Assembly (NCBI GenBank): GCA_037043015.1
Contig: CM073321.1
Span: 16,117,001 to 16,181,000 of the forward strand
Direction of reading: 5' to 3'
Source of the DNA: Bryum argenteum
Lineage: Eukaryota; Streptophyta; Bryopsida; Bryales; Bryaceae
DNA length: 64,000 bases
Shown: positions 1 to 64,000 of the stretch, piece after piece
How positions within the stretch are numbered: the first letter of the stretch is position 1
Layout of the letters: every line of letters starts with the position of its first letter
Position numbers and translations under genes: made by a program
The notes under the pieces: model-generated
The model's database searches: none
What the model was told of the DNA's origin: nothing
What the model saw: the letters and a program-made list of their open reading frames with translations, nothing else

Positions 1-3000
1 TAAGGAAAGTCTTACAACTTCGTCGTGCTCTTCGCTGGAGCTGATCGTGTAGTTCATCAGGGAACACATCTGCAAGTAGACACATCAAGAGATGCAACGT
101 CGATCATAAGATGTTTTAACTCGAGTCGAGTTGAAATGAAGGTGAACGATGAGAGAAAGCAAAGACTACTCTTCTGTGTGCATTCAACTCGAGTCGAGTT
201 GAATACCAACTTTACACTCTATGTTCCATGAAACACCAAATTTAACTCGAGTCGAGTTAAATCTAATAACACATGCATGAACAAGATTTCTTAGCATATT
301 TAGTACTCCATTCAATTCGAGTCGAGTTGAATAGACTTTAAGTTAGTGTAAAACTATACCTAGACAATAAGGTGCGCAATGAACCCGACTCGACTTTAAT
401 ACAACTAGTATGCAAGCAACAGAGCCATGGCGAATTATTCAACTCGAATCGAGTTGAAATATATAGGACATCCTTACCCAGGCCGCACAGTAGAGCTTCC
501 CGCCTCCAAACACACTGAGGATCGCATCCCCTTCCTTGCAGAAGATGTCAAGCAGCTTCAGGTAGAACTCCATCCTCAATTCCGTATTATAGATACGGTA
601 CTCGAGCTCGTTGTACCTCCCGCAGATCTTGAACTGTGGAGTGTCGGGGGCCTGGAAGAACTTGGGAAGATTCGAAATCCTCAACTTCTGATTTTTTCGA
701 AACAAGAATTTGTGATGAGAACGGGATTTGTGATGAGAACGTTCAGTGTAGCTGGAGTAATCTTAAAATCGGTCTTGAATTTCTTCCAGCTCTCCTTCCT
801 GAAGTCCCCACTTGTGCTAAACAGCATTAAGTCAGGGCGCATGCTATGAATCACGCGCTTCACGATGGTCTTCCTCTTGCAGCGCTCCAGCCAGTCGTAA
901 GAGCTGTAGCAATCTACAAGCACACCCTTCATCTGCTTCAATGTGACTTTGGGGTATGAGTGGCGCCGTTTTGGGTTCGGTCTGTTCAGCATATGCTCGG
1001 CTAATCGCTTGAGCTGGGCATAGCTACAGTTTCCGATCCATTTGAAGAACTCCCTGGTGAGGTGTCCATGGTCAGGCTTCCACTTCCCCAACTCCTTCAG
1101 CTTCCTTCCTGTTTCGGGATCGATGAGCTCCCCTTGGGATGCGGCTGAGATTAGCTCAGCCCAGACGTCGTAGAAACCATCTGGAGCTGTGATGATTTTC
1201 AGCTCATTTGCGATGTTAAGCTTCTCTCTGGCCGCCTTGCTTGTTGTCACTGCTCTCTGGGCGTTCTTGACGTCGATGAGAGCGAATCTTGTCCTGACAG
1301 CTTCCATGAACTCCTGTATCATCCGAGCACGGTATTGAGTTAGATATTTAACTCGAATCGAGTTGAAATAGGATACAACGGGATAGAAATTCAGAAATCA
1401 TTGTTAGTATTTTAGGACATTATTCAACTCGAATCGAGTTGAATGTAGGTACACATACGTTGAAATTGTCCTTTGCAGGCTTCTTTCCCTTGCCGGGCCT
1501 CTGAGTGACGACCCTGCCAACCTCAAGAGCCTCCTTCGGATTCTCCGGTCTACCGAGGCTTATCCACAGCTCCCGCGCCCCGATGATGTTTGTCGCCCAC
1601 GTCGGATTCGTATTCATGAAGTGGTTGACCCTGTTGTAGAACGCGGAGATTCTTCGAATGATGGGCTTTTCTTCGTTCCATACCACGAAGCAGTCCCATG
1701 TCTTGAATTCATCCTTGATGCTTTGGTCTACATCAGGCATGTTCTGCAACTGCTTGGATGCCTCGACGCAATGCTGTCCGTTGACCATGTAGAACTCCCC
1801 GTCCTTTATGTCCTCCCATGATCGGGGTTTCACAAGCTGATTCTTTGGGTAGACGCAGAGGGTGTTCTTCTTGCTCTTATCGGACATCTCAATCAGGAAA
1901 TGCCTCGTGTTCTTGACTTTCTCTTGCTCGAGGTTTCGGATGTTGAGGTCCGCAGGGGGGGTAAAGAGATGCTCGATTGGAATCTCGAAAGTCACATCTG
2001 AGCCAAAGATGTATGAGCTCTGGCAGAGCCCCCAGTAGTTCTTGAAGACATTCATGGACTCCTTGTAATCGACAACTTTGTCTACATCGTCGATGGGAAC
2101 CTCCGTCAAAGCCGACACTAAGCTCGCCTGTTCAATCTCGGTGGGGTCGGCCAAGGTCGACTTCTTCGTCGTGACTGATTTGAGCTTCTTCTGTGTCGGC
2201 CCCCGCTGAGCTGTGGACGGATTCACCTTGCGCCTCTTCGATCCCGTCGCCTCAGGAGTCTGGTATAGGATAGACTCGTGGCTGCCGCTTTGCATGCTTA
2301 CTTCCTGCGTCAGACGAAGAGGCGTCATTTGCATCTTCTTGCGCTGCAGCTTCGCCTTGAAGTTCACCATGGCAGTGACGAGTGATCGGAGACGAGGCGC
2401 GAGAATACTTGGTGGCTGTTGTTCACCGCCATCTTTTGTGAATCGAAACTCACGAATGTGTTGCTCGACATTCTTCGCCAAAGGTTCGTAAGGGGTATTT
2501 TTAATACTGTCGACATGTGCCAAGATGTCGAAATCCATCTTTGTTGTGTCGATCATGTAAGTGAACCTATAGTCTTGGTCCACAGCCGTGTCGTCGTTGG
2601 GGTCGTCCACGATGCACGTCACGCATATCCAATTCGTGTTGTGGACTACAACGTCGATGATGTTCTCTTCCAAATTCACAGGAAGGTTGCACTCCGCACC
2701 CGTGTACTTGGTGACGACAGCCAGCTTGTCCGTGTGCGGTGTGAGGAGCATACTCCACCATTCGACATCCGCAGGATTACTGTGCACCCACATGTCCCCA
2801 AATATTTCGGGATCTGCGACCTCGCTATCCTTTTCAGGAACATAAGGATCGAAGAAGGCTGAGAGCCTCTCCTTGGGATTTTCTCCTGCTGAGAAAGAGA
2901 AGCAAATTTAGTACTTATGTACTCAAATTGCAAGGATCGATATTCAACTCGAGTCGAGTTGAAATTGCATTCTCTACTTCTCAATTATGTTCATCTTCCT

Positions 3001-4077
3001 TAGTAAGGAAACTGTACTCAACTCAATTCGAGTTGAATGCTTTCATGACGGAGTAAGGTGGTCTCTACGTATAGTTACTATAGTTGCTACCCATGGTTAC
3101 TACATATGCAATAGTATCATCGGTTCCAGATTTTATTTACTGAAATGATATTCAACTCGAGTCGAGTTGAATCTAGTGTATATTTCTGACCTGTTTGAAT
3201 AGCTGGTCAGATTGTAACCTATTCATCTTCAATAGGTTTCGATGGATGTAGACGTCGTGACGTTCGCTGTACTCTAATTCAACTCGAATCGAGTTGAATT
3301 TGTTATCTTTAGGTTATTGAGTCCGGCTAACAGCATTACATCTCGATTTTCTTTAACTCGAGTCGAGTTAATATTTCTGGTCTTCTGCAAATTCTCGAAC
3401 CAACAAACCTAGTCTAATCCGTTTCAACTCGACTCGAGTTGAATTCTACCTGACTGACCTCATCTATGGAGGTATGCTGAGTTATCGTAATTCTAGTTGA
3501 GTGGATCTCCTAGACTTACTGTAGACTATTTTAATACTGGACTTCTTGTCTAGTTTAAGTTGTGCACAAGATTCAACTCGATTCGAGTTGAATAGTGTTT
3601 TGCAAGTCATTCATGTTGAATTTATGATTTAACTCGGGTCGAGTTGAATATGCATGCTAGAATGAGTTGACTAAATGTTTATAGTATAACGGTAGTTCAT
3701 TTTAGCTCGATTCGAGTTAAATTTTAATTAGCTTCTGTTATTGCACTGAGAACTTTCTAGAGTCGGTCTGTTTCAACTCGACTCGAGTTGAATTAGTATG
3801 ACACATTGTAACGTGAGGCGCTACTATAATTCAACTCGACTCGAGTTGAATTGGTAATGTGTCCTAACTTTATCCTATTTGGAAATATATTAGTCACACG
3901 TCACTACTTGTTATGCTACTTTGATATTAAAAATTTATTAGAGTAAAGATTCAACTCGGGTCTACTTGAATTCTCTCTGCTCTGTATGAGATTCAACTAG
4001 GGACTAGTTGAACTGCGAACGATTGTGCTACAACAACTTTAGATTGATCGAGTAAAATATACTGTTCACTCACCCAT
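1..4077 (-). CDS. Gene A, left copy: ParB-fold plus DNA-methyltransferase-like protein, C-terminus beyond window
   Basis: I read four exons on the minus strand: 4077-4074 (ATGG), 2885-1459, 1313-478 and 69-1. Donors GTGAGT, GTATGT and GTAAGG and CAG acceptors keep phase, giving about 780 residues. Residues 218-237 hold a bipartite basic stretch (KRRK, KKLK), a likely nuclear signal. Residues 366-385 hold EFYMVNGQHCVEAS, like box II of ParB/sulfiredoxin-fold proteins. Exon 1313-478 carries a SGDF segment followed by ITNP (residues 672-674), resembling motif IV of N6/N4 amino-methyltransferases. The same exon later has DAILSVFGGGKLYCAAW, like the glycine-rich SAM motif I. Motif IV before motif I is the permuted beta-class order, and ParB-methylase fusions are known in bacteria and phages. 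A direct duplication with a frame slip at about 700-735 damages the part after ITNP. The function is inferred, not shown. Confidence 0.62.
70..477 (-). repeat. Gene A intron 4 with six palindromes
   Basis: GTAAGG donor at 477 and CTTGCAG acceptor at 70. Palindromes start at 115, 183, 241, 311, about 380 (degenerate) and 438. The steps are 68, 58, 70, 69 and 58 bp, much like the 58/71/75 ladder of intron 2. No palindrome crosses into either flanking exon. Confidence 0.75.
478..1313 (-). other. Gene A exon 4 (left), methyltransferase-like region with local damage
   Basis: The exon starts at the acceptor GATACAG before GAGTTCATGG and ends at TGG before GTAAGG. The reading frame is open to about 735, where a short sequence (GTTCTCATCACAAAT) is repeated and the frame changes. 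The second half continues as LPKFFQAPDTPQFKICGRYNELE through to the FGGGK loop and the donor. The right copy keeps ITNPGKSFFTLAKF at the same point without this duplication, so the left copy seems to have lost a piece just after the motif IV-like segment. The left copy may therefore be catalytically dead even though its upstream exons are clean. Confidence 0.6.
1314..1458 (-). repeat. Gene A intron 3 with two palindromes
   Basis: Donor GTATGT at 1458, acceptor CAG at 1314. Palindromes at 1347-1367 and 1433-1453 fill much of this 145-bp intron. The right copy has the same intron at 54,865-55,009 with palindromes at 54,880 and 54,956, so site number and position are conserved. Confidence 0.8.
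2886..4073 (-). repeat. Gene A intron 2 with thirteen palindromes
   Basis: The intron runs from GTGAGT (4073) to CTTTCTCAGCAG (2886). Palindromes start at 2943, 3017, 3151, 3278, 3352, 3423, 3572, 3628, 3701, 3772, 3830, 3950 and 3992. Several neighbouring steps are 56-58, 71 and 73-74 bp, the same ladder as in the right copy, but some sites are lost. The typical site is a 10-nt arm TTCAACTCGA, one free centre base, and the mirrored arm. A TTTAAC/GTTAAA form also occurs, changed on both sides. Confidence 0.85.
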
Positions 4078-4148
4078 TGATAGATCTGCTTCTCTTCTAC
4101 TATGTAAATACCGCACGCAATTCAACAAGGCTCAGCTTTGCCCTGATC
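4074..4148 (-). other. Gene A exon 2: end of 5' UTR plus the ATG G start
   Basis: Conserved exon between the acceptor CCTACAG and the donor ATGG|GTGAGT. The only start that fits the frame of the next exon is ATG at 4077-4075: ATGG plus GA gives Met-Gly-Glu-Asn-Pro. Only four coding bases lie in this exon. The right copy has GTG at the same place (52,110-52,112), so its start is lost. Confidence 0.65.
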
Positions 4149-5025
4149 CTGTAGGAACAAAATTGTATACAAATGTGATCAATACTGCATTAAAACAAAA
4201 CTCGCTGCAATCCAGTAGAACAGCATCAACAATCCATGCAAAAAATTCCTAAATTCACCTCAGAAGCGATCATTTACAATTGAACATTGTAAGAAAAACA
4301 AGAATCCAGGTTAGCTGATCCAGAATCAGCGAACAATATCGAAGATCTAAGCTCCTGCAAGTGATCAATTCTGCTGGTGATCACAGTCGTATTCAAAGCC
4401 TTCTTATACAAGACCAAGTTGCAAAATAATTCAATACAAGCAGATAGGAGTTCCGACTGTAACGCCACTGAAATCAAATTGCAAAACGACACATTGACTA
4501 ATTAGCGTAACATTCCTACGAGAGTGGCTCCTGCTGTTCAAACGTGATTGTATACCAATACATGAAACAACCATATTATCTCTTGAACGAAGAGAGATAC
4601 GCCACAAGATTTGTAAAACCTCTAAGAAGGCAACACAAAAACCAGAAACAAAGACTCAACGTCATTGATGCAAAACGTCCAGAGAAATAATTGAATTGGA
4701 AGAAGACCAACACAAGAGGCAACAGGCAACAGGCAACATCAACTCAACCACATTCTGAATTGAAGCTAGCTGCAGAATTCAACCACGTTTCTTGTGGGCT
4801 TCTGCTACACGAGACCCTAAAGAGACTGCCGGTGATAACCCGGCCCCAATAAACCTCAAAATCCTGCCCTCGATTCGGATTGCAAGCTGCAACTCAAGTG
4901 AAAGAAGACCAACACAAGAGGTTTATGCAATCCGAATCGAGGGCAGAATCAAGAGATTGCAGGCTGCAACACAAGAGGCAACTCCGCATTCACAAATTTC
5001 AAAAACAAAAAAACCTAAAGCTTAC
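4149..5025 (-). other. Gene A 5' UTR intron 1 (no palindromes)
   Basis: Bounded by CTG|GTAAGC (5025) and CCTACAG (4149), and conserved in the right copy at 50,965-52,038. It has no coding potential I believe in and none of the 21-bp palindromes, although it lies next to the palindrome-rich intron 2. Confidence 0.55.
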
Positions 5026-5500
5026 CAGGAATTTCCGCCGCGGCAATAGAAGCTCTCTTCCCGTTGACAGTCGAAGCACTCCGCCGCAGCCGCCGCCGCC
5101 GTGTGAACGAACACCTTCACCGCCACGACCGCGCTCCTCTTCGCAGCTTGTCGAAAATCCTCCTCGGCGCAAACCCCAAAAACTCTAAACCTATCTACAG
5201 TAGTGCGCCTCGAACGAAATGGCGGCAAAGCAAACACAAGCTCACCACCACCGCTAAACGACAAAATCCTAGAACCTCAAAAGCCAGCGGTAAACAACAA
5301 TAGAGTCAACAGCGCAAAAAGACAAAAGCAATAATGCAGCGCGAACTCCGCGGATGGCAGAGGAAGCAAGAGCAAATGCAGCAAATGCGCGCAGAAGAAG
5401 TAAAAACAGAGCGCGCAGAAGATAGGGGACGAATGGCCAGTGGGTGAGGAAGATGGGGAGTGCCTCGTAATGGCGGCGGTGGTGGGACGTCCGTACCCCT
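5026..5500 (-). promoter_or_regulatory. Gene A first exon and promoter region
   Basis: GC-rich block conserved in the right copy (about 50,405-50,964). It ends at the CTG|GTAAG donor. Both copies can be translated from an MSFSGG start for about 35 similar residues (LPPFR, VDRFRVFGVCA). That frame does not join in phase to the Met-Gly exon, so it is either 5' UTR or a short upstream ORF. The outer part has a shared ACGTCCCAC...ACCGCCGCCATTACGAGGCA block. The transcription start was not determined. Confidence 0.5.
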
Positions 5501-5511
5501 TCACGAAAAAG

Positions 5512-5622
5512 TATTCCATGCATGGGCATGTGCATGGGCATGGTCATGCACATGGTCATACACACATACATGGCCATGTACATGACCATGCCGATGCACA
5601 TGATCATGGGCATGGCAAACTT
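5512..5622. repeat. CATG hexamer array
   Basis: About eighteen CATG tetramers in about 110 bp, mostly spaced by two bases (CATGGG, CATGTG, CATGCA), starting at CATGCATGGG. The array recurs at 50,300-50,405 in the right arm at the same place upstream of gene A. CATGCATG is the RY element recognised by plant B3-domain factors. The histidine-glycine reading frame across it follows from the repeat and is not credible as a protein. Confidence 0.7.
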
Positions 5623-5962
5623 TTTACTTTAGTTATTAATTGTTGTAAGCTTCTTACTTTTTATGTATATTTACTAATTTTTCCACTAATTCTTGACTAA
5701 GTTTTGACTATAATTATGTCTAAGTTCTGTTCAATTTCTGACTAAGTGAATGTGTAGGTTTTTAATGGAAGTTTCTCACTAAAATGTAATTAAACCCGGG
5801 CCGCCTTACACGCTGCCCCCGCCATAAATTGCTTCGGGTAGCAATCTCTTGCCCTTGTCATGTCTGCCAGCCTCCACACTACACTAAATTCCATTATATT
5901 TTTCATTTATTTCTAACTATTCATTTAAGTTAATTTTTTTGAAAAGAAGATAAGTTCAATAA
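5623..5962. other. Intergenic centre of left copy, first part
   Basis: AT-rich until about 5,790, and matched in the right copy. From about 5,790 the left copy has sequence the right copy lacks, including a GC-rich patch (CCCGGGCCGCC) and the telomere-like block that follows. No gene seen. Confidence 0.5.
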
Positions 5963-6052
5963 ATGCCAAAACCCTAAACCCTAAACCCTAAACCCTAAAC
6001 CCTAAACCCTAAACCCTATACCCTATACCCTAAACCCTAAACCCTAAACCCC
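5963..6052 (+). repeat. Interstitial plant-type telomeric repeat
   Basis: About twelve head-to-tail CCCTAAA heptamers, two changed to CCCTATA. It lies in the left copy's intergenic region and is absent from the corresponding right-arm sequence, so it was gained after the copies split or lost from the other. Confidence 0.9.
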
Positions 6053-6454
6053 TTCCCAATTAGTTAACGTTCTCCAATCCAATAAGGTCATCATTAACTC
6101 GAAAATGAAGGTAATAAATTATCCCCTCTCTACTAATTTCTAAGATGTTGTCAACTCATAAAATTTTATTATTAATATAAACACCTACAAATTAAAAATA
6201 TTAGTGGATAGCTATATAATCAAATAGGAAGGTTTGAGAGAACGAATTGGACAATATAAATAAGACTATGAGAGTATATAGATAGAAGATATCTTTAACA
6301 AACATCATGTATACTATAGACATGCACCACACATATCATGGCCATACATCACAACTATCATCGACGTACATCATTCATACCATAGCCATACATCATACAT
6401 ACCAAAAGATCGTCCAACAGTTTTATGTTTGAGAAGTAGATTACTGACTACAAA
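6053..6454. other. AT-rich intergenic DNA
   Basis: No gene. Short near-repeats of CATACATCA / CATCATACATACC occur at 6,300-6,410. Confidence 0.5.
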
Positions 6455-7800
6455 CCTTATATATATCTCTATATACGTATGTTAATTTATTTATATATTC
6501 ATGTATATACATATTTGAACTCGTATGCACATATAATTGTGCTTTCCTTTTCTAAATTAAGATAGCACAATCAATGCTCAACGTATATTCAAATATATGT
6601 TAATATTGAACATAATTGAATTAAGATTCTAGGAAGTTAATGTATGTACCAATGTCTAAATATATACATACGTACTTATTTTGGTCTTCATATTCAATTT
6701 TACTTGTATGTATATCTCCATATACGTATATTAATTTATTTATATATTCATGTATATACATATTTGAATTTGTAATCGTATATGACAGGGCCTCCCTTCT
6801 CTAAATTAAGATAGCACAATCAATGCTCAACGTATATTCAAATATATGTTAATATTGAACATAATTGAATTAAGATTCTAGGAAGTTAACGTATGTACCA
6901 ATGTCTAAATATATACATACGTACTTATTTTGGTCTTCATATTCAATTTTACTTGTATGTATATCTCCATATACGTATATTAATTTATTTATATATTCAT
7001 GTATATACATATTTGAATTTGTAATCGTATATGACAGGGCCTCCCTTCTCTAAATTAAGATAGCACAATCAATGCTCAACGTATATTCAAATATATGTTA
7101 ATATTGAACATAATTGAATTAAGATTCTAGGAAGTTAACGTATGTACCAATGTCTAAATATATACATACGTACTTATTTTGGTCTTCATATTCAATTTTA
7201 CTTGTATGTATATCTCCATATACGTATATTAATTTATTTATATATTCATGTATATACATATTTGAATTTGTAATCGTATATGACAGGGCCTCCCTTCTCT
7301 AAATTAAGATAGCACAATCAATGCTCAACGTATATTCAAATATATGTTAATATTGAACATAATTGAATTAAGATTCTAGGAAGTTAACGTATGTACCAAT
7401 GTCTAAATATATACATACGTACTTATTTTGGTCTTCATATTCAATTTTACTTGTATGTATATCTCCATATACGTATATTAATTTATTTATATATTCATGT
7501 ATATACATATTTGAATTTGTAATCGTATATGACAGGCCTCTCCTTCTCTAAATTAAGATAGCACAATCAATGCTCAACGTATATTCAAATATATGTTAAT
7601 ATTGAACATAATTGAATTAAGATTCTAGGAAGTTAACGTATGTACCAATGTCTAAATATATACATACGTACTTATTTTGGTCTTCATATTCAATTTTACT
7701 TGTATGTATATCTCCATATACGTATATTAATTTATTTATATATTCATGTATATACATATTTGAATTTGTAATCGTATATGACAGGGCCTCCCTTCTCTAA
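6455..7800. repeat. 249-bp tandem repeat, about 5.4 copies
   Basis: The landmark GACAGGGCCTCCC recurs at 6,784, 7,033, 7,282, 7,531 (variant) and 7,780, a period of 249 bp. Copies two to five are almost identical, so the expansion is recent. The first copy is diverged. The right arm has only diverged single versions of this sequence at 49,080-49,450. The unit is AT-rich and non-coding. Confidence 0.92.
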
Positions 7801-8560
7801 ATTAAGATAGTACAATAAATGCTCAATACGTAGTCAAATTTATCTTATAATCATTCATCATTAAATGGAAATATTATGTATTTAACATCTATACCCGTAT
7901 CTATGTACATATACGTACTTATTTATCTAAGTTAATATTCATTTGTACTCGGGTATATATCCATGTATACCAATTTTAACTCGTATGGTCATATAATCGC
8001 GCTTTCATTGTTCTATATTAAGATAGTACAATAAATGCTCAATACGTAGTCAAATTTATCTTATAATCATTCATCATTGAGTTGAAATATTATGTATGTA
8101 ACATCTATACCCGTATTTATGTATACATACGTACTTATATATCTATTCATATACATTTGTACTCGTATATAGATGAATTAATATATTATGTATTTATCAT
8201 AGTATGTATTTAACATATTATGTACTTAATATATTATGTATATATTGATGTATATTGAAATGTATTCATAGATCCATTTATTTGTAGTGATTTTATTCTA
8301 TGTTAGTATTTTATGCTTTTTTTTGGTATTTTTTATTAGTAGTGAACCATATATATGATTCCATTGATTTTGAGTTACTAGGTAAAGTTTTGTCAATGGA
8401 ATGTTCTCAATTACTCTAGTTACTCTAATTTTGTAAATATTCTATCTTATTCAATAAATTTACGTGTACGAATTTGTATTTTTTTTCCACAACTCATACA
8501 TGTGTATTGAATGTTTAATTTTATGGAGAAAACATTAAATCACATTTCTTTGTAAAAAAT
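7801..8560. other. AT-rich intergenic DNA before gene C
   Basis: Two diverged half-units related to the tandem repeat (around 7,800-7,990 and 8,020-8,170), then plain AT-rich sequence matched in the right arm at about 48,640-49,080. No gene seen. Confidence 0.5.
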
Positions 8561-8599
8561 TTAAATTGCATACTTACGAATGGGTTTCCCTCCAAAATC

Positions 8600-8640
8600 A
8601 GTTTCCCGCCGAAACATCTTTGCCGCCGAATATTTTCAAA
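8600..8640 (+). promoter_or_regulatory. E2F-like site in the gene C promoter region
   Basis: TTTCCCGCCGAAA at about 8,604-8,616 matches the plant E2F consensus TTTSSCGC. The right arm keeps TTTCCCGCCGG with the same neighbours (TTTGCCGCCGAATATTTTC). E2F sites drive S-phase transcription in plants; binding here is inferred. Confidence 0.45.
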
Positions 8641-9112
8641 ATTCAGAATTAAAAAGTAGATTCCTATTTCGAAGCCCAATCAAGACAACATGCAGGTTGC
8701 GACAAAAAGAGGTCGGCTTTTTGCACGATATCGGGAGTCGAGGATACTCGACCGATTCAACCGTTGAGGTCGGGTTGGGGTGTAACGCAGTCCCTCATGT
8801 TTCATTTCGATTTCTCTCACTCTCGTCCGTGCTTTGAAGGTGCGCTTACCTTGATTTCGTTCCGCTGTCCTTGTTCAAAGTTGCGTGTCAGTTTAGATTG
8901 TATTGAGTTTGTGCTGACGGAGTTTAAAGTAGTTTCCCATTTTGAGGTTCTAGTATTGTAGAAGAGGCGCATCCTCTTGTACTTTGATTGTGTTTCTGGT
9001 TATCGAAGTTGCTCGTGTTGTATTGTTTCTCTTCCGCATACGAATTGCTGATTGTTGTGCGTGCTTTTTTCAGTTGCGAGCCCTAGTATTCCTCGCGAAA
9101 TCTGCAATTCGC
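8640..9112 (+). other. Gene C 5' UTR exon
   Basis: Conserved with 48,066-48,600 in the right arm. It ends at TTCGCAG|GTGAGC (donor at 9,113), which both copies keep. Reading frames here are broken differently in the two copies, so I treat it as untranslated. Confidence 0.5.
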
Positions 9113-9973
9113 AGGTGAGCGTTCTTCGGAATTCCTCAGTGTTTCAGCAGTTACTGAATTTTGAATTTGAGCTGATTACGAGTTCCGGGACTTCCGCCGG
9201 TATTTCCGGGTGAATGTTCTCCATATTTCAGGTCTCCATATTTAAATCATTTAACTCGACTCGAGTTGAAATAATTATGCAGGTGTATATAGGTCTGTCC
9301 AATTTCAACTCGGGTCGAGTTAAATTGTAATTCAGTCCTGATTACGTAATTAGGATTTTAGACTTATAGGTGGTGATATTCAACTCGAGTCGAGTTGAAA
9401 TGGAAGGAATCCGATTTCATGGGGTTCTTCCCTTTACGGTACGGATATTCAACTCGGGTCGAGTTGAATCACGAACTGGATATCAAGCAGATTATAACAG
9501 CAAAATTGGATTCAACTTGAATCGAGTTAAATGTGGATAAGAGATACCATCTATATGCCTAAATGAATGTCTTAGAATCCGATATGCTGTATTCATGGAT
9601 ATTCACATTCAACTCGACTTGAGTTGAATCGGTTATCACCAAGCTCTTCAGGTGATTTACACTAGTCTTGTCGATTGTTGTGGTTTCTATATCGGACTCA
9701 GATACGTGACTATTATCTATGTAACATGATTTAACTCGATCCGAGTTAAATCAGAATTAGCACATATTTTGAGATATGCGTTTCCTTGAAGTAGGTTATC
9801 TTCGTTTATCTATGGGTATTCAACTCGATTCGAGTTGAATACCCAGACTTCTTAGCTGGAAGAGAATTTATTCCAACATCTTGTCTACGTATAAATAATT
9901 CTTCTCGATTTCTGTCATTATTCTATTCAACTCGAGTCGAGTTGAACCACCACATATTCTTCTGTTCCTCAAG
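9113..9973 (+). repeat. Gene C 5' UTR intron with nine palindromes
   Basis: From GTGAGC (9,113) to the acceptor TTCTGTTCCTCAAG (9,973). Palindromes start at 9,250, 9,304, 9,379, 9,448, 9,511, 9,608, 9,730, 9,819 and 9,926. The right copy has nine in the same order. Site 7 is the TTTAAC/GTTAAA type in both. Spacing is less regular than in gene A intron 2. Confidence 0.8.
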
Positions 9974-10004
9974 TCACGTTCGTGATCAATTTGCAAACTC
10001 TACC

Positions 10005-12845
10005 ATGGCTGATCAAGACGCTCAATTGCTTGGTGATTTTTCCTCTGATGAGGAGGTTGTGGAGCAACCCGAGGTTCCAGTAGACGTTCCAATGTGTGAA
10101 GGTATCCCTCGTCGTCTTTGGGCTACAAAGTTCGTTACCCTTTACGGTGACGAGGGTCGCCCTGTAGCGGAGGGCCTTTGTCAGAGCATCAGTTACGATC
10201 TCGTCCTCGGAAGCAACGGTCCACTTGGGCACTCCCGAGTCGCAGTTCAAATCTCGAAGACCCTTGATGCCACAGTGGTGCCAGATGAGTGGAGATATTC
10301 TGTGAGGGCGTGGCCGATCGATAAAGTCTTCTATAATGGAGCTAGTCTCAGAGACCATGAGATACGACACGATCATGACTCTCGTGTTGCACGTCTTGCT
10401 AGACCTCAGTCATCGCGTAGCCGGAGTTACAACAATACATCTAGGAACCCGCCTCCTGAAACATCCGTTAAGTCCAAAGGCTTATTAACTCAGGAGTCCA
10501 TCAATTTTGTCTCCAGCAAAGTTTGCTGCACCAGGAACTGCGTTTAGCCCTTCCCGAGGGAAAAGATCCAATGTTTCCGAGAGCGGATGTATAGTGGTAC
10601 AACCTACCAATTCAGGTTTCACATGAAGCTTGATGTGCACAGGCAGCTTCATCGAAATGCTGGCGGGAAGAGGGTGGTCACGGTTGAGGGAATCGATGTT
10701 TGCTTGCCTGCGTGGAGACATAATGCTGGAGTGTCCGAGGCGACCTTTCATCGGTTTCAAACGTACGTGGCCGATGGCGTCATGGCGCATCCCCATGGAA
10801 ATTCGTCTTTGCTTAAACCGCGCAAGCACACGTCGCAGGCAACTGCAACCCTGCGTTGCATCCTAGAGAACTCTGCCGATCACATGCCGCACCGAACGAG
10901 GACACTAAAATCTGGAGAGAAGGTTGTATCCATGATTCTTCCCGCTACATGGAAATGGAAGAGTACCATCCCGGAAATCAACGCCGCAAACGAAGGCTTC
11001 GGTTTGAAGATGGTCTCACCATCTTCTCTGAGTAGAATTCGGAAGTTACACTTTCCTGAATTTGATGCGAAGAAACCCGGGGATAACTTCGCTCGGTGCT
11101 CCAAATGTGATCGGTTGCACACACTTCGTCGTGGCTCTATTCTCGGGTCGCAACAAGCACTACTTTGGGCAAAGAAGCTCGAGGTACACTTGGCTGCAGC
11201 CCGTGCTCATCGGTAGTTATATTATGCAAACAGGTATAGGTCCAAAACCTACCCGCATGAGTGTCTGACCATTATGCATGACAAAATGGATCATGCGAAG
11301 ACTGCTTCCCCTGTCTTTTCTCACAAGAGTAAGGAGCTCGATGGTTTGATGAAGCTACCAGTATCCGTCACAGGAATGATCGCTCATGGCCACGGAGATG
11401 TACGCTACGCACATTACGGTCTAGATATTTTCGCACACGATTCAAATTACACGGTGGACTCTTTTGCTAACATGCTCCGAGATATAGAGTTGCCACCAAA
11501 GTACTCTTCGAGGGAGCTTTTTCTTCGGTCGAGGTCGGCACCTATCTTTGATGCTGTTCTCCATGGTGCGGAGACTTGCGTATCGTCACTCCGTCCAGCA
11601 CCAGCTGTTCCAGTTCGAGGGATTTCTCTTCCGCCAATTCTCAATGTTCAGATGGACAATGCAGCAGGGGACAACAAGAATAGATATGTATTCTGTTTTT
11701 GGTCTCTCCTTGTCGCGAAGAAGATCTTCCGCGAGGTATATGTGAATTTCATGTTGGTTGGGTATACCCATGATGACATCGATGCAATGTTTGGAAGGTG
11801 GAGCATGCTGTTGAGGAAAGACAATTTCCCCACTATTCTGTTACTCATGAAATCTTTCATGGACGTGGAATCTATTCCAGCCATCCCCCACCTTGTTGAA
11901 GAGGTGCCGGATTTTAAAGGATTTATCGATGGGTTTATCAAGGATGGAGGGGAAGCACTTGTTGGTCATACGAAGGCACAACAATTCAAGTTCTTTTTGG
12001 ATTCTACAGGTTGTCCCGTGATGAAGTACAAGGCTTCGTGCACAGCAAAAGATTGGTTGCCAAATGATACAACCGGAATTAAGTTGTGGAGAGAGGACTC
12101 GGAAGGTCGTTGTTTGTGGCCACGTGGTGATCCAACCCCTACGACGCATCGTGCAATGAGGGGTGTGGAGGACATTGTGAAGGGCATTTCTGGATTTATC
12201 AAGTACTGGGAGGCAATGTCTAATGAAGATAGAACTGGAGAGTATAGAAGAGGCTATGAACATCTTGTGTTCTATTGGCGCGCAGTGAAGGCAGCTCTAG
12301 AGGTACCCATTGAACCATCAAATGTTCTTCGGGACGGATTTTGGCCATTGTCCAGGATAGATGCGACTTTGGAGGACCAATTTGCTGAAGATGGCGAACT
12401 TCGTGAGGAGTTTGGAGAAGATGAGGCATTTGTTGGAAAGATCCGAGATCGCCCTCAACCATCTTTCCGTGTAGCTCGTGATGTTTATGAAGGATACTTT
12501 CTTGCTATTCGGCCTGCAGATGGTGACTCACGACCGGTGTGGATCGCTCGAGCGTTGGCAGATCCGAATATAAACCCCGAGCAGCCAAATTGCATCCTTA
12601 TTCAATTCTTTCGGCCTACATCAAGGGATCGAGATGTGCAAGAGACCTACAATGGATGGGATTCGGTCAAAGGATTGCGTTGGAAGGTTGACGATACTCA
12701 ACCTCCTTTGTGGGAGAATACAGCTTCATTGATGATTTCATGGAAGTCAAAGGTCAAGAAGGATACAACCGAGTGCACTTTAAAAATTCCGGTGGATCAA
12801 ATTAAAGTCATTCACGATACTATAGTTGAATTTTCTAATGCTTGA
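10005..12845 (+). pseudogene. Gene C, left copy: DUF7869-like putative DDE transposase with two in-frame TAG codons
   Basis: One uninterrupted frame of 947 codons from ATG at 10,005 to TGA at 12,845, broken only by TAG at 10,545 (codon 181) and 11,214 (codon 404). There is no frameshift. The N-terminus is acidic (DFSSDEEVVEQ). A C-x2-C pair lies at about 11,098-11,112 (CSKCDRLHTLRRG). The core shows HDKMDHAKTASP (from codon 425), NVQMDNAAGDNKN (Asp551) and GYTHDDIDAMF (codons 588-598). These match the arrangement of DUF7869 proteins, which look like RNase-H-fold DDE enzymes. The C-terminal third (12,060-12,845) has no motif I recognise. It is transcribed away from gene A, and I infer it is the mobility partner. 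Both stops could come from one-base changes; CAG to TAG fits the second. Confidence 0.7.
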
Positions 12846-13240
12846 AGGTCTTATATGTATTGCAATCGTATTTGAGTATTGTAACAACTACATAGTCATG
12901 GCTTTGTCTTCCGACTTAGAAATAATAATCTTTTGTTTCAAATTCAAAAGGTTATAGGCATTTATAAATATAGAAGATATGTTAGACCAAATGATCTACA
13001 AGGATGTGTGGTTTAGGATGTTGGTAGTATCAATGGAATATGGACTATCTTCAAGTCACTTAGCTCACTTCGAGCAACACTTTGTTTGTAGTACTGGGTT
13101 TCATTTGAAATCAAAAATACATTGTACGCATTTATGAAAATATATTTCTATACTATATTATAGTATTGATTTGTTCTTTCCAATTAGTACTTTTGTCGAT
13201 TGATTTATGTGAAAAAAAATTATAACATGTATTTAATTTG
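12846..13240. other. 3' flank of gene C
   Basis: AT-rich, non-coding, matched at 45,215-45,609 in the right arm. Confidence 0.5.
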
Positions 13241-13480
13241 TTATAAAAGGTAGTAGTGGTTAGCACCACTGATGTTTGTGTATGTCATACATGTCACAAT
13301 TAAGGGTACGTGGTTGGTTGGTAGCAAATATTTTCCTGCCCGCTGAAGCTCACTTAGCAGTACCAAGTCATGTGTACATTTTAGCTGCTCAAACGAGTCC
13401 GACCGGAATCGAACTCGGACCACCTACGTTGTACAGAAACTCCTTCTTATCCAACCACTGAGCTCATGACTTGGTGTCCA
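13240..13480 (-). repeat. tRNA-like SINE-type segment
   Basis: On the minus strand, 13,466-13,390 reads like a decayed tRNA. It has an A-box-like GAGCTCAGTGGTTGG and, about 45 nt later, a B-box-like GAGTTCGATTCC, which are the pol III promoter elements. A tail of tRNA-unrelated sequence follows to about 13,240. The right arm has the same segment at 44,975-45,215, so it was present before the copies separated. Ends and target duplications are not clear. Confidence 0.5.
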
Positions 13481-13697
13481 TTTCAAAATTACTCCGGTCT
13501 TTATATTAATCAATTGGAAAAAGCGCTTAGAAACGCCACGGTGCACAAACTTTCCCCCATATTATACTATAATTTGAATGGAAACTTTAAGATTCAAAAC
13601 TTTCTAAGTTATTTGTGTACAACAAAACATCATTCTAAAACCTCTCAATTTCATTTTGAGAGGATTATTAACTCTCAAAATAATGAATATGGTGTTA

Positions 13698-14340
13698 AGG
13701 AGGTTATCAAACTGACCCAGATTTGTGAAGTGCCACCTGAAACACTTCAAAAGGCCAACCTGTTCGAGGCCGGAATCATTGGGTCGGAAGTGTTTAAAGC
13801 CGACATCTTTTGGAAATTCTTGAAGGCAACCATGAAGTACACTGCGAAGATCGAGACCAGCAACAAGACATGCGTAACCGTGCTTGAATCCGTCCGCGAT
13901 TAAATTAGGGAGGTCGGACCAGTTCCGGCCCCCCACAGAAATGCATTTCCCTGGCTCCGGTAAACCGTCCTTCTCTAGTTGACGTCCCGAGAACGGATGC
14001 AAGGGCTTCCAATTCGGCCACCCCCAAGGACAAGGGCAAGAGAGAAGCGGAAGCCCCCGTCCTAGCCAAACTCTTCGGCCAAGAACACTCTTTCTGTGGC
14101 CTGGAAACTCCCAATCAAAGATTGAGAGAAGTCGACAACGGCCCAAAAAAGCTTCACGAGTAGGTCGGCATCACCATCTGAGATGAAGAGGAACTGAAGA
14201 GCAAGCCGGATACAGATTATGAGAGCGACAAGGAGTACGAGATTGTCAACAGAAAGCGGATCAAGACAGTCCGGATTTCAACAACCCTGGTAAAACGACC
14301 GAGGCGCGATGTCAATTGGCGTCGCAAGAGGTAGCAGTAC
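13698..14340 (+). other. Degraded ORF remnants beside the left arm end
   Basis: A short open stretch (to 13,903) and a charged segment at about 14,185-14,333 ending in basic residues (NRKRIKTV, KRPRRDVNW) are on plus with stops between. They look like a decayed TE structural protein, but I do not recognise the family. Confidence 0.25.
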
Positions 14341-14734
14341 GGATTGGGATTCCGGATTGAGAATCCGGCCTAGGCTTAGGAATCTAGATTAGGACAATAG
14401 GTAGGATCTTCTTAGGAAGGCGAGCCACTTTCCATAATATAGGCCTAGTAGAAAGGTCGCCGCTAAGGTTTTAGATCTCAGAGGTTTTTGACTCTAAGTA
14501 CTTATAGGTGAAAGTTATGTCATCTGATAATTCCTTTCTTGTTATTCAAACAACCCCTTATATGCATATTCACTGTGATCCTTGTTTTGTCTCCCTTTCA
14601 AGGTCGGGTACTTAGAAGTTCATATCTATTGTCTTTGAGTTATAAGTTAGGAGTTAGGAATGTCAATCCCTTGTTGGATTGGATCTATACGGATTTAAAA
14701 GTTACTTGTCATAGTTATTATTTTGTCTTGGTTA

Positions 14735-14845
14735 CTTTGCGGAATCCCTGGAACCATACACGAGTCACCGATACGCATCTATTACAGTTATAAATGCATA
14801 AGGGAAGGCAAATGTAAAACATGTAGTCCAACAAGCCTCATCCTT
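14735..14845 (+). repeat. Direct repeat, copy 1
   Basis: GTTACTTTGCGGAATCCCTGG, then a GAGTCACC block, matches 19,420-19,535 in the same orientation, about 4.7 kb away. It could be part of decayed LTRs; the ends are not visible. Confidence 0.4.
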
Positions 14846-15149
14846 TGTATTCATGTGCTTCTCTTCCTGGGCTGCTTCCATATCCACATCAACGGGGATT
14901 TGAGGACTACATACATGTTTGTGCCTTGCTTTTGCTTGGTGCAGCTAACGATGTGGCAACATGGGCAGGATATGCAGTTGAATCAGCTGGCATGTTTGCA
15001 GGATAATTTTGCAGGATCGGTTAGGGGGGAGCTAGTTTTGTGGAACCGGATAGGCAAGAGCTAGTTTTGGAGAAGTGAATAAGCGGGAGCTAAATGTAAT
15101 TGGTGGATTTAGAAAATTGTATGCTCCACTGTCTTATTGTGACATCTAA

Positions 15150-15320
15150 AGAAGGTTTTTGGAGGAAGTAAAGACCAAGCTACAAGTAAAACTAGACAGC
15201 AAACATTGTGAGAGCCTTCGGAAGGTTGGAGGAACTTTGGCCATGGATGGATGGTCTTCTGTGACTAGTCGCTCATTCGTTAATGTAATGCTCGCGAATG
15301 TTATGAGGATTTTTCTAAGT
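15150..15320 (+). pseudogene. hAT transposase fragment
   Basis: Encodes ESLRKVGGTLAMDGWSSV and nearby residues. This is the same segment as ESLRKFGGTLAMDGWSSV in the hAT transposase at 39.0 kb (DUF659-type region). Only about 55 residues remain. The orientation is opposite to the transposase in the large hAT element. Confidence 0.65.
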
Positions 15321-16110
15321 TACTCAGCTAATCTAATTGAGATTTTAATATACTCTGACTCTGATAGATTACACACATAGAAATAGCAAAAGCGCTAAGA
15401 AATTACATAAAGTATGCGACCATTCTTTAGTCGAGGAACGATCAATTTAGGATGTTGAGCAAGGTCCACTTCGCATATTCTGCAAGAAAGATTACTTTCA
15501 TCAACTAAATTTGCACGACAGGGGAAGTCGACCTATTATCATACTCATGCAAAACAAACATAAGAAAGGAAGACTCGACAAGAGGGAAGAAGGGTGTATT
15601 CATTAAATTGATACAAAATGCACATTTTGAGATTTTCAAACACTCAAAATTTACTAAATTGTACTAAAAGTTGTTGAGGAGTACTATGATTTTGACTTGC
15701 AAATTACTACCACATTCAAATTGAGCGGTCAAGATCTCAAATACACCAAGGGATGGAAAGGAAACTACTCATGTATATACTACTTTAAATAGAATAAGGT
15801 AAATTATAATTTAACCATTTACTAATACTAAAAATAGTAACCCAAGTATACTATATAAAGTACATTTATTTGGACTAAACTAAACAAAGTGGAGCATTCA
15901 TATCTCATAATACATATAAAATTGAGAATGTCATTCATGAGGACAATAGAAATAATATTTCAATATTAAAAGGTACATACATTTGTACACTAATATGAAG
16001 TGTAGGCCTTCAAGTAGGAGGATATATCAATTAGTGAAGTAGAGACAATATATACTAATTATACGTGTGACGTTTTCCATGTTAAAAGAATAACGTAGAG
16101 GCTACGACCT
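15321..16110. other. No gene seen
   Basis: AT-rich sequence without reading frames or repeats that I can identify. Confidence 0.4.
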
Positions 16111-16149
16111 ATGTATTGTTTATTCACGATATCAAAAATGAACATATAT

Positions 16150-16850
16150 GTTATCAAAGCCCCTTCTCCTTGGACTCTGAGTCATTAGGCTTGGAAGAGT
16201 TCTCTAACATCTCTGCATCCCCCTCCTGTTGCCGCATGATTCCGAGAATAAGATCATTGCGATGGGAGGAGGCCATGCAACTAGTAGTACCTAAGAATTC
16301 ACTCCGACGTGCAAGCCAAGTGTCAAAACCTTCCCTCTTATGCCTACTGAGTGAATCTAGAGAACACAAGGGACGAGAAAGGAGAGGTGAGGCCAACACG
16401 CCGGGGGCAGGATGCGGACGCATGGTGCATGATACTCTCCTCGAAGGAGGGCGGCGCATTCCAACTGAGTTTGGATGAGGCAAGAGGTTCCTTCTTGCTA
16501 GAGCGGGACGTGGTACTCAACCAAGGGAACGTGTAGTCCTTGTAAAACAATTGTTGAGGGCTCTATTCCGAGGTTGAGCGGGAATCATCATTCTTGTTGC
16601 ATTTACCACCCCAGGTGACAAAGTTGAAACTGGCTGAAGTGGATCAGGACGCTCCAATTGAGAGTACAACTGCCTCTGAGGCGTCTTGCAAGATGGAAGG
16701 GTAGGCGACATAGATCGCCTACGAGATGGGGATGTAGAGACGTGCTTGAGAGGAAATGGAGAGCATACGGGGGTCCTTACATGACCTCTACTTGGAGGGC
16801 TATCCACAACATTGTCATCCACACCTTCTATCGTAAAATCCATTATTGCC
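16150..16850 (-). pseudogene. Unassigned TE-type ORF remnant
   Basis: Two open minus-strand stretches (16,843-16,517 and 16,483-16,154). The downstream one reads LDSLSRHKREGFDTWLARRSE, then RNDLILGIMRQQEG. A related sequence on plus lies at 58,600-58,800 (LDSLCRRHGECFDT, then RNDFIRALMKQHEA). Two copies of the same unknown repeat-encoded protein are therefore present. I do not know its role; a gag-like protein is possible. Confidence 0.35.
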
Positions 16851-19410
16851 TACGCCGCATCCGTGGATGTGTACATATTGAAATGCCTTGACGCAAGAGA
16901 AATGGCCAATTTTCTGAAAGTGACAGAGAACAATTGATCGAAGTTCCATATAACGACTCACCATCATCACCAGACTCTGAGGCGGGTAAGCTCACCGTGA
17001 CCTAAATAAAGATTTACCCACAAAAGCAAAGCATAAATAGGGAGTTATAATCAAACGCATACTACAATTTATCCAAGGTCCGGGGATTAAAAAGCAAGCT
17101 CATGTATGCGGAAGCAACAAGGAAGGAACATGAATATCCATGGGCCCGACATTCTTTGAGCGACTGTGAAGCAAAACAACGAATACTTTAGAAATATCAA
17201 CAAGAAATTAATCTGAACGCCAAACAAATCGACAACTACGCTACTCATAACATAAAAATACAATTGGTTCAAATAAACAATGTATAGGAGAAGAAGGATA
17301 ATGTCTGAATTTGTGAACAATGAAATATGTTCTACAAATCTTGTCAACTTTATTATAAAAATCAGAACTCTACTCCGAGATCCTATGTACAGGTTGTCAG
17401 ACAACGTCCGATTTACAAGAAAAAGAAAGCTCGGAAGTCATTTGGAGATGAAGTGGAGAAAACTTAGCGTTTCGTAAGTTAATCCTAAGTTCCTAGAACA
17501 TTGTTCATCCCATCTAAAATGTATCTTCTGAGGCTGCTATGTCCGTAAAGGGGCGGGACACCTATCCCATTGGAGTCCACATAAGCTCGAAGATTGCCCA
17601 ACCTGCAATTGGCCAGGAGGGCAAGGAGCCACGGTGTGAGTAACATCGACAAGACATCATTGTTATTTGTTACCCGCCCTGTTACCACGAGAACATCGGC
17701 TGGGGAACCAACGCCGCTGAGTACAGGAGCAGCGCCGCAGGGTAGAGCCTTGGGAGCGCGTAGTGTAGTTAGGGTTTAACTCATATAAAACCGAGGATGC
17801 AACGCAAGGTTTAGTACTCTTTATCTTATAGATAGTATCGAGATTGATAGCCAGAGCAATTGTTAGCACTTCAGCCGGATAGGCTCTGTACTTCCTTATC
17901 TTAACACAAATTGTCACCCTCTTGTGATTGTCTCATTCCCTTGTGTTATCTCTCTCTCTTGCTGTCTCTCTCTCTGACTCTCTCTTGCCTCAGGACGATC
18001 ACATGGTTAGTCGGCCGTGGGTATCTTCTGCCTTGGAATTATTGCCGTGGACATGGTAGTATATGCCGATCATACACAGGATCACAGTGTTGTCTTTGGT
18101 TCCCTACTTGGGACACCACGGGACCAAACCCCGTCTACCCGCTGATCCTTGTTATCAGTTCCCAGGGATCTATACCATTGAGGCCGTGGATCGAAACTCT
18201 ACTGACCAGAAACCCCAGTCCAAGGATATACCAAGGACACTTTTCCCCTTTGTATGACACTTAGTGACTCACCACGGTGTAGTTACTGAATTCCCCGCAT
18301 TTCTACGCCCCGTTTTGTATTTCACTCATCTTCATACCCTTACCCTTGCCAACATTTTGGCGACTATAAGCCTAGGTAAATGCGGATGGAATGCTTTACG
18401 AGTTCATCCAGAGCAGCGGCATAGTTTCTTAGGGCAACAAGGAAGGAACGAGACTGAGGGCAGCTCGGGTCTTGAGAGGAGGGCTTCGGCTAAAACCGCG
18501 GTATCATCAGAGTTGGGGAGGAGAAGTCCTTGCTTTCTATCTGTAGAATCTTGGCAGGACCATAGATATTGAGGATGATTGTAAGGGAGGCTACGTTGTG
18601 CTAAGGAGACAGAGGACGACAGGGAAGACGTAGGTTGGGGTTTTTTGACTCGGGGCGGACGAGGTTATTGAGGTAAAGTATAGACGCCTAGAATCCAAGG
18701 TGTGGTTACTCTGATAACGCAGAGAACGTTGAGGAAACGACAACATGGATAAGAGATCAAGGGGTTAGGTTTCGAGCCATGGCAACTCAGCAAACATTAT
18801 CATCTGGTAAAGAGAGAGAGAAAGAGATTAAGTGTGGGAGAGAGAAGTAGATTCGCTCTTGGCCTTTATATTCATGCCACGGAATCTGTGTACATTTGAG
18901 GACCGTTGAACTGGCCTGAAATAGTACTTCTTTGGAGACTACTACAAGTACCTCTTCTCCTGTTTTCTACTACTTATATCCTACGCCACACCGAGGAGAT
19001 CCTGGTGGGCAAGGCCAGATTGCTATCCGACCTCCAATTGCTACAGACTTGGGTTCCCTTGTAGACTCAAAGGATAGATGAAGAGCAGTACGTGACCAGA
19101 ATACGTGTAGCCGTTTTCTAGCCGAATTTGGATCTCTAGGAGTTTGTTGTTGTAATAAGTGCAAGAGGGTAATCAAGACGTCCTGCGTGACCTGATAATC
19201 CGGACTGATCGGATTAGTTGTGAGGACGTAATGTATGCCCACGTGTGTGTGTGTGGGTGTGAGTAGAGTTTAGACGTGGAAGTTTCCACCACTTAAAACA
19301 TAAGGAAAAGAGTCTTTGTGCATCCCCTTTTGCAAAGGGATACCCTTGTCAAAGCAAAGCTAAAACATAAGTTTGAGGATAGAAAGGATTGTGGTTAGTT
19401 TTCTTAGCAC
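16851..19410. other. Unassigned sequence with simple repeats
   Basis: No gene I can support. Simple repeats are CT-rich at 17,950-17,990, GA-rich at 18,812-18,850 and GT-rich at 19,242-19,262. The CT and GA tracts are about 850 bp apart and complementary. The block 17,690-18,300 has a more even base composition and may be part of a decayed LTR. Confidence 0.35.
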
Positions 19411-19419
19411 TAATTTGGC

Positions 19420-19535
19420 TTCGTTACTTTACAAAATCCCTGGAACGATACGTGAGTCACCTAAACACGGGTGTTACACAAGTAAACGTGTAACGGAAGA
19501 CAACGTTGATACATGGCATCCGACAAGCCACTTAT
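19420..19535 (+). repeat. Direct repeat, copy 2
   Basis: Partner of 14,735-14,845 (AATCCCTGGAACGATACG, GAGTCACC, then CCGACAAGCCAC). Confidence 0.4.
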
Positions 19536-19539
19536 ACAC

Positions 19540-20070
19540 AACAATTACATTTGGAGATTTACAATGGAAGGATTATCAAGCATATCGCCGAGCATGTGGG
19601 ATATATCTAGGAGATACGAGAGCTAGATTACCTAAACCATTGCACAACAGATTTCCTATGCAAATGGGTAAGAGCCTCATGAGTCATGCAAGTACTCAGT
19701 ATTATACCTAACAAGTTTGGATACAACATGCAAAAATTCAACCACATGAACAAGAGACTGCACCTCGATTTATTTGCATTCTCCTTGTACAGTCAGGAAG
19801 TTAATTACTTCGATGACTTGACAAGATACAGATGGAAGTTCATTTGCCAAACATACCTCTCCGGTCGGTGTACAACATTACAGTATTGGCAACCTGTGCT
19901 GCCTGGAATCACAATTGGTGTCGACGCAAACTTCCGAGGCTTACAATCGGAGATTTTGGAGACAAAGCCAAATAAAATACTCGCGCTGATGGGAAAGTTT
20001 TATGTTACAGCTGCAACAACAATAGTATTAGTGAAGTGCAGGACGAGCAGTAAGAATAGAAGTTGGTAAT
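19540..20070 (+). other. Two short open stretches, unrecognised
   Basis: Plus-strand frames to 19,711 and 19,686-20,069 encode aromatic-rich sequence (LQWKDYQAYRRACGIYLGDTRARLP cut by a stop; then RYRWKFICQTYLSGRCTTLQYW). They may be remnants of a TE protein; no family recognised. Confidence 0.25.
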
Positions 20071-21120
20071 AAACTTGATACCCTTACCAACTATTGCTTC
20101 CCGGTAAATGACGTTTAGTAGGATGTCATGCGCGATATCCTTATGGACATTCAACTCAACGTCTACAGTGACATTTATTGGCCATTGTAGTCATAGAAGG
20201 TTCAACATCCTCAGAGACATTTGCCTAAATGTAGTATGACTTGTCAAGTCGTCCAACGTAGAGTTGACCTTGCTATGTAGATAAAGCGCAGTGAATTACT
20301 TTATTCGTGTATATCTACGTGTTTTTCGAGGATTAAATATCAGCAAAATTACTTATACTGTGAAATTCTATTTTACGTCACCAATATCATTTTAATGATA
20401 TATTTATTAATTATATATTATTATTTAATTATTTTTATATTCATATTAATGAAGAATAATATATTTGTTTTAATATAAGAGTTTAATATTATAAGTTATT
20501 CAAATGAATTTACAAATTACATATTGTATTTTAGTGAATTATAAAATTATATTTTAATAATAGTAAAAAAATGGACCAATGACAAAATAGCGAGAATGCA
20601 TCGTAATTAATATTTTCAATCTTATTATGTTCCAAAATAATTTTATGATAGGAAAAAAATAATTTTTTTAAAAAAGTGTGATGTCTTTTTTTTTCGCTCT
20701 TCAAATCCGTTGCCTATTGAGCTACTTTTGCAACATTAGATATGCATTTGACCCCGCCTACCGGTAAGTTTGACACATTTTTATCTCGCAGGAATGAAAT
20801 CCTTTTTGAGCGTGGCAATTTGATGTCATCAACGATGTCTCATAAGAAGTCTAAAAAACTATGATGTCTTTAGCAACATCTCACACATTTCCGTCTCCAT
20901 GCTTCGCCAATCTCAAGTCATCTTATTAGACATTCTAGACATTGAGAGGTCTTTGAAGGCATCATCGCTAATACAGAAACATCCTACTAGCTTGTAGATA
21001 TCTGCTTAGACATCCAAAAAAACACAATTATCTTATATTGCTTGCATATTTTGACAATAACGTTTTCTTTGGAAGAAGATGGTTCGCAATGGTTCTTCTA
21101 CTATTCTTAGTCTGAGGTTT
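20071..21120. other. AT-rich flank of the hAT element
   Basis: No gene. Very AT-rich at 20,380-20,680. Confidence 0.4.
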
Positions 21121-21299
21121 ATGTTTTGCAGGGTTGTCAAATCGGTCGACATTTGGGGTAAACCTAGTCCGCGGACGTAGTCCGGACTATGTCGACCGGA
21201 ACCATAGTCCGGACCATGGTCCGGGGGGGGGGGGTAAATGCGAGTTACCCCGGTCCCTGGTAACTTCTGGGGCAGTTGGATCATCCACCTGGCCACATC

Positions 21300-21725
21300 T
21301 CAGCCGTTAAAATTTGATCCCCTATCTGGCCGACAGACCTCCGGTCGCTCCGTCAGATCGGACGGCGGCCGACCGCAGCAAATCCTGGCCGTCGGATCAT
21401 TTGTAAGCGCTTGCGGGCCGTTAGATCGGGCTGCCGTCCGCATGCCCGACGGCCATCGGATCCGGGCGCGGCCGACGGATCGGTCGGCTAGGCGGTCGGG
21501 CCGTCCGATCGATCGGATCGGTCGGCCAGGCGGGCGGGCCGTCCGCATGCCCGACGGCCGTCGGATCCGGGCGCGGCCGACGGATCGGTCGGCCAGGCGG
21601 CCGCGGCCGACGGATCAGTCGGCTAGACGGATCGGCCGTCGGCCATCCGGGCGGGCCGTCCGATCGGTCGGCCAGGCGACGGATCGGCCGTCGGATCTAG
21701 GGCCGGCCGTCCGCCGCTATTAAAG
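21300..21725 (+). promoter_or_regulatory. GC-rich CGGTCGGCC module 1, upstream of the kinase-like gene
   Basis: Dense repeats of GATCGGTCGGCCAGGCG and GTCCGCATGCCCGACGGCC types, ending at TATTAAAG (21,718-21,725) about 225 bp before the ATG at 21,951. The bases after the TATA-like box (GGCCGATCGGCCTCC) resemble those after module 4 (GGGCCGTTCGGCTTC). Confidence 0.65.
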
Positions 21726-21950
21726 GCCGATCGGCCTCCATTTCCTCCACTTCTTTTCTCTATTTATCACGAAGAGAGGATGCAGAGTGTCTCTGGCTAC
21801 AAATTCTTGTAATTCCTGTCCACTGGCTCCTTGTCTTTTGGAGGAAGGAAGTGACTCATTATACAGGGGGAGTTTTTGTTGTTTTTTTTTGAAAAGTTTT
21901 TGTAAAAACTTACTACACTTTCTTTACATATTTCCTTTTCTGGGATCAAG

Positions 21951-23438
21951 ATGCCAAAGGAGAAGAAGAGGAAGGCTGGTGTAGCCAACTTGTTTGAGAA
22001 GTTCGACGCTCATGAGGTCCCGGGTGACGCTTGTAAGGCATTCTTGATAGAATTTACCGTCAAATTCTATGAGGCCAATGATCTTCGAGCATTGGAAAGC
22101 AAATATGTGAGATATCAGGAGGAGGGCATCGAGAAGTTCAAGCTCGAAATTAGAGAACTCATGATAGAAGTGCTTCAGCATCCGAGGTGGGTAGCAGAGA
22201 CAGAGAAACGGGGGTTCATGTGGTGGATGGATAATAAGGTGAAGGATGCACTCTGGAATCCCAAGGTTGTAATAGCCAAATATGGAAGGATGTTTCGGGA
22301 GGGTGATGAGGATTTTGTTGACGTGGTGAATAGGGCTGATTGTTTTTCTGCCCAAATGAGGGCATTTTCAAAGAATTCACACCGTCGAGGCTCTGGAACA
22401 TGGTGGCAATCCATTGAGGGACGACAAACTCAAACCATGCGATTGACTCATTTGGTTACCATTCCGGATACATCCCAAATCATACGAGTTGACAACACGA
22501 GGTTGAAGGGACGGTATGGTACTATTATCAAAGTTCGCTTTGAAGGTGTTGCAGGCATTGAACCATTTTGGGAATTTGCTGCAAAAACTTCCATTCACTT
22601 GTTGACACGACCGGAGTTGGCAAAATTGGAGAATATGAATGAGTCTATGGCGATAAGGATTAGACACCCTGGTGTGATCCGCTTTGTGGCCATTCATCCA
22701 GTGAAGAATCAAGGCTATGCATTTTGGTGGAATGGCGGGACTATTCGAGAGATGCTGAACCGCGATATGGATTATGGTGACAATGTCTTTGTACATTTGA
22801 ACTTTGGGAATTACCCCGATGACGAGGTTATTCGGGCTCATCAACTGATTCGATTCCGTAAAAAACGGACAGAGCTTGCTTGGGCGTTGTTGCATATCAT
22901 GAACGAGGTCCACAAGAGCCACCACCTCCATAACGATATATCTCTAGATAATATCCTTCTCCACTTCCCTGCTGATGAATCACGAGTGTATATCGGAGTA
23001 TGCGATTGGGGCTTTTCCACAACGGTTCAGGAACCAATGCAATCCCTTTATACATTCACAAAACGTGAGGACATGGTGGAGACCCTGCGAAAACGTTATT
23101 GGGTAGATCCACGAGTGGCGTTCTTGTACAAAGCGGGTGAGGATTTACAGGTTATTCTAAAATACTCGATTGCTTCGGAGGAGTTTGCCACGGCCCGCAT
23201 AGCACAAAGAATTAATGGGATGACCATGTCTACGGCGTACGAGAGCTTGCAACGTGGAAACCGAAATACTTCGGTATTCTCCAATCAAGACCTTGCACAA
23301 GCTTTCCATCTTTACATCTATAGGGTATGCAACGAGAGCCGTGACGGCGCTGGAGGGTTGTCCCATATCATCTCACGCTTTAGCGAAATGTTTCATTGGC
23401 CCACGCCTCATGAGCATTTTCGGACGAATTACGAATAG
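21951..23438 (+). CDS. Protein-kinase-like cargo protein of the hAT element
   Basis: Uninterrupted 495-residue frame from ATG after GGGATCAAG. The N-terminus is basic (MPKEKKRKAG), and the first 180 residues match nothing I recognise. Residues 187-212 resemble a glycine loop and ATP-lysine region (GRYGTIIKV, FAAK with Lys212). HLHNDISLDNILL at 325-337 corresponds to the catalytic loop with HND instead of HRD (Asp329, Asn334). DWG at 352-354 replaces DFG. The catalytic Asp, Asn and metal-binding Asp are all present, so activity is possible. The C-terminal 100 residues are unassigned. It is the only gene of this element without a frame break. It has its own GC-rich module and TATA-like box. Substrate unknown. 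Confidence 0.75.
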   Translation: MPKEKKRKAGVANLFEKFDAHEVPGDACKAFLIEFTVKFYEANDLRALESKYVRYQEEGIEKFKLEIRELMIEVLQHPRWVAETEKRGFMWWMDNKVKDALWNPKVVIAKYGRMFREGDEDFVDVVNRADCFSAQMRAFSKNSHRRGSGTWWQSIEGRQTQTMRLTHLVTIPDTSQIIRVDNTRLKGRYGTIIKVRFEGVAGIEPFWEFAAKTSIHLLTRPELAKLENMNESMAIRIRHPGVIRFVAIHPVKNQGYAFWWNGGTIREMLNRDMDYGDNVFVHLNFGNYPDDEVIRAHQLIRFRKKRTELAWALLHIMNEVHKSHHLHNDISLDNILLHFPADESRVYIGVCDWGFSTTVQEPMQSLYTFTKREDMVETLRKRYWVDPRVAFLYKAGEDLQVILKYSIASEEFATARIAQRINGMTMSTAYESLQRGNRNTSVFSNQDLAQAFHLYIYRVCNESRDGAGGLSHIISRFSEMFHWPTPHEHFRTNYE

Positions 23439-24647
23439 GAAAACGTAGAATTTGTTTTACTCATATCGCTTTATTATAGTTTATGAATTAGTATGCATGT
23501 TCTATTTTCACTCCAACAATACTCTTTGTTTCAAATGTATTGCATGCCTTTCAAATTTTGGCCCACCAAGTACACTTATGTTTATTATAATATTTTGCCC
23601 CTTTGCACCATTTGGATGAGGCCTTTAGGGTAAAGCCCAAAAAAACCTATTGATTCAATTTTTAAGTGTTGGTTGGGTAATTCAAAATTAGCGATTTATC
23701 TTCTATTTTTCTTCTAATATGTTTATAAGCCAATCACTACTGAAATTCCAAAAATATTTAAGTCATAATATTTACCAATTTTACAGTGGCAGCCTCCAGA
23801 AATTACCAACACAAGCTCAAAATGTATTAGTAAATTATGAATTATATATTTCAAAATTTGTCAAAATTTTAGATTATGGAAAACTTTTAGAAATAAGTTA
23901 CCTCAAAAATCACAAACTCCTACACTCACATAACCCACTTTAAGTTCTTTATAATACGAAATATACGTAACGACGTGCATGTTTTACTATAGTATTGTTT
24001 TCGGACCTGCTTTTAGAAAATAACTTGCATGAATGTCAATCAAGAGGAATGAGGCTCCCAAATTTTGCATGAATTTACTACACTTGATTACATACATGGG
24101 AAAAAATATGACCAAAATTTTGTTGGTAACAATCTCCAACTCCCCCTTTGCACCGTGGAGACACTGCCTCCGGAGCAAATCCCAAATAAAGTTTTAAACA
24201 AAATTTGGATGTTAGGATCTCGCAAATGATAAACATCCTAAGGTCACTTTTTAAAATAGTAACTTAAAATAGGCTTCGGTTCACGATCTTACGGTTGAAT
24301 GTATTAAATAGATAAAAATAATTTGTACATACTCCGAGAGTACATAGACATAGGAAATCGTAGTTTGAAGCAGGAGGTTTCAACTTTCAAGCTTCCAAAA
24401 ACACTAAAATTCTTAGTGGTTAATAAATGGAATTATAACATATTTACTCAAATAAATGTGTAATATAGGTCATGGTCCTACATTCCTTATATCATTCATA
24501 TGATGTCCGTTTACCAACAAAACATGGTTAAGAAGGTCTTAAAAAATGACCTCTACCATATGGAGAATAGAGTTCTCATCCAAATACTACATCTACGTAC
24601 AGTACATTACAACGTGCCTATATGTAAATGTATAATTACTTTGCATC
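23439..24647. other. Convergent intergenic region
   Basis: AT-rich 3' flanks of the kinase-like gene and the PRDTY gene, which point at each other. No gene seen. Confidence 0.5.
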
Positions 24648-26232
24648 CTAGTCCTTATCATCATGTGTTCCACTTGGCCCTGCTTGGTTTGAGAACCGCC
24701 CTCGCGAATAAGCATCATACAAGCGCTGCTCGTTGTAAATACGATCATTTTCAAGCTTGCGGATGTACTCCGCTTGACTTTGAATTGTTGCCTCTCGTAG
24801 TTGTCTTTCAAACTCTGCATCTTCTTCTTCACGAGTTCGGAATGGTGGCGGGGGAGTGTCGTTACTCCCATATGCATATTGGCCATACCCAGGATATGGG
24901 TACTCAGTGATATGCTCTTCACGATCCTTGTTCGGGTAATTCCAACTGGGCTCGTATTCATCTCTTGCTTGACTTGGAGTACGGTACTCGGGATTGGTAA
25001 TAGCTCTACCGTACTCGCCGTGATGATCATGCGTATCTCTTGGATACGTTGGTCTAAAGCTATCTGGAACCTCAGGTCTTCTACCGTATTGGTTGTGAGC
25101 ATCGTATGATCCAATAGGATACGTTGTGGGGGTACCTTTCTCGAATGTTAGGTCCTCTCCCATACGGCCTCGAGACTCGTATGTGTCCCTTGGATGTGTT
25201 GGGATATGGTACTGACGGACTCCGGGTACCTCTACCATATTGGCCGGGGACATCGTTAGATTCCCGAGGATATGTTGGCGTATAGCTCTCCGGAGCACTC
25301 CTTCCACCGTATCGGCCTCCTGACTCGTATGTATCCCGAGGATATGTTGGCATATATCTTCCTCCAGCATTCGGACTTGTATCGTGTTGGCCTCTGGATT
25401 GGTACGTATCCCTTGGATGCTCTGCCCTATATGTCTCAGGAGTAGTGGTTCCTGGACCGTATATATTGCTACCGGGATAATACCCACCACTTCCTATGCC
25501 AAAAGATATTGGTGCCATACCCCTGTTATTGCTGCGATTATAATTATCTGTTGTGTGACCCCCATATCTCCTCGGAGGTGTATATTGTTGATGTTCAGTT
25601 TGACCCTCGTATCCCCTCGGAGGTGTATCTTGTTGATGTTCTGTTTGACCCTCGTATCCCCTCGGAGGTGTATCTTGAGAAATTCGAGTTTGACCTCCAT
25701 ATCTCCTTGGAGGTGTACTTTCTTCATCTTGAACTTCCGACATCTCCGTATATGTCGGATTCGACCAAAGGGGCATACAATCACTGGGTCCAAGCCAACT
25801 AGTTGGTATGAAATCATTGCTCCGATCCAATTCGGCAACATTCAAACCTGCCACGATGCTCCAATTCACGTTCTTATGTAGAACGATTTCTGCCCAAACC
25901 ATAGCCATGTTGGAATATAACATGATTTCCGGCCTAGTATTCCGTACTCCAACGGCAATGGTCACTTCATGATATCGAAGCGTGAAATGTTGACTTGTGC
26001 AACTGCTCGCTAGACCTTCGCGTCGTGGCGCCGATATAATCGCTTGATTTCTTGGCCATAACTTCATGAGGTGTTTCATCTTCACATATCGCTTGCACAT
26101 GGTGCAATTCCAAATTCTCGCCGGTTCATCTTCCCATCCATCTTCGGCGACACAATTTGGATCATCAGTTGCTACCCAGTCCATCTCCGGGGCCTTGCCC
26201 TTGGGTGCACTAGTACGTCGTTCCCTCGGCAT
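24648..26232 (-). pseudogene. PRDTY-repeat protein of the hAT element, one frame slip
   Basis: Start taken at ATG 26,232 (MPRERRTSAPKGK), because its basic opening resembles the kinase-like protein; an upstream ATG at 26,262 is also in frame. The first part has GWEDEPARIWNCTMCKRYVKMKHLMKLWP, related to the N-terminus of the RING-H2 gene (ICKKYVKM, GKLWP). Four near-repeats of TPPRGYEGQTEHQQD follow, then low-complexity Pro/Arg/Tyr/Gly sequence with many YPRDTYESRG units. At about 25,200 the frame moves by one base and continues to 24,648, ending in a charged helix (FRTREEEDAEFERQLREA) and a hydrophilic tail. The sequence suggests a disordered, possibly scaffold-like protein; function unknown. 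Confidence 0.6.
25560..25740 (-). repeat. 45-bp minisatellite coding four 15-residue repeats
   Basis: Four tandem 45-bp units within the PRDTY gene, centred on CTCGGAGGTGTAT. They keep frame, so the array expands the protein in whole 15-residue steps. Confidence 0.85.
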
Positions 26233-26349
26233 ATTGTTTAGCCACAAGAAAAAAAACTGCAAAAAAAGGGGTCAGTTATCAAGAGGGGACTCCGAGGAGC
26301 GCAGTCGACATGGAAAACCACAGCGACCAGGGCGCACACCAGAGTGAAG

Positions 26350-26680
26350 GGAAATGAGCCCCCGGTCGGCTATTTATGCCGATCAGGGCCGGTCGGCATT
26401 CGTCCGCTGGCCCCGGCCGTCCGATCTCGGTCGGCAGCGGTCAATTCCGCCATCGGTCGGCCTGGATCGGTCGGCCAATCCGACGCCCGCAATGGCGACC
26501 GATCCAGGCCGCCCGATCGGCCGACAGATCCATCGCGGCTGTCGGATCTGGCCGGTCCATCGCGGCCGACGGATCCGACGGCGGCCGTCCGACGGGGTCG
26601 CGAGGGCGGTCGCTGGCCGTCCGATGCGGTCGCCGGCCTCCAAGGCGGTCGGCCGTCCCCCCGCCCCGTCGGTAGGTCTT
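26350..26680 (-). promoter_or_regulatory. GC-rich CGGTCGGCC module 2, upstream of the PRDTY gene
   Basis: Repeats of GGTCGGC, GCGGCCGACGGATC and related words. On the minus strand a TATA-like CATAAATA lies at 26,378-26,371, about 140 bp before the ATG at 26,232. Confidence 0.6.
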
Positions 26681-28436
26681 ATTTCTGGTTTTTCAAACAT
26701 GGGGCATGCTTTCCCATGGCCCACGAAGAAAGGAATTTTTTTTAATAGTTTAGGTCTTGGATTATTTTGCAATGATGTTCTATCTTGGAAAAATTAAAAT
26801 AATACATGGTTTTTCAGCAGAAGTTTCTCATTCATCCATCGTTGGATTTCAATTTTGTTAGTTCGGTTGTATTTGAATTTAGGTACGTTCGCACTTGGCC
26901 TTAGAGGTGGTGTTAGAAGGTGGTCTTATCTCCTTAGAAGAGTGTGTGTCCACACCTTCGTTCTTTAGTAATTACCAATCCTACATGGATTCCCACATGG
27001 CACACTCTAAAACTTGGAGGACAAAAAAATATTAGCTAATATTTGGGAGGACAAAACATAGTTGAGCATTAGTAGGCAATTCTTGAGGAAGCACCTCATT
27101 TAGAAAGATTCTCTAGTTTTCACCACTTAGAAGTGGTCTTAGTTAATGAGGCCTTTGAGGGGCCATTATCTAATTGAGCCCATAATTCATGGCCCTTTCC
27201 CAAGCCTCATTGATGACACCTTTCCTAGGAAAAGGGGATTTCCCGATTTTGTGGAGGTCTTAAGTTTTAGTGTACGTTCTTAACAAAGGCCAAGTGTGAA
27301 GGGACCTTTTGGAACTTGTTTTTCTCTGGAAACCTTACTTCCATCCAAGATGCGACGAAGATATGCCATTCACTTTTGAGCAAAGGACCTACTTTTCGAT
27401 CCACGCCAATACCTATGATAATTGCATTCTCACTTCAAGGTGAATATGATGAAATTTTATGATCTTTGTTGAGTACTAATATGTTATGATCTCGCAATCT
27501 ATGGGGCTTCATGAGTCCAAATTTCCTCCACATGACCTAAACCAAGTCTTCTACAATGTTGTACGGTTGAAATCTAGATAGCTAACCTTCATTTTCATCT
27601 CTCGCACTTTGCAAAACGTGTGTTTCTAGGCTCTAGAGTCTACACCCCCCTTGGGCATTTGAGGTTAAGGGTTACAAACTTACAATGAACATGTATTAGC
27701 AATAAAATAAACTTTATCATGAACTATAATAGAAGGCTATTGGCATTCATGAAAATATGTGTAGGTATAAAACATATAACATATAAATTCCATTATACAT
27801 ACACGCATCCCAAATTTAGAACCAAGGATGATAGAATCTAGTGTATCCTAATTTGTGTCTTCCATGTGACCAGTAGGTTTAAAATATTATATTTCTATAA
27901 GACTCTTCTGGATATAAATTAACTTATGTAGAGGTAATGTTTAAGCATAGAGAATGCATATAAATAATATAAAATGCGTTTGATCATTACTCCTAACTCC
28001 TACATTATAATGAATCTTTCTCACATTCATGCTTTGTATTCTTTTGGCTTCCTGTATGAATTATATGTACTTATTGGATTTCATTCTAGCATTTCGTATT
28101 CTTACAATAGTATTGAGTTCAAACGTTCATTATATGTATACTGAGAATATTAAACTCTACAACCTACATACTATATTTAGAATTTCTTTTTAATTCTAAA
28201 AGCAAAATTTCATCATTTACTTTCATCATATACTCTTTAATTTTATTATCATATATGTTTCTTTCAAATTCGTTGAGTCTAACCCACTTGAATTTTATGT
28301 AAATGGACGTGGTTTTATTTATACCGTATATAATAATTACTCATATTTTCTAATATCATTCTTATTCACATTATAATTAGAATACTTCAAAATGACTTAT
28401 AGGAACAAAATAAGTTTTTTTTTTTTTTTTTTTAAT

Positions 28437-28573
28437 AGGATCTAAGATTATATACTCCCAAACGTAGTGCCTATTTTTAACCAAATGACGCATTTCCAAA
28501 ATAAGGGTCCTATATTAAAATGAAGATGCACAATTTACATTCTCAACCATGTAACATTGTAATAGAGTTATAG
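28437..28573 (+). repeat. Internal direct repeat (partner 29,233-29,368)
   Basis: Shared blocks include CATTTCCAAAATAAGGGTCC and CATTCTCAACCATG, in the same orientation about 800 bp apart. Confidence 0.8.
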
Positions 28574-28599
28574 AGCATGTGTGACCATTTAGTTTCATA

Positions 28600-28980
28600 A
28601 CTTTGGTATTACCGTGTTAGGCCTTAAGTTGACCACATTTAGACATAAGAATACTCTTAACTTAAAAAACATTGTGCTTAAACAACGCATTCTATTATTG
28701 GCTATTTTTGTTGGACACCCTTGAACTAAGCTAGGAGTATATTTATATTGTAGTACATATAATTGTACTTAATTTGCACATATTCTTTTTAAATAATTAT
28801 TAGTAGCATTTTTATTATTGTATTTATTTGAATAATTATTTATTTACCTCTTACAAAGGTAATAGAAACATGATTCTATTGTTTTCTATTTCGCGATCAC
28901 AAATAAAGAGAAGTAAAAAGGGAGACAAATAAATTTTTGAAAATATCCCACTCTATAAGTTTTTAACATATGGCATCAAC
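28600..28980 (+). repeat. Internal direct repeat (partner 30,658-31,135)
   Basis: Shared blocks include CATAACTTTGGTATTACCG, TTGGACACCCTTGAACTAAG and TTACCTCTTACAAAGGTAAT. The second copy carries extra sequence near its start. Confidence 0.8.
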
Positions 28981-29375
28981 TTATAAAGATTGGTGTTGGA
29001 AATCTTTGGAAACTCAATTGTGTGTGGAATGAAAATAATGGATTCGTGTATGTATGGTGTAGTATTGAATTATATTTTTAATCGATTACAATGCCACTTT
29101 TCTCCATCGCATTGTTATTATTTGCAAAATAATCTATTTTTTATTTATTTTTGTTTGAAGATGTTATTGACATGGAATAAATCACGAGTTTATTGCAAGG
29201 AATATATTGGTAGTATTTTCAACATTCAACATAGGATCTAAGATTATAGACTCCCCAAACTTAGTGCCCATTTTTAACAAATGTCGCATTTCCAAAATAA
29301 GGGTCCTATATTAAAATGAGGATGCTCAATTTACATTCTCAACCATGCAATATTGTAATAGAGTTATAGTTGTAG

Positions 29376-29480
29376 GTCATGTGGCCCAAAGTTGAGTCAT
29401 ATAGCCTCATAGATTACGAGATCATAATATGTTAGTACACAAGAGAATTTACGAAATTTCATCATTTCCAGATTGAAGTG
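29376..29480 (+). repeat. Dispersed repeat, also at 32,486-32,595 and 63,612-63,700
   Basis: GTTGTAGGTCATGTGG, then CCTCATAGATTACGAGATC, then TTAGTACACAAGAGAATTTA. A shorter inverted match lies near 27,465-27,510. The copy at 63.6 kb is outside the hAT element, so this repeat is independent of it. Confidence 0.7.
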
Positions 29481-29530
29481 AAAATTCATATAACAAAGCT
29501 ACTACAATTATGAAATCTCCAAGTAAACCA

Positions 29531-29577
29531 TAAACCTAAATCCTAAACCCTAAACCCTAAACCACTAAACCCTATCC
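29531..29577 (+). repeat. Short telomere-like repeat
   Basis: About five CCCTAAA-type heptamers, partly degenerate, inside the hAT element. Confidence 0.75.
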
Positions 29578-29769
29578 GTCAATAAAGAATATATAGCATT
29601 TCACAAATCAACATAGGGTTCCTTTTTTCATTGTGTAATAATCACTGAGAATCCAATAACAGAAATCTGAGAGGGATTAAAATATAAAAAGGATCCTATG
29701 AAATTTTGAAAGATTTCAGTAGTACATTGGAAACTAAGAATTAAAAAAAAAGAAAAAAGAAAAAACCCC

Positions 29770-29965
29770 AAGCGGCCGGCTCGATGGCGATGTACGATCG
29801 GTCAATCTGGGCCGCTCGTGCCCGGCCGACGGATCTGAGGGACCGCATGACCGGCCTACCGACCGACCAGGCGACCGGGGACCGGCCCGGAGACCGACCG
29901 GGCGACCTGCGGTCGGCCTTGCGACCGACCGGTCGACTATCAGTCGGTCGGCCCGCGTACCTCTT
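29770..29965. promoter_or_regulatory. GC-rich CGGTCGGCC module 3 (orphan)
   Basis: GACCGACCGGGCGACC and CGGTCGGCC words as in the other modules, followed on plus by a CT-rich leader (29,966-30,030). No open gene follows on either side, so it may be the remains of a lost gene's promoter or a spare transposase-binding block. Confidence 0.5.
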
Positions 29966-30049
29966 TCCCCCTCCTCTTCTTGCCTCTCCCCAAAACTCCC
30001 CGTTTCCACAACTTCTCTCACTTCCCTGCATTGCATATTTGCATTTCTA

Positions 30050-32870
30050 TATTTAGCGTCTCTCGTCCACGTGGGCGTCTAAATCGGGGTAGGGAATGTT
30101 ACGACAAGGGAATGTCGGGAAGATTTCTTTGTCGAAAAACAAGAATGTTTTATGACAAAGATACTCTAGGCTCTAAATAATTCTATAATAAGGGACTCTT
30201 TACAAGAGGAGTCAAGGCCAACATATCTCCCATGCCAATTCCCCCATTTGTGAAGGTGTTGGGAGTTGGTGCCCATTTCTAGAAGGAAAACGAAGGTTAT
30301 GGGGCCAATTCTTATTATTAGCTAGAGTCCATGTTTTTGATTTGTTCTCATTGATTTTATGTTTTAAAAATATTCCTTCTTAATTTGAATCAAGAAAACG
30401 CTTTTAGGCCATGAATTGACATTCATTTCTTGAATCTCCCAACTTTTGTCAAAAATTGATCCATTCTCACAACGAGATGTTCTCATGTATTGGCCCCATT
30501 AATGGCTTGGCCCCTATTGTGCACTTTGAGGTGGCCCTAAATCCTCTCATATCACGTTCGAGACTTTTTAGCTATTCCTTGATGAGAGTATACTTATGTC
30601 TAACATTGGAGAGATCTAAGTATATATTAAATGTAGGTGAGCATTTGTGAGTATCTTGTCTTCATAACTTTGGTATTACCGTATTAGTCAATATTTAAAC
30701 TTCCTATTTAGCCCTTAAGCTGTCCACATTTTATGGTCTATATTATTTGATGTGCATTTAGAAATAACTCCATCGTTGTGTATCTAATTTAGTAGTACTT
30801 ATTATTAAAAAACATTGTGCTTAAACAACTAATTCTATTATTGGCTATTTTTGTTGGACACCCTTGAACTAAGCTAAGAGTATATTTATATCCTAGTACA
30901 TATAATTGTACTTAATTTGCACATATTCTCTTTAAATAATTATTTGTAGCATTTTTCTTAGTGTATTTATTTGGGTAATTATTTATTTACCTCTTACAAA
31001 GGTAATAGAAATACAGTTCTATTGTTTTCTATTTTGTGATCATAAATTAAAAGAAGTAAAAAGCGTTACAAATAAACTTATGAAAATATCGCACCCTATA
31101 AGTTTTTAACATATGGCAATAATGGCATCAACTTATTAAGTTATAATCATATTTGATCTTGTACACGTATAGTACTTCGATTTTATGTTAAAAGAAGTTG
31201 ATTATTCTTATATTAGAAACTTGATTGATTGATTAGGGAATAGAATATTTTGAATAGCCATCGCTTCTTCATTTAGAGTATATTGTGGATAAAATCACTT
31301 GTGGATAGGATTTAAGGTTTATGGTCTAGGATTTATTAATTTTTCCTGGCTAATTTTTTTATTTTTCCATATCCAATAGATTATTTTACAAACCTTTGTA
31401 GGCTAATTCCTTTATTATATATTGGACATGTTATAGTCTCATCCCGGATCTTTGTTTACGAACTCGGGTCCCCTCTGAAATGAAAAGAATTAAATAAATA
31501 ATATATATACACTATACGGTAAAGATAGAGCGGTTTTTGCTAAAAACATATTTAGAGGTAAAGTCACTCTACATAAATAGCGATTTCAGGCTAAAAATAT
31601 ATTTAGAGGTAAACTAGTTCTATATAAATAGTGGTTCTCTTTAAATACATATTTAGAGGTAAAGCAAATCAATTCTACTTTGTGTGCTAGAACTATAAAT
31701 CAAAAAGTAAATAGATAAATATACATACTATACATGTATATAGTAAATAATATATTTATTATATATTCAACCATAATACAATACAATTATAATATATATT
31801 ATATATAATAAATACCTTCATATACATATTCCACTTTGAAAATAGAAAGTACATACATAAATATACATATTCTAATTTATTGATACATAGTATATACATA
31901 AATATACACATCCTACTTTAAAAATAAATAGTTTAAATACATAAAGAGTTAGATTTCTCTAATTGATCTATTGATAAGATTTATTTTTAGAAATAGGAAA
32001 GTAAAAGACTAGAGAAAGACTTTTAGGTGGATATATAAACTTGTGGGTAAGAAGGTAGAGACTATTTTTTGTTGTGAGTTCTTTGGTTATATTTATATAC
32101 AATTGTTATATTCGATATGAAAATTGGAGTTCTTATCTATCTATCTTGTTGAAGAACAAGAATTACCAGTTTATAATTATCCTATTAGTATAATAAATTC
32201 GTTCCAAGGAGACGGTTAAGTAGGAACTTTTAAGCAACTAGGTCTAATTTTAAAAAAACCTAAAAAAACCTAAAAAAACAACTTCAAATTGGTAGAGAAA
32301 GTTCACACAATTTGGGAAGAAAGTTTTATCCACATATCTTTTTTCTTGAGATCTATCTCACGTTTATTTACATGCGCTTCTAACGATGGTAATTGTATTT
32401 TCTAATTCAAAATCACTCAAAAGATAGAATTTGGTATAGAGGGCGTTTATTTAGTGTCCATTGAGGATGCCCTAATACACATACTGTTGTAAGTCATGTG
32501 GATAAAAGTTTGATTCATAAAGCCTCATAGATTGCGAGATGATAATGTATTAGTACACAAGAGAATTTACGAAATTTCATCATTTTCAGATTGAAGTGAA
32601 ATTAATAACAAGGTGGTTTTGAGGGGTTTTGGCACTTTTTACGGCCACTTTATATTAGAGGCCATTTGAAGTTGGGCCCATTTAGAGTTGAGCCCACTTG
32701 GACTTGAAGTGGGCCTTAACTTTAGCTCTACTTTATAAAGTGGGTCATAGAGTGGATCTTGCAATATAAAGTCCTAATGCCCACTTCGAGGGCCCAAATT
32801 TAAAATTTTAGAGAGAGATAGATTCTCATTGGTTGATGCCTAGGGTTTGTAAACGGGCCCAAGAAATTTT
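30050..32870. other. Gene-free interior of the hAT element
   Basis: AT-rich sequence with the second copies of the internal repeats (30,658-31,135; 32,486-32,595) and a short triplicated motif ATATTTAGAGGTAAA around 31,545-31,670. No gene seen. Confidence 0.5.
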
Positions 32871-32879
32871 TGGGTTAGG

Positions 32880-33118
32880 GTTTAGAGCGGCGGCCGGCGG
32901 CCGGTCCGCCAGGCCCGGCGTGCGAAGGTTCGGCGGTCAGGGTCGGTCGGCCAGGCCCGGGCGGTCCAGGCGATCTGTCGGCAGGTCTGGGGGATCGGTC
33001 GGCCGGTCCCGAATTGCCCGATGGCCGGTCCAGCGATCGGTCGGCCGGTCCGGGGCTTCCGACGGCCAGGCCCGGTCGGCGGTTCGGTCGGCCGGTCCGG
33101 CATGAGGGCACTATAAAG
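32880..33118 (+). promoter_or_regulatory. GC-rich CGGTCGGCC module 4, upstream of the RING-H2 gene
   Basis: GGTCGGCCGGTCCG-type repeats ending at TATAAAG (33,112-33,118), 174 bp before the ATG at 33,292. Confidence 0.65.
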
Positions 33119-33291
33119 GGCCGTTCGGCTTCATTTTGCACCACTTTCTCTCCTCATGGTAACCCAATTCGAATGTTCTCCAGTTGCTAAGGCGCCTGCT
33201 GCATTCTAGTTGGAGAGGAGAAGGGGGTCGGTTTTTTTTCTTATTTCTTGCGACTACTTCGTCCCGTGGATCTTTCGGTGATACTTGCACG

Positions 33292-36200
33292 ATGACGTCG
33301 ACTGAGAACGTGAACACAAGTATGGAGGTGGAGAATTCGATGATATCAGCAGAGGCGCCTAAGAAGAGGAATAAACAAAAAGGTGCAACTCATGGGCTGA
33401 ATTGGGAGATTTTAGAGAATGAAGACATTAAAGCGGAACGCGGTTGGGAACTGGAGGTGACGGAGTATTGGACCGCTCAAATTTGCAAGAAATATGTGAA
33501 GATGTTTCACATTGGCAAACTTTGGCCTAAAGAATGTCATCTGATTCATACCAGAACTTTTCTTGCAACCCGCAACATGCAAGGATGATCACTTTATCCA
33601 CCGTGCGCAGAGGAAGTATGGCGGGCCTTGTTCGGGGATCGTGCCAAAACAAAAGAGTACTTTTGTTACCAATTGTTGGCAATGGTGTATCTTTGAGTTG
33701 ATCTTCATAGCGGAAGATAAATTGGAGCACGTACCAAACTAATATTCAACATCCGCTTCAATTGAGAGGAAGCGAGAAGCATATCCCGATTGCTTTGATC
33801 CGCAATCGGCCTTGACAAAGCATATTTTGGAGCTTTTGAGGAAAAAAAAAAAAAAAAAAAAGGTCAAAAACATCGAGGATACAACGGATGATGAGAATGT
33901 CGTTACAAAGAATAAAGACATTCCTCTTGCCACGGATGGTCTATCAAATGAACAATCTTGATTGATAGGCTTCGGGATGTAAAAGCGATTGGAGAATAGT
34001 CACCTGGAAGAGGCGAATGCGGTGCAAGATCGGTGGGGGGGACTTAGAGAATGTAGTGGAAGAGGTACTCTCCCTCTCATTCCGTATAACCCTATTATTC
34101 CCAATGGCCTAAATTTGACCTTCTCGAATCCAAAATCGAATGAGGCAGGGCCAAGTAAACCAATGGAAACAACATCCACGCCAGATTCCATTACTCCGCT
34201 GATGGAGAAGGATTGGATGTCAAATTTCGAAGAGATATATGAAGGAGTACCAAGCAACAAGAAACTGAGAGAGTTTCTCACTTATTGTGAAGAAATGGCG
34301 AAGATCATATGGGAGGAGGAGGCTCCGGATGGTGTGACGAAGGTGAAGTGGGAAGAGACCAAAAAAACCTCAATATTGCAAGTTGGGGCCGATATGAAAT
34401 CGGGGACTGAAGTTCTTGCTTCTATGGCTCCACAGTTTTTAGAAATGTCTCAAACTTTTGCCCTAATGATGCCTCGAATGCTAGACGCAGTTATAGACTA
34501 CGAGAAGTTATCAGAGAAATTTCTCCCGCTTCTTAAAGCAAGGATAAAGGATGAGATGTATATTTGTAGTCTTGAGGCGAAGTATTCCGTAGCAATTGCC
34601 GTGATTGAAAAGGTGGTTCAAGATTTCAAACTTAATGGATATGACCGCAGAAAATCCCCGTACTACTGCAAACTCATGGAGGAAGCGATGAACATTTTGA
34701 ATGCTCCCGAAGAAGGTGATGTGGAAGATCTTCCCCTAAACCCAAAAGATATTTCTCCAATTTCAAAAATTGAAGAAATGATCGAAAGGGAAGGTGATCT
34801 TTTCCTGTCTAATTATGATGGGAATAATAAGAGTGATGGCCCGGAGATGAAAGGTACTCCATCACGCGAGCCTGGGCCTACTGAGATAGCAGAGGACATT
34901 CATGAGAAGGAAGTACGGTTCAATACGCAGGATAAAGGAAAACAAATCATCAATTTGGAAGATGATACGGAATCGGAGGACAATGGAAGGAGAGGCGTGC
35001 GTGTAGAGGATGATACACATTCGAAGGGAAAAGCTTGCCTACATAATCAATGTCCTAAAGAAACATTGGAATTGCAATTGGAGGCAATGATGAAGCAGAG
35101 AGATGAGGCACGAGCTGAACTAGAATCCATATGAATGGCATTAAGAAATGTGGATTATACACCACGCGAAGAGAACATATTGCCTTGGTTGGCTTGGGTT
35201 CACCGACTTCAAGATAGGGAGGCCATGGTTTCAAAGGCACAACATGATCTGAAGAAGATCGCCGCCAAATCATATGGTTCGAGTGAACATGTGAATACAT
35301 CATTGGAGGAATTTAAAAAATACGAAAGATTACGAGAACACGAACCTACTAAGGTCACTATTTGGAGTGATGTGGAGGAGATGATGGAGCGAACAAATTT
35401 CAATCGGATGGGAAAAGATGATGATATTGATTGGAGTTTGGAAGTGGCAGAAGGATGGGTGCCATACAACTCATTCTCATCGCATTTTGTGGAATCAAAT
35501 TGAAATATAGTTTACACATGCGACCCCCGACAATACTGAAGGAAAAATGTGGCATGTGCCGATATCATTTCGGTCTAGAAGGAGCGTACACACTGGGCCA
35601 ATGTGGCCATAACTTTCATGTTACTTGCATAGCAAGCGCTGCCCGGGGAAAATCATCATGTCCTATATGTCGTTCTCCAATTAGCACGAGATTCTACGAA
35701 GTGATGGGGATGCGCGATGTCATGCCACCTGGGCACGAGTTCAACCGATGGAATCTCCCTTTGGATCAACTTCCAAAGAAACTTCACAACTTTCGTGAGT
35801 GGGGGAAAGCACTTGAATGGAATAGTTCAACATCAAAACACCAGCTCCTCAAGCAGTATGTAGGCGAGACAGATCCATTGCTTTGGATGACACGTGACTA
35901 CGAGGTGGAGATTAGGGCGCGAGATATTGAAGACAAATGAGCAACGAGAGATGTTTTGCCGCAACTTTGGAGGACATTGGAGTACTGAACACAATCGTTT
36001 TCTATTCCCTCCAAAGAGAGTGGAGAAGGGAGAAGATGGTTTGTGGCATGAGGTAACAAGTGACATTGAGTTTGAAGAGGAGTACAAGAAGTACGATGAT
36101 AGCCCGATTGGAAGGGTTTTAGTCCTAGCGAAATTGGAAGAGGCCGCACACTTACGGATTTCAACGAAGGAGGAATCTTTCAAAGACGCAGACTGTACTT

Positions 36201-36511
36201 TCTGGGAGGCGGTAGAGAAATTTGAGTGGCGCATTAAGAACATCATTACTCATTGGACGACAATGATCAAGGACCCCAAGCCGGAGTTATTGGTGTCTAT
36301 CACGGTAGAGGACTCCTTTGTGAAGGATGTGGTGGGACGAATCGAGGAGGCCATGAAAATCTTCCGTTCCAAAAATGCTAACCCACCCAAGAAACGGAAA
36401 AGGGATGATGGCAATGAGAGCGACGAGAGTTGGATGTCGGGCAACAACAGAGAAATTGCTGCAGTGGATCAAGAATACGATGAGGGCGGTAGGATTGCTA
36501 GACCAAGCTAA
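33292..36511 (+). pseudogene. RING-H2 coiled protein of the hAT element, several frame breaks
   Basis: Begins at ATG 33,292 (MTSTENVNTS), downstream of module 4. The N-terminus shares W-x-ICKKYVKM and GKLWP with the PRDTY gene. The frame shifts near 33,585, has TAA at about 33,738 and passes a 20-A run at 33,842-33,861. It resumes at 33,989 with a long charged region, partly helical, to 35,131. An in-frame TGA at 35,132 precedes MALRNVDYTPRE. After a slip near 35,480 comes a RING-H2 finger at about 35,545-35,680: CGMC, CGHNFHVTC, CPIC, the C3H2C3 pattern of E3 ubiquitin ligases. A last slip near 35,925 leads to a C-terminal region ending with KKRKRDD, a likely nuclear signal. Breaks are mostly single-base; unrecognised introns, sequencing error and decay are all possible. 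The E3 role is inferred from the finger alone. Confidence 0.6.
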
Positions 36512-36846
36512 AGACCCCGGACTCGTAGTATAGCACATACGATTGATTGAAAGAGCATTCGATTGCGATGTAATAGAAATCAATAGAAGCGTAGATGGTT
36601 TAGAACGGTTATAGTTCCCGAATAGAGTCGCATACCATTTTGGATATGTAATGCATGGTTTTTGTAATGAAGTTTTTATTTCTTATGATGTAATAGTCTT
36701 TTGTTGACTATTCACCAACATTTTCGACACAAAATAAAGTATGAACACATCAACTATTTGGTAATAAAGTTTCACGAGCTATACTACCCGAAACATACAC
36801 GAAGTATGCTAGACCTCTACTACGTGTCTGAGCATGTAATTAATTT
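36512..36846. other. Convergent intergenic region
   Basis: AT-rich 3' flanks between the RING-H2 gene and the hAT transposase gene. No gene seen. Confidence 0.5.
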
Positions 36847-39745
36847 CTATTCATCCACATCGGTGGGAATTGCGTAATTGCTGTCTCTTTTGACTTCAGC
36901 TCCGCTAGATCCCGTAGGGTCATCTTCGAAATCGGTACTAACTTCTTGTTTGATTCTTCGTTTATGACTTCCCGGATGAATGATCTTGAATTTTCCCGCA
37001 TTCTCAATGGCATCAAGGGGATTCTTCGGTTTATCATGAAGAAACGGAAGCATTGGAGCTTTACGTTTCGTTATAACTTTTGGAGGCTCCTTCTTCCGTA
37101 GCCCTGAACCTCTTGGAAGGTTTTTGTATCCCAATTGAAGAAGCGGTACATCCGAGTCACTAGAGATTCCGCCGGAATTGGTACGTAGTGTTCGGGGTCG
37201 CACTTGATTTGAAAGGGACACCAAACGTTTGGAAGATTTCTCCATCACTGTAGGGACCTCTACAACACATTTTTGAAATAGAGACCGAGAGGCAACAGCA
37301 GGCAACGCAGGTTCGTCCCTAGTGGCGGACGTCATATTTCCCGTGATTGGATCAAACGTTACTGTACCGCCATGAGTATCATCCCCCACGATTTTCTCAT
37401 TCAGAACCACATTCTCGTCCGTATTTGGAGTTAGTCCGGTACGAGGGGTATTATCACAAGTGACTTTGTCGGTATCATTTTGAAACCATGGTAAATGAGC
37501 TAGGGGCAACAATTCATCTGGATCATCCGCCTCAGCATCATCGTCAACAAAGTCATACGTGGTGGTTGGGACGTTCAAAGCATCTTGCAAGCTCATAGCG
37601 GGGATGCTATTGAGGTCATCTTCTAGGTCCTCTAAAACGTGATCCGCAAGGCCTTCACCAATTGAGTTATGGGGGTTTCTTCATCCTCGGAGTCACGTAC
37701 GTCACGATCCTCTACATCCAAGTTCTCCGAGTACCACCTCTTCTCATCCGTTAACTTTGCGTTTGCAAGTAACTTTGAGTTGGTGTATACAAAGACCAAG
37801 GCATCAGCCCTTTCCGGTAGCAACCGATTCCGCTTCCTATCGTGAACGAAAGAGTAACTGCTCCAATTGCGTTCGCACGCCGACGATGACACTGTTTGTG
37901 CTAGGATTCGCTTTGCAATCGGAGCAAGGAGTTTTCCAACAAACCCTTCAATTTCCCACCAAACAAAGGGAGAACATTTCGACTCATTAGGATCCAACAT
38001 CTCATGAAATGGTGCACTCCTCATTCGAAATGCCATATATTCATTCGCCACATCATGATAAGTGCCCGGAGCACATAGAGCTTTTAGAACACGCCTGCAC
38101 CCATGCCAGACCTCAGTATCATCTGCTAACTCTTTGTCATGTAGTAAATAAGGATTCAAAAGTGCACCAACACAATGCAGATCTGTTGTCATCATCTTTT
38201 TCCTTGCGTAAAAGTTCTCCCTCGCAATGTCCGCTAAATCCGTCGGGAGAGAAAATGGTTCTATAGATAGCGTCAGTACATGCTTCTCGAGCTGACAAAC
38301 GATATGCAAAGCCTTGCCCGTACAAGGCTCCTTGCCGTCGAATTCCCGCAGAGCATACACTACTGGGCCACCATATCTCGGAAGTTTGTACAACGCTTCC
38401 AGAAACCGTCATCCAAAACCACTTTTCTTACGTTGCGGGACTCCAGTAATTTATCTCTAGCTGATAGAGACTTCTTCGTGGCATATGACAACCACTGGGG
38501 ATCTACAAAAGTTTGCTCCAAAGAATCGCGAACCTGCAATAAGCGATCTATCATTATAAAATTGCACGCAAATCTTGTTTTCCCAGGCATCAATAGGCTA
38601 AACCTTGTCTCGTGTTTACAAAACACGGCTAAAGGCATTTGACGATTTTTAATGAACTTGACCAAGCCCTTGGCCTTTTCCAAAGTTTCTTTCACCCATG
38701 ACGCCTTTCCCCAATCTTCCAACAACAAATCCATCGCATGCGTGGCGCATCCTTGAATGAATATATGGGGATAATCCTCAACGACTAATCGAGAGGCATT
38801 AATCATTACAGAAGCGTTGTCCGTGCGAGACTTGGACAACGTTCTCGGGCCAACTTGTTTGATGAACTTGACCATGATAGAGGCCATATACATTCTTTGT
38901 CTTTTCTTTGCCGATGTATCGACGGGCGCCAAGAAAAAGCTCTCCAAATAGAGTCACTAGCATTGCATTCACAAGAGGACGACTACTCACAGATGACCAT
39001 CCATCCATGGCTAAAGTTCCCCCGAACTTCCGAAGGCTCTCCTTGAGTCTACTATCTAGTTTTCCTTCTAGATCACTTTTTACTTGTCCCAACAACCTTG
39101 TCCGAATGTCATGGTAAGAAGGAGGGACATATGGTCTTCGGAAAGACGCAGTTTTCATTACAGCTTCCTTGAAGGCGGGATTCCGTGCTACAGCAAACGG
39201 TACATTTGCTTCATAGAAAAACTTTGCCCAAAGTATGTCTAGTTCCCGCCTATCCGCTTCAGCAAAACCATCTTCAATCACAGATTGTTTCATCGCCCTA
39301 CTGATATGCCCACCAACCCTCACTTGTCTCGCGAAGTTAGGAACGGTGGAGATTGATCCAACTAAAGGTGTTGATGGAATCGAAGGGGTAGCTTGAGAGT
39401 ATCCCACGCAAGAGTCACCACCAGTGGACCTTGGCGTGCCAACATTCGGAACTTCTGATGATGATGGGATTGAATGTGCACCGCTCATTTCTCCATTATG
39501 TGGAGGGAACCGCCCGTCACATCTTCGAAATAAATCCATCACTCGGGTGTTCAATTTTGAAAAGCGTTCTTCAGATTAAGGCGGACCCCACGCTTGCCTT
39601 CATAGCCAAGGTGACTGAGCTGCCGTTCTAGCCTCTTGCTCATAACCTTATGACAGAGATTGCATTGGACCGTTGGGGTCGTTGTAGGTTGGCCTTGTAC
39701 TTCATGAACATCAGAGAACCAAGGTGAGGATGATTTGTTGGCCAT
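36847..39745 (-). pseudogene. hAT transposase with single-base frame breaks and an acidic C-terminal extension
   Basis: The reading starts at ATG 39,745 with a BED-type zinc finger (CNLCHK, then His residues). A DUF659-type region follows (NVPFAVARNPAF, GTLAMDGWSSV), then DNASVMINAS and GCATHAMDLLLEDW, the usual D and C-x2-H landmarks. The C-terminal dimerisation region is at about 37,800-38,000 (WWEIEGF, SSSACERNWSSYSFVHDRKRNRL). Frame changes by one base occur near 39,560, 38,945, 38,390 and 37,680. After the last, an acidic tail (ADHVLEDLEDDLNS) runs into a 249-residue hydrophilic region ending at 36,847, which could also be a separate gene. The family is clear; this copy is probably inactive unless the slips are sequence errors. 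Confidence 0.8.
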
Positions 39746-39944
39746 TTTGATAGGTAAGACACCTCAAAATGAACAAACGTGGTAGTAGATATGTAGAAAA
39801 AAATGTCAAGAGTTCGTACACGAACTCTGCACTTCCGAACTCAATACGTACCAAGCCACGGACACATAACATAAAGTTATGCAGCTCAGAGACCTTGGGT
39901 CGCATTCACAATTCGGAAGTGAAATGAGGCCTTATGTCTCTTCT

Positions 39945-40350
39945 CTTATATACCTTCAACCCTGAATTTGACCGTTGAAATTTGAAATCTTGATCGGTCG
40001 GCCGATCCGGTGGCCGGTCGGCCATGCCATCAGCCGGTCGGGCCTTCATAGGCGGCCGACCTCGCCGGTCGCCAAAGCGGTCGGCGGCCGACCTCGCCGG
40101 TCGTCACCCCGGTTGGTGGCCGACCTCGCCGGTCCGCTAACCGGTCGGCGGCCGACCTCGCCGGTCTGCACACCGGTCGGCCTAGGGAACGCCGGTCCCG
40201 CCATCGGTCGGCCGGTCCAAGCGTCGGACGGGGGTGCGGTCGGCCGGTCTAAGCGTTGGACGGGGGTGCGGTCAGCCGATCAAAGGGTCGGACAGGGGTG
40301 CGGTCGGCTGGTCGAAGGATCGGACGGGGGTGCAGTCGGCCACCAATCGG
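39945..40350 (-). promoter_or_regulatory. GC-rich CGGTCGGCC module 5, upstream of the hAT transposase
   Basis: CGGTCGGCGGCCGACCTCGCC repeats at 40,060-40,180 and GGTCGGACGGGGGTGCGGTCGG repeats at 40,210-40,340 (each word given in part). On the minus strand TATATAAG lies at 39,952-39,945, 200 bp before the ATG at 39,745. The module lies about 120 bp inside the right terminal repeat, so it may also be a subterminal transposase-binding region. Confidence 0.6.
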
Positions 40351-40481
40351 ACGGTAATTTACCCCAGGTAAATTATAAAAAACCCGTTATGTCACCGACA
40401 GGTCCTAGGGGCTGAGGACGACCGGACCATGGTCGAGCGGTCGCCCCCTGGTCCGGTCGTCCTGACAACCCTGATATTTTG

Positions 40482-42420
40482 TGAGGAGTTATTATCTATT
40501 GTGGAAGAGGATTTCAATGATCTGACGGGTGCTCTTTAAGAGGCAATAGAAACGTTGCCAAGTAGTAACGATCATCAAACCTTTTTGGACGCTAAAAGGC
40601 AGAAAGTACCAGTTGTATGGACTTTTTGAGTCTATCCTAGCACCGTCAATTGACTTCTCACCCCTCAAATATCTTCTTTACTTAGTGTAGAAGCTTCAGT
40701 GCTTCTTAAGGTCAAAATTGAGCCAGACTTAGAAACCATCTAATCACCATATTCGTTTAATTGGGAATTTCTGCAAGATTGGTGACTACGAGTTGAGTGA
40801 TGACTTTGAAACCTACAAAACTGAGTTCACCTTGCCAATGCTTCAAAGTAGTGAGAAGAAAGTGTGGCATACAGCAGGGATACGTGAGGATCTAGTTCTT
40901 CCCTTGGAGCCAAGTGCTTTGTCTAATTTGGACCGTTAGGTGTTTACGACCAACACTCCGATGCAAAGCAAGTACGTAGTATGGATAGGAGATATGATAG
41001 CCACGTCTAGACTCGAACCATCACCTCTAATATTTAGAATGGCTTGAAGCTAATATTTTGCACGTCATCGTGCCTAAGCCACCTCCGTTGTGATAATGTT
41101 GATTGTGAGTATCTAACACGGGACCATAGAACTTCAGAAATAAATGAGACAATGTGGGATGGGTTGTGAGAGAAATTGTTTAAAGTTGGGTTTAGTTCTG
41201 TAGCAAATTCTATAGTTGTTTGTAAATCTTGTAAGACTCTACCGAAGTGCGTTTTTGTTTGCCTTACAAAAATATACTATGTCACTACGCAACACCACAC
41301 ATGACAAGAGCTTGCGTTCACTTGGGAAGTTACGAGCATCCTGTGAAATCTGGAGTGTACCGTGAAGTCTTCGATCAAATAGTGACTTGATTGGGGAGTA
41401 GGTGGAGCGAACTCCATTTCAAACTCAGTCATCTATTGTTCTAGAGACATCAAAGGAACAATTGAACCCGCTACTTCTAGGAAAAAAAAGTGCTGTACAA
41501 AAGATATTGGAGTCGGAGGAGTTGGAACCAATATTTGACCATTGTAATCTTGCTTCTCCAAATTGTGTGACAACATTCAAAAGTTTTTGACAGTTTAGAA
41601 CCATGGACAGCATGACAATGCTAAGGGATTTTAGCAATTAGAAATTTGTCCAAAACAATATGTTTCCAAGGCAAGACAAGGATGTCCTTGTGAAACATGT
41701 GAGTTCGTAGACAACGATGGCGTGCCACTTGTTTGATGTTACATATTGCCAAGTCATAACAATCGCAGCATGCAACATACACTCAGAGGATATGAAAGCC
41801 CAGATAGAGCTTAGGAAGAATCTCAATGCGATTATAACAAATCACAGTGTTCAAAAGGTGAGTTTCAAGGGCTTCATGGCGGACAGTGCCCATGCTAATT
41901 GGAATGCGATACGCATCATCTATGTGAGCGGAGAGGCGTCTAAGAAGATGATTGACAAAGAGAGGACTAATCTTTTTTATTGGACCCAATCTATGGGGAA
42001 ACACACAAAGGCTGACATCCAGCAAGACCTCCAAGCTCAGGACCGGAAACTTTGTCAGCAGTACAAAAATGCCAACTCAATGGCAGAAGCTGAAACGAAG
42101 TTTTAGGATTTTTGAGCATGGTGATTGTGATTTGGTGTCATGACAAAGCAAAAACTAGCTCGACTTGAACTGTGGATGGCCTTCTGGAACTTCCGCTACC
42201 CTCAATGGGGTGGCTTCATGGAACATGTAAACTCTTGCTTTTTCTTTCGGTTCTTGTATCATTCCAACTTGGCCAACATTCACTTATTCAATAGTAAGCT
42301 AACTTGCCTACCTCCAATGTTTCTAGAATCTGAGCGAATACAAACTCGCGGAGATGTCATCATGCACCCTTGTAGAATCAATCTACAACAAGTAAAAGCA
42401 ACAGTCTCAAGATGAAGGGA
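40482..42420 (+). pseudogene. Decayed transposase of a plant TE family
   Basis: Plus-strand remnants with many stops and slips. In order: VHLGSYEHPVKSGVYRE (about 41,318), RTPFQTQSSIVLETSKEQL (from 41,408), ACHLFDVTYCQVITIA (from 41,720), FKGFMADSAHANWNAIR (from about 41,864) and ERTNLFYWTQSMGKHTKADI (from about 41,963). I recognise the HLG-x-Y/H-x-HPVK and ADSA-x-ANWNA-x-R landmarks from widespread plant transposon proteins, possibly Mutator-like; the exact superfamily is uncertain. Confidence 0.5.
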
Positions 42421-44756
42421 GCGACTTGTATGTCGCAACAGTAGACGACCTCGTGCGGTCGTTTATTCAATGTGTCGCGTACGTACAGTTCTTGAAAGGG
42501 GAGCATCTTGGAAATGGTCCGTGAAAAGAGATGAGCTTGAATCTCACAAACCGGATAAATTTAGTGTGTCAAGACCTCGTGTCCAAACTAGAACTGCAGG
42601 GAGAAAGCAAGAACCTTGCAACTATGGTGATAGTCAAGACTCCAACAATCAACGTACAAGAAGAAGCCAACCATTTCCCATTTCCCTACCGCAAGTAGAC
42701 CTCTACCACGTCACCGCTGTACAAGAGATTGCTTGCAAGACATCTGCCAAAGCTTGCTTATGTGATGTGCCTTTCTTAGTGGTACTCATGTGTGAGACGC
42801 TAAGAATGAAGATCGCAAATTAGTGTTTCTTTTTATATAGTCACCCTCTTATTTGACTCAGGACAATAACAAAACCGATACCAGTTTAGATAACTAAGGT
42901 GAACTCGTTCTGTTAGCAACCTGCCTTGTCAATGTTGGGGTTTCAAATTGCTTGCGCATCTTCAAGACAAGCATTTGTCATAGAGTGCAAATCAAATGCG
43001 CCAGATTTATAAGAACAAATCAAATGTCAATATCAATCAATTGCGCTTTAAACCCGTCAAGAAATCTAGTATGTCAATCCTGTTATGGCAAAGTGTTTGC
43101 TACCTAAAGGCTTCACCGATTCTTAAGCATGATGTAAAGAAATGAAGCAACAACTTCAGCAAGGGCTATTGCGTACACGGCCGCATGATGTACGTTTCAA
43201 TCTATTATAGAAAGGAGGAGCTGAAGTTGGTAATTCTAGACGATCCTATCCAGTAACATCCTCGTCGGAAAGCTGTTAACAATGAATTCAAGGATTCACT
43301 ACTTTCCAATCTAGTTTAGCATGAATATGGCAGAAAATTCTTCTACGTCTACAAAGGCAATCATCAAGCAACGACATGAATGTAGCATATTCAAAAGTAG
43401 TGCAAGGACAATCCTTTCTGTAGATATTAGTTGACTGTATCATACCCCATGCACGTAAACATAAGAATTTGATATTGAATGCTATAATCTACATAAACTG
43501 GTGAGTAACTAACAGTTCTCTCTTATGATTTTCTTCTTATTTTTTTTCCTAACATGTTTTTAGTTGATATTCACTATAGGTTGATAAAGAAAACCACGTC
43601 ATAGACAACTTGCTGGCCAAACTCCAATATATGAGAAAATTTGGTAAACTAGAAAGTTCGGATTACAAAGATCTAATTGATTTAGACGTTTACCAGATCT
43701 CTAACAAAGCCAAAGCAAAGCTAAAGAAACCAACTTGGTATACTTGGACAATACAAGTCTTTCCTGAATTCCTCTATTGAATATGATCTATGAAACCATA
43801 TCTCTGAAATTTTCTTTGTCTATACTCATCACAATTCTTTCAAGATATTTTTTCTGTTATAGAGAAGAGATTAACTAAAGCTTTCCTAGATACCAAAGTA
43901 AAATGAAACGACAACATTTCTAAGATGATAAGCACATGATACAGGGATTAGAGTGCCATTGTTGTAACTTGTCTACCAAATCATCGTCCAAAAACTCCTC
44001 AATTGTTTACCAAGGTATTTCGGGATTCTAACATATTTAGTTGTTCCACAAAGATTCTATGAAGTACAAAGATAAGTCCACTTACTCAACTACTTAGTAG
44101 TGAAGTATCAATCTTGATCCTAGAAGGGGAATGGACCTTCTCACTCCTTCCTTTATCTGCTAGATCTGATTACTCAGATTCGGATTCCTCTTCCAACTGG
44201 AATCACTCCTTGTAATACTTGCAATCTCCATTGTAGTCTGTAACTCATGGTAGTTTAGTTAAACCTCTCTACACACTTCAAAGGGATATTTCCATATTTT
44301 AGAAAGTGCTCGATTAAGGCACTTTCCCTTTTATTGATGTGACGAGAAATGTCACTATTTCCGTTTTTCCTAATTCATTACCCATTTATGTACTTCCCTA
44401 GCACTAGTCCTTCAATGCTCTATCCTGATGGTCCTACGACCAATCACCAAGGTAGTACCTCATTTACCTACTTCTTAAATTACAACGACTTGCTTCCAAA
44501 ATAGAGCAAACGAATGGTGCACATTAATACTTCTTCTGCGCGAAATCTTGAGATAACATTACTACCTAACTTTAGTATGCAAGGTTTTCTTCTCCCACAA
44601 ATGCAAGGGTTCTCACCAAATAATTATACGAGTGCTAAGCGTACAAGAATCCTTTCTTTCCTGCTTGCCGGAACCAGCTGACGTCAGCCACGTTACAAGA
44701 GCTTCAGTCGATGGGAGCCAACCATCGACTTTTGAAGTTGAGCTTATGGCCGACTT
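42421..44756. other. No gene supported
   Basis: Mixed-composition sequence with only short frames, the longest open stretch being 42,470-42,823, unrecognised. It ends at the right arm's boundary. Confidence 0.35.
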
Positions 44757-44974
44757 CAACACAATATTCAATAATTTGAGGGTTAATAATCCTCTCAAAA
44801 TGAAATGGAGAGGTTTTGGATTGATGTTTTGTTGTACACAAATAACTTAGAAAGTTATGAATCTTAGAGTTTGCATTCAATATATAGTATAATATGGGGG
44901 AAAGTTTGTGCATTGTGGACTTTCCAAGTCGGAAGTCCAATTGATTAATATAAAGACCGGAGTAATTTTGAAAT

Positions 44975-45215
44975 GGACACCAAGTCATGAGCTCAGTGGT
45001 TGGATGAAAAGGAGTCTCTATATAACGAAGGTGGTCCAAGTTCGATTCCGATCGGACTCGTTTGAGCAGCTAAAATGTACACATGACTTGGTACTACTAA
45101 GTGAGCTTTGGCGGGCAGGAAAATTTGTGCTACCAACCAGCTACATACCCTTAATTGTGACATGTATGACGCACATAAACATCAGTGGTGCTAACCACTT
45201 CTACCTTTTATAACA
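44975..45215 (+). repeat. tRNA-like SINE-type segment (right copy)
   Basis: GAGCTCAGTGGTTGG at 44,989 and AAGTTCGATTCCG at about 45,038-45,050 are the A- and B-box-like elements, in the same context as the left arm. Confidence 0.5.
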
Positions 45216-45609
45216 AATTAAATACATGTTATCATTTCTAATTACATAAATCAATCGACAAAAGTACTAAATGGAAAGAAGAAATCTACACTATAATAAA
45301 GTATAAAAATATATTTTCATAAATGCGTACAATGTACTTTTGATTTCGAATAAATCCCAGTACCACAAAAAAGTCTTGCTCGAAGCAAGCTAAGTAACAT
45401 TGAAATATTCCATACCCCTTCAATACTACCAACATCCAAAACCACACATCCTTGTAGATCATTTGGTCTAACATATCTTCTATACTTTTTAAAGGCCTAT
45501 AATCTTTTTGAATTTGAAACAAAAGATTAATATTTCTAAGTCGTAAGACAAAGCCATGACTATGTAGTTTTTACAATACACAAATGCGATTTCAATACAT
45601 ATAAGACCT

Positions 45610-47056
45610 TCAAGCATTAGAAAATTCAACTATAGTATCGTGAATGACTTTAATTTGATCCACCGGAATTTTTAAAGTGCACTCCGTTGTATCCTTCTTG
45701 ACCTTTAGCTTCCATGAAGTCATCAATGAAGCTGTATTCTCCCACAAAGGAGGTTGAATATTGTCAACCTTCCAACGCAATCCTTCGTCCGAATCCCATC
45801 CATTATAAATCTCTTGCACATCTTGATCCCTTGATGTAGGCCAAAAGAACTGAATAAGGATGCAATTTGGCTGCTGGGGGTTTGTGTTCGGATTTGACAA
45901 CGCTCACGCAATCCACACCGGTCGCGAGTTACCATCAGCAGGCCGAATAGCAACGAAGTATCCTTCATAAACATCACGAGCTACATAAAAAGATGGTTGA
46001 GGGCGATCTCGGATCTCTCCAACATAGGCCTCATCCTCTCCAAACTCCTCACGAAGTTCGCCATCTTCAGCAAATTGGTCCTCCAAAGTCGCATCTATTC
46101 TGGATAATGGCCAAAATCCGTCCCGAAGAACATTCGATGGTTCAATGGGAACCTCTAGTGCTGCCTTCACAACGCGCCAATAGAATACAAGATGTTCATA
46201 GCGTCTTCTATACTCTCCAGTTCTATCTTCATCAGACATTGCCTCCCAGTACTTGATAAATCCAGAAATGCCCTTGACAATGTCCTCCACACCCCTCATT
46301 GCACGATGCGTCGTAGGGGTTGGATCACCACGTGGCCACAAACAACGACCTTTCGAGTCCTCTCTCCACAACTTAATTCCGGTTGTATCATTTGGCAACC
46401 AATCTTTTGCTGTGCACGAAACCTTGTACTTCATCACGGGACAACCTGTAGAATTAAAAAAAAAACTTGAATTGTTGTGCCTTCGTATGATCAACAAGTG
46501 CTTCCCCTCCATCCCTGATAAACCCATCGATAAATCCTTTAAAATCCGGCACCTCTTCAACAAGGTGGGGATGGCTAGAATAGATTCCACGTCCATGAAA
46601 GATTTCATGAATAACTGAATAGTGGGGAAATTGTCTTTCCTCAATAATATGCTCCACCTCCCAAACATTGCAACACGAGAGTCATGATCGTGTCTTATCT
46701 CATGGTCTCTGAGACTAGCCCCATTATAGAAGACTTTATTGAACGGCCACGCTCTGACAGAATATCTCCACTAATCTGGCACCACTGTGGCATCAAGGGT
46801 CTTTGAGATTCGAACTGCGACTCGGGAGTGCCCAAGTGGACTGTTGCTTCCGAGGACGAGATCGTAAGTGATGTTGTGACATAGGCCCTCCGCTACAAGG
46901 CGACCCTCGTCACTGTAAAGGGTAACGAACTTAGTAGCCCAAAGACCCCGGGAGATACCTTCACAGATTGGAACGTTTTCCGGCTCCACGTGTTGCTCCA
47001 CAACCTCCTCATCAGAGGAGAAATCACCAAGCATTTAAACATCCTGAGCAGCCATG
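45610..47056 (-). pseudogene. Gene C, right copy: DUF7869-like protein lacking its core
   Basis: The ATG is at 47,056. Codon 7 is TAA where the left copy has CAA, and a TAG follows VVPD. The frame jumps directly from the segment equivalent to left 10,393 to that equivalent to left 11,786, a deletion of about 1.4 kb. The junction shares TGCA with both edges. The lost part includes the HDKMDH and QMDN motifs and most of GYTHDDID, so this copy cannot encode the putative DDE core. The C-terminal two-thirds (45,610-46,670) is largely open, with a gap near 45,900. Confidence 0.8.
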
Positions 47057-47115
47057 GTAGAGACCGCAAAATCATCACAAACAATACTTGAGGAACAAAT
47101 GAATATGGGGCGGTT

Positions 47116-47928
47116 CAACTCGAGTCGAGTTGAATACAATAATGACAAAATAAACCCAGTTTTATATATCTGTCCATTCGATATAGAAATAGAAGTAGAA
47201 AAAAATTATTTACACAAAGAAAAGATGAATGAATAGATTCTCTGTCAACTAATATATCTATGAATTCAACTCGGGTCAAGTTGAATGCCTACAGATACTT
47301 GAAGTGAATCTACTTCACGGAAATGTATATCTAAAAATATGTGCTAATTATGACTTAACTCGATTCGAGTTAAACATTGTTGGGATGGTTAGAATATCAC
47401 GTGCCTGAGCCGGACCAACTTGACTCTAGTAAATATTCGAATGCATAAAAATATTATCTTCTCACGGCTAAACAAGAGTAAACTGGATGATGACCAATTC
47501 AACTTGAGTCGAGTTGAATATCACAACCCATAAATATAGCATTTCTTATTCTGTGAATATTATTAATACTTAAAGTTTATATCCCATAATATGTGGTAAT
47601 TCATATTTAACTCGATTTGAGTTAAATATTATTTGGATGATGACGGTATCAGGTGTTCCTGCCGAATATCCACACCGGGATTCAACTAGACTCGAGTTGA
47701 ATATCCGCATCCATAAAGGAATTATCCCCTTATTATATATCTTACTGATACTAGATGATTTCCAATTCAAGTCAAGTCGAGTTGAATATCAACACCTATC
47801 AATATATATCATTCAAATTCTGAAACCATGACTGGTACTTGGATCTTACAATTTAACTCGACTCGAGTTAAAATTGTACAGACATACATACTACGGCAAT
47901 ATAATTTCAACTCGACTCGAGTTGAATT
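47116..47928 (-). repeat. Nine palindromes in the gene C 5' UTR intron (right copy)
   Basis: Centres near 47,126, 47,275, 47,364, 47,508, 47,618, 47,691, 47,776, 47,861 and 47,917. The order and count match the left intron, while the spacers have drifted. The intron runs from the donor CAG|GTGAGC at about 48,065. Confidence 0.8.
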
Positions 47929-48065
47929 TGTTCACTATGGACCAGTTTGCTTAAACATTCACTCGGAAATAATGGCGGAATTTACGGAACTCATAACCAG
48001 CTAACACTCAATAATATACAGTAAGTGTTGAAACATTGAGGAATTCCGAACCACGCTCACCTGCG

Positions 48066-48610
48066 AATTGCAGATTTCGAAAGGAAAACTAAGGCTCGCA
48101 ACTGTAGAAACCACGCACAAAGATTTGTAACTAATACAGAAGTCGAAAAATACATAACGAGCAACTGTCATAACTTGAAACATTATCAAACTAATACATC
48201 ATGAGCCACTTCTACGATACTCAAACCTCTAAATGCGAAACTACATCAGACGCAATCAGCACCAACTCAAACTTCTTCTACACACACACGCAACCTTGAA
48301 CCTACACACCGGACCGAAATATGAAACGAAGCGCACCTCGAGAGCACGGACGAGAGTGAGAGAAAATGAAAGAAAAGATTGAGAGACTGAACTAGCAACC
48401 CCAGTCCGACCTCAACGGCTACATCGTGAGAGTATCCTCGACGCCTGATATCGTGCAAAAAGCCGACACATTTTGTCGCAATATAAATTTGGTCTTGATT
48501 AGGCTTCTAAATAGGATTCCACTTTTTAAAACTGAATTTTGAAAATATTCGGCGGCAAATATGTTCCGGCGGGAAACTGATTTTGGAGGGAAACCCATTC
48601 ATAAATATGG
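48066..48610 (-). promoter_or_regulatory. Gene C 5' UTR exon and promoter (right copy)
   Basis: Conserved with 8,600-9,112, including the E2F-like TTTCCCGCC on the minus strand near 48,570. Confidence 0.5.
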
Positions 48611-50290
48611 AATTTTTATGTTTTACAAACAATTGTGTCTTAAATTTTTCTCCATAAAATTAAACATTTTATACATAACAATAAGTAGTAGAAAAATAAT
48701 ACAAATTTGTATTAATATATTTATTGAATAAAATATAATAATTACAAAATTAGAATAACTAGAGTAATTGAGAACATTCCATTCACAAAACTTTACTTAA
48801 TAACGCAGAATCAATGGAATCAAATATATAGTACACTACTAATAAAAAATACCTTAAAAAACATAGAATACTAAAATAGAATAAAAACAGTACAAATAAA
48901 TGGCCATATGAATAAATATAAATATACATCAATATATACATAACATGTTAAATACATAATATTTTAACTCAATTATATACGAGTACAAATGTATATGAAT
49001 AGATAACTAAGTACATATATATACATAGATACGAGTATAGATGTTAAATACGTAATATCTAAACTCAATTATAATTGATAATAAGATAAATTTGAATACG
49101 TATTGAGCATTTATTGTGCTATCTTAATATAGAACAAGGAAAGCGCAATTATATGCCCATACAAGTTCAAATATGTATATATATGAATAAATAAATAAAT
49201 ATATATATGTATTTATAGATATATACCCGAGTACAAATGAATACTAATATAGAATAAAAACACCATAAATAAAAGTGCATATGAATAAATATAAATATAC
49301 ATATATATATAAATATAAATAGATAGAAGTGTAGAAGTTATATTCACAATATCTTAATTCAATTATAATTGTTTTTGAGATAAATTTGAATACTAATTAC
49401 GTATTTATTGTGCTATCTTAATTTAGAATAAAGAAGCGCAAATACATGCCCATTTGAATACAAATATATGTAAGAATTTAAAAATAAGTACGTATATATA
49501 CATGTATACTAGTAAAGAAGTTAAATTCATAAAATCTTTATTCGATTATATTAATGGTAAGATGAAGTTGAATACTAATTAAGAAACAAGGATCATGTGT
49601 TTTCTGTTCTTAACAACACATTACGTTATAATAATACAATAATAAAATATTATATTAGCTATATTATCAAACATTTTATTGTTATATTCCTAGTATAGAA
49701 GTTATAACAATTGTCCATGATCAACATTTACATATCAATTGACTGTTGATAGTTAAGTTTATATTTCATCGTTATATAGGTTCATATTAACTAAATTGAC
49801 TCTCATTCTATTGATATGTGTGAGGTATGGCCATGGTATGTGTGATGCATGGCCATTGCATACATGATGTTTCTCAAAGATATCTTCTATCTATATATCT
49901 ATGTATATTTATTTTACTCTGATGATCACAAAATTACACATCAATTAGAAAGTGAAGAGTCTTATATCAAATCATTTTTAATCTAAAATGGTTTTTCATG
50001 CATGTCTACTGTAGGGGATAAAAACTAAACATGACAGACTTTTTATTACAAAAGACATGGAACAATGTACTCTAAATTACATGTTTATAACTAACAATTT
50101 AGAGTACTTTAGAGTACTAAATTTAATTACAATTTAGTCAGAAACTTCCATTAAAAACCTACCCATTTACTTAGTCAAAATTTGGAGAGAACTTAGACAT
50201 AATCGTAGTCAAAACTTAGCCAAGAATTATAGAAAAAATTAGTTAATATACTTAAAAAGTAACAAGCTTACAACAAATAATCACTGAAGT
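48611..50290. other. AT-rich intergenic centre of the right copy
   Basis: No gene. It holds unexpanded, diverged versions of the left arm's 249-bp unit (49,080-49,210 and 49,400-49,510, around GTGCTATCTTAAT), and no telomeric block. Confidence 0.5.
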
Positions 50291-50299
50291 AAAAAAGTT

Positions 50300-50405
50300 T
50301 GCCATGTCCATGATTATGTGCATGGGCATGGTCATGTACATGGCCATGTATGTGTGTATGACCATGTGCTTGACCATGCCCATGCACATGATCATGGGCA
50401 TGGAA
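50300..50405. repeat. CATG hexamer array (right copy)
   Basis: Same array as at 5,512-5,622, reversed, upstream of gene A. Confidence 0.7.
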
Positions 50406-52113
50406 TAATTTTCGTGAATGGAGTACCAACGTCCCACTACCGCCGCCATTACGAGGCACTGCCCATTTCCCCCACCCACTGGCCATTCCTCCCCTATCTT
50501 CTGCACGCTGTGCTTTTGCTTTTTCTGCGCGCATGCACTTGCTTCATCTGCTTTTGCTCCCTCTGCGATCCGCGGAGTTCGCGCTGTCCTCTTCTTCTTC
50601 TCTTTTTGCACTGTCGACTCTGTTGTCGTTTTGCGCTGGCTTTTGAGGTTCTAGGGTTTTGTCGTTTAGCGGTGGTGTTGAGCTCGTGTTTACTTTGCCG
50701 CCATTTCGTTTGAGGCGCACTATTGTAGATAGGTTTAGAGTTTTTGGGGTTTGCGCCAAGGAGAAATTTGGGACGGAGCTGCGAAGAGGAGCGGTCGTGG
50801 TGGAAACTCTGACCTGCGAAGAGGAGCGCGGTCATGGCGGTGAAGGTTGTGACGTCTGCTTTTGTGGAGAAGGATTATCGCGGCGGGAGAGGGTGTACCT
50901 CGGCTTAGTGCGGAGTGCGGAAGAGGGTTTACTGCCGCGGAGTGCGGAGTTCAGCAAGTTGCTGGTAAGTTTTAGGTTTTTTATTTTTTAAACTGTTGAA
51001 TATCGACTTGTCGCTCCTGTTCATGAACTCGAGTTGCCGCGTGCAATCCGAATTGAGGCCGGAATTTTGAGGTTTTTGAGGCCGGGTTTTTACCGATAGT
51101 CTGTTTAGCGTCTCGTCCAGGAGCAACAAGTTCTTCAAATTTTCATTCTAAACAAGGAGAGAAGATGTTTTGCTCAGAAATTGTGTCATAGAAATGCATG
51201 TGTACGTAGATCACGAGGGTACGGAGTGCGTACTGGAGCCATGGCAGCAAATGATCGTCTCCTTGATAGTTGTCGATAGCTTCAATCATTGATCTAAGCG
51301 ATTTAGAGAGCATAGATTAGAGCCTCCATTCATTCATTTGAGATAAATGGCGTGGAATCCATTCATTTCATGTATCCCGTTCAACTATCAGAGCTAATTT
51401 GATTGAACCAATGTTTCTGTTTTCTTGAGTTTCTTGGCCTCGAAAGTCGCTAGCTGCTAGCCTCGAGAGTAGGTATCTCCTGGCCTCGAAGGTCGTGTTA
51501 CTCGTTCTTGTTTATATAGTTCCTCCTGTTATCTACTTGCTTGCCTTTGTAGGTTCTCGCCTGCTTCTTGCTCTGCCCCTCGACCGACGTTGTGTATGTA
51601 AATTTCCCGAATGGCGCAACTTTTTGTCGTATTCAGAGATCTAGGCTCGTGTAAGTATTGAGTTAATTCTGTTCTTTAGCCACGAGTTGGTTGAGTGGAC
51701 TTTCTGTCGCCCGATGTTCGTCAGTGATCACGAGCACATTTGATATTGTTTGCTGAATCTGGAGATGATATTCTAGATTTTTGTTTTTCTTAGCATGAGC
51801 AGTTGTAATGGTTTCATGTGGTGAATCAACGACTTTTCCGCATGGATTGTTGATGCTGTTGTACTGGATTTTTTTTTCTTAGCATTATCAGTTGTAAATG
51901 GTCTCATATGTCGTGAAGTGAGGACTTTTCTGCATGCATTGCTGATGCTGTTCTACTGGATTGCACCAAATTTTGTTTTAATGCAATATTTATCAGATTC
52001 GACACTGATAAAATTTGAATGCAATTTCGTTCCTTCAGGATGAGGACAAAGCTTAGCTCTGTTGAATTGTGTGCGGTATCTACATAGGAGAAGGGAAGCA
52101 AATCTATCAGTGG
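50406..52113 (+). other. Gene A first exon, 5' UTR intron and exon 2 (right copy)
   Basis: Exon 1 ends at CTG|GTAAGT (50,964/50,965). Intron 1 ends CCTTCAG (52,038). Exon 2 is 52,039-52,113 and ends CAGTGG|GTGAGT. The left copy's ATG is GTG here. Confidence 0.55.
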
Positions 52114-53451
52114 GTGAGTAAACACTATTTTTTACTCATTCAATCTAAAGTTGTTTTAGCATAATTGTTGGTAGTTCAACTAGACCTTAGTTGAATCTTA
52201 CACACAACAGAGAGAATTCAACTCAACCCGAGTTGAATCTCTAATCCATTAATTTCTTAATACTTAAAGTAGCATTATAAGTAGCAACGTTTAACTCATA
52301 TATTTCCGAATAGGATAAAATTAGGACATATGAACAATTCAACTCGACTCGAGTTGAATTAGAGTAGCGCCGTATGTTAGCAACTCTAATATTAATTCAA
52401 CTCGAGTTGAGTTGAACCGGACTGACTCTGTAAAGTTGTCTGAGCAATTACAAAAGCAAATTAAAATTTAACTCGAATCGAGCTAAAGTGAACTTGCATT
52501 ATAATGATGTCAATTCAGTCGAGTAAGTCTCACATACATATTCAACTCGACTCGAGTTAAATCAGAGTAGCGACATGAGTGACTACCTAAAACAATAATT
52601 CAACTCGAGTCGAGTTGAAACGGGTTAACAAATTAAAGTTGTAAAAGCAGCTTAAAAAGAAACATAACATTTAACTCGACTAGAGTTAAAATGGACAAGC
52701 ATAGTTATAATATTGATCGACTTCACTTATTCTTAGTGGACCAATTCAACTCGAACCGAGTTGAATCAGTTTACCTCCATACGTGACCAACAATAATTAT
52801 AATTCAACTCAAGTCGAGTTGAAACGGACTAACTAGGTAGAGTGGTTTGAGCAGTTTAAAAAGACCAAAAAATTTAACTCGACTCGAGTTAAAGTGAATT
52901 AGCGTCGTTATAATGCTGATCAAAGTCAGTAACTCACTGTAAACATATTCAACTCGATTCGAGTTGAATCAAAATACCGCTTACGTGAGCAACTATAAAA
53001 ACATTTTAACTCGAATGGAGTTGAAAAGGATAGACATTCGTCAGTTGTTCAGGCAGTTCAGAAAGAAGCTTAACATTTAACTCGACTCAAGTTGAATAAC
53101 ATTCCAATAACTATAACCTGACAAAGATCCTAATATAGCCTCCGTATGTCAACAATCGAGTTGAAAGTATCTAAACTTTGTATGTAGAGACACAAAACGC
53201 CGTCAAGGAAACATTCAACTCGAATCGAGTTGAATCCAACTTCCTTGCTAACGATAATCGTAGACTAACAGAGACAGGTAGAATGCTATTTCAACTCGAC
53301 TCGAGTTGAATAAAACTTACTTGGACAGTTGCTAACGATATTCGTAATCTAATAGAAACAGTTAGAATGCTATTTCAACTCAACTCGAGTTGAATACTAA
53401 TCCTTGCAATACGTATGGATAAATACTCATTTGGCCCCTCTGTCTCATCAG
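52114..53451 (+). repeat. Gene A intron 2 (right copy): 203-bp repeat carrying three palindromes per unit
   Basis: Seventeen palindromes start at 52,175, 52,217, 52,338, 52,396, 52,467, 52,541, 52,599, 52,670, 52,745, 52,803, 52,873, 52,948, 53,005, 53,076, 53,214, 53,290 and 53,374, with a half-site near 53,150. From 52,338 the steps repeat as 58, 71, 74-75 bp, a 203-bp period over about four units. Site 3 of each unit (52,467, 52,670, 52,873, 53,076, exactly 203 apart) is always the TTTAAC form. Spacers share fragments such as GCAGTTTAAAAAGA but have drifted more than the palindromes. Confidence 0.88.
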
Positions 53452-55650
53452 GAGAAACCAATCCAAAGGAGAGGCTCTCTGCATTCTTCAAGCCCTATGT
53501 TCCTGAAGGGGAGAGCGAACCCAGATATATTTGGCGACATGTGGGTGCACACAGAGCCTACGGATGTCGAATGGTGGAGTATGCTCCTCACACTGCACAC
53601 GGACAAGTTGGCTGTCGTCACCAAGTACAGGGGGAGCAGAATGCAACCTTCCTGTCAATTTGGAGGAGAACATCATCGATGTCGTCATCCACATCACGCA
53701 CTGTATTTGCGTGACGTGCATCGTGTACGACCACAATCAAGACACGGCTGTAGACCAAGACTACAGGTTCACTTACATGATCGACACAACGAAGATCGAA
53801 TTCGACATTCGGGCTAATGTCAAGAGTATAAGAAATTCTTAGTACGATTCCTTCGCGAAGAATGTCGAGCAACACATTCGCGAGTTTCGATTCACAACCG
53901 AACTCGGTAACCAGCAGCCCCGAAGTATTCTCGCCCCTCGTCTCCGATCACTTGTCACTGCCATGGCAAACTTCAAGGCAAAGCTGCAACGCAAGAAGAT
54001 CCAAATGCAGCCCCTTCGTCTGACGCAGGAAGTAAGCATGCACAGCGGCAGCCACGAGTCAATTCTATATCAGACTTCTGAGACGAGGGGAACAAGGAGG
54101 CGCAAGGCAAATCCGTCCCAAAGACAGCGGCAGCCGACACCAAAGAAGATCAAATCACTCACGACGAAGAAGTCGACCCTGGCCAATCCCATTGAGATTG
54201 AACTGGCGAGCTTAGTGTCGGCCTTGACGGAAGTACCCATCGACAATGTAGAGAAAGTTGTTGATTACAAGGAGTCCATGAATGCCTTCAAGAACTACTG
54301 GGCTCTTTGCCAAGACTCTTATATCTTCGGCTCAGATGTCACTTTCGAGATTCCAATCGAGCATCTCTATACATCCCCCCCCGCGAACCTGAACATCCGG
54401 AACCTCGAGCAGGAAAAAGTCAAGCACACGATGCATTTCCTGATTGAGATGTGCAATAAGGAGAAGAAGAACACCCGAAGAATAAGCTCGTAAAACCCCA
54501 ATCTTGGGAGGAGATAGAGCACGGGGAGTTCTACATGGTCAATAAACAACACTGCGTCAAGGCCTCCAAGCAGTTGCAGAACAGACTCGATGTAGATGCT
54601 AACATCAGGAACTCTTTTAAGACCTGAGAGTGCTTCGTAGTCTGGAATGAAGATAAGTCCATCATTCGGAGAATCTTTGCGTTCTACAACAGGGTCAACC
54701 ACTTCATGAATACAAATCCAACGTGGGCGACAAACATCATTGGGGCGCGGGAGTTGTAGGAGAGCCTCGGTAGACCGGAGAATCCAAAGGAGGCTACTGA
54801 GGTTGGCAGGACCGTCAAACAGAAGGCCTCGAAGGGCAAGAAACCGGCAAAGGACGCATTCAACGTATGTGCAACTCCATTCAACTCGATTCGAGTTGAA
54901 TAGTGTATTACACTACTTACGATGATATTTCGATTCCATTCTTGCTGTAACCGATTTCAACTCGACTCGAGTTAAATATCTAACTCAATATCGTGCTTGG
55001 TTGATACAGGAGTTCATGGAAGCTGTCAGGCTTCGATTTGCTCTCATTGACGTTAAGAGCGCCCAGAAAGCAGTGATAGCAAGCAAGGGGGCCAGAGAAA
55101 AGCTCAACATCCAGAATGAGCTTAAAATCATTTGTGCTCCAAATGATGACGACGAGGTCTGGCTTGAGCTTATCTCAGCCGCATCCCAAGGGGAGCTCAT
55201 CGGCCCCGACACATGAAGGAAGATGAAGGAGTTGGGGAAGTGGAAGCCTGAGCATGGACACATCACCACAGAGTTCTTCAAATGGATCGGCAACACAAGC
55301 TACCCCCAGCTCAAGCGATTAGCCGAGCATATGCTGAACAGACCGAACACGAAACGGCGATACACATACCCCAAAGTCACATTGAAGCAGATGAAGGATG
55401 TGTTTGTAGATTGCTACAGCTCTTACGACTGGCTAAAGCGCTGCAAGAGGAAGACCATCGTGAAGCGCGTGATTCTCAGCATGCGCCCTGACTTGATGTT
55501 GTTCAGCACGAGTGGGGACTTCAGGAATGATAGCTGGAAGAAATTCAAGACTGATTTCAAGATAATGCCAGCTACACTAAACGTTCTGATCACGAATCCG
55601 GGGAAGTCCTTCTTTACGCTGGCAAAATTCCCAAGCAACAAGAACAAGTC
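53452..55650 (+). pseudogene. Gene A, right copy: decayed ParB/methyltransferase-like gene
   Basis: Exon 3 is 53,452-54,864 and exon 4 starts at 55,010, with the same splice sites as the left copy. Damage includes the lost ATG, frame slips in the first 200 bp of exon 3, TAG at about 53,840, a deletion-linked stop near 54,491, a stop at about 54,627 and TGA at 55,214. Exon 4 keeps DLMLFSTSGDF and then NVLITNPGKSFFTLAKF, without the duplication found in the left copy, so it is the better guide to the motif IV-like region. The ParB-like NGQH is NKQH here (about 54,540). The gene ends in gypsy sequence. Confidence 0.75.
54865..55009 (+). repeat. Gene A intron 3 (right copy) with two palindromes
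   Basis: GTATGT to TTGATACAG, with palindromes at 54,880-54,900 and 54,956-54,976, as in the left copy. Confidence 0.8.
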
Positions 55651-55659
55651 CATAGAGCA

Positions 55660-57900
55660 ACTCTCACCGTATGCAGCAGAGTTGTTCAGAGAAGTTACTT
55701 GAAGAAGTTTTTTCGTGTCTATATCGATGATGGAATCGTATGCGGCCGTATGCAGGACCATGTCGACCAGTTACGACAGATCTTCCAGGCCTCCCGAGAA
55801 AACTGAGTAAGTTTCAATGCAGAGAAATGCGTGTTCCTATTTTTCCCCGGAGTCATCTTGGGATATATTGTTTGTGAGTATGGGAAGCTCCCAAATCCAT
55901 CCAAGATCCAAGATTTCCTTGACATGACCCCACCCACGGATCAAAAGGGTGTCCAAAGGCTGCTAGGCATTACGCAATTCTATAAGATCTACATCGACAA
56001 GCTAGCACATCTCAGTGCCCCGATAACCGCTCTAAATCACACAAGGTACCCCAACCAAAGGAATTAGACATCGGCCATGCAAACCACCCTGGACAAAATC
56101 AAACATGCTTATTTGGAAGCCTCAATATTACTCGCCCCAAACTGGACCAAGTCATTCCACGTCCACACGGATGCCTCCAAGATTGCCGTGGGAGTCATGT
56201 TAGCACAGAACGTCAACAGCAAGCATGATCAATCGGTGGCTTACGCTAGCAGATTGTTGAACGAAGCAGAAGGCAACTACTCAACAATGAAAAGGGAAGC
56301 ACTAGCCATGGTCTACGCAGTCACGAAATCTCGGCATTACCTGCTAGGAAACAAGTTTCGTTTCATGGTTGACCACCATAGCTTATCTTACTTGGTAAAC
56401 CAACCATTGATCACCGGACATGTAGCTCAGTGGATCATGATTCTCATGGAATATGACTTCGATGTAGTCTTTGTACGAGAAAAGCGGCACATAGTGGCAG
56501 ATTACTTATCCAAGGACCCCAATACCATCAAGGAGGGCATAGAGAATTTCTTTAACGTACCATATATCCAAGCTGCCTCGCTAGACGCCAACCATGCTAC
56601 CACGGAAACTCAAAACGATTAGAGACAAGATACCATGGCATACTTATTTCAGGGCATCATCCCAAAAGGACTAAGGGGCACACAGAAAATTAGTTTCATG
56701 CGAACCACATTGCCATCGACCGTGGTTGACGGGAGATTGTATCGCAAAGGGCTTGATTTTGAAATCTGACTCTCTGTACCTACAGAGGAGCAACAACAGA
56801 TCATCTCTAGCCTCCATGCTGGCTTGCAGGCAAACAACAGGGACTCCATACTACTGTTAAAGAGATACTTGCTGCCAAATATTGGTGGCCAACGGTAGAT
56901 AAGGATGTATTCGCATATATCAAAAATTGCCACCCTTGCCAAGTTGCCACCACCAATTTCCAACATCAAGGAAAGGTACCACTCAAACCCATAGCTCCAT
57001 TGGGACCATTTCAGCCGTGGGGACAAGATTTCGTGTGTCCAATCAAACCAGCAACCGAAGAAGGATACAAATACATCCTTGTTGCCACGGATTACACCAC
57101 CAAGTGGGTAGAGGCAAAGCCATTACGCAACAACACCGCCATGGTAACAGCCACATTCCTCTACGAGAACATTATTACTCGTTTTGGATGTCCCTTGGAA
57201 ATTGTCTCAGATCAAGGCACGCATTTTGTCAATGCAGTCATTCAGGACCTTATGGATAACCACCTCATCAAGCATAGAACAAGCACGGTATATTATCCCC
57301 AAGGAAACGGCCAGGCGGAATCCACAAACAAAACCATCCTTACAATGTTACGCAAGTTTGTAATCGCTAACCAAGTGGACTGAGATGACTGCTTCCCTAC
57401 AACATTGTGGGCCTACAGGGTGGCCACAAAAGCAACCACCCATTTTAGCCCTTTGAAGTTAGTTCATGGGACCCAGCCCCTGTTGTCAACGGAATACATT
57501 GTTCCCACATTCAAATCCATGCAGCCATGGGAGTACCAACCTCATCGCGTCTAAGCAGCCCGCGTGGAAGATATTCACAAGCTTAAGGAATTCCAAGGAG
57601 ACTCAAAGATGAACATCTTACAGAGACAAGAGCTCAGTGCAAAATATTTCCAAGGCTCTAAACCCCCTCGAATATTCCAGAAATGCGTTCAAGTGCTGTG
57701 GTGTTGAAGACATCCAAAAATCCAAAAATCCAAATTGGGATTGATTTGGCATGGACCATACAAGGTGCAACTAGCTTTGCCGAACAACACAGTTCTCTTG
57801 GTAAATAACGATAACTACGATGCACAGGCGACCATCGTCAACACGGCAAAACTCAAGCAGTATCATACGAATACTCCCTACCAATATACAATAGTAAGCT
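55660..57900 (+). pseudogene. Ty3/gypsy pol remnant (RT end, RNase H, integrase)
   Basis: Starts abruptly inside reverse transcriptase with FFRVYIDDGIV (YIDD active site, about 55,707). It continues with the thumb region (EYGKLPNPSKIQDFL) and RNase H at 56,140-56,400 (HTDASKIAVG, NYSTMKREALAMVYAV). A zinc-binding integrase region follows at about 56,800-56,945 (H...CHPCQ), then the integrase core at 57,000-57,383 ([29 protein letters not shown]). Integrase C-terminal sequence (GPYKVQLALPNNTVLLV) reaches about 57,900. Several stops and slips are present. Gag, protease and the first part of RT are missing, and no LTR was found. It directly replaces the 3' part of gene A. Confidence 0.85.
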
Positions 57901-58250
57901 AAGGACAGCTGCAAAACCTTCTGTCCACGAAGGTGCAGAAACCGCCAGCCTCACCAGACATCACAAACTCTACGGATGCCATGGAAACCAGCCTACCACT
58001 GGTATATCTAAGTCACATCCGAGTAGCCCACGACATCGGCCGAAACAAGGGGTACAACTATCATCACCACGGAAGTTCGATCATCATGGGTGATGAGGAG
58101 AACTCCATTGAGTTTGAATACACGCTAGCCATGATAGGCACTCAAATACCTATCACAGCCGCCCAAATAAACTCCAGCCAGTCCTCTCTGTCACTCCGCC
58201 GACTTTTAACTCCAGAGCTGCGAATACCAAGGCGTACTTACATGTATCAC
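57901..58250 (+). other. Sequence 3' of gypsy pol
   Basis: Open in one frame from 57,933, but without recognisable motifs. Confidence 0.3.
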
Positions 58251-58259
58251 CACGGCCTC

Positions 58260-58800
58260 CATGCCCTCACTTGCGCCATCACTCGCTACCACGCTGCCTC
58301 ACTTCCTGCTCTCACTCACTCGGCCCTCTCTACTCTTTGTTGCTCTCTTCGGTTCTTCCTTCGCGCCTCGCACTCTGTGTTTCATCTCATTCAAAAGCAA
58401 CCATGTCTTCTGGGAGTCTCAAGCCTCAGAAGCAAACAATGCTCTCACTTTCACCTCTCACAATCAACACCAGAATAACACAATCCCTCGACAGTGTGCT
58501 ACGACAACTGATTTCAAAGGTGGATCTCTTGTCTCATGCAAAGCCACTAGCATTGTGTCCTCTCCCATCAAGGCAAACCTCTTGCACACCTCGTCCCTAT
58601 CCTGCACACATGGAGTTGGCCTCTCTTTCATCTTCTTGTCCCTCACGTTCTCTTGACTCCCTTTGTAGGCGTCATGGAGAATGTTTTGACACCTAGATTG
58701 CTCGTCAGAGTGACACTTAAGGAACTAATTGTATGCCAAACTCCCGTTGCAATGATTTTATTCGCGCGCTTATGAAGCAGCACGAGGCCAGGCCAAGTCG
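58260..58800 (+). pseudogene. Unassigned TE-type ORF, related to 16,150-16,850
   Basis: Ser/Leu-rich N-terminal stretch, then LDSLCRRHGECFDT with a stop, then CMPNSRCNDFIRALMKQHEA in the same region. Related to the minus-strand remnant at 16.2 kb. Confidence 0.35.
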
Positions 58801-59282
58801 TTGGAGAATTCAATCAAGCTAAATGGCTCTAAGTCTAAAGAGAAGAAGCCTTAATGTTCGTACTCGGTGGTCTTCCTACTCGATTCTGATATCCTTGAAT
58901 GGCTGAATATGTTCAACATCAAGTATTTAGCATTTTGATGGTACCGAGTAAGTCTACATTTCAGAGCTTAACTAATTGTGCTTAGTTGGTAACTTTCTTT
59001 TTTCTTGACTATGCATCTATAGCTCGTATATGATTAGTATATTCTTTGTATATTCTTTGTATATTCTTCGTATATTCTACATACCTTCCCCAAATTGCTC
59101 TATGATTAGGATTGTTAAGGGCAAAACATTTATTGCCTCTACATTCATTCTGTCATTTAATACTTTCACGATATTTTAGTGTCAAAATATAGCGTACAAC
59201 TGTACAAATGTATGTATTCTTCATATTGCAAATACAATCTTTATCATGTATTTAATGACAGTTGGACTGAATGTGACTATCG
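58801..59282. other. No gene seen
   Basis: AT-rich, with a short triplicated TATATTCTTTG/CG motif at 59,037-59,080. Confidence 0.4.
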
Positions 59283-59552
59283 TAGTAGGAAGGCAGGGTC
59301 GGCAAAAAATAATTCCCAAAAAAAATTGTCGAAAAAAAAATTAAATTAATGGAGTAATTTGTTGAAGTCAACAAAAATTAATTCAATGAAAACCCGAAAA
59401 AAAAGAAAAAAAAGTCTACAAGTCGGAATCTTCAAAATTACAGCTGTAGAAGAAGCCCTTATTATGCGTTGACAAAAATAATGCACAACTCATCGCCTCC
59501 TCAAAATCAGCTGACGAGCAACCGCAGCTGAGTCCTTATCTCTTTGGTATAA

Positions 59553-60386
59553 GATCTGCCGCTTCTCAGGCTCTCTCCACTTGACTCCCATGCTTCCACG
59601 CCAAAAGATGCGGCATACCAGATTATCAGCGACGAGCTTATGTTAGACGGCAACCCACGATTGAACCTGGCTTCATTCGTGACGACATGGATGGAACCAG
59701 AGTGCGACAAGTTCATCATGTCGGCTCTCAACAAGAATTACATCGACATGGACGAGTACCCGATCACCACGGAGCTTCAGGTTCGATCGCCGCATTCTAT
59801 CTTGATGCTTTTACCCCGATCATCTAGTTGTTCGATCTCGAGAGACTGATTTGAGCACTTGCTTTTGCAGGATCGATGGGTGAACATGGTAGCTCGGTTG
59901 TTCAATGCGCCAATTGACGAAGGCGAGCAAGCAGTCGGTGCAGGCACAGTGGGATCCTCGGAGGCTATCATGCTTGCTGGTCTTGCATTCAAGAGGAAAT
60001 GGCAGAACGAGCGCAAAGCCGCTGGGTTGCCGTGGAATAAGACCAACATGGTCACCGGTGCCAACGTTCAGGTGCATAGAGCTCTCTTTATCGCTCTCTC
60101 TTTCGTTTGAACAATGCAATCGTTGTTCCGAACCATTAGAGACTAATGATGTTTGGAATTCTGTTTTGTAGGTTTGCTGGGAGAAATTTGCGAGGTACTT
60201 CGAGGTGGAGCTTCGGGAAGTGAAGCTGAAAGAAGACTACTACATCATGGACCCAGAGAAAGCTGTGGAGCTTTGTGACGAGAACACGATCTGCGTTTGT
60301 GCGATCCTCGGGTCGACTTATAATGGCGAGTTTGAAGATGTCCAGCTCCCGAACGACTTGCTCTCGGAAAAGAACGCCGAGAAAGG
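59553..60386 (+). pseudogene. GAD: Glutamate decarboxylase fragment, three exons
   Basis: Exons 59,553-59,780, 59,871-60,071 and 60,172-60,386, joined in phase by GT-AG introns. They encode about 214 residues of plant GAD, the PLP enzyme that turns glutamate into [68 protein letters not shown] and [15 protein letters not shown]. The enzyme's usual N-terminus is missing (a TAA at 59,550 precedes the open frame). So is everything after AEKG, including the PLP lysine region (HKYG) and the calmodulin-binding tail. The reading frame is intact within the exons, which suggests recent capture. It lies inside the pogo terminal repeats and cannot make an active enzyme alone. Confidence 0.85.
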
Positions 60387-61016
60387 GTAAGATCTCAACA
60401 CTCTCTGTTCGCTCCGCATACTGAAATGTAACTTTAGTGGGTATTCATGTATAGTGAGTAATAACATGTTCCTCGTCACTTAGCTGAGTCTTCTCAAGGG
60501 ACTTGTAATATGGAAGAATTAAACAATCATATTTGACTTTTAACTTCTCAAGGATTCATAACTTTCCATGTATTGATGCCACCATAAACAAAACGAAAGA
60601 AAATGAACCTTTATAACTTCTGCGAAATGACTTACACAATATGAGTGAAAGATAATTTATCTTGTAATGAAAAAAGAAAGAAAATGAGGGGAAAAAAAAG
60701 AGTTGATCAAAAACATTCTAGCAAAATGTAGACAAATATATTACTCCGTAGCGGAATTGAAGATGATAAAGATGTTTTCTACCATGTCAAGTTGAAATGT
60801 GATCATGCAATCTGTTCTCCCCATTGATGATTTCACTCCTTGTTGCCGGTCTTTGGGATGAGAATCTGCAAAGATGTATCAAAATCACTAGGATTGGTAA
60901 GTTTTTTGAATATTACTTTTGAATCTCAATGGTATAATAAAAATTATAGCATTGACTATATTAGAGCAAAAGAAATGTGGAGTTGATACTTACCAAGAAT
61001 GTTGTTGTTTGCAGAC
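60387..61016. other. Spacer inside the pogo-like element
   Basis: The GAD intron donor GTAAGA at 60,387 is followed by AT-rich sequence with no further GAD exon and no gene. Confidence 0.5.
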
Positions 61017-62803
61017 TTATTTCTTTCTAGCCATTCCACGGAGTGAAGCCATGGAAGTTGTACCATGAGAAGTAAAGAGATTCTCAACTCTTGAAAGTGT
61101 GTCTTCCATCACCACGTCCAAACTGTCCTCAATATCCATGTCCTCACCTTCTACATTTTTGTTTGTTTCCAGTTGAATGTTTGTATCCACTTTGAACAAA
61201 GGGGACTTCATGTGTTGTATCATGGCATCTTTTTGAAACTCTGCATCGAATGAACGAAGTAGGCCACACTTGCTCCATCCTACCTTAACCATATTCTGCT
61301 TGTTGCATATAGATAACCATGAAGAGAATAACCAAGAGCAAAGAAAAGGCTTTAGAGTAGACATCTTGAAATCAACTTTGATCTCGCAGTTTGCATCAAT
61401 CTGACTTGTAATCATACTCATCGTATACTTGTTGAATTATTGGCAAAAAGCATGCTTGAAGGGACGTTGTAGTATCACATGTGCTGTTTGATAGATGCTG
61501 GTACAGTTGGCCGGAACGTATAACACATGGATTTGTGGATAGAACTCCTTCATCCACTTTCTAAAATCTTTAGAGATGTGTACGCTCCAACAATCGATTA
61601 ACCAAATCATCTCTTGTGTCTTAGGCAAACTTAAAAGAGTAATTTGCAACCAGAGATAACTTGATAGAATTGTCTTGACAAAATTCTTGCATGTCTCCAA
61701 AGTGGACCAATGATTCTGACTATATGTCAAATCCCATCCACAATTAGTGCATTCTCGGCGACCATCGTTCAATGGTGGCAAAGATCGAGCAGTAAGTCCT
61801 TGGAAAACAACTTGAAAAGGTAAAACTTCACCCGTAGCTGCAAAGGATACAACTACAGTCACTTGCCTTTTGTCCTCTAGTCCATGAACATTTACTTGCT
61901 TGATACCCTTAATATCCCATGTTTGTGCGCCCCCTGTAGATACTAAATGAATACCGGTTTGATCACTATTCACAACAAGAGAAGAAGGAATATCGTGAAC
62001 CTTGATCAAATAAGCACACCTTGGCGCCATTGTCAAACCTTGCAATTCAAAGTCGGTCGGTAGTTTTCCAGCAGCTGTTGTTGCAGCACGATAACTCCAA
62101 TTTAGTTCAGACTTCACAAAAGCCTTTGTCCACTTGGTAGAAACTTTGAACTTTTCATCCTCAAGCAATTGGGGTTCTCGCTTTTGAATAATGACTTTTA
62201 TCAACGGTTGCATAATGACAGCGGATAGTGGCTGACCTCCTGCACGTTGCTTTCTTAGCACATTGCATATCTCATCTCTAAGGATGGGATAATCGGTGAG
62301 TATAGGACAGTGTTGTGAAGCCTTAACAAAATACATGCCAAGTTCCACACACCTCTTGTAGTTATCTTTGAGCTCTCCATTAGGATGGAACCACTCATAC
62401 ATTGTTCCCCTTGCAAGATAGTCATAAGGGCTATGCAAAGATCCCGGTTGTCTATAGGCTGCCCTCAAGTACATCAAAGCATTTGTAATATTCCTAGCTT
62501 GTTGCATTGCTTTGAAAATAGGAGGCCAAAGAGAAGGAGTAAACCAATTTTTATAGCTGCCCCTTGGTTTTGAAACGAGCGGCTTCATTCGCTCAACTTT
62601 TGGCTTTGAAACGGAGCGGTGCCCTCCTTCTTTGGCCTCCCCACTGGTCGTTTAGGAACAACATGCTTGGATACAGATCGTTCTTTCTCCAACTTGGAAC
62701 TCAAAACGGCAAACTCCAGCTTCGATCTCCTCTCCATCTCCTCCTTGCTAATTGGGGCAAAAAACCCCAAATCTATCCGTTTTTGAGTAGGAGCCATTGC
62801 CAC
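61017..62803 (-). pseudogene. Pogo/CENP-B-type transposase, one stop and one frame slip
   Basis: From ATG 62,803: an N-terminal piece with an AT-hook-like KRPVGRPKKE, ending at a one-base slip near 62,587. The main frame 62,588-61,437 has a helical DNA-binding region and then the DDE_1 core: VVNSDQTGIHLV, a DKRQVTVVVSFAATGEVLPFQ block, LIDCWSVHISKDF and LYVPANCTSIYQTAHVILQRPFK. The usual Asp of the last block is changed (QTAHVIL). A TAA at 61,439-61,437 is in frame with the continuing tail to 61,017 (LKPFLCSWLFSSW, KVGWSKCGLL). One nonsense codon and one slip suggest a recently disabled copy. Confidence 0.8.
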
Positions 62804-63139
62804 AACATAAAAACTACCAAGAAGACTCTAAATCATAGTGTTGATTTAAAACTCTCAAAAAAAGAAAGAGCTCATTGAAACAAACACTCATAGAAGGAGA
62901 AATGCACGTTCGATGCATGGTTCAAATTGAACCATTTTCAGCAAAAATGGATGAAAATCGAGCATTCAATGAATAGTATGAACGAAAATCAAACAAAACA
63001 GTTAGTTAACCGCCGGAAAAAATTAATGATGGCTATAAGTAGCCGAATTTTTAATAATTGTTTTTGAGTTTGCCGACCCCTACTTTTTGAACTTTAATTA
63101 ATTATTCGGCACAAAAGTGCCGACCCTGCCTTCCTACTA

Positions 63140-64000
63140 TGGTACTCTTGTGAATTAATGAGAGTATGGTTCCTATGTGATTTTTGACTATGTTTCATAC
63201 AATCGTTGAGCGCCTATATTTAGAAATATTAAACTGCTAGATTGATCTATACTTCCTTTTATTTATAATAAGAACTTCATTTTCCTAAGACATTATTTTG
63301 TTGTTGGACCCCTCAACTCTTTCTTTTAGTTTGGCATGTAGATTTAACTTTCATATCTTTCAAATACTTCAACAACTTTTATTATATTTTCCTTAAGTGT
63401 GTGTATCTCAACATCTCAATATGTACACTTTGTCTCAAAATAGCGAATATCTCCTTATATAAAGAAAATCCATTTGAAGCTAAATGTAATTAGCACTTAA
63501 TCTTTATAAATTCTTGAAGTATATTTAGCCTAAAACACATTTTTAAAACAATTGTCGTAAAAAAATAGAAATCAAGCAATGTAGGTTCTAATTGTATAAA
63601 CTTATAATCTTGTTGTTGGTCATGTCGACTAAAACTTGACTCATGAGACCTTATGGATTGCGAGATCATAGCGTATTAGTGCACAGCAGAGTCTATTTAA
63701 TTTGATGATTATCACGTTGAATTGTATACCTTATGGAATCTTCTCTTTGTCTTTCCCTGCACTTATAGTTGACTTCAAACCGTAGCTTTCTTTGTTATTG
63801 TTTGGATTGGGACATGTAATTTAGAATTAGGTGAAACTACCTTTGCTCTTCTCATTTCCCTTTTGCGATTTTGAGTGACTGTTACCTAACGTAGGCAAGC
63901 AATGGTCAATATAGATTTGTCAAATGCTAAATTGGTTTATTGTGCAAATCGTTCAATCCCAACGTTTTTCAATTGTTCGAAGCACATTCTCAACTCTCCG
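63140..64000. other. Right end of window, no gene
   Basis: AT-rich. It contains the dispersed repeat at 63,612-63,700 (TTGTTGGTCATGTCG, GGATTGCGAGATC) that also occurs three times inside the hAT element. Confidence 0.5.

Follow-up and report, generated by a model that had tools for sequence, protein, structure and literature searches.

The 64,000-nucleotide stretch of Bryum argenteum DNA analysed here (the window) raises the question of why a transposase gene should be accompanied by a second gene, ParB-like and methyltransferase-like in appearance, and by dozens of copies of a long palindrome, and of what might read that palindrome.

A 17.6-kb moss transposon with two divergent genes

We found that the window holds one near-complete copy (copy A) and one inverted, damaged copy (copy B) of a 17.6-kb DNA transposon. 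Boundaries common to other copies, together with TIRs at both ends, place the whole of copy A at G000:C1:16113132-16130696, equivalent to window positions -3868 to 13696, of which 1..13696 lie inside the window; the preliminary description had drawn the element too short. Its 26-bp right TIR occupies 13671..13696 (minus strand), its left TIR lies at L004:6132-6157, and the target duplication AAGG is found at window positions 13697-13700 and at L004:6128-6131. We detected 162 ends matching the 26-bp TIR with at most two mismatches (control, 0). All 20 further complete copies tested had an exact 4-bp target duplication, against 0 of 380 mismatched pairings; the duplication is TGTA in copy c8.16 and agrees at three of four bases in the decayed copy c6.76. 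Copy B belongs to the same element and lies inverted between 44754 and about 55600; it retains a shortened remnant of gene C (45613-47055, minus strand) and exons 2 and 3 of gene A (53460-54864 and 55010-55600, plus strand). The divergent gene pair that had been reported for both copies is thus present in copy A, with gene A on the minus and gene C on the plus strand, whereas in copy B it is inverted and its gene C is shortened.

Gene C (10005..12845, plus strand) is a single frame, interrupted in copy A by in-frame stops at 10545 and 11214, and matches Pfam DUF7869 with E=1.7e-41. Relatives occur in Physcomitrium patens and in Ceratodon purpureus, where a 947-aa protein shares 84% identity over the query. 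Residues D427, D430, D552 and D594, which are among those invariant in 16 gene C relatives, allow a DDD triad. The transposase probably belongs to the Sola superfamily, an assignment that draws on published Sola traits rather than on comparison with Sola sequences. The cited passages describe Sola transposons as having a 4-bp target duplication, TIRs and a DDD transposase, with some longer than 15 kb, and record Sola1 from the moss Physcomitrella; the duplication length and TIRs are common to the moss element, whereas gene A and palindromes go unmentioned in these descriptions as far as the passages extend (PMC10741241, PMC9033089, PMC3627910). The element had been called undescribed, which holds, within the literature searched, for gene A and the palindromes but not for the transposase, given its probable place in a known superfamily.

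Gene A, which also has relatives in P. patens, lies on the minus strand of copy A. It comprises a predicted exon 1 with the start codon (4074..4077, followed by the donor GTGAGT; from the model in the preliminary description), a ParB-like exon 2 with the box VNGQHxxxAS (1459..2885), a methyltransferase-like exon 3 (478..1313) from which about 540 bp are missing compared with five other copies, and the start of exon 4 (1..69). Further exons downstream of exon 4, to the left of the window in L004, end in an NIF/FCP1-like domain. We traced four copies through exons 4 to 6, two others having offered no anchor, and found an intact frame in none, so gene A and the NIF-like exons are only probably one gene, and the latter could form a separate one. 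The weight that we give to the reading favoured below is unaffected, because that reading depends on exons 2 and 3 and on the sites.

The two genes travel together. A divergent gene A lies within 25 kb of gene C in at least 36 of 56 family-1 copies and in at least 14 of 24 gene C copies of a sister family, with 0 in the mirrored control for each; for 20 of the 56 and 10 of the 24 gene C copies, no gene A was among the matches listed. The proposal of a mobile element in a land plant, a moss, that combines a ParB-/methyltransferase-like gene, a DUF7869 transposase and palindromes is supported.

Palindromes in predicted introns and family-specific words

The window contains 56 matches to TTNAACTCGANTCGAGTTNAA with at most three mismatches, of which copy A has 29 and copy B 27 (47114..54976, in three groups at 47114-47926, 52217-53394 and 54880-54976), compared with a mean of 0.05 and a maximum of 1 in 100 shuffles. 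The array is therefore real, at 56 sites by this threshold rather than the approximately 58 first given. Its core, AACTCGANTCGAGTT, occurs 1509 times genome-wide and the reversed control once. We also sought gene A copies lacking palindromes: all 30 gene A loci carried between 9 and 20, counted with at most four mismatches over the gene A exon and its 1.5-kb flanks.

All 29 in-window sites of copy A fall within 2600 bp of introns, which are predictions from splice signals and reading frames. Gene A introns 1 (2886..4073), 2 (1314..1458) and 3 (70..477), all on the minus strand, hold 12, 2 and 6 palindromes, and a predicted intron with splice-like ends in the 5′ UTR of gene C (9114..9972, plus strand) holds 9, so that sites are most densely packed in the first intron of each divergent gene. 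In copy A, no palindrome was found in the 5036 bp between genes A and C or in the 3725 bp that start ahead of gene C and run to the right end.

The sites are also constrained. In all 29 comparisons, site bases were less changed than the rest of the intron. Where introns were alignable (13 comparisons), sites differed by 2-3% (6.5% in one) against 5-19% for other intron bases, and by less than exon 2 in 12 of the 13. In the other 16, intron 1 was poorly alignable (30-44% differences), and sites exceeded exon 2 in 14. The likeness of sites to one another could also come from tandem duplication and gene conversion.

Gene A and intronic palindromes also persist in two sister families of this genome and in moss-like contigs outside it, in each case with a different, still symmetric word. 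The word of the window's family is TTYAACTCGANTCGAGTTRAA, to which the exact cores counted above belong. Those of the sister families are TTTAGCTCGANTCGAGCTAAA (6373 exact 19-mers; control, 0) and TTATCCCCGGNCCGGGGATAA (693 exact matches; control, 0), and the moss-like contigs L017 and L018 carry TTCAGCTCGANTCGAGCTGAA. All of these words are dyads of odd length that share a CGRNYCG core and leave the central base free. Both of the first two words have GANTC and two CpG in their core, whereas the third family lacks GANTC and reads GGNCC. The coexistence of three words in one nucleus favours a reader encoded by the element. Between families, the ParB-like exon of gene A is 28-30% identical and gene C 55-64%, and the greater divergence of the former fits a specificity factor.

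Domains of the gene A protein

Prokaryotic fusions of ParB and methyltransferase domains are known, and in the ParB/parS system ParB loads on palindromic sites. Gene A appears to have the same order, ParB-like then methyltransferase-like, but as an intron-containing gene of a eukaryotic transposon with degenerate catalytic motifs. None of four phage methylases that we examined as possible ParB fusions contained a ParB domain. Profile comparisons lend modest support to a relationship with both protein groups. With hhalign, exon 2 matched phage ParB with E=0.0042, a probability of 8% and a score of 28.9 (at most 17.6 in 25 shuffles), a weak match that may place the boxes NxR, PI.V and GQ..A in register. 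Exon 3, which closes with motif I of beta-class DNA methyltransferases, matched that motif with E=1.7e-4, a probability of 49% and a score of 39.9 (40 shuffles gave no more than 25.5, and reversing the alignment gave 21.1); the remainder of the methyltransferase domain beyond motif I did not align with exon 3. No ParB-like exon of gene A that we scanned matched Pfam ParB (PF02195) at its gathering score, and PF01555 matched 2 of 36 relatives (best E=0.0035) below its cut-off. Scans of exons 2 and 3 against Pfam, PHROG and NCBIfam gave nothing above the Pfam and NCBIfam cut-offs and only weak PHROG matches. PDB sequence searches returned no match for the exon-2 profile and chance-level matches for the exon-3 profile and the NIF exon, and a collection of viral contigs contained no gene A relative.

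The catalytic motif of the methyltransferase is lost. DFR replaces DPPY in all 36 aligned relatives, and the third family has DLR at this position. Motif I has GxK rather than GxG in 33 of the 36; the remaining three are truncated or out of frame at that point. The segment SGDF...TNP, previously listed among the methyltransferase-like segments, is not the catalytic motif, because the true position (DFRN) falls inside the approximately 540 bp missing from exon 3 of copy A. The proposed ParB and methyltransferase kinship has modest support at the profile level, but the catalytic motif is absent.

DxDxT is the catalytic signature of NIF/FCP1-like phosphatases. The NIF/FCP1-like domain (PF03031) was detected in copy c8.16 of the window's family (E=2.3e-15), in the second family (1.7e-14) and in L018 (2.3e-14), with scores of 53.8-57.1 bits that pass the gathering cut-off of 21.8. 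The motif reads DLNG in all three elements seen, which makes phosphatase activity doubtful.

Proposed self-recognition and competing accounts

The reading that we favour, tentatively and at a little less than an even chance, is that this moss DNA transposon, probably a Sola element, has a sequence-specific self-recognition system in which the gene A protein, rather than the transposase, acts on the intronic palindromes. It would bind the 21-23-bp palindromes as a symmetric dimer, and the element would have multiplied these sites within introns of both of its genes. Protein bound inside the transcribed part would shield the element's genes from host silencing, in the way that VANC acts for VANDAL, or might raise their transcription by other means. 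Protein and palindromes of each family would diverge together, which, we propose, would restrict activity to the protein's own family.

The precedent for self-recognizing anti-silencing is VANC/VANDAL of Arabidopsis. According to the cited passages, it has in common with the moss element an additional element-encoded protein and short non-coding motifs that are multiplied, introns included, and are family-specific, evolving with the protein; VANC21 motifs also occur in intergenic and terminal regions (PMC5735166, PMC10398659). Moss palindromes, by contrast, are absent from the intergenic region, which counts against the favoured reading. The moss element differs in its DUF7869 transposase, its longer, palindromic site and its host, and the make-up of the gene A protein differs from that of VANC as judged by description rather than by sequence comparison. 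VANDAL transposases are Mutator-like. With VANDAL target duplications given as 7-12 bp in the portion of the literature covered, the DUF7869 transposase and 4-bp duplication do not fit VANDAL membership. Fungal DNA transposons carrying a TET/JBP dioxygenase likewise bear a DNA-modification-type gene, but the gene and the transposase groups are different and palindrome arrays are not mentioned in the cited passages (PMC12730594).

Autoregulation without anti-silencing is an unlikely account, though one with some weight. The gene A protein would be a transcription or elongation regulator that acts on intronic enhancers and sets the amount of transposase, its NIF-like part acting on RNA polymerase II. 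The concentration of sites in both first introns and the NIF domain in the window's family and two relatives are consistent with this. However, some 29 sites per copy, spread into introns 2 and 3, exceed the needs of a promoter switch, and the DLNG motif and the possible separateness of the NIF gene also count against it. It is rather improbable that the gene C transposase is the reader, binding palindromes for synapsis or targeting as in other internally repeated elements. Gene C accompanies the sites and also differs between families, so it could play this part, but the right end is free of sites, the introns of both genes hold them, and gene A is the more divergent gene.

Marginally less probable again is a role in RNA, as paired intron elements that control splicing or feed small RNAs. 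The intronic position suits it, and symmetric co-change between families would preserve RNA pairing too. One-sided changes on the sense strand of 451 sites, however, were more often of the C-A/A-C type (179) than of the G-U type (91). The corresponding numbers were 84 and 58 in 143 distinct sites, and 47 and 41 when only their eight outermost pairs were counted, where the preference is not clear. The lack of a wobble preference gives no sign of an RNA helix, and the single free central base leaves no space for a hairpin loop; we therefore judge an RNA helix unlikely. A host factor as the reader, simply co-opted by the element, is very unlikely, because three different words coexist for three families of one genome and words seem to track the gene A lineage in other species, even though transposons frequently borrow host enhancers. 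Least probable is an active adenine or cytosine methyltransferase marking the palindromes, as had been suggested: motif I aligns with beta-class enzymes and the first two cores hold GANTC and CpG, but the catalytic substitutions and the GGNCC word of the third family stand against it.

Self-recognition by the gene A protein may have a further-reaching form, which we regard as doubtful: a second, independent plant system in which a dimer derived from ParB and methyltransferase domains, perhaps with an NIF-like arm and perhaps as a ParB-type sliding clamp, loads on intronic family palindromes and lifts silencing from the transcribed body of its own family, and in which words would diversify through symmetric change and array turnover. 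If true, several families would share one genome without cross-talk.

To our knowledge, sequence-level understanding of how transposons escape silencing comes mainly from VANDAL and VANC. The moss element is possibly a second case, built from different parts, and would, in addition, exemplify a eukaryotic transposon protein fashioned from ParB-like and methyltransferase-like domains. Its long palindromic site is easy to assay, the presence of at least three words in one genome makes co-evolution of protein and site directly testable, and P. patens and C. purpureus, hosts of relatives, are laboratory mosses.

Terminal repeats, gene linkage and transposase class

The element is a TIR-type DNA transposon, because its copies have paired terminal repeats and 4-bp duplications. 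We found 162 ends matching the 26-bp terminal repeat, AACACCATATTCATTATTTTGAGAGT, with at most 2 mismatches across the eukaryotic genome to which the window belongs (258.8 Mb, 25 contigs), against 0 for the reversed control, and recognised at least 23 facing end pairs among the ends listed. The target duplication is AAGG in copy A, the near-complete copy (window -3868 to 13696), and TGTA in c8.16, another genomic copy. Further copies showed an exact 4-bp duplication in 20 of 20 cases and a 5-bp duplication in 0 of 20, with agreement in 0 of 380 mismatched pairings, in a test that left out one end pair spaced 30 kb apart; three of the four duplication bases match in the decayed copy c6.76. Copy B lies inverted at window 44754 to about 55600.

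In copy A, telomere-like CCCTAAA repeats (window 5967-6050) lie between the divergent gene A and gene C, and an AT-rich 249-bp unit is repeated in tandem in the intergenic part (window 6458-8002; five units at 94% likeness or more, one at 67%). Directly left of copy A, the fetched stretch L004 contains more diverged pieces (71-77%) of the gene A 3′ part at 1248-4333, including two palindromes (L004:2605 and 4268). Elsewhere, open frames resemble by eye a hAT transposase remnant (window 37632-39575) and an LTR-retrotransposon polyprotein (window 56068-57383).

The pairing of gene A with gene C recurs in other genomic copies, a search that the preliminary description had proposed: among the matches listed, a divergent gene A lies within 25 kb of gene C in 36 of 56 window-family copies and 14 of 24 copies of the sister families, and the mirrored arrangement was found 0 times in either. 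Gene C copies without a listed gene A may be true losses, or their gene A may lie outside the matches listed, as scoring covered 90 candidates out of 983 and 88 out of 956. Contig C1 (44.1 of 258.8 Mb) holds 85 of the 105 gene A exon-2 matches listed, almost fivefold what its length would predict; it is possibly a sex chromosome or another low-recombination chromosome.

Gene C is a single frame of about 940 amino acids with a DUF7869 domain; it has two stops in copy A, and the frames are open in relatives. Gene C copies share at least 79% identity within the window's family and 55-64% with sisters. The closest named relatives come from Ceratodon purpureus (947 amino acids, 84% identical across the query) and from Physcomitrium patens (66%), which makes a moss the probable host, and the names of two Ceratodon relatives, KC19_VG078600 and KC19_VG296900, are suggestive of V-chromosome genes. 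Invariant residues across 16 relatives include D427, D430, D552 (within QMDNA) and D594 (within GHTHDDID). The superfamily is likely Sola, matched on published description, since Sola elements have a DDD transposase and a 4-bp duplication, and Sola1 is recorded from Physcomitrella (PMC10741241, PMC9033089 and PMC3627910). More DUF7869-type genes, at 28-49% identity, adjoin elements at L005:1108-3043 and L009:7134-8520 and probably belong to still other families.

Composition of gene A

Gene A comprises a tiny exon 1, a ParB-like exon 2 whose NGQH box reads DGQH in a third family, a methyltransferase-like exon 3, which has P. patens protein P0052 among its relatives, and a low-complexity exon 4. 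Both domain likenesses proposed earlier stand in part, on modest evidence. A Pfam scan of the exons gave no ParB or methylase model at cut-off. When exon 3 was compared by profile with 11 beta-class methyltransferases (ten from phages, plus E. coli YhdJ), its C-terminal part aligned to motif I with E=1.7e-4 and a probability of 49%, scoring 39.9 where 40 column shuffles reached no more than 25.5; no alignment was obtained for the remainder of the methyltransferase domain. A set of four phage ParB proteins gives an in-register alignment with the ParB-like exon (E=0.0042, probability 8%), with a score of 28.9 where 25 shuffles reached no more than 17.6; against the methyltransferase profile this exon gives E=0.058 and probability 0.9%. 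Among 36 aligned exon 3 sequences (35 of 46 relatives found, plus L017), motif I reads GxK in 33 and the catalytic DPPY position reads DFR in all 36; in the third family that position reads DLR. The protein appears to have been assembled from former enzymes and probably serves in binding.

Further downstream, past exon 4, PF03031 identifies a NIF/FCP1-like exon (c8.16, E=2.3e-15; a second family, 1.7e-14; L018, 2.3e-14). It is probably part of gene A, because three elements have an identical exon order, a small exon 5 whose ends resemble splice sites joins it to the gene A exons, and exons 5 and 6 are phase-compatible in our reading of the sequence. A separate gene is possible, since none of four copies traced has an intact frame across exons 4 to 6; in c8.16, exon 4 is open yet out of phase with exon 5 by one base.

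Placement, constraint and family specificity of the palindromes

The 29 sites of copy A in the window lie in gene A intron 1 (12), intron 2 (2), intron 3 (6) and the predicted 5′ intron of gene C (9), with 0 in exons 2 and 3, 0 across 5036 bp of intergenic DNA and 0 across the 3725 bp from before gene C up to the right end. A further site falls outside the window, to its left (L004:9088), its counterpart in c8.16 being the site after exon 4. The first 100 core matches listed form 7 clusters; the fetched stretches hold gene A or gene C in all 7 and both in 4, those of the three single-gene clusters being only 10 kb long. That palindromes accompany other gene A copies was borne out at 30 of 30 loci (L019-L048), with 9 to 20 sites each at up to 4 mismatches.

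Measured against L019, all 29 loci show less divergence at site bases than in the rest of the introns. In the 13 with alignable introns, sites differ by 2-3% (6.5% in one) versus 5-19% for other intron bases, and fall below exon 2 in 12. In the other 16, intron 1 is largely unalignable and the comparison weak (non-site divergence 30-44%; sites above exon 2 in 14). Each site contains two CpG, which under neutral decay should speed up its change rather than slow it. Arrays seem to be replaced blockwise: L022, L026, L029-L031, L034, L035, L037, L039 and others have quite different intron 1 arrays and a similar exon 2.

Each family has its own word. Upstream of gene C, four sisters carry TTTAGCTCGANTCGAGCTAAA and one carries TTATCCCCGGNCCGGGGATAA, in 11 to 15 near-perfect copies each (exact genome counts 6373 and 693; controls 0), and in sister gene A stretches L055 and L054 the matching word sits between exons. 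Contigs L017 and L018, with an intron-split gene A, carry TTCAGCTCGANTCGAGCTGAA; they are filed under Synechococcales cyanobacterium (AVDCRST_MAG81) and are probably eukaryotic (moss) contamination. In several distant relatives the site seems, in our reading, to be visible as a peptide from read-through into the intron. All the words share a dyad, a central base that is free and a CGRNYCG core, while the arms vary symmetrically. The excess of the T/A form at -8/+8 (46 versus 13.6 expected in 451 sites; 22 versus 8.5 in 143 distinct sites) is symmetric change again.

A candidate reader of the sites

Many conserved free-centre dyads in transcribed non-coding DNA, changed setwise between co-nuclear families, are the pattern to expect if the element encodes a dimeric DNA-binding protein able to find its own family. 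For this reader, gene A is a better candidate than gene C, because between families its ParB-like exon has changed more quickly (28-30% identity versus 55-64% for gene C) and the sites keep away from the ends, at which a transposase would act. In VANDAL elements, VANC proteins bind motifs particular to each family, in introns and elsewhere in non-coding DNA, and cause methylation to be lost there (PMC5735166 and PMC10398659). We tentatively suggest, at a little under an even chance, a role of this kind for gene A. The first rival, in which the protein acts on transcription through intronic sites, would match both the NIF-like part and the location of the sites in introns. A role in RNA is less likely, because G-U type changes are rarer than C-A type (91 versus 179; 58 versus 84 in distinct sites), with no preference in the outer eight pairs (41 versus 47).

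In our literature search, DUF7869 was named nowhere, a ParB-methyltransferase combination in a moss DNA transposon returned giant-virus work only, and nothing was found on moss transposable elements with sex chromosomes, Physcomitrella intron palindromes or moss transposon-encoded anti-silencing. The transposase type is probably already known, and the system of gene A and palindromes appears undescribed within the literature searched. In the VANC-like reading, the gene A protein would bind as a dimer to palindromes inside the transcribed non-coding parts of its own family, and this binding may lead to loss of methylation on those copies, as with VANC on VANDAL.
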